A stretch of DNA of 64,000 bases. It comes from Tachypleus tridentatus (taxonomy: Eukaryota; Arthropoda; Merostomata; Xiphosura; Limulidae). Every line of letters starts with the position of its first letter. Positions within the stretch are counted from its first letter, which is position 1. Both the position numbers and the translations under genes were made by a program. The stretch is taken from contig NC_134829.1 of assembly GCF_004210375.1 (NCBI RefSeq), forward strand, positions 56,350,107 to 56,414,106. The letters run 5' to 3'. Positions 1 through 64,000 of the stretch are shown in pieces. A model generated the notes under the pieces. It searched no databases, was not told the origin of the DNA, and worked only from the letters and a program-made list of their open reading frames with translations.

Positions 1-1002
1 TCTTTATTTTTATAACATTTCTTCACTTAGTAAAGATATTTTACGATGCTTAATGTCTTCTCGTCATGATCGAATCTCCTGTTTTACGTACTTATTAAAA
101 AATTGTATTTAGTTCACTTGAATATAGTACAGACTAGACAGGTAAAATGAAATTACGATGCCAAGACCGGAGAATATTTGTTATTCTGAAGTGTTTCCTC
201 CTTCTTGGTGCAGCTGGTTCATGTAAACGTTTTTCTTAAACAAGAATTCTTTGTTTTGGTTATGGAATTTTGTCGTGAAGAACGATGTGTAACCTAGAGA
301 GAGGACGATAGTCTCGAAGAGTAGATGGTTTTCGAAAATAGATGTTGCATAACAGATAAGACATCTTCTGTACATTGGGCTTTATTCCACCGCTGTGATC
401 TCCTACAACCCACAACTGTCAATGTACTATTACAACTTAAGCGTGTTTGGACAAGGTTATCATTTTAGGAGTTTGAGAGTCACCATGCAACTTTGTGGTA
501 TTGAACACCTTAAACAAGTTTTGTGTGACAAGAAAACATCGGCTAGAGTGAAATCGCAAAATTGGTCACAAAATAACGAATATTAAATATTATTTAAGAC
601 GATCCCTAATTTTGTTAATGGATTTAATAGACGTATAAAATCGCTTATTACGTTATCGTTTAATAATTCTGATAAAAAAAATTAAAGCCATGAAAATGTT
701 CTGTTCAGTTTTTGATAGAAAGAGAAAAGACTGAGGAAAGAAAACTTTGCGTTTTGCACGTTTAAAAGCAATTAAAGGAGGTGTGAAAACGTTTGATACT
801 GTGGGCTCGATAAATTCGTTGAAAGACACCGTAGCACATTGGAAAAATTCTTTTGGCATTGGTAGAAAAAGGAGAGTGTTATATTATTTAAAATTAAAGG
901 TTAAACTGTCATTATACTTGTGTTTGTTTACACTGCGAAATAAAAATTTTGGAACGTTATCGTTTCATTTAAATCTCTAACAAGAAAAATCGCGAAACGC
1001 AG

Positions 1003-1075
1003 GTGCTTGTGGTGTAGTGGTTATCACATCCGCCTAACACGCGGAAGGTCCCAGGTTCGATCCCTGGCAGGCACA
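1003..1075 (+). tRNA. tRNA-Val (anticodon AAC), array copy 1
   Basis: This is a 73-nt canonical cloverleaf decoding valine codons during cytoplasmic translation. The acceptor stem is GTGCTTG paired with CAGGCAC (one T-G wobble), followed by discriminator A. The D arm is GTGT / loop AGTGGTTA / TCAC. The anticodon stem is TCCGC with GCGGA around the loop CTAACAC, so the anticodon is AAC. The T arm is CCAGG, loop TTCGATC, CCTGG. From memory it closely resembles animal tRNA-Val-AAC. There is no intron and CCA is not encoded. The four-T terminator follows directly. Copies 1-4 are identical, so this is the working form. Confidence 0.97.
1010..1064 (+). promoter_or_regulatory. Internal Pol III promoter of the tRNA-Val gene (A and B boxes)
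   Basis: The A box TGGTGTAGTGG lies at 1010-1020 and the B box GGTTCGATCCC at 1054-1064. Both fit the tRNA consensus (TRGCNNAGYNGG, GGTTCGANTCC) with minor A-box deviation. The same boxes sit at matching positions in the other copies. The A-rich scars of copies 5-7 fall between the boxes and change only their spacing or the D stem. Confidence 0.85.
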
Positions 1076-1079
1076 TTTT
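1076..1079 (+). terminator. Pol III terminator (T4) after tRNA-Val copy 1
   Basis: TTTT directly follows the discriminator base; the seven complete copies all have it at the matching place. Where the full-length LINE follows a tRNA 3' part (16111), only TTT remains before LINE sequence starts. Confidence 0.8.
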
Positions 1080-2936
1080 AATATTTTGAACCATTCTTTT
1101 CTTTCAAATCGGATGGTGAGAACGTGGAACGATATTTTCTTCATAATATCTGTTTCAGAGGGTGAGACGGCTGAGAGATATCACAGAAGTTACCGAGTTT
1201 CCCCCTACACTTGTAACCACTTTCAGAAATTCGTGTGACTGTTGTGTGATAAATCAAAACAGGAACGTTATTACTTTTGAATATAATGCGTGCACTGCTG
1301 CGACATTTGAAGTGATGAAACGACCTTCGCGTAATCATGTGACGTTCGACGAAGTATCTGACCAGCAAGTTACAACTTTTGGATAGAATGGGTTTATGAG
1401 TTTTGTTTTTCTTAAATGCGTGAACAGTTTGAAACGTCGATGCACGCGACCTTATTTGAAGATAAGTTAACGTACTTGCCAGGTTGTACAGGTAATATCT
1501 AGAGATCACGACTCCGTCAGTGTGTGTTGAGAACAACTCTTCATGCTGTGACAACTAATCACACTACATGTTTCATTCTTTAACCTATTCTTTTAAATTC
1601 CGGTCAGAACTATTGGATGGTTATGTGCGTTATCATCTCCAACTTACCAGTGACGGAAAAGAGGAAAGGCAATTCTACAACATCATTCACCACCAACTAT
1701 TTGATGTACTTAATTTTTACCGAACAGTGAAATTTTCGATCATATCCTAACTCCTCCTACGTCTGAAAATGCTGACATGTTATTTCATTTGAATTGGGAA
1801 TACACGCCCCTCGGAGAGAGACTCAAATGTCCTTACCACCATGTCTAGCCAATCTGAAGAAGAGAAGTATCGTCCTCCTATAGACAGCATTGTTTTCTTA
1901 TAGACTTCTTGTTCTGTTTATCCCTTTTTGTCTGATTTCTTTATTTTTATAACATTTCTTCACTTAGTAAAGATATTTTACGATGCTTAATGTCTTCTCG
2001 TCATGATCGAATCTCCTGTTTTACGTACTTATTAAAAAATTGTATTTAGTTCACTTGAATATAGTACAGACTAGACAGGTAAAATGAAATTACGATGCCA
2101 AGACCGGAGAATATTTGTTATTCTGAAGTGTTTCCTCCTTCTTGGTGCAGCTGGTTCATGTAAACGTTTTTCTTAAACAAGAATTCTTTGTTTTGGTTAT
2201 GGAATTTTGTCGTGAAGAACGATGTGTAACCTAGAGAGAGGACGATAGTCTCGAAGAGTAGATGGTTTTCGAAAATAGATGTTGCATAACAGATAAGACA
2301 TCTTCTGTACATTGGGCTTTATTCCACCGCTGTGATCTCCTACAACCCACAACTGTCAATGTACTATTACAACTTAAGCGTGTTTGGACAAGGTTATCAT
2401 TTTAGGAGTTTGAGAGTCACCATGCAACTTTGTGGTATTGAACACCTTAAACAAGTTTTGTGTGACAAGAAAACATCGGCTAGAGTGAAATCGCAAAATT
2501 GGTCACAAAATAACGAATATTAAATATTATTTAAGACGATCCCTAATTTTGTTAATGGATTTAATAGACGTATAAAATCGCTTATTACGTTATCGTTTAA
2601 TAATTCTGATAAAAAAATTAAAGCCATGAAAATGTTCTGTTCAGTTTTGATAGAAAGAGAAAAGACTGAGGAAAGAAAACTTTGCGTTTTGCACGTTTAA
2701 AAGCAATTAAACGAGGTGTGAAAACGTTTGATACTGTGGGCTCGATAAATTCGTTGAAAGACACCGTAGCACATTGGAAAAATTCTTTTGGCATTGGTAG
2801 AAAAAGGAGAGTGTTATATTATTTAAAATTAAAGGTTAAACTGTCATTATACTTGTGTTTGTTTACACTGCGAAATAAAATTTTGGAACGTTATTGTTTC
2901 ATTTAAATCTCTAACAAGAAAAATCGCGAAACGCAG

Positions 2937-3009
2937 GTGCTTGTGGTGTAGTGGTTATCACATCCGCCTAACACGCGGAAGGTCCCAGGTTCGATCCCTG
3001 GCAGGCACA
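2937..3009 (+). tRNA. tRNA-Val (AAC), array copy 2
   Basis: Identical over all 73 nt to copy 1, with the same upstream context (ATCGCGAAACGCAG) and TTTT terminator. All stems pair. Predicted functional. Confidence 0.96.
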
Positions 3010-4871
3010 TTTTAATATTTTGAACCATTCTTTTCTTTTAAATCGGATGGTGAGAACGTGGAACGATATTTTCTTCATAATATCTGTTTCAGAGGGTGAG
3101 ACGGCTGAGAGATATCACAGAAGTTACCGAGTTTCCCCCTACACTTGTAACCACTTTCAGAAATTCGTGTGACTGTTGTGTGATAAATCAAAACAGGAAC
3201 GTTATTACTTTTGAATATAATGCGTGCACTGCTGCGACATTTGAAGTGATGAAACGACCTTCGCGTAATCATGTGACGTTCGACGAAGTATCTGACCAGC
3301 AAGTTACAACTTTTGGATAGAATGGGTTTATGAGTTTTGTTTTTCTTAAATGCGTGAACAGTTTGAAACGTCGATGCACGCGACCTTATTTGAAGATAAG
3401 TTAACGTACTTGCCAGGTTGTACAGGTAATATCTAGAGATCACGACTCCGTCAGTGTGTGTTGAGAACAACTCTTCATGCTGTGACAACTAATCACACTA
3501 CATGTTTCATTCTTTAACCTATTCTTTTAAATTCCGGTCAGAACTATTGGATGGTTATGTGCGTTATCATCTCCAACTTACCAGTGACGGAAAAGAGGAA
3601 AGGCAATTCTACAACATCATTCACCACCAACTATTTGATGTACTTAATTTTTACCGAACAGTGAAATTTTCGATCATATCCTAACTCCTCCTACGTCTGA
3701 AAATGCTTACATGTTATTTCATTTGAATTGGGAATACACGCCCCTCGGAGAGAGACTCAAATGTCCTTACCACCATGTCTAGCCAATCTGAAGAAGAGAA
3801 GTATCGTCCTCCTATAGACAGCATTGTTTTCTTATAGACTTCTTGTTCTGTTTATCCCTTTTTGTCTGATTTCTTTATTTTTATAACATTTCTTCACTTA
3901 GTAAAGATATTTTACGATGCTTAATGTCTTCTCGTCATGATCGAATCTCCTGTTTTACGTACTTATTAAAAAATTGTATTTAGTTCACTTGAATATAGTA
4001 CAGACTAGACAGGTAAAATGAAATTACGATGCCAAGACCGGAGAATATTTGTTATTCTGAAGTGTTTCCTCCTTCTTGGTGCAGCTGGTTCATGTAAACG
4101 TTTTTCTTAAACAAGAATTCTTTGTTTTGGTTATGGAATTTTGTCGTGAAGAACGATGTGTAACCTAGAGAGAGGACGATAGTCTCGAAGAGTAGATGGT
4201 TTTCGAAAATAGATGTTGCATAACAGATAAGACATCTTCTGTACATTGGGCTTTATTCCACCGCTGTGATCTCCTACAACCCACAACTGTCAACGTACTA
4301 TTACAACTTAAGCGTGTTTGGACAAGGTTATCATTTTAGGAGTTTGAGAGTCACCATGCAACTTTGTCGTATTGAACACCTTAAACAAGTTTTGTGTGAC
4401 AAGAAAACATCGGCTAGAGTGAAATCGCAAAATTGGTCACAAAATAACGAATATTAAATATTATTTAAGACGATCCCTAATTTTGTTAATGGATTTAATA
4501 GACGTATAAAATCGCTTATTACGTTATCGTTTAATAATTCTGATAAAAAAATTAAAGCCATGAAAATGTTCTGTTCAGTTTTGATAGAAAGAGAAAAGAC
4601 TGAGGAAAGAAAACTTTGCGTTTTGCACGTTTAAAAGCAATTAAAGGAGGTGTGAAAACGTTTGATACTGTGGGCTCGATAAATTCGTTGAAAGACACCG
4701 TAGCACATTGGAAAAATTCTTTTGGCATTGGTAGAAAAAGGAGAGTGTTATATTATTTAAAATTAAAGGTTAAACTGTCATTATACTTGTGTTTGTTTAC
4801 ACTGCGAAATAAAAATTTTGGAACGTTATTGTTTCATTTAAATCTCTAACAAGAAAAATCGCGAAACGCAG

Positions 4872-4944
4872 GTGCTTGTGGTGTAGTGGTTATCACATCC
4901 GCCTAACACGCGGAAGGTCCCAGGTTCGATCCCTGGCAGGCACA
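4872..4944 (+). tRNA. tRNA-Val (AAC), array copy 3
   Basis: Identical to copy 1 over 73 nt, TTTT terminator present. Predicted functional. Confidence 0.96.
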
Positions 4945-6806
4945 TTTTAATATTTTGAACCATTCTTTTTCTTTCAAATCGGATGGTGAGAACGTGGAAC
5001 GATATTTTCTTCATAATATCTGTTTCAGAGGGTGAGACGGCTGAGAGATATCACAGAAGTTACCGAGTTTCCCCTACACTTGTAACCACTTTCAGAAATT
5101 CGTGTGACTGTTGTGTGATAAATCAAAACAGGAACGTTATTACTTTTGAATATAATGCGTGCACTGCTGCGACATTTGAAGTGATGAAACGACCTTCGCG
5201 TAATCATGTGACGTTCGACGAAGTATCTGACCAGCAAGTTACAACTTTTGGATAGAATGGGTTTATGAGTTTTGTTTTTCTTAAATGCGTGAACAGTTTG
5301 AAACGTCGATGCACGCGACCTTATTTGAAGATAAGTTAACGTACTTGCCAGGTTGTACAGGTAATATCTAGAGATCACGACTCCGTCAGTGTGTGTTGAG
5401 AACAACTCTTCATGCTGTGACAACTAATCACACTACATGTTTCATTCTTTAACCTATTCTTTTAAATTCCGGTCAGAACTATTGGATGGTTATGTGCGTT
5501 ATCATCTCCAACTTACCAGTGACGGAAAAGAGGAAAGGCAATTCTACAACATCATTCACCACCAACTATTTGATGTACTTAATTTTTACCGAACAGTGAA
5601 ATTGTCGATCATATCCTAGCTCCTCCTACGTCTGAAAATGCTTACATGTTATTTCATTTGAATTGGGAATACACGCCCCTCAGAGAGCGACTCAAATGTC
5701 CTTACCACCATGTCTAGCCAATCTGAAGAAAAGAAGTATCGTCCTCCTATAGACAGCATTGTTTTCTTAAAGACTTCTTGTTCTGTTTATCCCTTTTGTC
5801 TGATTTCTTTATTTTTATAACATTTCTTCACTTAGTAAAGATATTTTACGATGCTTAATGTCTTCTCGTCATGATCGAATCTCCTGTTTTACGTACTTAT
5901 TAAAAAATTGTATTTAGTTCACTTGAATATAGTACAGACTAGACAGGTAAAATGAAATTACGATGCCAAGACCGGAGAATATTTGTTATTCTGAAGTGTT
6001 TCCTCCTTCTTGGTGCAGCTGGTTCATGTAAACGTTTTTCTTAAACAAGAATTCTTTGTTTTGGTTATGGAATTTTGTCGTGAAGAACGATGTGTAACCT
6101 AGAGAGAGGACGATAGTCTCGAAGAGTAGATGGTTTTCGAAAATAGATGTTGCATAACAGATAAGACATCTTCTGTACATTGGGCTTTATTCCACCGCTG
6201 TGATCTCCTACAACCCACAACTGTCAACGTACTATTACAACTAAAGCGTGTTTGGACAAGGTTATCATTTTAGGAGTTTGAGAGTCACCATGCAACTTTG
6301 TCGTATTGAACACCTTACACAAGTTTTGTGTGACAAGAAAACATCGGCTAGAGTGAAATCGCAAAATTGGTCACAAAATAACGAATATTAAATATTATTT
6401 AAGACGATCCCTAATTTTGTTAATGGATTTAATAGACGTATAAAATCGCTTATTACGTTATCGTTTAATAATTCTGATAAAAGAATTAAAGCCATGAAAA
6501 TGTTCTGTTCAGTTTTTGATAGAAAGAGAAAAGACTGAGGAAAGAAAACTTTGCGTTTTGCACGTTTAAAAGCAATTAAAGGAGGTGTGAAAACGTTTGA
6601 TACTGTGGGCTCGATAAATTCGTTGAAAGACACCGTAGCACATTGGAAAAATTCTTTTGGCATTGGTAGAAAAAGGAGAGTGTTATATTATTTAAAATTA
6701 AAGGTTAAACTGTCATTATACTTGTGTTTGTTTACACTGCGAAATAAAAATTTTGGAACGTTATTGTTTCATTTAAATCTCTAAGAAGAAAAATCGCGAA
6801 ACGCAG

Positions 6807-6879
6807 GTGCTTGTGGTGTAGTGGTTATCACATCCGCCTAACACGCGGAAGGTCCCAGGTTCGATCCCTGGCAGGCACA
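6807..6879 (+). tRNA. tRNA-Val (AAC), array copy 4
   Basis: Identical to copy 1 over 73 nt, TTTT terminator present. This is the last undamaged gene moving right along the array. Confidence 0.96.
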
Positions 6880-7643
6880 TTTTAATATTTTGAACCATTC
6901 TTTTCTTTCAAATCGGATGGTGAGAACGTGGAACGATATTTTCTTCATAATATCTGTTTCAGAGGGTGAGACGGCTGAGAGATATCACAGAAGTTACCGA
7001 GTTTCCCCCTACACTTGTAACCACTTTCAGAAATTCGTGTGACTGTTGTGTGATAAATCAAAACAGGAACGTTATTACTTTTGAATATAATGCGTGCACT
7101 GCTGCGACATTTGAAGTGATGAAACGACCTTCGCGTAATCATGTGACGTTCGACGAAGTATCTGACCAGCAAGTTACAACTTTTGGATAAAATGGGTTTA
7201 TGAGTTTTATTTTTCTTAAATGCGTGAAAAGTTTGAAACGTCGATGCACGCGACCTTATTTGAAAATAAGGTAACGTACTTGCCAGGTTGTACAGGTAAT
7301 ATCTAGAGATCACGACTCCGTCAGTTGTGTTGAGAACAACTCTTCATGCTGTGACAACTAATCACACTACATGTTTCATTCTTTAACCTATTCTTTTAAA
7401 TTCCGGTCAGAACTATTGGATGGTTATGTGCGTTATCATCTCCAACTTACCAGTGACGGAAAAGAGGAAAGGCAATTCTACAACATCATTCACCACCAAC
7501 TATTTGATGTACTTAATTTTTACCGAACAGTGAAATTGTCGATCATATCCTAACTCCTCCTACGTCTGAAAATGCTTACATGTTATTTCATTTGAATTGG
7601 GAATACACGCCCCTCAGAGAGCGACTCAAATGTCCTTACCACC

Positions 7644-7793
7644 ATGTCTAGCCAGTCTGAAGAAAAGAAGTATCGTCCTCCTATAGACAGCATTGTTTTC
7701 TTAAAGACTCCTTGTTCTGTTTATCCCTTTTTGTCTGATTTCTTTATTTTTATAACATTTCTTCACTTAGTAAAGATATTTTACGATGCTTAA
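7644..7793 (+). CDS. Possible 49-residue small ORF in the array spacer, unrecognised
   Basis: An ATG in strong translation context (TTACCACCATGT) opens a 49-codon frame starting MSSQSEEKKYRPPIDS. A hydrophobic stretch runs from about residue 28 to 46 (SDFFIFITFLHLVKIF), followed by TAA at 7791. The equivalent frame is open in the next three units too. In the first two units it stops after 20 codons (VFL then TAG), and a one-base length change affects the unit near 5717. I do not recognise the protein. It lies about 840 bases downstream of a tRNA in a Pol III array, there is no sign of a Pol II promoter, and the start context may be chance. Treat as doubtful. Confidence 0.2.
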   Translation: MSSQSEEKKYRPPIDSIVFLKTPCSVYPFLSDFFIFITFLHLVKIFYDA

Positions 7794-8741
7794 TGTCTTC
7801 TCGTCATGATCGAATCTCCTGTTTTAAGTACTTATTAAAAAATTGTATTTAGTTCACTTGAATATAGTACAGACTAGACAGGTAAAATGAAATTACGATG
7901 CCAAGACCGGAGAATATTTGTTATTCTGAAGTGTTTCCTCCTTCTTGGTGCAGCTGGTTCATGTAAACGTTTTTCTTAAACAAGAATTCTTTGTTTTGGT
8001 TATGGAATTTTGTCGTGAAGAACGATGTGTAACCTAGAGAGAGGACGATATTCTCGAAAAGTAGATGGTTTTCGAAAATAGATGTTGCATAACAGATAAG
8101 ACATCTTCTGTACATTGGGCTTTATTCCACCGCTGTGATCTCCTACAACCCACAACTGTCAACGTACTATTACAACTAAAGCGTGTTTGGACAAGGTTAT
8201 CATTTTAGGAGTTTGAGAGTCACCATGCAACTTTGTCGTATTGAACACCTTAAACAAGTTTTGTGTGACAAGAAAACATCGGCTAGAGTGAAATCCCAGA
8301 ATTGGTCACAAAATAACAAATGTTAAATATTATTTAAGACGAACCCTAATTTTGTTAAGGGAATTTAATAGACGTATAAAATCGCTTATTACGTTATCGT
8401 TTAATAATTCTGATAAAAGAATTAAAGCCATGAAAATGTTCTGTTCAGTTTTTGATAGAAAGAGAAAAGACTGAGGAAAGAAAACTTTGCGTTTTGCACG
8501 TTTGAAAGCAATTAAACGAGGTGTGAAAACGTTTGATACTGTGGGCTCGATAAAGTCGTTGAAAGACACGTTAGCACATTGGAAAAATTCTTTTGGCATT
8601 GGTAGACAAAGGAGAGTGTTATATTATTTAATGTTAAAGGTTAAACTGTCATTATACTTGTGTTTGTTTACACTGCGAAATAAAATTTTGGAACGTTATC
8701 GTTTAATTTAAATCTCTAACAAGAAAAATCGCGAAACGGAG

Positions 8742-8814
8742 GTGCTTGTGGTGTAGTGGTTATAAAATCCGCCTAACACGCGGAAGGTCCCAGGTTCGAT
8801 CCCTGGCAGGCACA
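8742..8814 (+). tRNA. tRNA-Val (AAC), copy 5, D-stem damaged
   Basis: 73 nt, identical to copy 1 except at 8764-8767. There the D-stem 3' strand TCAC plus the following A has become TAAA plus A, so the D stem (GTGT/TAAA) cannot form. Anticodon, T arm and acceptor are untouched and TTTT follows. It is probably a transcribed but misfolding gene or a pseudogene. The altered bases coincide with the position where LINE tails join the tRNA elsewhere in the window. Confidence 0.85.
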
Positions 8815-10677
8815 TTTTAATATTTTGAACCATTCTTTTCTTTCAAATCGGATGGTGAGAACGTGGAACGATATTTTCTTCATAATATCTGTTTCAGAGG
8901 GTGAGACGGCTGAGAGATATCACAGAAGTTACCGAGTTTCACCCTACACTTGTAACCACTTTCAGAAATTCGTGTGACTGTTGTGTGATAAATCAAAACA
9001 GGAACGTTATTACTTTTGAATATAATGCGTGCACTGCTGCGACATTTGAAGTGATGAAACGACCTTCGCGTAATCATGTGACGTTCGACGAAGTATCTGA
9101 CCAGCAAGTTACAACTTTTGGATAGAATGGGTTTATGAGTTTTATTTTTCTTAAATGCGTGAACAGTTTGAAACGTCGATGCACGCGACCTTAGTTGAAG
9201 ATAAGTTAACGTACTTGCCAGGTTGTACAGGTAATATCTAGAGATCACGACTCCGTCAGTGTGTGTTGAGAACAACTCTTCATGCTGTGACAACTAATCA
9301 CACTACATGTTTCATTCTTTAACCTATTCTTTCAAATTCCGGTCAGAACTATTGGATGGTTATGTGCGTTATCATCTCCAACTTACCAGTGACGGAAAAG
9401 AGGAAAGGCAATTCTACAACATCATTCACCACCAACTATTTGATGTACTTAATTTTTACCAAACAGTGAAATTGTCGATCATATCCTAGCTCCTCCTACG
9501 TCTGAAAATGCTTACATGTTATTTCATTTGAATTGGGAATACACGCCCCTCAGAGAGCGACTCAAATGTCCTTACCACCATGTCTAGCCAGTCTGAAGAA
9601 AAGAAGTATCGTCCTCTTATAGACAGCATTGTTTTCTTAAAGACTCCTTGTTCTGTTTATCCCTTTTTGTCTGATTTCTTTATTTTTATAACATTTCTTC
9701 ACTTAGTAAAGATATTTTACGATGCTTAATGTCTTCTCGTCATGATCGAATCTCCTGTTTTAAGTACTTATTAAAAAATTGTAATTAGTTCACTTCAATA
9801 TAGTACAGACTAGACAGGTAAAATGAAATTACGATGCCAAGACCGGAGAATATTTGTTATTCTGAAGTGTTTCCTCCTTCTTGGTGCAGCTGGTTCATGT
9901 AAACGTTTTTCTTAAACAAGAATTCTTTGTTTTGGTTATGGAATTTTGTCGTGAAGAACGATGTGTAACCTAGAGAGAGGACGATAGTCTCGAAGAGTAG
10001 ATGGTTTTCGAAAATAGATGTTGCATAACAGATAAGACATCTTCTGTACATTGGGCTTTATTCCACCGCTGTGATCTCCTACAACCCACAACTGTCAACG
10101 TACTATTACAACTAAAGCGTGTTTGGACAAGGTTATCATTTTAGGAGTTTGAGAGTCACCATGCAACTTTGTCGTATTGAACACCTTAAACAAGTTTTGT
10201 GTGACAAGAAAACATCGGCTAGAGTGAAATCCCAGAATTGGTCACAAAATAACGAATATTAAATATTATTTAAGACGAACCCTAATTTTGTTAATGGATT
10301 TAATAGACGTATAAAATCGCTTATTACGTTATCGTTTAATAATTCTGATAAAAGAATTAAAGCCATGAAAATGTTCTGTTCAGTTTTTGATAGAAAGAGA
10401 AAAGACTGAGGAAAGAAAACTTTGCGTTTTGCACGTTTGAAAGCAATTAAACGAGGTGTGAAGACGTTTGATACTGTGGGTTCGATAAAGTCGTTGAAAG
10501 ACACGTTAGCACATTGGAAAAATTCTTTTGGCATTGGTAGACAAAGGAGAGTGTTATATTATTTAAAGTTAAAGGTTAAACTGTCATTATACTTGTGTTT
10601 GTTTACACTGCGAAATAAAAATTTTGGAACGTTATTGTTTAATTTAAATCTCTAACAAGAAAAATCGCGAAACGGAG

Positions 10678-10751
10678 GTGCTTGTGGTGTAGTGGTTATC
10701 AACATCCGCCTAACACGCGGAAGGTCCCAGGTTCGATCCCTGGCAGGCACA
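10678..10751 (+). tRNA. tRNA-Val (AAC), copy 6, one-base insertion in D arm
   Basis: 74 nt. One extra A at 10701-10702 turns TCAC into TCAAC at the 3' side of the D stem. The rest matches copy 1 and TTTT follows. The D-stem register is disturbed, so function is uncertain. The insertion lies at the LINE junction position. Confidence 0.83.
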
Positions 10752-12615
10752 TTTTAATATTTTGAACCATTCTTTTCTTTCAAATCGGATGGTGAGAACG
10801 TGGAACGATATTTTCTTCATAATATCTGTTTCAGAGGGTGAGACGGCTGAGAGATATCACAGAAGTTACCGAGTTTCACCCTACACTTGTAACCACTTTC
10901 AGAAATTCGTGTGACTGTTGTGTGATAAATCAAAACAGGAACGTTATTACTTTTGAATATAATGCGTGCACTGCTGCGACATTTGAAGTGATGAAACGAC
11001 CTTCGCGTAATCATGTGACGTTCGACGAAGTATCTGACCAGCAAGTTACAACTTTTGGATAGAATGGGTTTATGAGTTTTATTTTTCTTAAATGCGTGAA
11101 CAGTTTGAAACGTCGATGCACGCGACCTTAGTTGAAGATAAGTTAACGTACTTGCCAGGTTGTACAGGTAATATCTAGAGATCACGACTCCGTCTGTGTG
11201 TGTTGAGAACAACTCTTCATGCTGTGACAACTAATCACACTACATGTTTCATTCTTTAACCTATTCTTTCAAATTCCGGTCAGAACTATTGGATGGTTAT
11301 GTGCGTTATCATCTCCAACTTACCAGTGACGGAAAAGAGGAAAGGCAATTCTACAACATCATTCACCACCAACTATTTGATGTACTTAATTTTTACCAAA
11401 CAGTGAAATTGTCGATCATATCCTAGCTCCTCCTACGTCTGAAAATGCTTACATGTTATTTCATTTGAATTGGGAATACACGCCCCTCAGAGAGCGACTC
11501 AAATGTCCTTACCACCATGTCTAGCCAGTCTGAAGAAAAGAAGTATCGTCCTCCTATAGACAGCATTGTTTTCTTAAAGACTCCTTGTTCTGTTTATCCC
11601 TTTTTGTCTGATTTCTTTATTTTTATAACATTTCTTCACTTAGTAAAGGTATTTTACGATGCTTAATGTCTTCTCGTCATGATCGAATCTCCTGTTTTAA
11701 GTACTTATTAAAAAATTGTAATTAGTTCACTTGAATATAGTACAGACTAGACAGGTAAAATGAAATTACGATGCCAAGACCGGAGAATATTTGTTATTCT
11801 GAAGTGTTTCCTCCTTCTTGGTGCAGCTGGTTCATGTAAACGTTTTTCTTAAACAAGAATTCTTTGTTTTGGTTATGGAATTTTGTCGTGAAGAACGATG
11901 TGTAACCTAGAGAGAGGACGATAGTCTCGAAAATTAGATGGTTTCCGAAAAGAGATGTTGCATAACAGATAAGACATCTTCTGTACATTGGGCTTTATTC
12001 CACCGCTGTGATCTCCTACAACCCACAACTGTCAACGTACTATTACAACTAAAGCGTGTTTGGACAAGGTTATCATTTTAGGAGTTTGAGAGTCACCATG
12101 CAACTTTGTCGTATTGAACACCTTAAACAAGTTTTGTGTGACAAGAAAACATCGGCTAGAGTGAAATCCCAGAATTGGTCACAAAATAACGAATATTAAA
12201 TATTATTTAAGACGAACCCTAATTTTGTTAATGGAATTTAATAGACGTATAAAATCGCTTATTACGTTATCGTTTAATAATTCTGATAAAAGAATTAAAG
12301 CCATGAAAATGTTCTGTTCAGTTTTTGATAGAAAGAGAAAAGACTGAGGAAAGAAAACTTTGCGTTTTGCACGTTTGAAAGCAATTAAACGAGGTGTGAA
12401 AACGTTTGATACTGTGGGCTCGATAAAGTCGTTGAAAGACACGTTAGCACATTGGAAAAATTCTTTTGGCATTGGTAGACAAAGGAGAGTGTTATATTAT
12501 TTAAAGTTAAAGGTTAAACTGTCATTATACTTGTGTTTGTTTACACTGCGAAATAAAAATTTTGGAACGTTATCGTTTAATTTAAATCTCTAACAAGAAA
12601 AATCGCGAAACGGAG

Positions 12616-12690
12616 GTGCTTGTGGTGTAGTGGTTATAAAAAATCTGCCTAACACGCGGAAGGTCCCAGGTTCGATCCCTGGCAGGCACA
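12616..12690 (+). tRNA. tRNA-Val (AAC), copy 7, A-rich insertion in D arm
   Basis: 75 nt. CACA after GGTTAT is replaced by six A at 12638-12643 (two bases longer), and the next stem has one C-to-T change (TCTGC, still pairing with GCGGA by a wobble). The D stem is destroyed; anticodon loop, T arm and acceptor are intact. Likely a pseudogene. The change sits at the LINE junction position. Confidence 0.83.
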
Positions 12691-14238
12691 TTTTAATATT
12701 TTGAACCATTCTTTTCTTTCAAATCGGATGGTGAGAACGTGGAACGATATTTTCTTCATAATATCTGTTTCAGAGGGTGAGACGGCTGAGAGATATCACA
12801 GAAGTTACCGAGTTTCCCCCTACACTTGTAACCACTTTCAGAAATTCGTGTGACTGTTGTGTGATAAATCAAAACAGGAACGTTATTACTTTTGAATATA
12901 ATGCGTGCACTGCTGCGACATTTGAAGTGATGAAACGACCTTCGCGTAATCATGTGACGTTCGACGAAGTATCTGACCAGCAAGTTACAACTTTTGGATA
13001 GAATGGGTTTATGAGTTTTATTTTTCTTAAATGCGTGAACAGTTTGAAACGTCGATGCACGCGACCTTAGTTGAAGATAAGTTAACGTACTTGCCAGGTT
13101 GTACAGGTAATATCTAGAGATGACGACTCCGTCAGTGTGTGTTGAGAACAACTCTTCATGCTGTGACAACTAATCACACTACATGTTTCATTCTTTAACC
13201 TATTCTTTTAAATTCCGGTCAGAACTATTGGATGGTTATGTGCGTTATCATCTCCAACTTACCAGTGACGGAAAAGAGGAAAGGCAATTCTACAACATCA
13301 TTCACCACCAACTATTTGATGTACTTAATTTTTACCGAACAGTGAAATTGTCGATCATATCCTAGCTCCTCCTACGTCTGAAAATGCTTACATGTTATTT
13401 CATTTGAATTGCGAATACACGCCCCTCAGAGAGCGACTCAAATGTCCTTACCACCATGTCTAGCCAGTCTGAAGAAAAGAAGTATCGTCCTCTTATAGAC
13501 AGCATTGTTTTCTTAAAGACTCCTTGTTCTGTTTATCCCTTTTTGTCTGATTTCTTTATTTTTATAACATTTCTTCACTTAGTAAAGATATTTTACGATG
13601 CTTAATGTCTTCTCGTCATGATCGAATCTCCTTTTTAATTACTTATTAAAAATTGTAATTAGTTCACTTGAATATAGTACAGACTAGACAGGTAAAACGA
13701 AATTACGATGCCAAGACCGGAGAATATTTGTTATTCTGAAGTGTTTCCTCCTTCTTGGTGCAGCTGGTTCATGTAAACGTTTTTCTTAAACAAGAATTCT
13801 TTGTTTTGGTTATGGAATTTTGTCGTGATAAACGATGTGTAACGTAGAGAGAGGACGATAGTCTCGAAGAGTAGATGGTTTTCGAAAATAGATGTTGCAT
13901 AACAGATAAGACATCTTCTGTACATTGGGCTTTATTCCACCGCTGTGATCTCCAACAACCCACAACTGTCAACGTACTATTACAACTTAAGCGTGTTTGG
14001 ACAAGGGTATAATTTTAGGAGTTTGAGAGTCACCATGCAACTTTGTCGTATTGAACACCTTAAACAAGTTTTGTGTGACAAGAAAACATCGGCTAGAGTG
14101 AAATCCCAGAATTGGTCACAAAATAACGAATATTAAATATTATTTAAGACGATCCCTAATTTTGTTAAGGGAATTTAATAGACGTATAAAATCGCTTATT
14201 ACGTTATCGTTTAATAATTCTGGTAAAAGAATACGTAT

Positions 14239-15788
14239 CTGCTACAAGATACGTGGCAGGGTGTATTGCGCAGGGTATCTCGTGTCTTGGTGTCGTGGCG
14301 ATTTCGTTCTTTGTCGCTACAGGGTAAATCTCTTGTGGTGAACTCCTTGGTGGCATCGGTGTTATGGTACCCGTTGAATATACTCCCGTAGCCAAGACAG
14401 TTTGAGGCTCGATTTCGCAAATGTATACTGGATTTTATTTGGCGGGGAGGTATACATAAAGTGGCATACGGTATTCTGATCCGGAGTTATGATTGTGGAG
14501 GTATCAACTTGGTTGATGTTAACACTCGTAAACTCGCATTCCGTTTGAAGTTGTTGCAGCGTTGTTTGGATGCTTCTTGTCCTTCCACCTTGCGACAACT
14601 TCTTTCTGGATTTTTTTCTTGTTATGGCAATCTCTCTTTGGGCTTTCGGATTCTTCAATGCCGTATTTTGCCACGTTTTGTGAAATCGTTACCTTTCTAT
14701 ATTCAGGAAATGTTTCATGCCTGGAAGGTTCTTCTTGGGGATAAAGGGATTGTCCCAGCTACTGTTTCTCCACAAATTTTTGATGAACCTTTGTTTTTCA
14801 ATCCGGCTATTGTTGATTTTCGCCACCGAACATTTCATTTTCCTGAATTTATTAACGCAGGTTTGGTTCAGGTCCGCCATTTATTGTACGAGGTGCTCCC
14901 TGCTTTTCTTCCGGTGGGGGCAGTGATTGAAATGTGTACGGACGCTGACCCGTTGGCCAATGTCCGCACAATTTTTCACATTTTCATATGCTCAAAGAGG
15001 CGTTGCCTGTGGACTGGTTGCCGGTTTTGTCCAACCAGCCGGCTCCTCTCCCATCGTCCACACGTGTTGTGGATTTATATTTTCTGGACCACTCTGATAA
15101 TCGAGTTCATTTTCAGGGTTTATCTGTGAAGCAACTGGTGGAACATTTACAGTTTTCACTCGCTACTATTTTCCCTGCTCCATTCTACTGGGGAGATATT
15201 GTTCCTCCTGGAGACTGGAAACGCATTCGTAAATACGCTTATTCTTCTTTTGTGGGTTTTTTTGTTTGTGATGTGGATTATTTACTGTGGTTGCGGGCGA
15301 TTACCACTAATGTCAAGCTGATACATATGGACAGACATCCCACAGGGTTGTGTACTTTCTGTTCCCAGGCGCCGGAAACCATAGACCATCTGTTTTTCCA
15401 ATGTCCTTTTGTACAGCCCTTGCGGTCATATGTATATAAATTATTGGCATTTTATTTTGGATGTCCCATATCAAACTGGGTATGGAGGAGATGCCTCTTA
15501 GTGGGATCTCATCCTTCGTTACCCAGGAGATGCTGGAACATATTCCGTTTGTTTACTAGTTTGGCACGTCAGGTTATATGTTCTGCTCGTTCAGTTTCTT
15601 TGGCACGAAATCGCGTAATTTATTTAATTTCCATGTTTAAAGTGCGTGTACGTAGACATATATATCTTCATTATCATAGATCTTTGTTACATAACTCATT
15701 AAAGGTTTTTTATTCTGTGTATTCTTATGTTGGTTGCTTGGTAACCCAAGGTGCCCAAGGTTATTTCTTGTGTACGTTGTTAAGATAA
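14239..15788 (+). pseudogene. LINE copy 1 ORF2 C-terminal fragment
   Basis: This is the C-terminal part of the LINE reverse-transcriptase protein, beginning after the RT active-site region. The frame is open from 14461 to about 15129, and then continues one base shifted (14988-15788) because one T is missing from a T run near 14971 relative to the full-length copy. It contains the C-terminal zinc-binding motif C-X2-C-X8-H-X4-C (GLCTFCSQAPETIDHLFFQC, about 15349-15405) and ends in GYFLCTLLR then TAA like the full-length copy. It lacks endonuclease and RT catalytic motifs, so it is dead on arrival. Confidence 0.85.
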
Positions 15789-16060
15789 GTTGTTATTTCA
15801 TTACATTTTTGTTACAATGAAAGATCCATTGATTTCTTGTTTGTTAATGTTCACTATAATATTTGTTGGATTACCTGCTGTTCCAATTACCTCTTTTATT
15901 TCTTTTTCCTTAATTTTATTAACTTTGTGGTAATTTTCAGCATGGTAATCTATAGAGTTATTGTTATATGCTAATTCATTAACTTGTGTTTTATTTGTTG
16001 TATTTCTGTGTATACCCCCTCGTTGAGGTGGGATAAATAAAGAGAAAAAAAAACAAAAAA
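14239..16060 (+). mobile_element. LINE copy 1: 5'-truncated Tx1-like non-LTR retrotransposon
   Basis: From about 14239 the sequence matches the full-length copy from about 19832 onward at roughly 95% or better through its 3' UTR (ending GGGATAAATAAAGAG plus an A-rich tail). The tail runs straight into the 3' part of a tRNA-Val gene at 16061. At the 5' side, array sequence stops at about 14232, some 340 bases short of where the tRNA insertion site should be, and about seven unmatched bases (ACGTATC) lie at the joint. This suggests 5' truncation with loss of target DNA. Confidence 0.9.
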
Positions 16061-16110
16061 ACATCCGCCTAACACGCGGATGGTCCCAGGTTCGATCCCT
16101 GGCAGGCACA
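16061..16110 (+). pseudogene. tRNA-Val 3' part between LINE copies 1 and 2
   Basis: Fifty bases match tRNA-Val nt 24-73 with one change (GCGGATGG for GCGGAAGG). It starts directly after the A-rich tail of LINE copy 1 and ends against the first bases of LINE copy 2 (TTTGGAAAGCGCC). It has the anticodon arm, T arm and B box, but no D arm or 5' acceptor strand. It is also the left copy of the ~50-bp target duplication made when LINE copy 2 inserted. Confidence 0.92.
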
Positions 16111-16253
16111 TTTGGAAAGCGCCGGTTTTCGTCATCGAGTGCAGACGTGTTTTTCGAGCTCCTGATTGCCTTAGTGTAAATTTAACAGCTAAGCCTAGTG
16201 AGCGTGTACTTCTTTTTTTTTGCTAGATTTTGCATTTTTCAAGTTGTTTGACG

Positions 16254-17435
16254 ATGTCTTCATCAACCAAGAAGGTCATGGAAGTTATGCGTCGTACTGT
16301 TTTCGTGGAAACGACAACTTCAAGCCATGGGGACGTTATCCATTCTGTTATTTCTACGTTTGGTGCTGCTTCGGTCACTGCTGTTGTTCCTCGCCCGGGT
16401 GGTTATGAGGTAACTTTTGTTCTTCCCGCAGATGTGGACCTGGCTATAGATGTTGGTCTAGTTGTCAATGGTGTACTTTGTTCGACTAATGGCGTCACTA
16501 AACGCACTATTACTGTGTCATTTATGGACGTCCCAGAATATATCGACGATGATATTATACTAAATAAACTTAAAGATTATGATTGTGAAGTGAAAAGCCC
16601 TATTGTGTGGAAGAGGGACCAGGGCATATACTTAGGTATACGCCATGTTCGTGTGTGTTTTAGTGAGAAGTGTATCTCTTTGCCGTACGTAGTGAAAGTT
16701 TTTTATCCTTTGGGCAAGGCAATAATGTTAAAAGTGAAGCATGATCGCCAGTCAAAAGTGTGTAATTTATGTTTGGGGGCGGATCATCTATATCGCGATT
16801 GCACCCAGTTTATATGCCGACATTGTCATATGCAGGGACACGTCCGTCAACGTTGTCCCAAGCTTGTTGTTCCTCGAACTTCCTCTAGTGACGACGCTGA
16901 AGTGGCCACGCCTACTACTTCTCGTGACGCTGCTGAAGTAGTCACGGCTGCTCCCTCTCGTGCAGTGCCTCATGATGTTGACACCATTTCTGTTTGTCCA
17001 CGCGTTGATTCGGAGGTTCCCCTTTCAAAGAAGGCTGCAGCTACCCATCGGGTGGTGGACGATGTTTCTGCCCGACGATCGACGGTTTCTGGTGGGGCCA
17101 GGAACGGGCAAGTAGTCACCCCCCTGCTGGAGGACGCATTTTTGATCGTCACTTCCCGCCACTTCCGGTTAGTGGTGAGAGTTCCGCCGGCGATGTGGAG
17201 GTGCCTCTTCCTCGTCGTTGGAGGTATGCTAGTGTGGTGGCAATGTCTCCTGGTGACACTTCTGAGAAGGGCAGTGGACGAAAACGGGTGTCGGACGTGC
17301 CAATACTACGGATATCTTGGGCGAATGCGAAGGCGGTGTCGCAGCCTTAAATGTGTTTTTTGTGACAGTTTGTTTGTTTCAGTTCGTGTAAGACTGTCAT
17401 TTATTGTTATTTTAACTTTGTGCATATTTGCTTAG
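16254..17435 (+). CDS. LINE copy 2 ORF1: RNA-binding protein with two CCHC zinc knuckles
   Basis: 393 codons from ATG at 16254 (context GACGATGT; an upstream in-frame extension lacks ATG). In LINEs of this type ORF1 protein binds the element RNA and helps form the ribonucleoprotein that returns to the nucleus. Residues about 1-165 have no clear fold to me. About 170-201 hold two adjacent C-X2-C-X4-H-X4-C knuckles (CNLCLGADHLYRDC and CRHCHMQGHVRQRC). A Ser/Ala/Val-rich low-complexity stretch follows (about 205-330), and the end is basic with further cysteines (CRTCQYYGYLGRMRRRC). The frame is open throughout, unlike ORF2. The stop at 17433 is about 80 bases before the ORF2 start. Confidence 0.85.
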   Translation: MSSSTKKVMEVMRRTVFVETTTSSHGDVIHSVISTFGAASVTAVVPRPGGYEVTFVLPADVDLAIDVGLVVNGVLCSTNGVTKRTITVSFMDVPEYIDDDIILNKLKDYDCEVKSPIVWKRDQGIYLGIRHVRVCFSEKCISLPYVVKVFYPLGKAIMLKVKHDRQSKVCNLCLGADHLYRDCTQFICRHCHMQGHVRQRCPKLVVPRTSSSDDAEVATPTTSRDAAEVVTAAPSRAVPHDVDTISVCPRVDSEVPLSKKAAATHRVVDDVSARRSTVSGGARNGQVVTPLLEDAFLIVTSRHFRLVVRVPPAMWRCLFLVVGGMLVWWQCLLVTLLRRAVDENGCRTCQYYGYLGRMRRRCRSLKCVFCDSLFVSVRVRLSFIVILTLCIFA

Positions 17436-17513
17436 ATCTTTACATTTATTCTTGTTATTTTTGTGTTTGTGACAGTTTCCTTTCAATTCTTGTACCTTTA
17501 CTTTCTCTTTAGC

Positions 17514-20500
17514 ATGGTATATTTACTAGGGGTGGGAGTTTTGAATTGTAATGGGTTGCGTAATGTTAGTAAGCTGGCTTATTACCTGGATTACTTTGTT
17601 ACTAATTTTGATGTTGTTTGTTTACAGGAAACGTTTTTCACTGATAATTTTTTATGATGTCGTTCTGAAATTTTGGCCAGGTGTAGTTTTTTTAATAATT
17701 CTACTTCTGGCCGACAAGGGGTTGCCATATTGGTACAGCAGTTTTTGTGTGATAATGTTACATTCGTTTCTTCTGATGGGGTGGGTAGGGTTCTGACAGT
17801 CAAATTCAGTTTCGAGTCTTTGTCTTATCTGTTATCATCTGTGTACGCTCCTCGCGATATCTCCGAGCGACGGGGAATTTTTCCAAAACTTGGAGTATTG
17901 TTTGGATGGTTGCACGGGATTGCTTGTTGTGGGAGATTTTAATTGTGTGGTGGATGTGGCACGCGATCGATTTCCGGTCCGTTTCTACCGTGACGCCAGC
18001 CGTTCGGCTTTTGTACAGTTTCTTAATACGTTTGATTTACTTGATGCGCATTCACTCATATCGCCGACTACACCTGGTTTCACATGGAAGCGTTTTGTTA
18101 ATGGTGAGATGATGTCGTCTCGTATTGATAGGGTTTTGCTTTCTTCTACCTTGCAGGGGACTGTCCAACGTTTACGTACGTTGTGGTTTCCTGCTACAGA
18201 TCACGCTTTATTGGGCTTCGACCTTACTCTGCGACCAATTGTCAGAGCTCCTAATTTCTGGCACTTCAATAACCAGTTATTGAGGGATGCCGAATATGTG
18301 AAAGCCATTAAGCTGTTGATCGCCAGAAGTCGTAGTTGGTCAGTCTATGGGACTGATAAAATTAAGTGGTATGAACAATTGAAATGCGCGTTCCGTTTAC
18401 TTACCGAGCGTTATTCGATTCTTCGTGCGCGGGCATCCCGTTCTCGCAAATGTCAGCTTGAGTCGTCCATCAATCGTGAGCTTCGAAAACTGTCCCGTTT
18501 CCTGGTAGGTCTAAGGTCAAATTGTATGAACTTGAAGATGCATTGGAGACTTTGGATCACGATACCATAGAGGGGCGAGGATTCGATCTCATATTCGTTG
18601 GTTTGAGGAGGGTGAGAGATCTACGTCTTACTTTCTTCGTATGGAAAAGGTCCGTCAAAGCAGAATTGAGTTTCGATCCATGCTCACTGATAGGGGTGTG
18701 GAGGTGTCCGGTGTGGAAGATATAGCTGCTGTTTTACATCAGTATTATTCCGCACTGTACTCTAAGGATATCGTTCTGCAGGCAGACATAGATTTAGTTC
18801 TCTCATTTGTTGATCGAACTCTTTCCAGTGAACAAGCTAATATTTGTGATGCTCCATTCACGGTTCCGGAAGTTCTCGCTGCTTTAGACAGTTTACCGCT
18901 GGGCAAATCTCCTGGTATGGATGGTTTAACCTCCGAATTTTACAAATATTTTCTCCCTCTTTTTGTTGACGACTTTTATCTGTCTTGTCTCAACTGTTCC
19001 ACTCTCCACAGTTGCTCCGTACAATGTGTTCTGGGGTATTGTTCCTATCCCGAAAGGCGGGGATCGACGGTTGGCGGCTAACAGCCGGCCTTTGACATTG
19101 CTTTGTACTGACTATAAGCTTTTGGCCAAAGTGCTGGCTCGTCGCCTTTCGTCTGTGATCTCCAGTTTAGTTTCAGATGACCAATCCGGGTGTATACCTG
19201 GACGGGACGTTGCTGATACTCCGTTAACACTCGTTTTGCTATTGCAGTCTTTAGCACGTACCGGCCAGGGTGGAATCTTTTTGAAGCTCGATCAGATGCA
19301 AGCCTTTGATCGGGTGGCCTATGACTATCTATTTCAACTTCTTCTGCGTATGGGTTTTGGTTCTACTTTTGTTCATTGGGTTCGTCTTTGCTATACTTCT
19401 ATTTCTAGTTGTGTAAAGTTTAATGGATTTCTCACTAATGATTTTGCTATTACTCGGGGTATTCGTCAAGGATGCCCAATGTCTGCTCTACTTTACGTTC
19501 TCAGTGTCGAACCGTTACGAAATATGTTAGTCCATAATGTACATATTACTGGTATTGGTGGTGATGTGCTACTCACCAAGCCTTCACTTACTTATCAGCA
19601 TGCTGATGATACCACCTTAACCTTACGAGACGCCGAATCTTTGCCGCATGTGTTGGATGTCTGCCAAACTTTTGGCAAAGCTACTGGTGGGAAGATCAAC
19701 TGGACCAAGAGTCAGGGTTTGTGGGTTGGGTGTTTGGCCTCTTCTGCAGACTTCGTCCTTGGTGAGTTGAGAATTTCCCAGGATCCTATTCGGATTTTGG
19801 GAATAGTTTTCCACTCTAATTTCGATGTCATGCTGCAAGATACGTGGCAGGGTGTATTGCGCAGGGTATCTCGTGTCTTGGTGTCGTGGCGATTTCGTTC
19901 TTTGTCGCTAAAGGGTAAATCTCTTGTGGTGAACTCCTTGGTGGCATCGGTGTTATGGTACCCGTTGAATACACTCCCGTTGGCAAGACAGTTTGAGGCT
20001 CGATTTCGCAAATGTATACTGGATTTTATTTGGCGGGGAGGTATACATAAAGTGGCATACGGTATTCTGATTCGGAGTTATGATTGTGGAGGTATCAACT
20101 TGGTTGATGTTAATACTCGTAAACTCGCATTCCGTTTGAAGTTGTTGCAGCGTTGTTTGGATGCTTCTTGTCCTTCCACCTTGCGACAACTTCTTTTTGG
20201 ATGTTTTTCTTGTTATGGTAATCTCTCTTTGGGCTTTCGGATTCTTCAATGCCGTATTTTGCCACGTTTTGTGAAATCGTTACCTTTCTATATTCAGGAA
20301 ATGTTTCATGCCTGGAAGGTTCTTCTTGGGGATAAAGGGATTGTCCCAGCTCCTCTTTCCCCACAAATTTTTGATGAACCTTTGTTTTTCAATCCGGCTA
20401 TTGTTGATGTTCGCCACCGAACATTTCATTTTCCCGAATTTATTAACGCAGGTTTGGTTCAGGTCCGCCATTTAATGTACGAAGTGCTCCCTGCTTTTCT

Positions 20501-21380
20501 TCCGGTGGGGGCAGTGATTGAAATGTGTACGGACGCTGACCCGTTGGCCAATGCCCGCACAATTTTTTCACATTTTCATATGCTCAAGGAGGCGTTGCCT
20601 GTGGAGTGGTTGCCGATTTTGTCTACCCAGCCGGCTCCTCTTCCGTCGTCCACATGTGTTGTGGATTTATATTTTCTGGACCAGTCTGATAATCGAGTTC
20701 ATTTTCAAGGTTTATCTGTGAGGCAACTGGTGGGACATTTACAGTTTTCACTCGCTACTAATTTCCCTGCTCCATTCTACTGGATGGATATTGTTCCTCC
20801 TGGAGACTGGAAACCCATTCGTAAAAACGCTTATTCTTCTTTTGTGGGTTTTTTTGTTTGCGATGTGGATTATTTACTCTGGTTGCGGGCGTTTACCACT
20901 AATGTCAAGCTGATACACATGGACAGACATCCCACAGGGTTGTGCATTTTCTGTTCCCAGGCGCCGGAAACCATAGACCATCTGTTTTTCCAATGTCCTT
21001 TTGTACAGCCCTTGTGGTCATATGTATATAAATTATTGGCGTTTTATTTTGGATGTCCCATATCAAACTGGGTATGGAGGAGATGCCTCTTAGTGGGATC
21101 TCATCCTTCGTTACCCAGGAGATGCTGGAACATATTCCGTTTAATTACTAGTTTGTCACGTCAGGTTATATGTTCTACTCGTTCAGTTTCTTTGGCACGA
21201 AATCGCGTCATTCATTTAATTTCCATGTTTAAAGTGCGTGTACGTAGACATATTCATCTCCATTATCAGCGATCATTGTTACATGACTTATTAAATGTGT
21301 TTTATTCTGTGTATTCTTATGTTGGTAGCTTGGTAACCCAAGGTGCCCAAGGTTATTTCTTGTGTACGTTGCTAAGATAA
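17514..21380 (+). pseudogene. LINE copy 2 ORF2: endonuclease-reverse transcriptase, frame-broken
   Basis: This encodes the enzyme for target-primed reverse transcription. The N-terminal APE-type endonuclease motifs are visible: GVLNCNGLRN (17535), CLQET (17620s), GDFNC (17932), SRIDRVLL (18118) and TDHALLGFDL (18199). The RT follows: PLTLLCTDYKLLAKVLARRL, GCIPGRD, KLDQMQAFDRV, GIRQGCPMSALLY and QHADDTTL (catalytic HADD at 19599-19610, where Y/FADD is usual). Near 20942-20997 is the C-terminal C-X2-C-X8-H-X4-C. The frame changes at about 17660, 17890, 18520-18640 and 18960, so the copy is not translatable as one protein. The stretch from 18963 to the TAA at 21378 is open for 805 codons. The insertion is probably recent given its similarity to copy 1. 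Confidence 0.85.
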
Positions 21381-21652
21381 GTTGTTATTTCGTTATATTT
21401 TTGTTACCAATGAAAGGTCCATTGGTTTCTTGTTTTGTTAATGTTCACTATAATGTTTGTTGGATTGCCTGCTGTTCCAATTTCCTCTTTTATTTATTTT
21501 TCCTTAATTTTATTAACTTTGTGGTAATTTTCAGCATGGTAATCTTTAGAGTTATTGTTACATGCTAATTCATTAACTTGTGTTTTATTTGTTGTATTTC
21601 TGTGTATACCCCCTCGTTGAGGTGGGATAAATAAAGAGAAAAAAAACAAAAA

Positions 21653-21701
21653 ACATCCGCTAACACGCGGAATGTCCCAGGTTCGATCCCTGGCAGGAAC
21701 A
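21653..21701 (+). pseudogene. tRNA-Val 3' part after LINE copy 2
   Basis: Matches tRNA-Val from nt 24 to 73 with a missing C (CCGCTAACAC), an A/T change (GGAATGTCC) and GGAACA for GGCACA at the end. It starts directly after the LINE tail and is followed by TTTT and then normal array spacer. It is the right copy of the ~50-bp target duplication of LINE copy 2. Confidence 0.9.
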
Positions 21702-23520
21702 TTTTATTATTTTAAACCATTCGTTTTCTTTCAAATCGGATGGTGAGAAAGTGGATCGATATTTTCTTCATAATATCTGGGTCAGAGCGTGAGACGGATG
21801 AGAGATATCACAGAAGTTACCGAGTTTCCCCTACACTTGTAACCACTTTCAGAAATTCGTGTGACTGTTGTGTGATAAATCAAAACAGGAACGTTATTAC
21901 TTTTGAATATAATGCGTGCACTGCTGCGACATTTGATGTGCTGAAACGACCTTCGCGTAATCATGTCACGTTCGACGAAGTATCTGACCAGCAGGTTACA
22001 ACTCTTGGATAGAATGGGTTTATGAGTTTTATTTTTCTTAAACGCGTGAATAGTTTGAAACGTCGATGCACGCGACCTTATTTGAAGATAAGTTAACGTA
22101 CTTGCCAGGTTGTACAGGTAATATCTAGAGATCACGATTCCGTCAGTTTGTGTTGAGAACAACTCTTCATGCTGTGACAACTAATCACACTACATGTTTC
22201 ATTCTTTAACCTATTCTTTTAAATTCCGGTCAGAACTATTGGATGGTTATGTGCGTTATCATCTCCAACTTACCAGTGACGGAAAAGAGGAAAGGCAATT
22301 CTACAACATCATTCACCACCAACTATTTGATGTACTTAATTTTTACCGAACAATGAAATTTTCGATCATATCCTAACTCCTTCTACGTCTGAAAATGATT
22401 ACATGTTACTTCATTTGAATTGGGAATACACGCCCCTCAGAGAGCGACTCAAATGTCCTTACCACCATGTCTAGCCAATCTGAAGAAGAGAAGTAGCGTC
22501 CTCCTATAGACAGCATTGTTTTCTTCAAGACTCCTTGTTCTGCTTATCCCTTTTTGTCTGATTTCTTTATTTTTATAACATTTCTTCACTTAGTAAAGAT
22601 GTTTTACGATGCTTAATGTCTTCTTGTCATGATCGATTCTCCTGTTTTACGTACTTATTAAAAAATTGTATTTAGTTCACTTGAATATAGTACAGACTAG
22701 ACAGGTAAAAAGAAATTACGATGCCAAGACCGGAGAATATTTGTTATTCTGAAGTGTTTCTAGGTGCAGCTGGTTCATGTAAACGTTTTTCTTAAACAAG
22801 AATTCTTTGTTTTCGTAATGGCATTTTGAACGTGAAGAACGATTTGTTACATAGAGAGAGGACGATAGTCTCGAAGAGTAGATGGTTTTCGAAAAGAGAT
22901 GTGGCATAATAGATAAGACATCTTCTGTACATTGGGCTTTATTCCACCGCTGTGATCTCCTCAAACCACAACTGTCAACGTACTATTACAACTAAAGCGT
23001 GTTTGGACAAGGTTATCATTTTAGGAGTTTGAGAGTCACCATGCAACTTTGTCGTATTGAACACCTTAAACAAGTTGTGTGTGACAAGAAAACATCGGCT
23101 ATAGTGGAATCCCAGAATTGGTCACAAAATAACGAATATTAAATATTATTTAAGACGACCCCTAATTTTGTTAATGGATTTATTAGACGTATAAAATCGC
23201 TTATTACGTTATCGTTTAATAATTCTGATAAAAAAATTAATGCTATGAAAATGTTCTGTTCAGTTTTTGACAGAGAGAGAAAAGACTGAGGAAAGAAAAC
23301 TTTGCGTTTTGCACGTTTAAAAGCAATTAAACGAGGTGTGAAAACGTTTGATACTGTGGGCTCGATAAAGTCGTTGAAAGACACGTTAGCACATTGGAAA
23401 AATACTTTTGGCTTTGGTAGACAAGGAGAGTGTTATTTTTTCTTACTGTTAGACGTTAAGCTGTCATTGTATTTTTTTGTTTGTTTAGAGTGCGAAATAT
23501 ATATTTTGAAACGAGAATAA
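21702..23520 (+). repeat. Array unit to the right of LINE copy 2, mildly diverged
   Basis: Collinear with the 1.935-kb unit from just after the tRNA to about 85 bases before the next tRNA. Scattered substitutions and small deletions (for example loss of CTCCTTCTT near 22760) make it clearly more diverged than the left array copies. The tRNA that should follow at about 23600 is replaced by LINE copy 3. Confidence 0.92.
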
Positions 23521-25901
23521 CAATGTGTAACTTTAGTTTTGCTTCTCCAATCTACAGAACGTATAGGACGGGGGGGGGATCTTTTTGAAACTCGATCAAG
23601 TGAAAGCTTTTGAGTGAGTGAACCATGACTTTTCAACTTCTGGTGCAAGTGGATTTTAAGTACTCTTTTATTATGTGGGCAAAACTATGTTATACTGATA
23701 TTTCTAGCTGTATTAAGTTTAATGGTTCTCTCACTGATGGTTCTCCTTATGTCAGGGTATTCGTCAAGGCTGCAAAATGTCTACTTTGCATTTTGTTCTC
23801 AGTGTGAACATGTTGAGAAATATGTTGGTTCTTAATAATCAGATTATCGGTATGTTTACTCAACATGCTGGCGACACTACACAGGTTCCGATTCTTTGCC
23901 ACACGTTTTGCATGTTTGTAGTATTTTTGGTCGGGCTTCGGGTGGTAGGATTAATTGGACAAAGAGTCAAGTTCTCTGAGTTGGGAGCTTGGTCTCTTCT
24001 GATGAGTATGTCCTAGGAGAGTTGAAAATTGCCCAGGTTCCTATTCGGATTTTGGGTATTGTTTTTCATTTTTAATACGATGTTATGCTGCAGGATAAGT
24101 GGCAGCGAGTTTTGTGCAAAGTCTCTAGTATTCTGGTCTCTTGGCGATATCGTTCCCTGTCTCTTAAGGGTAAATCTATCGTGGTGAATGCTTTGTTGGC
24201 GTTAGTTTTGTGGTATTCATTGCACATCCTCCCATTGCCACAGCAGTTTGAAGCTCGGTTTCGTCAATGTGTATTAGATTTCGTGTAACGGGGTGATATT
24301 CACAAGGTTGGTTATTGGATCTTGACCAAGAATTTTTATGGTAGGGGTATCAATTTGTAGATATTCACGTTCGTAAACTTGCTTTTCGCTTGAAATTGCT
24401 GCAGAGATGTTTGGATGGTTCTTGTCCGTCGCCTTTGTGGCAACTTCTTTTAGGTTTTCTCTCTTGTTGTGGTGAACTCGCATTGGGATTTCGAGCTCTT
24501 CAATGCCGGATTTTGCCGAGTTATGTGAAGGTCTTACCAATGTTTATTCAGAATATGTTTCATGCATGGAAGGTACTACTTAGGGATAAAGGGCTTGACC
24601 CTGTTTCTCTTTCATCAGATGTTTTCGACGAACCATTGTTTCTAAATCTTGTTCTTGTTGATGCTCGGTCACACACGTTTTATTTTCCTGAATTTATTAA
24701 AGCAGGATTGGTCCTTGTGCGACACTTATTGTATGAAGTGCTCTCAGGATTTCTCCCTGTGGAGACAGTTGTTGAAATGTTTATTGATGTCGATATGTCG
24801 TAGAATGTCAATATCATTTTTTCACATCTCACTTCCTTGACGGTTGCATTGCCTGAAGATTGGCTGGCACTCACGTCTACTCAGCCAGCTCCACTGTCTT
24901 CGATACAGTGTGAAATAGACTTGTACTTTGTGGACTCTTCTGATCAACGGGTCCATTTTAGGGGATTAACCTGTTATTTGAATTGTTCACTTGCTCATCA
25001 TGTCTCTGCTCCATCTTTTTGGGGGAATATTGTTCCTCCAGACGATTGGACACTTATTCACAAATCTACCTTTTCATCGTTTGTGGGTTTTGATGTCCGT
25101 ACCGTGGATTATTTGTTATGGTTGCGAGCGGTGACTACTAGTGTTAAGTTGGTACACATGGATAGGCATCCCACGGGGTTGTGCACGTTTTGTTCACTAA
25201 CGCGGAAAACCATTGACCATCTGTTTTTCATGTGTGCTTCTGTCCAGCCCATGTGGTCCTATGTGATATGCTTTACTGGAATTTTAGTTTGGATGTCCTA
25301 TCTCCAACTGGGTTGGGAGGAGATGCCAGTTAGTGGGATCTCATCCTCTCTTACCTGGCCGATGTTTGAATATTTTTCACTTATTAACTAGTTTTGCGCG
25401 GCTTGTTATCCAATTTACGAGGTCTGTTCAGTTAGCACGCAATCGCAAACTTCATTTAATTTCGTTCTATAAAGTGCGTTTACGCAAACATATTCATTTA
25501 CATTATCATAGATGTGTGTTACATGACTCGTTAAGTGTCTTTTATTCTTTGTATCACTATAACGGTCGGTTGGTTACACAGAGGGTACACGGATACCTGT
25601 CATGTGCTTTGTTAAGATAAGATGCGTTCTTTTTTACAATTGAGTTTTATTTTTTATCACAGGGTTCCATTCTTTTCTTTGTTTTATTAATGTTTTTCGT
25701 GTAATTTGATTTAAATACTTACCGCTAACTATTACTTCTTTTATATTTTCTAACACATTTTATACCTTTTGTTGTAATTTTTAGCAAGTTGGTATCCTGC
25801 AATGTTTTCTTTCCATATGCTAATTATTTAACTGGTGTTTCATTTGATGTACTTTTGTTTTAACCCCCTTCTTTCAGGTGCGCTGAATAAAGAGAAAAAA
25901 A
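23521..25901 (+). mobile_element. LINE copy 3: old, 5'-truncated relative of the same LINE
   Basis: Aligns with LINE copy 2 from about 19210 to its 3' end, at roughly 70-75% identity by eye. It starts inside the RT domain. The 3' UTR keeps the CCCCC...TGAATAAAGAG end followed by eight A, then a tRNA-Val 3' part at 25902. It is the same lineage and the same insertion point as copies 1 and 2 but much older. About 85 bases of array sequence before the tRNA are missing at its 5' joint. Confidence 0.88.
23580..25620 (+). pseudogene. LINE copy 3 ORF2 remnant (RT to C-terminal zinc motif)
   Basis: The frame is split into at least six pieces. RT motifs survive in part: LFLKLDQVKAF-like near 23583, VRVFVKAAKCLLCILFSV near 23750, and QHAGDTTQ near 23860, where the catalytic box is HAGD. 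The H at the first position is shared with copy 2. The C-terminal zinc motif CTFCSLTRKTIDHLFFMC lies near 25185-25236, and the protein end SCALLR then TAA at 25618 matches the family. Non-functional. Confidence 0.85.
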
Positions 25902-25951
25902 ATATCCAACTAACACGTGGAAAGTCCCAAGTTCGATCCCTGGCAGGCACA
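25902..25951 (+). pseudogene. tRNA-Val 3' part after LINE copy 3
   Basis: Matches tRNA-Val nt 24-73 with several changes (TATCCAACTAACACGTGG for ACATCCGCCTAACACGCGG). The anticodon loop CTAACAC and the T arm are kept. It begins directly after the LINE A tail. Array spacer, more diverged again, follows. Confidence 0.88.
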
Positions 25952-26084
25952 TTCGTATTTCTTAAATTATTTGTTTTCTTTTAAATCAGTTGGTAAGAGC
26001 GTGGAACGAGGTTTTGTTCGTAATATCAGTGACACAGCGTGAGACGACTGTGAGTTATCACACGATTTACCGAGTTTCTCCTAT
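25952..26084 (+). repeat. Diverged array unit, left part before the Penelope-like insertion
   Basis: Matches unit sequence just downstream of the tRNA (TTTTAAATCAGTTGGTAAGAGCGTGGAACG, compare AAATCGGATGGTGAGAACGTGG) as far as ACCGAGTTTCTCCTAT. It is interrupted at 26084 and resumes at 29655 with the same 16 bases. Confidence 0.85.
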
Positions 26085-27060
26085 TTATATGCAAAAACAG
26101 CTCGTTTTGGCTGAGAAAACACTTTTACATAGAAGAGCGAACAACGTTTCGACCTTCTTCGGTCATCGTCAGGTTCACAAAGAAAGAGGTAACTGACCGG
26201 AAGCTGACCACATGTTTGAAAGGGGTTGTGTAACTGTGTGTCGAAATGTAGAGGGCGGTATTAGATGTTTGAATATATAATTTTATTTATTTTATTAATA
26301 TAGGTATAAAGGCGTTCCTTTATATTGGTTTATTTTGGGTATAAGTTGTTGTATAAGTAAGGATTCTTTAATTTTGCGTTTGTTTATGTTTGTTCCTTTA
26401 TTTAGTATTTGAGTGTTTTCTATGGTTATGTTGTGTTTATTTGACTTGCAGTGTTCGAAAACGTGTGAAGGTGACTTTTTATGTTCTTTGAATCTGGTTT
26501 CCATTTTCTACTTGTTTCTCAATATAGAAGTCGTGGCAGTTATCACATTGTATTTTATAAATAATGTTGGTGTGGTGTTTGTCAGTGTAGTTTTACATAG
26601 TATAGACCTCAGTTTTGTGCCGGGTTTTTGAATAAATTTGGTATTAATTGGAATGTCATATTTTGTTACTAGTTTTTGCCAAATGTTGTTTATTTGTTTG
26701 CTGATGTCAGGAATGTATGGTATACAGGAGTATATGGTTTCGTGGTTTTTTGATTCGTGAGCTGTATTTACTTTAGTTGGTTGATTTTGCTTTCTGTCTA
26801 GGTGTGTGCGTATAATGTTTTCTACGGTTTGTGGAGGAAACTTATTGATGTTGATGAAGTATTGTTTTATTTTGTCTAATTCATCGTTAATTTTATCTGG
26901 TGAGCATAGTTTTATGGCTGTGTTTATTTGGTTTCTTAGTATGTTGAGTTGGTTTCTTAGTATATTCTGTAAATTTTGGATAATGTTTGTGTATGTATTA
27001 AATTTTTTTGAAAGTTTTACCTTTACAAAATTAGGGGTTAGTTGTTCTTTTCTACATTGT
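26085..27060 (-). mobile_element. Inverted left arm of the Penelope-like element
   Basis: Reverse complement of the right arm's 3' end. 26085-26280 mirrors about 29430-29640, and 26290-26960 mirrors the GIY-YIG region and the stretch before it (from about 28760). The minus-strand frame 26295-26504 encodes METRFKEHKKSPSHVFEHCK and ends GTPLYLY like the right arm. Beyond about 26960 it no longer matches the right arm. Confidence 0.85.
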
Positions 27061-27502
27061 TAAATAAAATAATTTTTTTTTACAGAAAACGTTTACAGAA
27101 AAGTTTTTACAGAAAAAACTACTGAAAGCCATGTTGAACACAAAATACAAAGAACTACATGACTTATAAAAACAAAAAATGAATCTAGACCATCAACTGG
27201 CATGCTGCATTAAACCAGAGATTTACGGACTTATACAACAAAACATAAACCAAATCAATACTTAAAACGACAGAGACAAAAAGATCTGCCACAACAAAAA
27301 ACTAGAAAAACTAAGATGCAAACAACAGAAAAGACACCAAAACGACAAACCGTTGACTAACCTCATAATTAACAGATCCGACCGTCAATAAAACACAGAC
27401 GAGAAACAACTACTTAACAAAGGACTCAACTTCGCTATAGCACCTAGGTACATTCCAACCATAGAAATCAAAACATGTTTAGAAGACCTAGCCAGGAGAC
27501 TT

Positions 27503-28774
27503 GTGATACTTTCTACAGAGAACAAAAACAATGAAACAACCAAAAACAACCAACAGAAAGAAGACAACTTAGATAATTTTATTGACATCCAACAGCCAAC
27601 CTTCCCAGGTAAAATTACAAATTTATATTTTCCAGAAACACCTAAAAACAACATCTTAAACGATTTTTTCAAAGAATTTTCTCACAAAACCATCAACATA
27701 ATTTCACAAAACAGAAAACTGAAAAACAACCTTACAAAAAGAGACATTAATTGCATTAAAAACCTAAAACAAGACAAAAACATAACAATTCTAAAAGCAG
27801 ATAAAGGTAACGCTATAGTCATAATGAACACGAATGAATACATCCAAAAATGAATAACATCCTATCAGACACGAACAAATTTAAACCTATACACACAAAT
27901 CCAACAAAGACACACGAGACGCAACTGAACAAATTACTACTACAAATGAAAAAAAGCCAACACAATTTCACAAACACTTTATTCCTACCTGCGTAAAACC
28001 GACTCACGCACACCGCAAATATACGGCATCCCCAAACCTCATAAACCAGATTGCCCATTACGACTAATAATGTCCACATATGAATCGTTTAATTACAACC
28101 TTGGTAAATACATAGCATGGGCATTCTCCAAATAATTAACATCAGCCAGCTCATTTATCAAAGACTCTTTTAATTTCAAGTCTAATCTAAATCAACTTAA
28201 TCATAAAGCCTTAATGGCCAGTTTCGATGTTATATCCCTCTTTACAGAAGTTCCAACCACTGAAGCCTGCAAGATAGCCTTAGAACTCTATATCCGAGAC
28301 CCTAACCCAACTATAGAAATTCCCAGTAACCAGTTAGCAACCCTCATAGAATTCACCACGATAAAGACAAACTTCATGTTCAACAACCAAAACTATATAC
28401 AAACAAATGGCCTAAGCATGGGCAACCCAGTATCACCAGTTCTAGCCAATATTTTTATGACACAAGTTGAAACACAAACAATTAACACAGCATTACATCC
28501 ACCACTATACTGGTACAGATATGTAGATGACACGGTTGCGGGATTCAAATCTACAGAACACATACTTAATTTTTTCAATCACATTAACTCTATACATCCC
28601 AACATCAACTTCACATGTAAACAGGAAGAAAACAAACAAATATCATTTCTTAACCTCAAAATTACAAGAACTGATACACAATTTCAAACAGAAATCCACC
28701 GAAAAATCACCCATACTGGACTATACATTCCTTGGGACTCAGCACATGAAACAAAACAAAACTCAACATACTAA
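27503..28774 (+). pseudogene. Penelope-like reverse transcriptase, degenerate
   Basis: Two open stretches carry the RT. 27503-27853 contains the N-terminal motif ILKADKGNAIVIMN. 28214-28774 contains SFDVISLFTEVP, GLSMGNPVSPVLANIFM and the catalytic YRYVDDTVAG, followed by FLNLKITR. These are characteristic of Penelope-type RTs, which are related to telomerase RT. In life the enzyme copies element RNA using primers made by the GIY-YIG nuclease. The copy is broken and not expressible as one protein. Confidence 0.85.
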
Positions 28775-29093
28775 GAAACCAAATAAACACAGCCATAAAA
28801 CTATGCTCACCAGATAAAATTAACGATGAATTAGACAAAATAAAACAATACTTCATCAACATCAATAAGTTTCCTCCACAAACCGTAGAAAACATTATAC
28901 GCACACACCCAGACAGAAAGCAAAATCAACCAACTAAAGTAAATATAGCTCACGAATCAAAAAACCACGAAACCATATACTCCTGTATACCATACATTCC
29001 TGACATCAGCAAACAAATAACCAACATTTGGCAAAAATTAGTAACAAAATATGACATTCCAATTAATACCAAATTTATTCAAAACCCGGCACA

Positions 29094-29417
29094 AAACTGA
29101 GGTCTATACTATGTAAAAACTACACTGACAAACACCACACCAACATTATTTATAAAATACAATGTGATAACTGCCACGACTTCTATATTGGAGAAACAAG
29201 TAGAAAAATGGAAACCAGATTCAAAGAACATAAAAAGTCACCTTCACACGTTTTCAAAAACTGCAAGTCAAATAAACACAACATAACCATAGAAAACACT
29301 CAAATACTAAATAAAGAAACAAACATAAACAAACGCAAAATTAAAGAAGCCTTACTTATACAACAACTTAAACCCAAAATAAACCAATATAAAGGAACGC
29401 CTTTATACCTATATTAA
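29094..29417 (+). pseudogene. Penelope-like GIY-YIG endonuclease domain
   Basis: The frame reads TKLRSILCKNYTDKHHTNII, then YKIQCDNCHDFYIGET, and continues SRKMETRFKEHKKSPSHVF to a stop after GTPLYLY. The IIYK...FYIG pair is the GIY-YIG signature, and the CDNC cysteine motif and R..ETRFKEH are as in Penelope-family nucleases. The domain nicks DNA to prime reverse transcription. It is separated from the RT by frame breaks, so it is a fossil. Confidence 0.83.
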
Positions 29418-29654
29418 TAAAATAAATAAAATTATATATTCAAACATCTAATACCGCCCTCTACATTTCGACACACAATTACACAACCCCTTTCAAACAT
29501 GTGGTCAGCTTCCGGTCAGTTACCTCTTTCTTTGTGAACCTGACGATGACCGAAGAAGGTCGAAACGTTGTTCGCTCTTCTATGTAAAGTGTTTTCTCAG
29601 CCCAAACGAGCCGTTTTGCATATAAATTTCTCAACAAGTGGGTTTCTTGTCATC

Positions 29655-30503
29655 ACCGAGTTTCTCCTATACTTGTAACCACCTTCAGAAATTCGTGTGA
29701 CTGTAGTTTAATAAACCAAAAAAGGATTAGCATTTAATACAATGCATACACTGCCTCGATATGGGTTGTGCTCTAAAGGTATTCGAGTAATCATGGTACG
29801 TTTGACGAACTACCTGATATGTAATTTTTAATCGTGTTTCGATAGTGTTTCTGAGCTATTTTTTTTTTTAAACGCGTGAATAAGTTGAATCGTTGTTACA
29901 AGAACCTTGTTTGAGGTTATGATAATGTCCTCACCTGGTTGTTTAGGAAATATATAGAGATCACGACCTCTTCAGTGTTTATTGAGAATTACCAGTCATG
30001 CTGTATCAACTAATCACATGAGATAAATATAGGATGTATCGTTCTTTCACCCATACGTGTTTCTTTGAAATCACTTTCAGATCTACTAGTTTGCAATATG
30101 CGTTATCATCTCCAACTTACAAGTGATGGATATGAGCAAAGGCAACTATTCAACATCATTCACCACTAACTATTTGATCTTCTTTATTTTTACCTAACGG
30201 TGGAATGGCCAATCACATCATAACTCTCCCCACGTCTGAGAAGGCTTATATTTTCGTTTATTTGAATTGGAAATAAACGACCTACAGATAGCGAATAAAA
30301 TGTCTTTACAAACAGGATATGAAAGTCTAACGTGGTAGAGAAGCGACTGCCTCTTAAACAGCAATGTTTTCTTGAAGATTATTTGTTATGTTTATCAATT
30401 TTTGTCTGATTTCTTTACTTTTATAAAACTTCTTCATTCAGTAAAGTTGGTGTGTGATGCTTCGTGACTTATTGTCATGATCGAATCTTCTGTGTCACGT
30501 ACA
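29655..30503 (+). repeat. Last, strongly diverged array unit; right edge of the array
   Basis: Resumes unit sequence with ACCGAGTTTCTCCTATACTTGTAACCACC and stays collinear (with many substitutions and small indels) through CATGATCGAATCTTCTGTGTCACGTAC at about 30501. After this the unit similarity ends. No tRNA is present beyond the partial one at 25902. Confidence 0.85.
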
Positions 30504-30853
30504 AAAAAGCTAAGTATGCAAAAAACAACATCATTTAACAGAATGTCCGAAGTATCTGCACATCACGTGACATCAAAGAGGTAATACACAGTTACGAGCA
30601 CGAGTTGCAAGTTATGAAAAATCAAGTTTTCAAATTCATTATAAATTATTATTTTTCTTATTACATTTTATTAGTTTTTTTACATTTTAATATGAAAATA
30701 GTAATTACGAAACGCTAATTTACTTATAAATTATTTATTTCGCTTAAATTTTTAGTGATTTAAATAATTTATTGTCTATATATTAAATTATATTAAAGTT
30801 CCAATTTTGCGTGTATTTTAAAATGAGATGAATTGAGACTTCTTCCTTTATAC
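30504..30853. other. AT-rich unique sequence, nothing recognised
   Basis: No frame, RNA gene or repeat structure that I can support; poly-A/T-rich. Confidence 0.6.
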
Positions 30854-31037
30854 CAGTGATTCCCATCAGGGATGCTCGCACCCCTTGAGGGTGAGAGATA
30901 GCGTTCCAGAGGTAGTGAAATAATATTTGTTTTGTCCACCTTCACCTTTATTGTTAAATAAATAATTATTGTGAGGGGTGCGAGAACATATTAAATTTTT
31001 TAGGGATGCGAGGCATAAAAAAGGTTGGGAACCACTG
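30854..31037. mobile_element. hAT-type MITE, 184 bp
   Basis: Terminal inverted repeats CAGTGATTCCCATC / GGTTGGGAACCACTG are of the common hAT form CAGTGGTTCCCAACC. Flanks are a near-perfect 8-bp target duplication, CTTTATAC (30846-30853) and CTTTATGC (31038-31045). The inside is non-coding and has its own partial inverted symmetry (GATGCTCGCACCCC / GGGGTGCGAG). Confidence 0.85.
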
Positions 31038-31306
31038 CTTTATGCCATGAAAGAGGTCAACGTAACATTCAAGATTTTTTTTTTAATACTATTATACATA
31101 TAACATTTATTATTCAGAAAATTTCTCATGTAAGAAATACTTATGGTTTAAAGGCTATATTATGTAACAAAATGTTTTTAGTTAGTAATAAAGCTTTTTT
31201 TAGTAGGGAAAAAGCGAAAATCAACTCTTAGAAAGGAAACACTTTGATTATGTACGATATATTAGACTGCTTCCGTATGAATTAATTGCAAGCTCATGAT
31301 ATCATA

Positions 31307-31573
31307 GGCCCAGCTTGGCCAGGTGGTTAAGGCGCTCGATTCGTAATTTGAATGTCGCGGTTTCAAATTCCCATTGCACCAAATATGCTCGCCCTTTCAG
31401 CCGTGGGGGCATAATAATATGGCGGTCAATTCCACTGTTCGTTGGTAAAAGAGTAGCCCACAAATTGGCGGTGGGTGGTGACGACTAGCTGCCTTCCCTC
31501 TACTCTCTAATTAGGAACGGCTAGCGCAGATAGCCCTCGTGCAGCTTTGCGCGCAATTCAAAAAAGAAACAAA
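31307..31573 (+). mobile_element. tRNA-derived SINE, full length
   Basis: The tRNA-like head GGCCCAGCTTGGCCAGGTGG has an anticodon region TTCGTAA reminiscent of tRNA-Thr(CGT). It is followed by the family body (GCTCGCCCTTTCAGCCGTGG, GTTGGTAAAAGAGTAGCCCA, GGCGGTGGGTGGTG) and the tail AGCTTTGCGCGCAATTCAAAAA. The same body recurs throughout the window. I remember this SINE as common in horseshoe crab genomes. Confidence 0.85.
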
Positions 31574-31766
31574 TTGACGTCATACTTAGCTGATAGAAAA
31601 ATACTAAATGTTCTTTCAACATATATTGTAGAAACATGGCTTCCATTTCTTATATGGACAATACTCCTTTGTTGTTAACTTGAAATGTTTATTTAAGGAC
31701 ATGGGTTTGTTTTGTGGTAGAACTAGAGATTTAGGACCAGGCAGGACGAACTATAATACAGGTAAT

Positions 31767-31958
31767 TGTTTTTGTTTTTTGTTTTTCACGCAAAGCTACT
31801 CGAGGGCTATCTGTGCTAGCCGTCCCCAATTTAAAAGTGTAAGACTAGAGGAAAGGCAGCTAGTCATCACCAACTCTTTGGCTACTCTTTTACCAGTGGA
31901 CAGTGGGATTGACCATCACATAATGACCCCACGGCTGAAAGGGCGAGCATGTTTGGCA
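31767..31958 (-). mobile_element. tRNA-derived SINE, 5'-truncated
   Basis: On the plus strand it reads from the tail (TTTTTCACGCAAAGCTACTCG) through GCTAGCCGTCCCC, GGCAGCTAGTCATCACC and GTGGGATTGACCATCACAT to GAAAGGGCGAGCATGTTTGG. The tRNA-like head is missing. Confidence 0.85.
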
Positions 31959-32056
31959 AATGCTTTTGGTACTTAATAAATATTTCCATATTTGGGATTA
32001 AGTAAGAAAAGAAATTTTTAATGGAAACCATTAATAAAATCACTATACATATATAT

Positions 32057-32338
32057 GTAGCTAAGCCTGCCACACAATATTTATAATGTAGCTAAGCCTG
32101 CCACACAAGATTTATATATGTAGCTAAGCCTTCCACACAAGATTTATATATGTAGCTAAGCCTTCCACACAAGATTTATATATGTAGCTAAGCCTCTCAC
32201 ACAAAATTTATATATGTAGCTAAGCCTCCACAAAAAATTTATATATGTAGCTAAGCCTTCCACACTATATTTATATATGTAGATAAGCCTGACACACAAT
32301 ATTTATATATGTAGCTAAGTCTGCTACACAATATTTTA
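32057..32338. repeat. Minisatellite, about 9 copies of a 32-bp unit
   Basis: Unit form GTAGCTAAGCCTTCCACACA followed by AGATTTATATAT. Copies vary at the CTGCC/CTTCC/CTCTC position. Confidence 0.93.
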
Positions 32339-32486
32339 TCTTCTTTACAGATGTTAAATTTCTAAGTGCATTCACTTCTTTCCCAATATTTTTATTGAAT
32401 TTTCATTTTAGGCTTTTTTCAGAGTCAGATACTGATTTTTTGTGGCTGTGTTTTAACTCAATAAAACTAGAAATAACCTAAACTGT

Positions 32487-32720
32487 TGTGCAAAGCTACA
32501 TAAGGGTTATGTACAGATAGCCATCCCTAATTGTTAACTGGTAAACAAGAAGTGACAACTTTTGGGTTTCTTTTATCTGACCAAGTAAAGAAATTTAACC
32601 ATCATTCTTACAATGCATCTACAACTTGAAAGTGTGAGGGGTATTTTTGTGATAATGAGTTACAAACTATGAATCCCTAAAGTTACAGTCTGTGTACATT
32701 AACCACTAGGATGATGCTTT
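32487..32720 (-). mobile_element. Degenerate tRNA-derived SINE
   Basis: GTGCAAAGCTACATAAGGGT and CAGATAGCCATCCCTAATT match the tail half of the SINE family. ACAAACTATGAATCCCTAA...ATTAACCACTAGG resembles a decayed tRNA head read backwards. The same head relic occurs near 34200 and 38460. Confidence 0.55.
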
Positions 32721-34900
32721 TACAAAGACTTTTTTGTACTTCCCTGTTCTTTGGATTGTACAATACCTAAAACCCAAAACTAAACCCAACTAAAAGTAGT
32801 ACAGCAGAACCCTTTAACTACACTATTTTCAAACTGTTTAAAACTAATATCATAGCACTTGTCCTAACATGTAGTTGGTCAAGTAAAAGGTTGGTTTGAA
32901 TTTTAATAGAGTTGGTAGTTTTAAGGAAGTTATTTTAATATTAGAATACATTTATTAACCATTAAAGAGATACCAAAATGATTTAAATTAGTTGATATTA
33001 AATAAGTGAGGAAAATTTTCATTCACCCAAAAGAACTCCTGTGTTACCACGCATTTGTACAGGAATACAGTTAAACTAGTTTCACTCATGATTTGACAGG
33101 TACACTACAGAATCTGTACATTTAATGAAAAAAGATTCTTTGTTTACAAGTAGAAATGTATCTGAAAACTGAAATCAGCATATATTCCTTCACAAAGAGT
33201 GCAATACTATTCACTGCATGTGAAAGTGTGAAGGGGTTATCTGTATATGAAAAACTGTGTTTTAACATTCGACCTTTCAATTTGTGTATGCTATTTAATA
33301 AAACAAATTAATTTTAAACAAATATGTACAAACAACAAGTGATGTCCAAAGTTCAGTGTGACACATATGATGTGTTATACCTGTCACATCAAGTTATTTC
33401 GAAAATTATGTGGCACGTGTGTTACACTCTATTATGTCCATCTTAGCTGGGTCGCAAACAAACACAATACAGAATTATTCTTATGCTTATTTATAGTGAA
33501 TTTCATTTTTTATGCAGCTACTAGGTTTTTAAGTCTTGTGTGATTAAATGGATATCTTTCTAAAGTCATTATTATTATAATCACTGTTTTAGAATGTTTC
33601 TGTTAGTATTATTTAATTATAAAAAATACTGTTAAACAACTGTTCAGATCTTTAATTTGCTTACATTAAATATACTACTTAAGTGTATATATACATTTAT
33701 ATATATAGATACACACACTTGTTTGTATTGTTTGTTCACAGTTAGCCATGATCCAATTCTCAAACTTATTTTTTTATTACTCTAACACAGAACACGATGT
33801 TTGGCTGACAATGAGAAACAAATCTATATTACTGGGAAGGCAAGGCCAGGAAGCTGAAACTTTTAAGTACTTGTTCTGTTATATGTATTTGAGGACATAT
33901 AATATGTGGTAATTATTTATAAGTGCACATATAGAATTATGAGAATTTGATAAACTTCCTAAAAAAGTTACAGATGCTATATTCCTTAAAAAGGTTCTTA
34001 ATTCTGAGCTCATATGCTGTCACCTCATTGAGCTTGCAAATGAGACAACCACACAGACAAAGTTCCAACTGTGGAAAGGATATATGGAATGAAAAATATG
34101 AAGAGCTATATCTCAAGAGCTGACAGGTCTGAAAGAAGAAATTGATGGATTACCTTTGTCATGTCTGTACACTCACAGACAAAAACACACAACATTATTT
34201 TTTACAACAATGGAATGCAAACCACGGACTCTCAAATTCACAATCCTGCATAATAACCACTAGGTCTAGTCTAGCCTAAAGAATAACAGTTAACAGGTTA
34301 GACAGTGAATCTGAGGATCCATGGTTTGCATCTCATTGCTGCAAAGAAACTTATTAAAAATTCACAGAAATATACCATTTGAATGTGTTTTTTGTTTTAC
34401 AGATATAGCTACAGCTAGAGAAAATGTTAAGAAAAGCTTAAATCATTTATGCATGCAAAATTATTTAGTATTTAGCACAATAAATAATGTAAAACAAACT
34501 GGTAAACTTTAGAAAATAAATTTCAAAACTTGTTTACCTGCAGCTTCTTCAGATTCAAGTTGTCTAGTGGAGTGGCCTGTCTTTACTTAGTTCAAATAAA
34601 GGCATTTTCTCACTGGATATTGAAAACTGTTAGAAAAGGAATGATAAAAACGGTCTTCCTGGGATGGTGTTTGAAGTATATATATAGATTTTTTTGTGAC
34701 TTAAGTTTGTAAGTGGATAAATTCTTTTTACATGTATTTAAAATAAGTTATGGCTCATTTACATAAGCACGTGGAATGCAAAAGAATATATGGAAAGAAA
34801 CTGAAGCTTATAAAAATTAAAAATAGTTTTTATACTGTTTAGGTTAACTGTACTATATTAAAAACAGTGTTCAAAATGCAACTCGAGTGATTATGTTCTA
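32721..34900. other. Non-coding stretch with two tRNA-head relics, no gene recognised
   Basis: AT-rich. At about 34190-34265 (minus) and 34290-34345 (plus) are short sequences of the decayed SINE-head type (AACCACTAGG, ATGGTTTGCATCTC). TATATA/ACACAC runs occur near 33690. Open frames here are short and unconvincing. Confidence 0.5.
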
Positions 34901-35140
34901 CAGGGTGTTTGGAAAGTCACCGTGCAGTTTTGTAACCATATTTTATTCAGTCTATTTCAAGCCAGCAACTGATAGCGGTGTTTACAAACAAAATAAGAAG
35001 GATCCAGGCCTGTATTGATACCAACGAGGGATACTTTCAACATTGTTTATGATTGTCATTCATATTTACCTCCTGTATTCTATATTTAAACACGTCTGTT
35101 AATAAATATATATGTGCACAGTGACTTTCCAAACACCCTG
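34901..35140. mobile_element. mariner-type MITE, 240 bp, TA target
   Basis: The ends are CAGGGTGTTTGGAAAGTCAC and its inverted copy GTGACTTTCCAAACACCCTG. The inverted repeats are 26 bases with one mismatch (GTGCA versus GTGCA after ACC/ACT). TA flanks both ends (34899-34900, 35141-35142). The non-coding interior is consistent with a Tc1/mariner-type nonautonomous element. Confidence 0.85.
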
Positions 35141-35600
35141 TATTATTCAACACTATTTCCACAACATGTTAAGATTCTGTAATAAATGGTGGGGTCAATC
35201 ACAGCCCAAGCATCTTGATGCATTTTCCAATACCACATATGAAGTTTGGCTACCAAGACCATCTTTAAGTAGAACAAAGGCCCACAAATCTATTGGAGTT
35301 GCACCTTAGGATGTGATAAGCATGTGTTGAACAGTTTTACTGCAATTTCAATTTCTTTGGCCATCTTTCTCCAAGAAACAGTAGCAATTTCAGAGCATAA
35401 CTGGAAACATGTTAACTCGTAGCTTATAAGCCTTCATCAGCCTCAAATCCTTAATTATTATATTGTAAACAGTACTAGGAAATGCATGCATCATGATAGC
35501 TTTTTCTGTATGTCAAAGCATTCTCTATTCTCTTTTGTAGCAATCACCTTCATTTCATGTATGAAGACACTGCTGTTGTTACAAAATAAGTAACATCAAT
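35141..35600 (-). pseudogene. Possible decayed transposase fragment
   Basis: Read on the minus strand, short pieces such as STVYNIIIKDLRLMKAYKLR and, further on, GATPIDLWAF resemble helix-turn-helix and catalytic-region wording of Tc1/mariner-like transposases. The frame is broken many times. It lies next to the mariner-type MITE and may be part of an older related element. Weak call. Confidence 0.3.
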
Positions 35601-35810
35601 AATAATTTATTCAACGTCACTCAAATAGTATTTAAATTGGTTTTGCAATAACATTTTATAGCTAAATATTTAACTCTGTAAACGACATGAAAACAGAAAT
35701 CAAATTCATAGAAAATTATAATAAAGAAAAAAGCAAAGTTGGAGTCAGTACTTACCTAATAAACAAGGTTACACTACATATCAAAATCTGCTTCATTTCA
35801 AAAGTAGAAA

Positions 35811-36465
35811 CACTAAATTCAGAACATAATAAATTGTACAATATTATACTGTAAGATTAGACTAACACTAAATTCAGAACATAATAAATTGTACCATATT
35901 ATACTGTAAGATTAGACTAACACTAAATTCAGAACATAATAAATTGTACAATATTATACTGTAAGATTAGACTAACACTAAATTCAGAACATAATAAATT
36001 GTACCATATTATACTGTAAGATTAGACTAACACTACATTCAGAACAAAATAAATTGTACCATATTATACTGTAAGATTAGACTAACACTAAATTCAGAAC
36101 AAAATAAATTGTACAATATTATACTGTAAGATTAGACTAACACTAAATTCAGAACAAAATAAATTGTACAATATTATACTGTAAGATTAGACTAACACTA
36201 AATTCAGACATAATAAATTGTACCATATTATACTGTAAGATTAGACTAACACTAAATTCAGAACAAAATAAATTGTACAATATTATACTGTAAGATTAGA
36301 CTAGCACTAAATTCAGAACAAACTAAATTGTACAATATTATACTGTAAGATTAGACTAACACTAAATTCAGAACAAAATAAATTGTACAATATTATACAG
36401 CAAGATAAGACTCACACTAAATTCAGAACAAAATAAATTGCACAATATTATATAGAAAGATTAAA
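35811..36465. repeat. Minisatellite, about 12 copies of a 55-bp unit
   Basis: Unit begins ACTAAATTCAGAACATAATA, continues AATTGTACAATATTATACTG and ends TAAGATTAGACTAAC. Copies alternate between CATAATA/CAAAATA and TACAATA/TACCATA variants, and decay at the right end. Confidence 0.95.
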
Positions 36466-38444
36466 CTTTTGGTGATTATTTTTACAGAAAATTTTAGTAG
36501 AACATGTATAAATAAACGTAACTGAATACAAAAATATTTCAATAAATAATCAAGAATAGGATACTTTAAAGGAAATAATAACACTGTGTATACATATTAG
36601 TACCTACAAATGAGAGAGTTAGCAACACAGGATCACACAAAAAAGATGCAATAGATTATAAAAAAAATAGTAATCAAGGCTGGAGCACTTTCAGATACTT
36701 GACTATTCTTTTCTATGAGAATAAAACAAAATGAAGAAAAGACAACGATTCGAAAATGTTCCAGTAGTTGGTGTTTCGTTTTTCAAATCGGTATCAGCAT
36801 CTCAACCATTCTTACTGCATATCTATAGATATTTATTCAGTTGTTTCTCAATTTAAATAAAAAGGAAAAAAAAACTATTTTAATGGATTTGTCCAAGTCC
36901 AAGAAAGAATTTACAAACTAAAAACACAAACCATACAACTAAAGCTAATAACTAGTCAAACTAACATGTTAAAACAAGTAAAGAAAACTTTACAAAAAAC
37001 CAAGTAAATGTAGGGATATTAGTCCTTCACAAACAATCTAAACACAATGATTTTTAAATGATACCCAAAACTGGAGACTTTTGAATAGTTCACTATTCTT
37101 CTATAGAAGTATAAAGTGTTATGTTTAAAGACTGTAATGAAATGTATAGACAGGAATGTCGATATCACGTAAACTGGATGTCCAATACAAGTTAGCCTTG
37201 AGAACTAGCAAATCATAATTTAGAGTCATTGGTAACACATTCAGCTTGTACCAAAAGTTGTGTACAGTACATAAGGGTTAAATGTGATAACATTTATAAG
37301 AAATGTTAACCTCTTGGAGTTGTATGCATTTCCTTGCAATTCCTGTTATGAACCACTACCATAGTCCGTGATTCAAATAACCTTGGTATGAAAATGTAGT
37401 TAATAAAACAAATTTTAACTTTAAAAGGAAATATTTAAAACAATCCTCAATCTCCACAAGTAAGAAAATTATGACATTTGTTCTGTCAGTATCTTTTCTA
37501 ATTTATTTACCAAGAAATATGGAATTCATACTGTAAATATTACTCAAGTAAAGCAATTTTTATAACCTTCAATATTATTTGTTTAGAAAACCATAAACAT
37601 CCTCTCTTTCATAAATAGCCAAGTTTTCTTTGACATTGCATATTATCTATTACCACTAAAAAAACGAAACTTATAATCTATTAAATGACATACTATATTA
37701 TGCTGTTTTCTTAAGAGAGAGTTGTCTATTTCATCAACCAGTTTTAACTTCCTCTCATGGGAATCACCTAAATGATTTTAACGGCTCCTACTGTACTATT
37801 AGAAAGCAAGACAAATAACAATATTTATGTGGCATTGTGTGCTTTTTGCAAGTTATTATTGTGCGTTCTTGGGCACAGTATTTAATTAAATAAATTATTT
37901 AATGTAGTAGAACCATTAGTATAAAAAGTAGGTTTATATTTCATCAACAGTAAACAGCAAGATGAAACCAACGTATAGAGAACTGATGCTTTTAAAACTG
38001 TTTCTTTGTTTCATTTAAAAAGTATAAAATAGAGTGCTTTAAAAAACAAAACGTACCAATGTAATGAAAGGATTCAATTCAGTGAAATTCATCCTACTAG
38101 TATAACAACAGTGGTAGCTCTCAATGTCAGGAGAATCAACACTAAGAACAGTTGTTGGTTGGGTCAAGAAACACTAATTCATCTCTTATATGATAAACAT
38201 CATCTTTATAAGGAATAAGCAACATAAACAGTTAAGAACAAAACTCATACAGTCAGCTTTTAAGTAGTTGATTAGGTGGTATGTGAAAAGCTACACAAAG
38301 AACTATATGGTCCAAACCAAAGGAGATTCAACTAATTGACAGAAATCACCATTATGTCTTGAGTTATTCTGTTCAGAAAATAAGATCAGAGTTGTTACTT
38401 TTATAATTCACACACAATCCAAAAGCACAAAGAATGATTTTACA
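36466..38444. other. Non-coding stretch, nothing recognised
   Basis: AT-rich, with no convincing frame, RNA gene, terminal repeat or tandem structure. Confidence 0.5.
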
Positions 38445-38500
38445 CAGTTTGATGCAAACTATGGACTCAAGTTATAGTATGGTAAGCTAATGACTAGGCC
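38445..38500 (-). mobile_element. Short SINE-head relic
   Basis: GATGCAAACTATGGACTCAA...AATGACTAGG is the reverse complement form of the tRNA-like head also seen near 32660-32715 and 34190-34265. Confidence 0.4.
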
Positions 38501-39970
38501 AAGCCCAGCATTTGAGAATTAATCCTTTTAATAATTTACTGAAGTGTAGCTTAGATGGAGATAAGAATATAACTAAATCTCTCACTAATATAAGAACATA
38601 GCTGTTTGATATGATGAATGAAAGAAAGTTATGGTCAAAAATAAACATCAAGAATTTTGCCTTAAGGACCATGGGAAGAACAATATCACCGATATAGAGC
38701 TCAAGATTGAAGAAGACAGAAACAAGGTGATCTCTCATTGTTGAAGTCTTCTGTGATCGTCACTGTTTCAAGTGGAATCAGGTGGTCCAAGATGGAGTGC
38801 TATCAATGGAACCCATACTTGGTGGCCAATAAAAAGCTGTTTGATTCAAGGAACCAAACAAGACAAGCATTAACAATCCTCTCTAAGATCTTACAGAGAC
38901 AGGTTATCAAAGCTACTGGATGATAATTAGAAGGAATTTTGGAATACTTCCCAGGCTTTGGAAAAGATAGGACAATAGATTAGCACCAGGCATCAAGAAA
39001 AATGTTCTTCCTTCCAAAACTGGTAAAAAAACAACCATAAGAAGAGCAAGAAAGAAAGATGGTGCATCATCTCATAGTGAACGTCATCTGGTCTGACTCA
39101 TGCACTGCCAGACAAATGAAGAGCAAGCTGGAGTTCCATCAGTGTTTAGGGGCAATTACAGTCATTGACATAATTGGCCCAATAGGAAAGAGGCAATCAC
39201 TTTGTCCAAGACATGATGGCCAAGAAAACAGAGGAACAGATGGAAGTGTTGTAAAAATAAGTTTTTGATGAGAGTATTGGAAATATTTTATACAGCAACT
39301 TCCTGGTCATATGACTTGAATTTCCAGTAGAAGAGTTGCTAGCGGTATACTTAATCCAAGTTTCCTTTCGGCTTCAATACCTGATCTGTCAAATATGAAA
39401 AGGGGTCTGCTGGAAAGCAATGTAGTTAGAAAGTGTGGGATGTCTGTAATAGGTATCTTAAGTCCATTTCTGAGCCTCCTATGCCTGCCGGCAGGCTTGA
39501 AACCACTATGGACAAGGATATAGTGAGAAATATGTCAAAGTTTTAGGTACAAAATGAATATTTGCTTGAATGATGAATCAGTTGGTCTGTTACAACTTCC
39601 ACTGTAGCATTTGAGTCGGAGTGCATCAACCATGGCTAATTTCCCTCAAAACTATAGGAAAATTATCACTGCACCATGAGTTACAATAACCCTCCAAGAA
39701 AAATGAAGGAAAACAAACAGATCATTAGAAGTAAGATATTGAGTAGGTGCCTAAAAATATGTACAAGAATAGCATCAGATACAGTTCATGAACTGAGAGC
39801 ATATAGTCCACAGAAAGACCCTTCCTATCAATATCAGCACACCAGAGGGGATTGCATCCTTTAACATCTCCCAAAATATACATTTAATAAATGTGGGGAT
39901 ACAGCAAATGTTCAAGAAGAATGTCAAGGTCTGACTGATCAGAAGTCTCCCAGTATAAATAGACACTTAG
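38501..39970 (-). mobile_element. Decayed Jockey/I-type LINE (endonuclease and RT remnants)
   Basis: On the minus strand, endonuclease wording appears first. About 39960-39700 reads DLDILLEHLLYPHIY, then LGDVKGCNPLW and GLSVDYMLSVHEL (compare LGDFNGHNPLWG...RG..IE..LSDHDL in this superfamily). About 39660-39560 reads DNFPIVLREIS. RT wording follows lower down: CKILERIVNACLVWFLESNS near 38880, STLDHLIPLETV-like near 38790, and MRDHLVSVFFNLEL at 38738 (compare HLVSVFFDLEKAYDTTW). The frame is broken throughout. It is clearly unrelated to the Tx1-like LINE of the tRNA array. Confidence 0.7.
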
Positions 39971-40560
39971 ATGTCAAGCGGTGGGTAAGATAATGCAAAA
40001 TGAAAATCTCAAGAATAAATACTTAATGTCAAGTACTTCGCAATGTTATGAAGAATATAGATATGGATGTCATACAGTTAAAGGTAGGTGGAAAATAAAG
40101 ATCTGAATGCCATATTTTTATAATATGAAGAATATATATATGAATTTCAAATAGCAAGACGAGAACAATACATGTACGGGTGGAAGTGGTGGATTGTACA
40201 TTGAAGAATAGATATTTGGGTGTTAGATATATAGAATGGCAAGAATAGAGATTTGAGTGTCAACTAGTTAGGAAGACGTTCAATAACTTAGACCTGGATG
40301 TCAAGCGGTGGGAAAGATAATGCAAAATGGAGATCTGAGGAATAAATACTTAGAAAATGGTATGAATAAAGATTTTGACCTGAAACAATTAGCAAGGCAA
40401 TGAAAGATAGAGATATGGATGTCAAACAGTTAAAATGAAGGTGAAAAATAAAGATTTGGATGCCAGATTTCTACAAAAATATTAAGAATATTTAAAAGTA
40501 TTTCAAATAGCAAGACAAAGAAGAATCGAGATGTTGGTGGAAGTTTGTGGAAAAACAAGA
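39971..40560. repeat. Degenerate tandem repeats leading into the 37-bp minisatellite
   Basis: Recurring blocks such as GGATGTCAAGCGGTGG (39970s, 40290s), AGATATGGATGTCA (40060, 40410) and AAAATAAAGAT are diverged relatives of the neighbouring AAGAATAGAGATTTGGGTGT unit. Confidence 0.6.
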
Positions 40561-40820
40561 AAGAATAACGATTTGGGTGTTAGACATATAGAAGGACAAG
40601 AATAGAGATTTGGGTGTTAGACATATAGAAGAACAAGAATAACAATTTGGGTGTTAGATATATAGAAGGACAAGAATAGAGATTTGGGTGTTAGGTATAT
40701 AGAAGGACAAGAATAGAGATTTGGGTGTTAGATATATAGAAGGAGAAGAATAACGATTTGGGTGTTAGATATATAGAAGAACAAGAATAGAGATTTGGTT
40801 GTCAATTCGTTAGCAAGACT
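40561..40820. repeat. Minisatellite, 7 copies of a 37-bp unit
   Basis: Unit AAGAATAGAGATTTGGGTGT followed by TAGATATATAGAAGGAC. The last copy switches to TCAATTCGTTAGCAAGAC. Confidence 0.93.
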
Positions 40821-41243
40821 ATGAAGAATAGACAATAATTTCTTTTCTATTCATTGAATTTGAATGTTATTGATCAAAACAAATGGTTTTTAAGGTTTTG
40901 CGAAAGGGATTTTTTAAAGTAAAATGTATGAGTAGGAATTTAATTCGTTGTTTTAGGCCCATCTAACCTTTCTGTTAATAGAGGTCTTGCACTTTCCTAA
41001 GAGCGGTGTTTCTTCAATTGTAAAATAAAGGTTTATTTTGTACTTGTAGAAGAAAGTTCGTTAATTCTAAACTTGTTTTGTAGACACATATAAAATAATA
41101 TTACACTGTCTTAACAAAATGTATAGCACATAAGTGGATAAAGATAAGGCTGATTATGTTATTCCTATAAGTGAACACTACGCTCTTTGTTCCTCGGTGG
41201 TTTAACTAAATGTTTACTGACCTACATTTTCAAATTACAAGAT

Positions 41244-41308
41244 AAATTAGGGGCGGCTAGCGCAGATAGCCCTCATGTACCTTTGCGCGAAATTCAAAAC
41301 AAACAATT
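41244..41308 (+). mobile_element. SINE tail fragment
   Basis: AAATTAGGGGCGGCTAGCGC, then AGATAGCCCTCATGTACCTT and GCGCGAAATTCAAAACAAAC match the 3' end of the tRNA-derived SINE family. Confidence 0.8.
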
Positions 41309-42424
41309 ACAGTGAAATATATCGAAGCAGTTTAATTGTTTATTAGCTAACAGAGGAAGTTGTTAATACATATAGAGAACTCGGTGAAACAAACATCAGA
41401 ATACCTCAGGATATCGTCTGTAGTTTGTGATTTGTTTTTATTTATCTCTGCCATTTTTGTTTCTCTTTTATATTTGGTTGGGTTTATACAAAGTTTCGTC
41501 TAAAGTATGATGATATAGTTTGCGTTTACTGGTGTGAGCCCGTAGACATACCGCTGTACAGCTGGTGTCTCACTGACTGGTTAATACATCAGAAACCTTT
41601 TGACGTATTAACTATATTGCTAGTGTTTGACGAGAGGCATCTTTAACGCCTGAGATCACATATGTAATGTGACTAACATATAACACATTCTCCTTTGCTT
41701 TCAATTATGCCTTTTATAATTACCATAACATGAAAAGTATTTAAATGTTAATATACTAACTGGAAATAACCAGTCTCAGGATATAAGAAATTCTATGAAC
41801 AGATTTCCCAGTTTTGTTAAAATGAAATAAGTTTTTCAGAATTTAAAATTTATTATTTTAACTTGCTATTTTTATTTTTCATGTAAAATTTTGTTATATT
41901 GTTACTGTGTCCATAACTATATAAACATTGATGTCTAGAGATAGAGGTTGTTAAACAGCATGTTAACAAGTGTTTGTGTATACGTGTTTATTATATATCA
42001 GTTCCAAGAAAACACTATTTTAGCTTCACAAAAGTTAACATTTTACAAAACTATTATACATGTCTGCCATTTTTAAAATAAAATGTATAAATTACTAAGC
42101 GTTTTATATAAAACCTTATATTTTTATAAATATTTTAAATCCACCAAACGTTTATTTTGTCGTGTTTTCAGCTTTAAGGTAACAGAGTATCTGTGCCCAT
42201 AAAGATGGTACAAGTTGAAGTATTCTGCGGTAACATAAAATTAGTTACTAAATCAATCGCGGTTCTCAACTGCCTGTGATTTGTATGATTGGTCAGTAAC
42301 AATAAGATTATACAAACAATGTATTTTATTGGCTGATTCACTGTGATAGTTACCTGCCTCTAATATTATTGTATATGTATTCCTTTACCATTCAACACAA
42401 AGGAAACCAAACAATACATGAAGT
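41309..42424. other. Non-coding stretch, nothing recognised
   Basis: AT-rich. A short sequence near 41547-41570 (CGTAGACATACCGCTGTACAG) resembles a tRNA-like SINE head read backwards, but it is too short to call. Confidence 0.45.
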
Positions 42425-43245
42425 AAATTATATATGTAAAAACAGCTGGTTTGTGTTGAGAAAATATTTATGTATAGGAGCGAACAACTTTTCGACATTC
42501 TTCACTCATCGTCAGGTTCACAAAGAAAGAGGTAACTAACCGATAGCTGACCACATGTTTAAAGGGGGCTGTATAATTGAGTATAGGAATGTAGAGAACG
42601 TGCTTGATGTTTGATTATATTTATTAATATAGATATAAAGGTGTTATTTGTACTGGTTTATTTTGGGCTTGAGTTGTTGTAGAAGTAAGGCTTCTTTAAT
42701 TTTGCGTTTGTTTATGTTTGTTTCTTTATTTAGTATTTGTGAATTTTTGTGTTCTTTTAATCTGGTTTCCATTTTTCTACTTGTTTCTCCAATATAGAAG
42801 TCGTGGCAGTTATCACGTTGTATTTTACAAATAATGTTTATGTTGTGTTTGTCAATGTAGTTTTTACATAGTATAGACCTTAGTTTTGTGCCTGGTTTTT
42901 GAATAAATTTGGTATTAATTGGAATGTCATATTTTGTTACTAATTTTTTGCCAAATGTTGGTTATTTGTTTGCTGATGTCAGGAATGTATGGTATACAGC
43001 AGTATATGGTTTCGTGGTTTTTTGATTCGTGAGCTGTATTTACTTTAGTTGGTGGTTGATTTTGCTTTTTGTCTAGGTGTGTGCGTATAATGTTTTCTAC
43101 AGTTTGTGGAGGAAACTTATTGATGTTGATGAAGTATTGTTTTATTTTGTCTAATTCATCGTTAATTTTATCTGGTGACCATAGTTTTATGACTGTGTTT
43201 ATTTGGTTTCCTAGATTGTTGAGTTTTTGTTTTGTTTCATTAATT
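42425..43245 (-). mobile_element. Penelope-like element fragment, 5'-truncated
   Basis: The minus-strand copy matches the 26085-26960 arm: the end sequence (CGAACAACTTTTCGACATTC, GTCAGGTTCACAAAGAAAGAGG), the GIY-YIG region (plus strand GTTTCTCCAATATAGAAGTCGTGGCAG) and on to GATGAAGTATTGTTTTATTT near 43130. Similarity ends near 43245. It lacks the RT and is a fossil. Confidence 0.85.
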
Positions 43246-44744
43246 GAATTTAACTGATCTACATTTATAAGAACCCTGTGATTAATTCCATCTTGTTTGC
43301 TGGAAAGACCACATGTCTATAGCTTTTGTTTTACCAGTACTTGCGATCCAATGGTTGTTTCGTCCTTTTGGTGTAGTGTTCTCTTCAAGTTCACTGAGAT
43401 TGGTTACTTCGTAATAATGTGTACCTTACTGTTTTGTAGGAACAATTAAACCTTTAGTTTCATCAAAATTCATGACAAGATATTTACTCTGCTATTGTCT
43501 CTATGTAAAGAATATAGCCTAAGAAATTTAAGACGTCTTTTGTATATCAACTGCTTCTGTTGTTAACAGTGTCAGTTTCACTTACATCATAGGTGTCTAC
43601 CATACGACCCTATTGGATCATAAAAGATTAGACTAGCCTATCACATTGAATAACCTTCGATGACCACAATTTTCATTTTCTACACGTTTGATATTTGTCT
43701 TTTCTCTTCTGGGAGACACACTACTACTGGAAATAGTAAGGTTGTCTGTAAACACAGCTTGATATGGTGAGTGAAACCATTCACATTAGTAAACAATCAA
43801 CATGAGACTGACATGAATACACCTCCTTCTAGATGATTTAAACATGTTAAAGAAAGACAGATAACACAAAATAACATTAAGTCTTTTTCCATAATAGGAT
43901 TCATTAGAGACTGATAAAAGACGCGAGACTCGAAAACGTACAGTTAACTCTGAGATGGTCATCGCTATTAACAAGATAAAGTGATTAGATAATTTTATAA
44001 CAAAGAGGAAGAACTGTAAACATGTTTATTTGGTTATAAACCGACAGATCTAACTGTTTTATCTTATGATGTAGATAAAATGAATATCGTCCTGTACTAT
44101 TAGTAACAACACTGTTAACTTTACATCGTTACTACAGTACACAAGGAACATATAACCGGTAGTATTATATACCAGATTGTTTTATATACTAGTTGAGGTG
44201 ATTGTTTACCATATTTCTTTTTAGAAGTTCTAGATAATAAATAATATGTTTCTAAACATTTGAACACTGATAAATTAATCGAAATACGTTACGTTGTACT
44301 TATTTCTCTGACTAATCAGTGTAATTGTATGATTTGATTGTAATAAAGTGTAATATCTAATGTATTTATCCAAGTCTCTGTTTGTCTCCCTTTATTTATC
44401 AATCAAATTTTAAAAAATGCTCAGCTAAACGGATTTCTTGTATTGAAATTCTACCATTTCTACTTTGAAAGCGTTAAAAATGTGTAAAAATCAGTAAACA
44501 AACCACCTGTTAATAACCCATGATGTATTCATGGTAGAAAATTTGAAAGTTTCTAGTTATACTTTACTTTGTTTAATGGATTTAAAGCAAAACAAAAACA
44601 AATGTTCAAAAAATGATTCATTGGTAAAAGACTATTTCGGAATCAATAAGCATGTGTTTAATTAATATTATTTTTAACGTAACCACTTCGAAATTAATAA
44701 AACTATAACAGTGACCCCATCTACCGTTAAGTGTTTAAATTAAA
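43246..44744. other. Non-coding stretch, nothing recognised
   Basis: No convincing frame or repeat. The few short frames, such as 43786-43974 minus, show no recognisable domain. Confidence 0.45.
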
Positions 44745-45065
44745 GCCAATGTGACTGTTGTGAGACTATGATGAGCGTCAGTACAACTAGGGTTGATTAT
44801 GTTATTTATCTCAGTATAACTGGTGTGAGACGATTTGAGTGTCACAATGACAGTTGATAAAATATTATAGGAGTCAGTGTGACTGACACTGTTATATTTG
44901 TCAGTGTAACTGATTTAACTATTTTTATGGGTAACAATTACTAGTGCGAGACCGTTATAAATGTCAACATTACTGAAACTGTTATAGATGTCACTGTGAC
45001 TGATTTGAGTCTACATGTAGGTGTCAGAATAACGTGTACGAGATCGTTATAAAGGTTATGCACGT
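44745..45065. repeat. Degenerate GTCAGTGTGACTGA-type repeats
   Basis: Loose recurrences of GTCA-N-TGT(A/G)ACTGA and GAGAC-GTTATA(A/G)ATGTCA about every 30-60 bases (for example 44870-44890, 44915-44935, 44985-45005). Similar words recur near 46785-46850. Some copies are palindromic (AGTCAGTGTGACTGACACT). Confidence 0.5.
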
Positions 45066-45165
45066 GACTTCATGCACCTGGTCGGCTTTGTTTATTCCGC
45101 CATATTGGACCCAACAATAAGTAAATGAAGTAACAATGACCCTATTTTCAGTTAAATACAATCGT

Positions 45166-45270
45166 ACCAGTTGGTTGTGATGCTGTTGGTTTAAAACATG
45201 GAGACACCAACAAAGATAACCAAAGGTCAGCCCTGTATGTTTTAAACCAACAGCATCATAACCAACTGGT
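45166..45270. repeat. Inverted repeat with 34-bp arms and 37-bp spacer
   Basis: Arm 45166-45199 (ACCAGTTGGTTGTGATGCTG...AAAACAT) and arm 45237-45270 (ATGTTTTAAACCAACAGCAT...AACTGGT) are reverse complements at 33 of 34 positions; the odd pair would be G-T in RNA. A transcript would fold into one long hairpin. Nature unknown: foldback/MITE remnant or small-RNA precursor. Confidence 0.85.
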
Positions 45271-45458
45271 TGTTATTCATATTCCTGTTATACACGTGAA
45301 ACGTACAGTCTAGACCTGGCCCTCTAGTTGAACTATAACCCATACAAAATGCTCTAGGACAGTAGTTGTGACTGACGTAGTTACAAACATAATTGTAATG
45401 TATTTAAAGTATTTTCTTTCGGAGAATGTAATTATCATGAATATTGGACATTATGTTG

Positions 45459-45535
45459 TGTCTACCGAAAGGAATCGAACCACTGATTTTAGAGATGTAC
45501 ATCTGAAGATGCACCACTGTTTCATCGGAGGACAT
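45459..45535 (-). mobile_element. tRNA-like SINE head fragment
   Basis: On the minus strand the sequence has a B-box-like GGTTCGATTCC and an AACAGTGGTGCATC stretch in A-box position, ending TTTCGGTAGACAC. The anticodon stem does not pair properly, so it is a SINE-type derivative rather than a gene. Confidence 0.5.
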
Positions 45536-45943
45536 CACGAATATTAATATTAGAATCACAAAAGCTTCAAAAACAGACATTTTTTGATACAGACCCAACT
45601 AAAACATACTCCATCCTAGCTCACAGTTATGATTACATGTACAGGGTAGCATGTAGTTCCCCAATATGAAGATATAACTTTTGTTATAACTTGTAAGTGT
45701 TGAGTCATTTTAAGAAATTAATTACACATGTATCATCAACACATTATATTATCTCAGAAACTGTAAGTATATTTAGCAGTCTGTAGGTGGTGCTTCTTTC
45801 AGGCGAAATGTGAATATTTGGATCGAATCACACATTGAAAACTTTACTAGCATATGGTTTGTAAATTAAAATGTACATGTAGCGTAACGTTAAAATACAA
45901 GCGTTGTGTAGATAAGCAGTTAGATCTAAATTCCAGGTCAAAC

Positions 45944-46213
45944 GTTCCGACATAGTCAGGAGGTTAGGGTACTTGACTTGAAATCTGAAGACAACAGGTT
46001 CGAATCCCTGTTACAACAGGTATGCTCGTGTTTCCAGTTGGGGCGTTATAAAACGAGTCAATCCCCGTACTCGTTCATGAAATAGTAGCCCAAGAGTTGG
46101 CGGTGGGTGATGATGACCAGCTGCCTTCCTCGTTTCTTAAACTACTCAATTAGGGACGGCTAGTTCAGATAGTCTTTGTGTAGCTTTGCGAGAAATTTCA
46201 AAAACAAACAATA
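45944..46213 (+). mobile_element. tRNA-derived SINE with a Ser-like head
   Basis: The head GACATAGTCAGGAGGTTAGG ... ACTTGACTTGAAATCTGAAG ... GGTTCGAATCCC carries anticodon TGA (Ser-like), unlike the head at 31307. The body (TATGCTCGTG, GTAGCCCAAGAGTTGGCGGTG, GACGGCTAGTTCAGATAGTC) and tail (AGCTTTGCGAGAAATTTCAA) are those of the common SINE. Confidence 0.8.
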
Positions 46214-46997
46214 TAGGTCTAACACTAATAGATGTGGTAAACGTTATCCAACAACTTAACAAACAAGTTGACTCCCTTTAGGTAAAGAAAGATATCACCC
46301 ATCAGCACACATGAAATACTGCTTAGTAAGTAAAGGTGATTATATAGAACACATCTAGGTCCAGTTTAACAATATTTATACCAGTTCTTTACTTTCGACT
46401 ATATTACCAAAACGAACGTGTCTGACACTGTACATCTAGCCTATTACAAGACATCTAAACTTTGTATACCTTCAATATGAGGCAATGAACCCTAAGTAAC
46501 TGAAAACATCTAGGCATTCTGTGTCTGGAATGTACATAACTGTGTCTCTCTGAACAAGTGAACAAAACTAATGAATCGGTACATAAGTCTGTGGTTATTG
46601 TTTCAAGGTTGGAATAGGAGTTTGTGATATACATTCCAAATTACTAACATTTTACCTTATGTAAATCATCAGTCAAAACTGTAAACACAAAGTTTTCCTG
46701 TGTGTAATGAACGTTACAGAAACTCGTCATATTTACACACAAAATGTCAGATAGTAAAACTAGCTCCGCTTTCAGTTACCTCTACAAGTGTCACTGTGAC
46801 TTCTGAGACATCAACATGGGGGTCACTGTGACTAAAGCGAAGCTGTTATTGGTGTGAATATCGTGAAAATGGTATTAATAAAGTAGCTTATAGTAAACAC
46901 CCACTTCAACGAAACAACATCGAAATAAAAGTCGAATATATCTCTTACATAATAAAGTATACCAGTGATATTGTATTAATTGGTTTGGTGTAGCTTG
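46214..46997. other. Non-coding stretch
   Basis: No gene seen. Two GTCACTGTGACT words at about 46792 and 46824 echo the degenerate repeats near 44.9 kb. Confidence 0.45.
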
Positions 46998-47203
46998 AAC
47001 TTTGCTCAAAGTTACACGACAGTTATCTTCGCTAGCCGTTCCTAATTTGACAGTGAAAGGCCGTCACCTGGTCTTTTGGTCATGAAGAGTGGGATTGACC
47101 GTCACTTGGGTGAAAGGGCAAGCATGTTTGGTGGGACAAGGATTCGAACCCGTCACCCTCAAATTAGGGAGTCAAGCGACCACTCATCTGACCATACAGG
47201 ACT
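46998..47203 (-). mobile_element. tRNA-derived SINE, diverged
   Basis: Plus-strand order is tail to head: ACTTTGCTCAAAGTTACACG, CGCTAGCCGTTCCTAATTTG, GAGTGGGATTGACCGTCACT, AAGGGCAAGCATGTTTGGTG, GGATTCGAACCCGTCACCCT (B box) and ATCTGACCATACAGG. Internal deletions are evident compared with the full-length copies. Confidence 0.8.
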
Positions 47204-48489
47204 AATATAGTGTTAATGAAGGTATACCAATAATATAGTGTTAGTGAAAGTTGTTGAAAATGTTGACGTATGTTGCCTTGTTTCTCAATTCAACTAAGTT
47301 TAAGGACTATCTCCATCTTGAAAAGTCCTTTATCTAAACACATCTTCATAATCCACGTACTTGATTATTTTTTATGATCATCACATACTTTCCCAAATGT
47401 GACAAAGTCTTAGTGACGTCTAACTACATACTAAATACCAAATAATGTTGCTACTGTACCACTGGAACCTTTAATTCAAGATGTTGATTTGGTTATTCAA
47501 CATTATATTAATATAACATTCTGAACCCTGTGCATACGACTAAAAATATAAAATGTGATCGTGTTAAATCATCACACATGAACAATTTCAATATTTCATT
47601 AAATATAGAAATGTTTTCTTGATCAGTTTCTGTTAAATAGTAATTTAGTATTGAATGAATCAGGTAGGATCGAACATGTTATGAAGATTTAAAAACGTGT
47701 TTGTTAGAATCTTTTAAACAAGCCTATCTAATAATAGTAGAACTATACAAAGATACCATCAAATGTAAATTAGTTAGTACTTTATACTTTTAGTATATGG
47801 TTGTATTGAAATTAAAAAATGTAAAGACATTCATCATGTTGGTCAAGAACCAATGTAATAAAAATATATCAGACAAACTGTCTGTTCACTGTCTAAGGAA
47901 TTCAGACTTTAGTTGTTGTTTTTTTATAATTTTATTTATACAGCATAACTACAGTTTTGATAAAATCTTATTGCAAAAACATATACATGATTTCAATTAT
48001 TTGTATCAATAAATAATCTGAACATGTGGATATAGTCTCTTTGAATCCTTACCATATCCTTACCCTCAATATCCTTACCATAATTGATGTTTTGGACAAC
48101 ATGGAATCAGATATTACTGTTATATCATTTAAATGTGTCATTTATATCTGTGATCTGCCTTTACAGGTTAAACATACTGATAAGTTATGATGGTAAATAT
48201 TTTGTATAAAGAAAGTCAAATAATTCTAATTTTGATCTTTCAAACAGAAGGACCAGTAAATACGTTTATTTATAGTTATTTATATATACGTTAGAATACA
48301 CACTTAAAATTTGAATACAGTTTTGGTAATGTTGATTTTCAGATTTGTTTTACATCTGAAGTGTCTATATTTCTTAAAGAAAAAGTTATTGTACGTTGAT
48401 TGTGAATTTATGAAAACTTAATATTTCTCATACACCGTAAATATATTTCCGATAGATACCACTTCTCATAATATGGCTTTACTGTTCAG
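47204..48489. other. Non-coding stretch, probably intergenic or intronic
   Basis: A 25-30 bp doublet AATATAGTGTTA(A/G)TGAA lies at about 47205-47250. A 71-codon frame at 47797-48012 has low-complexity hydrophobic composition and no domain I can name. Confidence 0.45.
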
Positions 48490-48722
48490 TTCCTGCCGCC
48501 ATTAGTTCCACCTACCCAAGGTTTCAACAGGAACGTGACTACTTCTACTGTCGCAGCTGCTTCCAAGTAAAGAAGCACCAGAAGTGTGAGTCGAGGTATC
48601 AGTGTAAGAAATTATTACGATATCTTACCCAAACTCACATTGACTTGGTTGAGGAAACAGTGATGAGCACCCTTCGGAAAGTGTCCAAATTCATCTCTAT
48701 GGAGTGTAACATCTCAACTTAG
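48490..48722 (+). CDS. Candidate terminal exon of an unidentified Cys-containing protein
   Basis: A splice-acceptor-like ACTGTTCAG ends at 48489. The exon would enter in phase 1 (two bases, TT, finish a codon) and read PAAISSTYPRFQQERDYFYC, then RSCFQVKKHQKCESRYQCKK, then LLRYLTQTHIDLVEETVMST, ending LRKVSKFISMECNIST and TAG at 48720-48722. That is about 76 residues with five cysteines (C-X2-C, then C-X6-C spacing, and one near the end), charged and coding-like in composition, with none of the low complexity seen in other frames nearby. I do not recognise the family. The upstream exons are not identified, and the polypyrimidine tract is weak. It could also be a gene relic. No ATG lies near the start, so it is not a single-exon gene. 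Confidence 0.4.
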
Positions 48723-49219
48723 AGAAATACACACGTGGGAGAACGCTCATAACCAGATACAGTCTTCGCCCATGTTGACAGTACGTTTCACTAAACTGGG
48801 TGTTAAAAGAGGATGACCTCCTTAATTGTAGATATGATGGTTGGTTCACCCTTACTATGGTAATGTGTGATATCCTAGCCAACACAGTACATCTAGACCA
48901 GTCTATCTCCTTTCTATACCAGACCACCTGGGAATCAACCTTTTGAAGAAGATATGACAGGGGTTTCTTAACCAACTAATATTATTTGGTTGGTCCAGTA
49001 CTTTTCTAAAACCAGTTTTACCACGAAATAACCAGCAGGAGATTGTACAGTTATAACGTTCTCTAGTATACCACAAAGGAAAAATTATATATGGAAATGA
49101 AAAGTAAATAAGCTATATGTACAGTTAGTCCATAAGCCACGTTTGAAACCGGAGAGTGGTGATAGTGGAATGATAATTTGACACCGAGTCTGATGAATGA
49201 GTGATATAAATATTATATT
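48723..49219. other. Stretch downstream of the candidate exon
   Basis: Possible 3' UTR. A shifted frame directly after the stop reads LREIHTWENAHNQIQSSPML for about 30 codons, which might be chance or a decayed continuation. No AATAAA close by. Confidence 0.35.
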
Positions 49220-51148
49220 TTTCAAGAATAAGATTATGCATTTATATTACGTACCAATAAGAATTGTTTGATGATTCGTAGATCTCTAACAAAGGACGCA
49301 CCTTTTAGTAAAACGGTAAGTTGTAAAAAGACAGTATTACTAGATTTAGATGTATTGACAGTGATAATAGTCCAGGATATGTGAATCAATATGTGAAAAT
49401 AAAATAATTTTTTACTCAAAGTTGAATGACACAAATAAGTAAAATACATTTGAAAAAATCTATATACACTGTAATTTTTTAACCTTGGTCTTGTTAATTA
49501 TAAAATAAACTGTGGTAACAAAATACCAAAGCATCCAATGTTTATATATTACCATATATTTTTAGAAGGTGTTACGTTCACAAGAAACACCATTACTTAA
49601 AGATGACGAAACGAAAAGTCTACAGCCGAGAAATTATTCTTCTAAACGTAATGAAAACTAAAACAAAACACCAATGACAATAAAATGTTGATAAGAGCAG
49701 TGGTAGCACCAGGATATTTTCGTTGGGGTGCTAAGAGGGGATGAGGTAAACTGTGGAGGGGCTTCCAAAAATGCCATCAATATAAAGTATAGATGGTAAA
49801 TTATAATGATGTAAATACCAAGGTATATTTCAGAAACGTGTGCTATTTTGAATTGCATTTTCAATGCAGTTTTCATTGGAAACTCATACTGTGATTCATT
49901 ATTAGAAATTAAAAACAATCTGTTTATGAAAATATGCGTATATGTAAAAGAGGAAGCTCACCTAATTTCCACTCAAGGTAATACATAATAATAAAGAAAA
50001 TCAAGAGTAGCTTAGATTGAACATTTAATATACCATTAAGAGTAAAGCTACAAATCAAAAGAAATATAACATAAAGATATAGTTTACATAGCAGAAGCGA
50101 ATTATCCCATGTGAAGTTAATATACTCTGAGGTCACTATCAGGCTAACTATCTTTCATCATGTTGTATTTATAGTTAATATTACTTCAAAACAATGCGCC
50201 TGTTCTGTTGAAACTTGAAATAAACGTGGTTGTCTAATCTTCGTCAAAGCTCAAGATAGAATGGCATTACACAGGGAGCGGCAATACAACGCATGAGTTT
50301 AAGTGCATTCAGTACGTTGCTATGGTGCACATGACACATACTTCCGTCTTAATGAAGACGTTGAGTTCTACAGATCTAAGTCTTTTTGATGTTAATTGTT
50401 AAGCAACAACGACGATTGTGTTTTCCATATTTTATGAACATATGTAGGTAACAATACTGGGGGCTGAGGGGTGCTTGGTTTATTTTGGGGCCTCAAGCTA
50501 CCCGAGCCCCCCTGGCGGTGCCACTGGATAAGAGTACATTTAGGAAATAAGCCCACTATTTCACAACGTGCATATCTGCACGACGTATTATGCAAGACTA
50601 CTACAAAAAGGACTACAGTTGAAGAGCTGAGAAACATAACTCTAGTTAAAAATAAAATTTACATTCGAGTCAAATACTTTGGCTCAAAATAACTTGAATT
50701 ATAGATCTGCAGTAAATTAAGAATTAAAGTAAAATCCTCATGAAAATAATAAAATCTTAAAATTCTTAGAGCTTAGATTCAAGTCGTGTTTCATCAGAGA
50801 CCTTTCAAGTGACCTTAACTCTTGATGTTTGAAAACAATTAATACAAATAACGAATGTCAACAACAGCACCTGTTAATCGTTATATCCTCAACAGATTAC
50901 TTATAATTACATCTATACTTGAGATTTAGTTTGAGAAGATTATTTTCATTGTGTTAATGAGCTTTTTATTTTTGGCCTGAAGATCCTGATGGTAAAACGA
51001 ATTGTGTATTTGTGCAAATGAATATTATTAAAGGTATTCGAATAGAGTAATTTATATATGGCTATATTTCCACAAGAAATAATGAGAAAAACTCGGATAA
51101 AAGATAACAGTGAATTAAATGGCAGGTTTGAATAAAAGTTGTTAGATT
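49220..51148. repeat. Segmental duplication, copy A
   Basis: Matches 59138-61056 over its whole length at roughly 90% by eye, from CAAGAATAAGATTATGCATT to GGCAGGTTTGAATAAAAGTT. The largest difference is the loss in copy B of about 60-70 bases at the right end of the embedded hAT element. Confidence 0.92.
49698..50526. mobile_element. Nonautonomous hAT-type transposon, 829 bp
   Basis: The left end CAGTGGTAGCACCAGG and right end CCTGGCGGTGCCACTG are inverted repeats. A perfect 8-bp target duplication GATAAGAG lies at 49690-49697 and 50527-50534. No transposase frame is visible. It is shared with duplication copy B but seems absent from the older related block near 53.6-54.3 kb, which dates its insertion between the two duplications. 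Confidence 0.87.
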
Positions 51149-51150
51149 TT

Positions 51151-51424
51151 GTTTGTTTGTTTTTGAATTTCGCACAAAGCTACTCGAGGGCTATCTGTGC
51201 TAGCCGTCCCTAATTCAGCATGTAAGACTAGAGGGAAGGCAGCTAGTCATCACCACCCACCGCCAACTCTTGGGCTACTCTTTTACCAACGAATAGTGGG
51301 ATTGACCATCATATTATACACCCCCTTGGCTGTGAGGACGAGTATGTTTGGCGCGACGCGAGCGCGAACCCGCGACCCTCGGATTACGAGTCGAACGCCT
51401 TACGCGCTTGGCCATGCCAGGCCC
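51151..51424 (-). mobile_element. tRNA-derived SINE, full length
   Basis: Plus-strand order is tail (GTTTGTTTGTTTTTGAATTT, CGCACAAAGCTACTCGAGGG), body (GGCAGCTAGTCATCACCACC, CTCTTTTACCAACGAATAGT), then head with GCGCGAACCCGCGACCCTCG, GATTACGAGTCGAACGCC and TTGGCCATGCCAGGCCC. The head anticodon region on the minus strand reads CTCGTAA (Thr CGT-like). It is among the best-preserved copies, and sits at the right edge of duplication copy A. Confidence 0.9.
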
Positions 51425-51717
51425 AAAGAGATAAATAAACATAACCATTTGTTAGTGAACTACACATAGCCATCCATTAATTTTGAACACATTTTTTTCC
51501 TAATTATTTAAGGAATACTTTTATTTTGTACATTTAATCTTTAAAAAAGGTGTAATTTTGACAAGAAGAAGCAGCTTATGCGATTCAGGATTAGTGACAG
51601 CTGATAACACGAGTTTTAAGACTATTGAAAGACATGAGTAACAAATATATAAGTAATTAAAAAATAAGATATTTTTTTATTGTATGTAAAATGTAACTGA
51701 AGTTTATTTTCGTATAG

Positions 51718-52082
51718 GTGAATCAAAGAAAGACGACAGTTGCTGTACATGTGTCGTTACTTGTCGCTGTGAAAATGGAAAGATGAAATGCGTCTGTAAC
51801 TGTAAGGATGACACATCTCAATGTTGTACAGAAGCTAAAGAGGGGAAAAACAAATGTACAGTTACTGTTGTTTGTGAGTGCAGAGATACACGTTGTAGTC
51901 CAGACTGTAAGAAGGAGTCATGCGAGGATTGTGTAGAAACCAGAAAGAAGAACAGCTGTGTTTGTAACGTTACCTGTTGCTGTGAAAACGGAAAGATGAA
52001 ATGTGTTTGTAACTGTAAGGGTAACACTTCTCAGTGTTGTAAAGACGGAAAGGATAAATGTACTGTCACTTGTGAGTGTTAA
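51718..52082 (+). CDS. Cysteine-rich, metallothionein-like protein, terminal exon
   Basis: A splice acceptor (TTTATTTTCGTATAG) ends at 51717. Two bases finish a codon (phase 1) and 120 codons follow to TAA at 52080. Thirty of the 120 residues are cysteine. There are two similar halves: the first (about residues 7-50) has CTCVVTCRCENGKMKCVCNC then KDDTSQCC, and the second (about 77-120) has CVCNVTCCCENGKMKCVCNC then KGNTSQCC. Each ends KCTVT..CEC, and a linker (RCSPDCKKESCEDC) joins them. CXC and CC clusters with Lys neighbours and no aromatic residues are typical of metal-thiolate proteins, so metal binding is the likely role, but the sequence is not a family I can name. The internal duplication is recent: GKMKCVCNCK is kept exactly. 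The first exon(s), with signal peptide or start, are not identified upstream; a single-exon reading from ATG at 51783 would lose the first motif. Confidence 0.7.
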
Positions 52083-52548
52083 AGATGAAAGGACTGATCT
52101 TATACTACTGAAATTTTAATGATCGTGAATTATTTGACTGAAACTCGCATGGATTAACAGCAAAAGGAAAAATTAATTTGATGATAATATACGTAACTTT
52201 AATGTGTAACAATATGATATGTATTTTTTTATATATTTCTCTGTATTCTCGAGAGACAGTTAGTACTATATCAAACTGAATACGGATTAATCTATGTTGG
52301 TTCTCTTTTTAGTTTGATAAATGTCATTATATAAAGTTTAAATGTTTAATTGCTGATTGATAATTATTTACACAATTAGCTAGCTAGATACATCAACCAT
52401 TATGATTCAAAATGTTATTTGATTTTATAATGTTTTTTCAATTTTATCTTTGTACCATCAACAGACTGCCACAATCAGATATGTGAACCAGTAATCAATA
52501 TAAGAAGCTATGGTGTATTTTAAGAATACCATTTGGTAAACTTCAATT

Positions 52549-52554
52549 AATAAA
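52549..52554 (+). promoter_or_regulatory. Possible polyadenylation signal for the Cys-rich gene
   Basis: AATAAA about 470 bases after the stop codon; the first canonical hexamer I notice downstream. Weak by itself in AT-rich DNA. Confidence 0.35.
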
Positions 52555-52807
52555 ATAGACTGCATGAAACTCTGAACAAACATTTTTTTTTGGTCAGCAG
52601 TAGTCTTCATCTTATAACATCAGAATGTGGAGTTCTATTCTAACGTTAATAAGTTCAGATAGGCTAGCGTGTAGATTCGGGCCTTTGAAAAACACCACGG
52701 TTTCTTTGTATAACAATTCTTTTTGATCATCACAGAGGAATCTGAAATTAGGTGTAAAATATCTAAACTGTCAATTTGATAATTGATAGTTATTTGTTAT
52801 CGTTTGT

Positions 52808-52922
52808 CTTTTAATTTGTTTTGAATCTCGCGCAAATGTACATCAGGGCTGTCTGCGTTAGCCATCTCTAATATAACAGTCAAAAACTAGATAGAAGGCA
52901 GCTAGTCATCCTCAATTATCGC
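52808..52922 (-). mobile_element. SINE tail fragment
   Basis: TTTTGAATCTCGCGCAAATG, CATCAGGGCTGTCTGCGTTAG and AAGGCAGCTAGTCATCCTC correspond to the reversed tail half of the common SINE. Confidence 0.7.
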
Positions 52923-53139
52923 AAATGTTTGTGGTACAGTTTAGCTTGTTATATTATGTTCGTAATTCTGCTTTTATCCAGTAGCTCATCTGCTCTCACA
53001 TTATAACTGTTATCCAGGAGGAGGTTAACAGTTGAACTTTTCTTACCAATAAACTGGTTCGTGTCAGACAGATATCTTTACATATCTTACAAATAAACTA
53101 ATGTACCTGTAACATTAATACTGTACTTTCACTTACAAT

Positions 53140-53400
53140 ACAACTTTTACTAGCCCCAATATGTTTAAAGCTGAACACAAGAGCTAAACCAAACCAATGT
53201 GATGTCGTACTCAGTGAAATTTGATAATTGACCAATACTATCAGAGAAAAGAGGTCATGAGTCAATGCTGTCCTTTGTACTGGGAAAGCAAGGAGGCACA
53301 CATATCCAACCCACATATGTATATACCAAGAAGTTAATTTTCAGACAAAGTTTATAACTGAAAAGGGATTTTAAGACATAAAATACAAAGTACAGGTATC
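53140..53400. repeat. Ancient local duplication, block Z (copy 1)
   Basis: Resembles about 56590-57020: AATATGTTTAAA...AGAGCTAAA, then TTTGATAATTGACCAATACTATCA and GGTCATGAGTCAATG, and later GACATAAAATA. Identity is low (perhaps 70%), seen by eye only. Confidence 0.55.
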
Positions 53401-53559
53401 CTGGCTTTTAACTTTAAAAGCGGAAACAACGATATTAAATATATTTCATAATTTGTTAACTACAAGTTATTAGAGCTGAATCAAAATATTTTACAACAAC
53501 TTGTAGACAGTTATTTACATTACATGAAACGAAGATTATTAACACGTTGTAGTTTTTTT

Positions 53560-54310
53560 GACTTCACACTTACTAATTATAAACTAAACTGTAACAATAA
53601 GATACCATAGTATTTAATATTCTATAATTACCTTATTATATTAGCAGGTGCTTACGTTCACGAAAAACATCATTACGTGAAGATGACTTTAGGTTAGAGC
53701 TATAGTCTGGATAATGTTTCTTAGTTTTAGGCCTATACAACATGTGACGGAATTTGAACTTAATGCAAATTTAACAGAAACATTAATTCTTATTTAAACC
53801 GACTGATCTACTAATCTGTTCTACAACATCTCCGAAAGAGACGTAATATTGAGACGTTGATTCGAGTAACTAAAAAATACTTAAGAAGTAGGCCTACTAT
53901 TCCACAACATAACGTATCTGCACGTCAATATTATTTAGGTCTACTACATGTTCAAGACTATACTCCAAGAGCTAAGAAACGTAAGTCCATAGATTAAGTT
54001 TAGTTTGATGTTTACACAAATTAACTTAAAAAATTAAATATTAGCTGTAAATTAAAAATATTAAAAACCCTTATAAAAAATAACAAAATCCTAAACTTCC
54101 TAGACCTGAAATCCGTCTTTAATCTGAACTTAAAAGTCTCGTTTTTTGAAAATAAATAAAATATATTAGAAATGTTAATAACAACATCTGCTAATCGTTA
54201 TGTCCCGATTATATTTCTTATGATTTCATCCACTCTTATTTTGTTTGAGGAGACAACTTTCTTTATCCTAAATGGACTTTTATATCTTTTGGTCTGAAGT
54301 TCTTGATTGT
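53560..54310. repeat. Ancient diverged copy of the 49.5-51.0 kb segment (block X)
   Basis: TTATAAACTAAACTGTAACAATAAGATACC matches the 49495 region and TTCACGAAAAACATCATTACGTGAAGATGAC matches 49573. CCACAACATAACGTATCTGCACG, AAGAGCTAAGAAACGTAAGTC and TTGGTCTGAAGTTCTTGAT match 50560-50990. The hAT element of copies A and B is missing here. Confidence 0.7.
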
Positions 54311-54318
54311 ATAAAGCT

Positions 54319-54442
54319 TCACAGTGGCTCAGCAGTATGTTTGCGGACTTACATGCTAAAGACCGGGTTTCGATAGCCCTGGTAGGCAGAGCACAGATAG
54401 ACCAGTGTGTAGCTTTGTGCTTAATTCAAAATAACAAAACAA
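54319..54442 (+). mobile_element. Short tRNA-derived SINE of a second family
   Basis: The head CACAGTGGCTCAGCAGTATG ... TTTGCGGACTTACATGCTAA ... CGGGTTTCGATAGCCC has A- and B-box-like parts. The short tail GGCAGAGCACAGATAGACC...AGCTTTGTGCTTAATTCAAA resembles the common family's 3' end but lacks its body. Confidence 0.7.
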
Positions 54443-54459
54443 CCTCGATTACAAAGATT

Positions 54460-54960
54460 CATCATTGAAAGGCCACACTATTCATAGATTCTAATTACAC
54501 ACGTGTTAATTTAAATTTAAAGTTCACGTAAAGCTAAGATAGGCCTAACTACATATAGCCGTTCGCAATTTAACTTCCATCCTATATTTCATACTAACTG
54601 ATAACATGGAATAGAAATCACCAAAACCATCATCTTCATGTTTGACCGAATATTTGGATTTTATAGCACACCAACAACTGTAAAACCTTTCATGAAAATG
54701 AACCATGAATTTTCCTATTTAATTTTGACTCGCTAATCACATACGGCCTGATTCTTGGATTTAATGAAGGTTTTAATTTTTTTTGGAGTTTGTATTTTAT
54801 AGCAAAAATTGAGTACAACAAACTTGTGATTAGTTCAAAGTTCCACAATTGCCACTTTACATTTTAAGAATTCCAAATTTATTAAGTAATTGTTGAACTG
54901 GTATGGTCAAGTACCAAACTTCGCAGTTAACATAAAGTTGCCGATTAACTCTTTCGCTGC
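54460..54960. repeat. Ancient local duplication, block Y (copy 1)
   Basis: Resembles 57130-57850 and 61128-61610: ATTCTAATTACACACGTGTT, CCTAACTACATATAGCCGTTCG, CATCCTATATTT...CTAACTGATAACA and TGGTCAAGTACC. Diverged and indel-rich. Confidence 0.6.
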
Positions 54961-55518
54961 CATCTTCGACGGTAGTCGATTTCAAAGTCGAATTTTCATA
55001 GTGTCTTCTGTATTTAATAGATGACAGGACTTTACGGGTAAATGTAAAGTTTCCACTTAATATTTATTTATATATCTATGAACCTGATCACGTGAAGAGT
55101 ATTTTTTTCTTGAGACGAAAAAAGTGAAGAATTTTGTGAATATATTTCAAGAAGGCTTCGTACAGGAGTTTATGATTCACTGTTGTTCAAATTTAGGAAA
55201 TAATTCAAGATTCGGAGTATGTTATGTGTGTGAAAGCTCAGAAGAAGACTCGGAAGACAGTGGTAAAAATGCAGACAGAACACACAAAGCAAATTGTAAG
55301 CAACTAATGGAATAGGTATAGTTAAAACCTGAGAGGGAGTGGTTCCACTACCAGGGGAAGGTCAGTGAAATCACATGGAAAACCGCCTTCAATTACTAAT
55401 TTATGTTAAAAAAATTTGAAATTTATATGATAATTATTGAAGTGGTATTGTGTAGAACCAAGATATACAGCTAGTAGACACATATCTAGTCATTGTTAGA
55501 GACAAAAATGAAGGTAAC
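54961..55518. other. Stretch with no supported gene
   Basis: A 63-codon frame at 55124-55315 (without ATG) contains an acidic CESSEEDSEDSGKN stretch, but nothing else supports it as an exon. Confidence 0.35.
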
Positions 55519-55712
55519 AAATGCTCGCCCTCTCAGCCATAGGGGTGTTATAAAGTACGCTCAATCCCACTATTCTTTGGTAGAAGAGCAGCTCAAGAGT
55601 TGGCGGTGTGTGTTGATGATTAGCTGCCTTCCGTCTTGTCTTACGCTACAAAATTAGGGACGGCTAGCGCTGATAGCTTTCGTGTAGCATTGCTCGAAAT
55701 TGAAAACAAAAA
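55519..55712 (+). mobile_element. tRNA-derived SINE, 5'-truncated
   Basis: Starts in the body (ATGCTCGCCCTCTCAGCCAT), continues CAATCCCACTATTCTTTGGT and GACGGCTAGCGCTGATAGC, and ends GCTCGAAATTGAAAACAAAAA. The head is absent. Confidence 0.85.
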
Positions 55713-56589
55713 ACTTTTAAATAGGCATTCAGTTGAGAGTATAGCTTATGAGTTGGGTATGAATTATTGAAAAGTATTGAGAATGGTGTGAACCAATGAA
55801 AACAGTTTTTTGCTTGTGAACTCCTGAGAAACATTAAATGGTGTGGAGTGCTGAAAACTTTCAGTTGTATGTCGAATATCGATTATTGGGGTTAATAGAA
55901 AAAGTAACGTAACCATTCTGTTTTGATTAATAAATGTCTTTATTCAGGAACTTTCAAATTTATGTTTAAAATAAGATTTATGGTAATTTTTTACCATAAA
56001 CCTTTGATGGGATAATATTGATTATAGTTTTGTAATTGAACGTGACTGTGGTGCATTTGAATTTCTTCCAATGTGCAGCTTGAATGATTAAGTCATTTAA
56101 CGTAATATTTGCAAGGTGTCTGTATCCCAGTTTTGTTTCTATACTAACTTAAAATAATGGATATTTATAATACAGACCAATAGGAAACAGGATTTTGTTT
56201 TTATCAGTGTAAGAAGTGTGAAATAAAAGATTTTTTGTGTATGAAGTGATAATAACAAAAATAATACTAACTTATATATCTAGGTTAAAATTTAATTTTT
56301 ATGTATTATTTGCTGCAATACTATTGTGTATGTACATGTAGGTTTAGTTGTTGTATAGTATAATCTTTTTTAAAATCATATGTTTCCAGAATAAAACTGT
56401 GTGACTGTTCAGTGTCTTCTGGAAAGTTTATTGTCTACTTAAAGTGACAAAGAATTATTTTTTACTTTTTACCAAACTGAGTAAAGTAGATAGTGGTTTG
56501 AAATTTTTATGTTTGTATTGGAATAACAGAGAAACTAAGGTTATTCTAACATTATATATAATACTGTTTTTGTAATTATAATTTATCTC
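55713..56589. other. Non-coding stretch, nothing recognised
   Basis: AT-rich, with no convincing frame or terminal repeat. Confidence 0.45.
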
Positions 56590-58210
56590 ACAGTAGCTCT
56601 AGTATATTTAAAAATAAATGTTAGAGCTATAACGAAATCATAATGACACTGTAATATTGTAGTATAGTTTGATAATTGACTATTTCTATCATTGAAATGA
56701 AAGTCATGAGGTAATGTTAAAAAGAAAGGTGAACTTTGTTTACCCAGTTTATCCTGCCTTAGTTAAATGTTAGGCAGAAAGAATGTCCATTGTGTTCTGC
56801 GGGTATGCCTACTCGTAATTTTTCTTTTGTCTAAATGAAATGTTAGTTGTTTATTCATAACATGTGTGGCCAACCTATAGACACATCAGAAGTTATACAA
56901 AAAATCTGTCACATAAAATCTCTCGTATTGTTTCCTAGGCGTACTTTTCAAGAATTGTACAAATTTTTAACTGAAATTACCATATTTTCCTAACACAATA
57001 ATAAGTGGTAACATTGAAATTAGGACATAAAATATAATCATAAAAGACTAGAGTGTAGGTTTAAATCGCCTTTAGTCCGAAACTGTTAAAATAATATTAA
57101 GGACTGTGTTACATTGAAATAAGACCAAGAATAATCATTGAATGTTTACACTGTTCAGAGGTTGTAATTACACACGTATTATTTTTAATAGAAAAGATCT
57201 AACTACATATAGCCGTTTATAACCTAACTGTCATCCTAAATTTTGAGCTAACTGATTAGAGAGAAGTCAAATCACCAACACCAACAAACATTTTTTTAAA
57301 GAATTGTGGGATTTTGTCTTCGTTGTTGTACTTCATTTACAGCTATAAAGATCGTTCTTGAACCACGAATCTTCTGATTTAGTGTTGTCACAGAGATCAT
57401 GTGATGCATAAGGCCTGATATTCCGTCCTGGGTACTTTAATGATTTCTTTGTTTTTATTTTTGTAAAAATCCTTCATGTGAACTAATGGATTATAGAACA
57501 GGGTTATTAACTCACCATCCTGTCTTTGTACTTCTCTTGTATGATTGAACAGTAGATTTTTACTGTCACCTCTGTACTGCACCTGTGTCCATAAAATGTG
57601 TAACACATTTTCCACATTAGAGGGTCACAAACAACAAAATCGAGGAATTAGTCCGGACACGCGAGAACTATGACTAATTCGGCCTCGTATTTTGACTTTC
57701 GTTAATTTTTGGTTTAGTTTTGTTTATTTCTCCTTACTAGTTATATTTGACACGAGAACCATAAATTTCCAAATAAATCTTAAAAATATTATTTAATATT
57801 CGAAATCTAGATTTGCAAAGTCATTGTTGAATTGATAGGGTCAAGTACTAAAGATTGCAGATAAAGAAAATTTGCCTCATCACAGTTAGAGACAAATAAA
57901 CAAAGGTGTGATGTTAAATCTTTATATATTTTACTGAGTCGTCATTTAATGGAGAAATACTTTTCATTTAATCTAAATTATTATAAGGTAATGTTTAAAC
58001 TATATACGATATGGACTTATGATTCTTGTGTTTGAGATTTATTGTTGTAATTTTACTCACTTGATTTGTAGTGGAGAGTAAAATAAATGTTCAGATTATG
58101 GTATAATTTAGCATAACTTTATGTGTATAGAATAAGATTATGGTACTTTTAAAGGATTGAGTCGATGGAGGTTTATCACTATATATAAAAACATTCACAA
58201 TAGATACATA
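56590..58210. repeat. Ancient local duplication, blocks Z and Y (copy 2)
   Basis: 56590-57020 resembles 53140-53400. 57130-57850 resembles 54460-54960 and 61128-61610. 57590-58200 resembles 62960-63560 at about 80% (CATAAAATGTGTAACACATTTTCCACATTAG, TTTTGGTTTAGTTTTGTTTATTTC, TTGTTGAATTGATAGGGTCA). Block X, which lies between Z and Y in the first copy, is missing here. Confidence 0.7.
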
Positions 58211-58730
58211 GTTCGCAGATAAAAAGAAAACAATAGTTAACACTGGTAAGATTAAGAAGCTAGTTTTAAAACAGAAATAATAATAAAAATATAATTTACA
58301 AACATTTATTTTAAATTTATTATTTGTTTGTTTTGTGATATCTTGCTCATTTAAAGAAAGGTCTGTCAGTAGATTAAAACTATTTTTGGTTTGTTGTTGA
58401 AAACATAATTATATCATAGATTTTTGTGGCGTGTTTACCTTTTTGGTGCAGTTTGCATTTCATCAAAATAAAATGAGTGAAACAAAGTTGTCGTTATTGT
58501 TGAAAATGTGAGTTAAGTACAAAAGCTGATATAAACTTATCTAGTCATTCTTAGAGGTAAAAAGAGAAGCTAATACAATTTGCAATATAAAATCTCTTTG
58601 TCTGGATCTGTAACGTCGTCGATGGTATAATTTTTGGGATTTGTTGGAGAAAGGTTTGATGACAATTCTTTTGTTTCTGTAAAATGGGTAAATGCCACAA
58701 TTCTCTGAACATGGGCACTACAGAAGAGGA

Positions 58731-59002
58731 TTTTTGTTTTTTGAATTTCGTGCAAAGCTGCACGAGGGCCATCTGCGCAAGCCGGCCTTAATTTAGCAGT
58801 GTAAGACCAGAGGGAAGGCAACTAGTCATCATCACCCACCGCCAACTCTTGAGCTACTCTTTTACCACCGAATAGTGGGATTGACCGTCACATTATAACG
58901 TCCCCACGGCTGAAAGGGTTGGCATATTTGGTGCGACCGGGATTCGAACCCGCGACCCTGGGATTACGAGTCGAATACCTTAACACACCTGGCCATGCCA
59001 GG
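58731..59002 (-). mobile_element. tRNA-derived SINE, full length with 13-bp target duplication
   Basis: Flanked by direct copies of CTACAGAAGAGGA (58718-58730 and 59003-59015). Plus-strand order is tail (GAATTTCGTGCAAAGCTGCA), body (CACCGCCAACTCTTGAGCTA), head (GGGATTCGAACCCGCGACCC, GGATTACGAGTCGAATACC, CCTGGCCATGCCAGG). The clean duplication defines the family's ends. Confidence 0.92.
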
Positions 59003-59137
59003 CTACAGAAGAGGAACATAACCCGTCCGACTATAATTTTTCATTCTTTATTTTGAAAATAAATTATGCATACAAATTTTACGTTTTTTAACATATGAAA
59101 TACAATATCTTATACATTAAATATATTGTATTTATAT

Positions 59138-61056
59138 AAGAATAAGAATATACATTTATATTAAGTACCAATAAGAATTGTTCGAGGATTCGCAGATCTA
59201 GAACAAAGGATGTACCTTTTTGTAAAACGGAAAATCGTAAAAAGACAGTATTACTAGACTTAGATGTATGGACAGTGATAATAGTCTAGGATATGTGAAT
59301 CAATGTGTAAAAATAAAATAATTTTTTACTCAATGTTGAATGACACACAAATAACATTTAATAATAACATAAATAACACAAAAGTACATTTGAAAAAATA
59401 CTGTATACTCTGAATTTTTTTTAATCTTGGTCTTCTTAATTATAAAATAAACTGTGGTAACAAAATACCAAAGCATCCATTGTTTCTCTATTACCATATA
59501 TTTTTAGTAGGTGTTACGCTCACAAGAAACACCATTACATAAAGATGACGAAACAAAAAGCCCACAGCCGAGAAATTATGCTTTTAAACGTAATGCGAAC
59601 TAAAACAAAACACCAATGACGATAAAATGCTAATATGAGCAGTGGCGGCGCCAGGATATTTTCGTTGGAAGGGGGCTAAGGGGGGCTGAGGTAAACTGTG
59701 GAGGGGCTTCCCAAAATGCCATCAATATGAAGTATAGATGGTAAATGATAATGATGTAAATACCAAGGCATATTTCAGAAAGGCGTGCTATTTTGAACTG
59801 CATTTTCAATGCAGTTTCCATTGGAAACTCACACCATGATTATTAATTCATTATTACAAATTAAAAGTAATCAGTTTATGAAAATATGAGCATATTTAAA
59901 AGAGGAAGCTCACCTAAGTTTCACTCAAGGTAATACATAATAATAAAGAAAATCAAAATTAGTTTAGATTGAACATTTAATATACCATTCAGAGTAAAGC
60001 TACAAATCAAAAGAAATATAACATAAAGATATAATTTACATAGCAAAAACAAATTATCTTATGTAAAGTTAATACACTCTGAGGAAAAGTAAGGTCACTA
60101 TCAGGCTAAATATCTTTCATCATGTTGTATTTATAGTTAATATTACTTCAACACAATGCGCCTGTTCTGCTTTTACTTGAAATCAACGTGGTTGTCTTAT
60201 TTTCGTCAAAGCTCAAGATAGAATGACATTACACAGAGAGCGGCAATACAGTGCATGAGTTTCAGTGCATTCAGTACGTTGCTATGGGACGCATGACACA
60301 TACTTCCGTCTTAATGAAGACGTTGAGCTCTACAAATCTATGTCTCTTTGATATTAATTGTTAGGCAACAACCGCGACTGTGTTTTCCATATTTTATGAA
60401 TATATGTGGGTAAGAATATTGGGGTGCTGAGGAAGCTTGGTTTATTTAGAAAATAAGCCCACTATTTCACAACGTGACATATCTGCACGACACAATATGC
60501 AAGCCTACTACAAAAAGGCACTACAGTTCAAGAGCTGAGAAACATAAGTCTAGTTAAAAATAAAATTTACACTCGAGTTAAGTACTTTGGCTCAAAATAA
60601 CTTGAATTATAGATCTGCAGTAAATTGAAGAATTAAAGTAAAAGGCCTCATGAAAATAATAAAATTTTAAAATTCTTAGAGCTTAGATTCAAGTCGTGTT
60701 TTATCTGAAACCTTTCAAGTGACCTGAACTCTTGATGTTTGAAAACAAATAATACAAATAACGAATGTTAACAACAGCACCTGTTAATCGTTATGTCCTC
60801 AACAGATTACTTATGATTACATCTATACTTGAGCTTTAATTTGAGAAGATTATTTTCATTCTGTTAATGAACTTTTTATTTTTAGCCTGAAGATCCTGAT
60901 GGTAAAACGAATTGTTTGTTTGTGCAAATGAGTATTATTGAAGGTATCCGAAGAGAGTAATTTATATATGACTATATTTCCACAAGAAATAATGAGAAAA
61001 ACTCGGGTAAAAGATAACAGTGAATTAAACGGCAGGTTTGAATAAAAGTTTTTAGA
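59138..61056. repeat. Segmental duplication, copy B
   Basis: Partner of 49220-51148. It includes the left part of the hAT element from 59640 (CAGTGGCGGCGCCAGG) to about 60444, where the right terminal repeat is deleted (GGTTTATTTAGAAAATAAGC). It ends GGCAGGTTTGAATAAAAGTT then diverges from copy A. It contains no counterpart of the Cys-rich exon. Confidence 0.92.
59640..60444. mobile_element. hAT-type nonautonomous element, right end deleted
   Basis: Same element as 49698-50526, carried by the duplication. The left terminal repeat CAGTGGCGGCGCCAGG is closer to the expected inverted form than in copy A. The right terminal repeat and right target-duplication copy are missing. Confidence 0.8.
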
Positions 61057-61127
61057 AGTGTATTTTATTCGCCCTTTACGCCTTAAAACATTCGTTAGAC
61101 AACAAAGACAGAGTGGTATTCATATCA

Positions 61128-61610
61128 GGTTATATCAGTGAATGTTTATACTATTCAGTGGTTCTAATTACACACGATTTATTTTAAATAATTTTTATGT
61201 AAAGCTGTAACAGGTCTAACTACATACAGCCGTTCATAATTTAGCTATCATTCTAAATCCTAACTAATATATTATAGAAAGATAAATCTCCAACACCAAC
61301 ACCAAGAAATATTTTTTTTATATATTAATGGAAGTTGATTGTCATTGAAAGGTTTTTCTTGAAAATGAACCACGAATCTTCTGATTTAGCGTTTTCACAT
61401 TAACTACATGCTACATTAGGCCTCATGGTTTTTCCTGGTACGTTAATGTTTTATTTCTTGTCCATTTTTGTCCATGTTCAAATCACACAATCAACAGTTT
61501 AGTTTTGAACCTTTTTTTGAAATTTGTTAAGTCATTATTATATTAATATGGTAAAGTACGAACGTTTGCAGCTGAAATAAAGTTATTTACTGATAGTTGG
61601 AAACCACAAT
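61128..61610. repeat. Ancient local duplication, block Y (copy 3)
   Basis: GTGAATGTTTATACTATTCAGTGG, TAATTACACACGATTTATTTT, CTAACTACATACAGCCGTTCA and CCAACACCAACACC match 57140-57290 and 54470-54630. Confidence 0.65.
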
Positions 61611-62939
61611 AGAAAATAATACACTCTTCAGAGCTATAAGTTCGTTATTTCCATGGTCATTGTGAAATCTGTAGGTGGAATTTGACGAAGAAAGGTCGAC
61701 AAAGATATCTTTCTTTTATAAAAGAGATAAGTGTATTAACTGTTTGAACATGTGTTCTTCTGCTATTTCCTGTAAGAGAGGCATCTTCGTGGCTGAACAC
61801 TTTTGGTATTAAATTATGATTTGTGAGGTGAAAATATCGAGTTATTTCGTGTAATATAAATACATGTTTTTATTTTTAACTTTATTATAGTTAACACAGT
61901 GACACACTTTCGTATACCATCCAATATCCTGAATTTAGTCTCATGTACTTTCAGACCTTGTTAAAATTCAAGTGTTGAACAGCGTTCACTTAAATATGAA
62001 ACATTGTTGAAATATTCACTGAGTACGAACTATGAAAAAAAACTCATTTGAATTTGAAACGAAAACATTCTTGAATAACTTTCAGTTTTGACTTTTTGTG
62101 AAGTAGACAGAATTATTCAGTTGAGTGTTAAGTTTTGAACAGCATTAAGATGGGTATGAATTGTTGAAAACATTTACATTATTGTAAACTACTGAAAGTC
62201 AGTTCGCTGGGTGTGAAGTTTTGGATAGTTTTCTATTAAGTTTCGACATTCACTGACTGGGATAATACTATAAAATATGGAGTCGTTCTGTTTGTTGTTA
62301 TAAATGTCTTGTTTCAAGATTTATTAAGTCTTAGGTCACTCATCAAACTTTAAATATAACGTACGATAATTTCAGAAATAATTTGATTTGATTTTTAATA
62401 TATCTATATTGATTTGACTACAGGGGAATTTTATATTGTAATTAATGATGGTTCTTTTGCCCATCTTTTAATCTTAAGTTTGAAAGTCTGTGCCAATCAG
62501 TGCATTCTTAGAATGATAACTGTACAGCATTTTCGTTTCTTTGTTTCACGTAATGGAAAAGTTGAATATTAGAAGCTTTATAAATACTGTTCTTACCTTG
62601 ATTCCTTTTATTGTCTGTTACGTTGGGCATGTATATACACATATATATATGTTACCAGCAATAGGTTAACGACTGTTCAATTGGACCATTACATAAAATC
62701 ACAAAACTTTTGTGATGTATAATTATTTCCTGTTTTTTTAGCATAAATCTGTTCAAGAGAACATTTTACACATAGAGACATTTTGGGAATTGGTTTAAAC
62801 GCTAAATATTCTATGTAGTGTTTTAGAATTTTCTGGTGAAGGCAATCGATGGATAATAATGCAGAGGTAATGGCTTAGAGGCCATGGTATTACTGTACTA
62901 TCCTATTCTTGGACTATTGTATGCTTGAAGAATAGTTTC
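61611..62939. other. Non-coding stretch, nothing recognised
   Basis: AT-rich, with a short TATATACACATATATATATG run near 62632. No supported gene. Confidence 0.45.
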
Positions 62940-63560
62940 TACTGTCAGCTTTGTACTTCGTCCATAAAATGTGTAGCACATTTTCCGCATTAGAAGGTTA
63001 CAAGCCACTAAATCTCGAATTTAGTCTGAACACACGAAAACTATGTCTAATGCAGCCATATATTTTGACTTTCCTGAATATTTTGGTTTAGTTTTGTTTA
63101 TTTCACCTTACTAGTTAAATCCGAAAAAAGAGCCATAAATTTCTAACTAGTTTAAATCCTAAAAATATTATTTAATGTTTGAAATATATTCTAGATTTGC
63201 AAAATCATTGTTGAATTGATGGGGTCAGGTACTACAGATTGGAGATAAAGAAAATCTGCTTAGTCATAGTTAGAAACAAATAAACAAAGGTGTGATATTA
63301 AATCTTCATACTTTTAGCTGAGTCACCATTTACTGGACAAATACTTTATAGTTAATATAAATCATTAAAAAGTAGTGTTTAAACTATAAAATATTGAGTT
63401 ATGATTATTGTTTATTAGATGTGTTTTTATTTGATGTGAAATAGAGGCAATAATAAATTTTTAGATTGTCATTCAATTCAGGATAACCTTAATTATATAT
63501 GATAAACTTACGGTACTTTTACAGCACTTGAGGTGATTGGTAGCATGACATTAAATAAAA
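62940..63560. repeat. Ancient local duplication, second half of block Y (copy 4)
   Basis: Matches 57590-58200: CATAAAATGTGTAGCACATTTTCCGCATTAG, GGTTTAGTTTTGTTTATTTC, GATGGGGTCAGGTACTACAGATTGG and AAACAAATAAACAAAGGTGTGAT. Confidence 0.72.
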
Positions 63561-64000
63561 ATAGAATTCAGAATATATACATGATGCTGTTGGCTGAACT
63601 AAAAATGTCATAGTTTATCAAATTTGTGAAAGTCCAGAATGTGACAACTAGATATTTACAACAATTTTGAACTATTTATTTTTATTCAGTGTCTTAAAAC
63701 TTTTATTCTTTCACAAACTAATGTTTAAGGAAATTGGTTTTCAAACGTGAAATAATAATTTCCTGAAATTAACATGATATTAAAAAAGCTTAAAATAGAA
63801 ATGAGCGAAGGAAATACAAATATAATTTAAAATTTAAATATGAAATATATAATGTTTGAAATTAAGAACACTTTATGAAACGACTTGGATATTAATTTAT
63901 ATATCCTCTTACAAAAGGAGAACTACATATATATCTAGAATAGACTACAAACAATTATATTTTAGTAGTTTATTTCAAGAGGAAATATAATTCAATAAAT
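63561..64000. other. Non-coding end of window
   Basis: AT-rich, nothing recognised. Confidence 0.45.

Follow-up and report, generated by a model that had tools for sequence, protein, structure and literature searches.

A Tx1-like LINE family of the horseshoe crab Tachypleus tridentatus with a probable general preference for RNA polymerase III genes

A Tx1-like LINE family of the L1 superfamily, found in the genome of Tachypleus tridentatus, probably targets RNA polymerase III (Pol III) genes in general, including those of several tRNAs, 5S rRNA and 7SL/SRP RNA as well as tRNA-derived SINEs, by means of a nick guided by the Pol III machinery and a subsequent RNA jump. More tentatively, the LINE may find these targets by Pol III transcription itself, at a set distance past the start, and use the nascent target transcript as a second template, thereby rebuilding an intact, terminated gene. 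To our knowledge, known site-specific LINEs recognise a single DNA sequence, and the LINEs known to be guided by Pol III land beside the gene. The family described here joins a wide Pol III range to an intragenic position that is fixed almost to the base, and the tRNA or 7SL gene is often left complete; no report of such an element was found in the accessible parts of the open-access PubMed Central literature.

The window, that is, the whole stretch of 64,000 nucleotides that was analysed, contains a tandem array of seven tRNA-Val(AAC) genes on the + strand in units of about 1935 bp, defined by ARAGORN, Rfam RF00005 and their spacing. The first of these genes is intact (1003-1075), and the other six lie at 2937-3009, 4872-4944, 6807-6879, 8742-8814, 10678-10751 and 12616-12690. 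Coagulin genes in the genome identify the host as a horseshoe crab, in agreement with the chelicerate proposed in the first-pass annotation. The fixed-site insertion inside tRNA-Val described there is likewise borne out, as three LINE tails join the gene at nt 24-26, all in the orientation of the tRNA. By direct reading, the A-tail is followed at 16060/16061 and 21652/21653 by ACATCCGC, which corresponds to tRNA nt 24, and at the third, diverged junction (25901/25902) the alignment puts the start of tRNA-Val at nt 26. The three LINE copies are all on the + strand. Copy 1 (about 14233 to 16060) is 5'-truncated, and its 5' end abuts array spacer approximately 321 bp upstream of the expected tRNA start, so that about 344 bp of the target are gone. 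Behind its tail lies the 3' part of tRNA-Val (nt 24-73; 16061-16110), which doubles as the 5' member of the target duplication around copy 2, and then a TTT from the tRNA terminator (16111-16113) directly abutting copy 2. The latter is full length (16114-21652) and ends in AATAAAGAG and an A-rich tail. The first 19 nt of the element are 5S-like in copy 2, with one C-to-T change (16115-16133), and equal nt 21-39 of 5S rRNA (GAAAGCGCCGGTTCTCGTC) exactly in most other copies examined. The 3' copy of the duplication around copy 2 consists of tRNA-Val nt 24-73 and a T-run (21653-21705), and differs in sequence from the 5' copy. Copy 3 (about 23528 to 25901) is 5'-truncated and decayed, and is followed by a diverged 3' part of tRNA-Val (25902-25952). 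Judged by the differences in truncation and by identities to copy 2 of 95.9% (copy 1) and 70% (copy 3), these LINEs are separate insertions and not a single duplicated one. Tails on contig C5 near 57.6 Mb are spaced as in the three-LINE block but in reverse orientation, an indication that the block has been copied, so array copies are not countable as independent events.

From the perspective of its coding capacity, the element contains an ORF1 (16230-17435, +; 401 aa from a mechanical start) with two CCHC-like knuckles, as judged by eye, for which a Pfam search gave no significant match. The endonuclease region of ORF2 (17530-18250, +) has a broken frame in copy 2 and is open across 239 aa in other copies (e.g. 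L138); matches to PF03372 (9.7e-12) and to the L1 endonuclease 2v0r in the PDB (2.9e-14) assign it to the APE type, at the N terminus of ORF2. Further downstream lie the reverse transcriptase (RT) and a C-terminal zinc region (18963-21380, +; RVT_1 8.2e-30, zf-RVT 6.4e-9), with an RT match to L1 ORF2p (1.7e-35 versus 3.9e-10 for R2) that points to the L1 group. The LINE is, on these matches, a member of the L1 superfamily with a predicted APE-type endonuclease. Rfam yielded no ribozyme match at the 5' end of the element, which folds no better than its shuffles (z -0.65); the corresponding value for the 3' end is z -0.64.

The target census comprised all 100 exact-match tail places listed on contigs C1-C10, with no random sampling, from a total of at least 100. 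References were letters read from the loci, and the one for SINE1 was a composite assembled from flanks. Among the listed places, 29 are joined to tRNA-Val, 16 to two kinds of tRNA-Leu, five to Asp, Met or Ser tRNAs, 12 to 5S, two to 7SL and 29 to two tRNA-derived SINE families, while seven are followed by unrecognised sequence (L013, L019, L069, L077, L080, L082 and L085). Pol III type sequence is therefore joined at 93 of the 100 listed tails (maximum score in the shuffled-flank control, 22); this is the specificity for multicopy RNA genes or repeats that characterises the Tx1 clade, and the element is compatible with a position in the Tx1 group. Insertions are in sense orientation, with landing sites at nt 24-26 in tRNAs, nt 26|27 in 5S and nt 35|36 in 7SL, and 89 of the 100 listed tails are no more than 3 nt away from the site common to their gene type, according to a hand count from the flank table and the 7SL alignment. 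Two tails match SINEs off the common site (L093 and L098, the latter weakly, with a score of 25 against the null maximum of 22), and two are shifted by more than 3 nt (L027 in Leu and L088 in Met). The 3' part itself served as the reference in the case of Leu(CAG), Met and Ser, so that their site rests on the anticodon spacing, which is 8 nt, or 10 nt in L063 should CA lie outside the tail. The two 7SL places, L020 and L021, correspond to 7SL from nt 36 (120/121 identical in the alignment to L188) and lie inside an SRP gene array on C3 in the RF00017 genome search; the fragment alone gave no SRP match in Rfam and was initially among 9 of the 100 flanks without a reference match. Read from the DNA in this manner, target range, position and sense orientation are clear. 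The specificity for tRNA-Val that the first-pass annotation had proposed, and had staked on most copies lying in that gene, is not supported, as 71 of the 100 listed tails are elsewhere. However, 64 of these 71 are still in Pol III type sequence, nearly all at their own common site, so the finding is broader rather than void.

Across the genome, an A-tail joined to 5S nt 27 occurs in 63 places (control 0; 115 uninterrupted 5S sites), and an A-tail joined to tRNA-Val in 46, one of them a look-alike (control 0; 298 uninterrupted sites). With up to two mismatches, the tail pattern occurs in 505 places versus 145 for the reversed control, the difference giving a rough total of about 360 tail copies. 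In the copies L193 and L194, which fall outside the exact pattern, the tails were located by alignment; L195 gave no element match. The target in L179 and L180, at one point read as Met, is presumably an intron-bearing tRNA-Ile(TAT), as the 3' part in L196 fits this gene when compared with the human one.

Regarding the other end of the insertions, 42 5' ends were fetched and 26 parsed (those omitted being 11 in 5S, four in Leu(CAG) and L125), with the 3' site taken in most cases from the gene type and not from the same copy. The parsed ends show that in most gene types the element starts at the T-run of the gene, mostly after a complete gene. Outside 5S, 18 of the 26 coincide with a TTTT immediately beyond the gene, in most cases with a complete copy of the gene in front, and in 14 of the 26 the 5' end is the first TTTT past the 3' site. 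The duplicated lengths are 54 bp for Val, 62 for Asp, 77-79 for Leu, 104 for Leu-CAA (intron included) and 266 for 7SL, and this duplication keeps the gene whole, since the 5' end mostly follows a complete gene copy. The other 12 of 26 deviate from the first TTTT. Four ends in Leu(TAG) sit at a later TTTT, six tRNA-Val ends on C13 finish in TTTAT, TTTATT or TTTGTT, the Ser copy has a 19-bp duplication within the gene and the Phe end is an A-run. ARAGORN recovered an upstream tRNA in 19 of 30 5'-junction loci, the 11 misses including five in 5S and one Leu(CAG) flank. In L168 (Ser), L179/L180 (Ile), L185 (Val), the Leu(CAG) copies and window copy 1, the gene upstream is either partial or missing. 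It is possible, if short of probable, that the duplication is a true target-site duplication, left by a long staggered cut with a bottom nick at about nt 25 and a top nick at the terminator T-run. Such a cut would fit the T-run at most 5' junctions and the ordinary 19-bp duplication of the Ser copy, and L1-type endonucleases favour T-run sequence, with a TT/AAAA motif given in the accessible text of one report (PMC13174262). Nevertheless, a fixed stagger would not produce duplicated lengths that spread from 54 to 266 bp, TTTT is followed by C or G as well as by A, and in tRNA-Leu(TAG) a nearer internal TTTT/A was passed over, although those copies possibly derive from one insertion.

In the preferred reading, based on an RNA jump, the initiation complex of Pol III, or transcription in progress, would bring the endonuclease to the gene with the help of a loose motif. 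The template strand would be nicked some 30 bp inside, and the A-tailed element RNA would be reverse transcribed at this nick. On reaching the end of this RNA, the RT would jump onto the 3' U-tail of the primary transcript of the target and copy back, which would make the new DNA end homologous to the gene start and allow seamless joining, with regeneration of the complete gene and its terminator. In 5S genes, homology would be provided by the 5S-derived first 19 nt of the element, and the jump would be unneeded; this 5S-derived 5' end also suggests that source copies reside in 5S arrays.

What the targets have in common is a junction 24-36 nt inside a Pol III gene, any distance from the transcription start being estimated with assumed leader lengths. 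No single motif common to all targets was found, and a short motif does not suffice as the whole explanation: Val, Asp and 7SL are not captured by a position matrix (rank 1375 of 6566 at the 7SL junction). It is still conceivable, but rather unlikely, that Pol III is irrelevant and that the endonuclease itself recognises a loose motif such as GGTTAAGGC^GCYGG, which chances to occur in many tRNA D arms, 5S and tRNA-derived SINEs. Direct recognition is the accepted view for site-specific LINEs in the accessible text of PMC3706591, and a matrix built from six tRNA and SINE sites puts the true 5S site at the top of 6030 positions; one trained on 5S places the Leu site first among 130, and Leu, Ser, SINE1 and SINE2 fit in leave-one-out analyses. 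Against this, the scores of the Val and Asp sites are reached by 25% and 3% of the scanned positions, respectively, and the 5S-trained matrix places these two sites at 15 of 116 and 83 of 114; 7SL does not fit either, even though the misfit Val copies are 96.5-99.4% identical in endonuclease DNA to the 5S, Leu and Asp copies. Moreover, insertions into the 5S-derived 5' end of the element itself amount to 0 places at 161 such ends, and the local 19 bp would thus seem insufficient, with time and array copying as confounders of this comparison. Judged by the matrices, a sequence component is present in site choice, and direct DNA recognition may accordingly be responsible for much of it.

One family is shown behind most gene targets by comparison of endonuclease DNA from 21 copies, which is 96.5-99.9% alike between targets (Val, Leu, Asp and 5S) and 97.1-100% within them, with targets intermixed in the tree. 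Further endonuclease copies extend this picture to Ser and Leu(CAA) (95.6-99.0%) and to Phe (93.2-95.5%), while for the 7SL copies the link to the family is through the 3' part only (94.7-95.5%), as the one examined (L197) is 5'-truncated and has no endonuclease. That several LINE families, each with one RNA gene as in Mutsu, Dewa and Keno, mimic a single family is improbable: the 3' parts do fall into at least three lineages (about 92% or more, 84% and 70% identity to window copy 2), the last of which holds most SINE copies, but the first-lineage endonucleases in Val, Leu, Asp and 5S are equally alike between and within targets, and those in Ser and Leu(CAA) match them. Finally, an array artefact, in which one insertion per array is spread by duplication without true target preference, is hardly credible and as a full explanation is refuted by single-linkage clustering of gene-external flanks. 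Near-identical copies do occur within the C5, C4 and 5S arrays, and a single insertion accounts by duplication for many of the array copies, but the 100 listed junctions form 41 flank groups across contigs, 35 of them of Pol III type, and SINE copies alone form 20, with at most two off the common site.

This family may show how a genomic parasite survives inside essential genes without breaking them, and it makes testable whether Pol III complexes steer a LINE endonuclease in an animal. If the RNA jump is true, it would represent a natural case in which a reverse transcriptase restores what it has interrupted, here the target gene, with a bearing on the persistence of selfish elements in essential genes and on the harmless targeting of inserted DNA.

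Among known systems, the transcripts of R2 and R1 elements carry target-gene sequence at their 5' end, which aids 5' joining, and the 5' end of the horseshoe-crab LINE also bears target-gene sequence. R2 and R1, however, target rDNA, the R2 endonuclease is of another type and the horseshoe-crab RT is far closer to L1 ORF2p than to R2. Mutsu is a member of the Tx1 clade. It inserts into zebrafish 5S rRNA genes (PMC3706591), as does the horseshoe-crab LINE at its 63 A-tail|5S junctions, but the accessible text describes it for 5S only, whereas 12 of the 100 listed horseshoe-crab tails are in 5S and 81 in other Pol III type sequence, namely several tRNA types, 7SL and SINEs. Dewa and Keno, also from zebrafish, share the preference for multicopy small-RNA genes, although with one target each as described there, the tRNA-Leu spacer for Dewa, in contrast to the position inside the tRNA reported here, and U2 snRNA for Keno (PMC3706591). 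Dada elements do insert inside tRNA and snRNA genes, but they are DNA transposons with 6-7 bp duplications and, in the same accessible text, mostly one gene type per family (PMC3706591). In mammalian U6/LINE-1 chimeras, a full-length sense U6 RNA is joined at its 3' end to the 5' end of L1 by template switching or RNA ligation, according to the accessible part of the report (PMC13174262); those lie at ordinary L1 sites, whereas in the horseshoe crab the RNA would match the gene that is hit and the join would rebuild it. The breadth of targets is shared with TRE5-A, TRE3, NLTR-A and NLTR-B of social amoebae, L1-group LINEs found at tRNA genes generally, TRE5 also at 5S, of which the TRE5 ORF1 protein contacts TFIIIB (PMC5911963, accessible part). 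These insert over a variable range outside the gene, either 2-64 bp before it or 40-150 bp after it (PMC5911963), whereas the horseshoe-crab LINE lies inside it, at a nearly fixed base (89 of 100 listed tails within 3 nt) and with apparent regeneration of the gene.

The first-pass annotation took tRNA-Val as the single, fixed target of the LINE, a view too narrow for the genome as a whole. The 3' flanks of all 100 listed exact matches to the LINE tail, all on contigs C1-C10, served as a census, in which tRNA-Val follows only 29 tails, the others including tRNA-Leu(AAG/TAG) (12), tRNA-Leu(CAG) (4), tRNA-Asp and tRNA-Met (2 each), tRNA-Ser (1), 5S (12) and two tRNA-derived SINE families, SINE1 (17) and SINE2 (12). 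Nine tails gave no first match; two of these abut 7SL (SRP RNA) genes, with 120 of 121 bases matching from SRP nt 36, in an SRP gene array located by Rfam RF00017. A Pol III type sequence thus stands at 93 of the 100 listed tails, and in 89 the junction lies at most 3 nt from the common site of its gene type. The first base kept 3' of the tail is 7-10 nt ahead of the anticodon in tRNAs, nt 27 in 5S and nt 36 in 7SL. Single-linkage clustering of the flanks gave 41 groups, 35 of Pol III type. Seven of the listed tails had no recognised Pol III target (loci L013, L019/L085, L069, L077, L080 and L082); by eye, the L077 and L082 flanks resemble a decayed SINE or tRNA. With up to two mismatches, the tail pattern occurs at 505 places in the genome, against 145 for the reversed control. 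Additional full-length 5' ends follow tRNA-Leu(CAA), tRNA-Phe and, at two LINE 5' ends, a tRNA 3' part which we take, by reading, to be Ile(TAT).

Endonuclease DNA was compared across 21 copies (tRNA-Val in two arrays, two kinds of tRNA-Leu, tRNA-Asp and 5S). Identity is 96.5-99.9% for copies in different targets and 97.1-100% for copies that share one; tRNA-Val copies reach at most 99.4% identity to those in other targets, and the targets are intermixed in the endonuclease tree. Copies in tRNA-Ser and tRNA-Leu(CAA) are 95.6-99.0% identical to these 21 and the tRNA-Phe copy 93.2-95.5%, while the truncated 7SL copies match the second window copy at 94.7-95.5% in their 3' part. Because two older lineages, one of ~84% identity (tRNA-Leu and one SINE) and one of ~70% (SINEs and the third window copy, in tRNA-Val), share the unchanged site, the insertion behaviour of the family looks old from these sequence comparisons. 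ORF2 contains an APE-type endonuclease (PF03372, 9.7e-12; L1 endonuclease structures also match), an RT whose best match among solved structures is human L1 ORF2p (1.7e-35; R2, 3.9e-10) and a zf-RVT region. On these domain matches the element is a LINE of the L1 superfamily, and its placement in Tx1 is plausible.

The window (C5:56350107-56414106 of the 2.17-Gb assembly) opens with a tandem repeat whose ~1935-bp unit contains a single tRNA-Val(AAC) gene (ARAGORN, Rfam RF00005), and the three LINE copies lie downstream (~14233-16060, 16114-21652 and ~23528-25901). Direct reading bears out the proposed joins of tail to tRNA-Val at 16060/16061 and 21652/21653, both at tRNA nt 24; the third, at 25901/25902, is present but diverged, and aligns at nt 26. 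Copy 1 is 95.9% and copy 3 70% identical to copy 2. As the earlier view had it, the three are separate events, but the three-LINE block has also been copied, as is evident from how tails are spaced at another place on C5. Two array genes, at 12616-12690 and 10678-10751, are altered exactly at the LINE site (TATAAAAAATCTGCC replacing TATCACATCCGCC; one extra A), changes that may be footprints of tail-only insertions. Within the array spacer, 26124-29588 holds an element that by eye looks Penelope-like: the inverted arms on either side of it measure 384 bp and are 98% complementary, and 28214-28774 is an RT-like ORF. Short tandem repeats occupy 32050-32336 (32-bp unit), 35809-36467 (55-bp unit) and 40561-40802 (37-bp unit). 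Coagulin genes gave 19 matches in this genome and none in 14 control genomes, which identifies the host as a horseshoe crab.

Single small-RNA genes form large tandem arrays on several contigs: tRNA-Val on C5 and C13 (units of ~1.9 kb), 7SL on C3 (~3.8-4 kb), 5S on C8, C9, C10 and C19 (mostly ~1.84 kb) and tRNA-Leu on C4. Exact junctions of an A-tail to 5S nt 27 number 63 against 115 uninterrupted sites (at most one mismatch), an approximate ratio of ~35%; the tRNA-Val counts are 46 junctions, including one look-alike, and 298 uninterrupted sites genome-wide (both at most two mismatches), again an approximate ratio. At locus L194 (C11:57975150-57975750), bare A-runs lie between tRNA-Phe 3' parts, as if one site had time and again taken up elements of nearly zero length.

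The 5' ends differ between 5S and the other targets. In all 11 ends located in 5S, 5S nt 1-20 continues into the element as GAAAGCGCCGGTTCTCGTC, equal to 5S nt 21-39, with a single change in one of them. Copies in tRNAs open with the same 19 nt, often plus one G; this start is not target-derived, therefore the element carries a 5S piece, and its source copies are likely, by this sequence, to lie in 5S. Outside 5S, the LINE mostly starts behind a complete gene: ARAGORN found an upstream tRNA in 19 of 30 5'-junction loci, and a complete SRP gene precedes both 7SL copies. The 11 misses comprise five loci in 5S, a Leu(CAG) flank, Ser (junction within the gene), Leu(CAA) (an intron-bearing gene that by eye is complete), and two Ile loci and one Val locus with the 3' part of the upstream gene alone. 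Among the 26 ends parsed of 42 fetched (excluding 11 in 5S, four in Leu(CAG) and locus L125), the duplicated part closes with TTTT in 18 and with the first TTTT in 14, and 7SL copies follow this pattern despite 5' truncation. Exceptions are the C13 tRNA-Val (T-rich, lacking TTTT), Ser (19 bp, within the gene), Phe (an A-run), and the Leu(CAG) copies and window copy 1, which lack the upstream part.

The shared end point of the duplicated parts is the Pol III stop. The RNA joined to the LINE 5' end would be the transcript of the very gene cut, and copying it would supply homology to the gene start and so a seamless join; at 5S targets, the 5S segment that the element itself carries would take the role of this RNA. 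Mammalian U6/L1 chimeras show that RT template switching or RNA ligation can link the 3' end of a Pol III RNA to the 5' end of a LINE (PMC13174262). The main rival to RNA copying is duplication via a long staggered cut at the T-run. The duplications measure 54 bp in Val, 62 in Asp, 77-79 in Leu, 104 in Leu(CAA) (intron included) and 266 in 7SL, a 54-266 bp spread that rules out a fixed stagger as their source. In Asp, the trailer of the 5' copy is short and unlike that of the 3' copy, which the RNA of a sister gene, or later change, would explain.

Among 6030 positions scored with a matrix built on tRNA and SINE sites, the true 5S site comes first, therefore sequence matters; the Val, Asp and 7SL sites do not fit. 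Searching the 5S-derived core at the element's own 5' ends for LINE insertions gave 0 places, though 161 such ends exist, which speaks for targeting by more than local sequence, with age and array copying as confounders. The best common rule found is how far the site lies from the start of Pol III transcription: 27 in 5S, 36 in 7SL and ~30-36 in tRNAs, assuming 5-10 nt leaders. We infer that the Pol III complex guides the nick.

Searches of open-access literature gave no account of a single LINE family within several Pol III gene classes. Among known relatives listed in PMC3706591, Mutsu targets 5S, Keno U2 and Dewa a tRNA-Leu spacer. The Pol III-associated LINEs of amoebae listed in PMC5911963 all insert outside the gene, whereas the LINE of Tachypleus tridentatus lands inside it.
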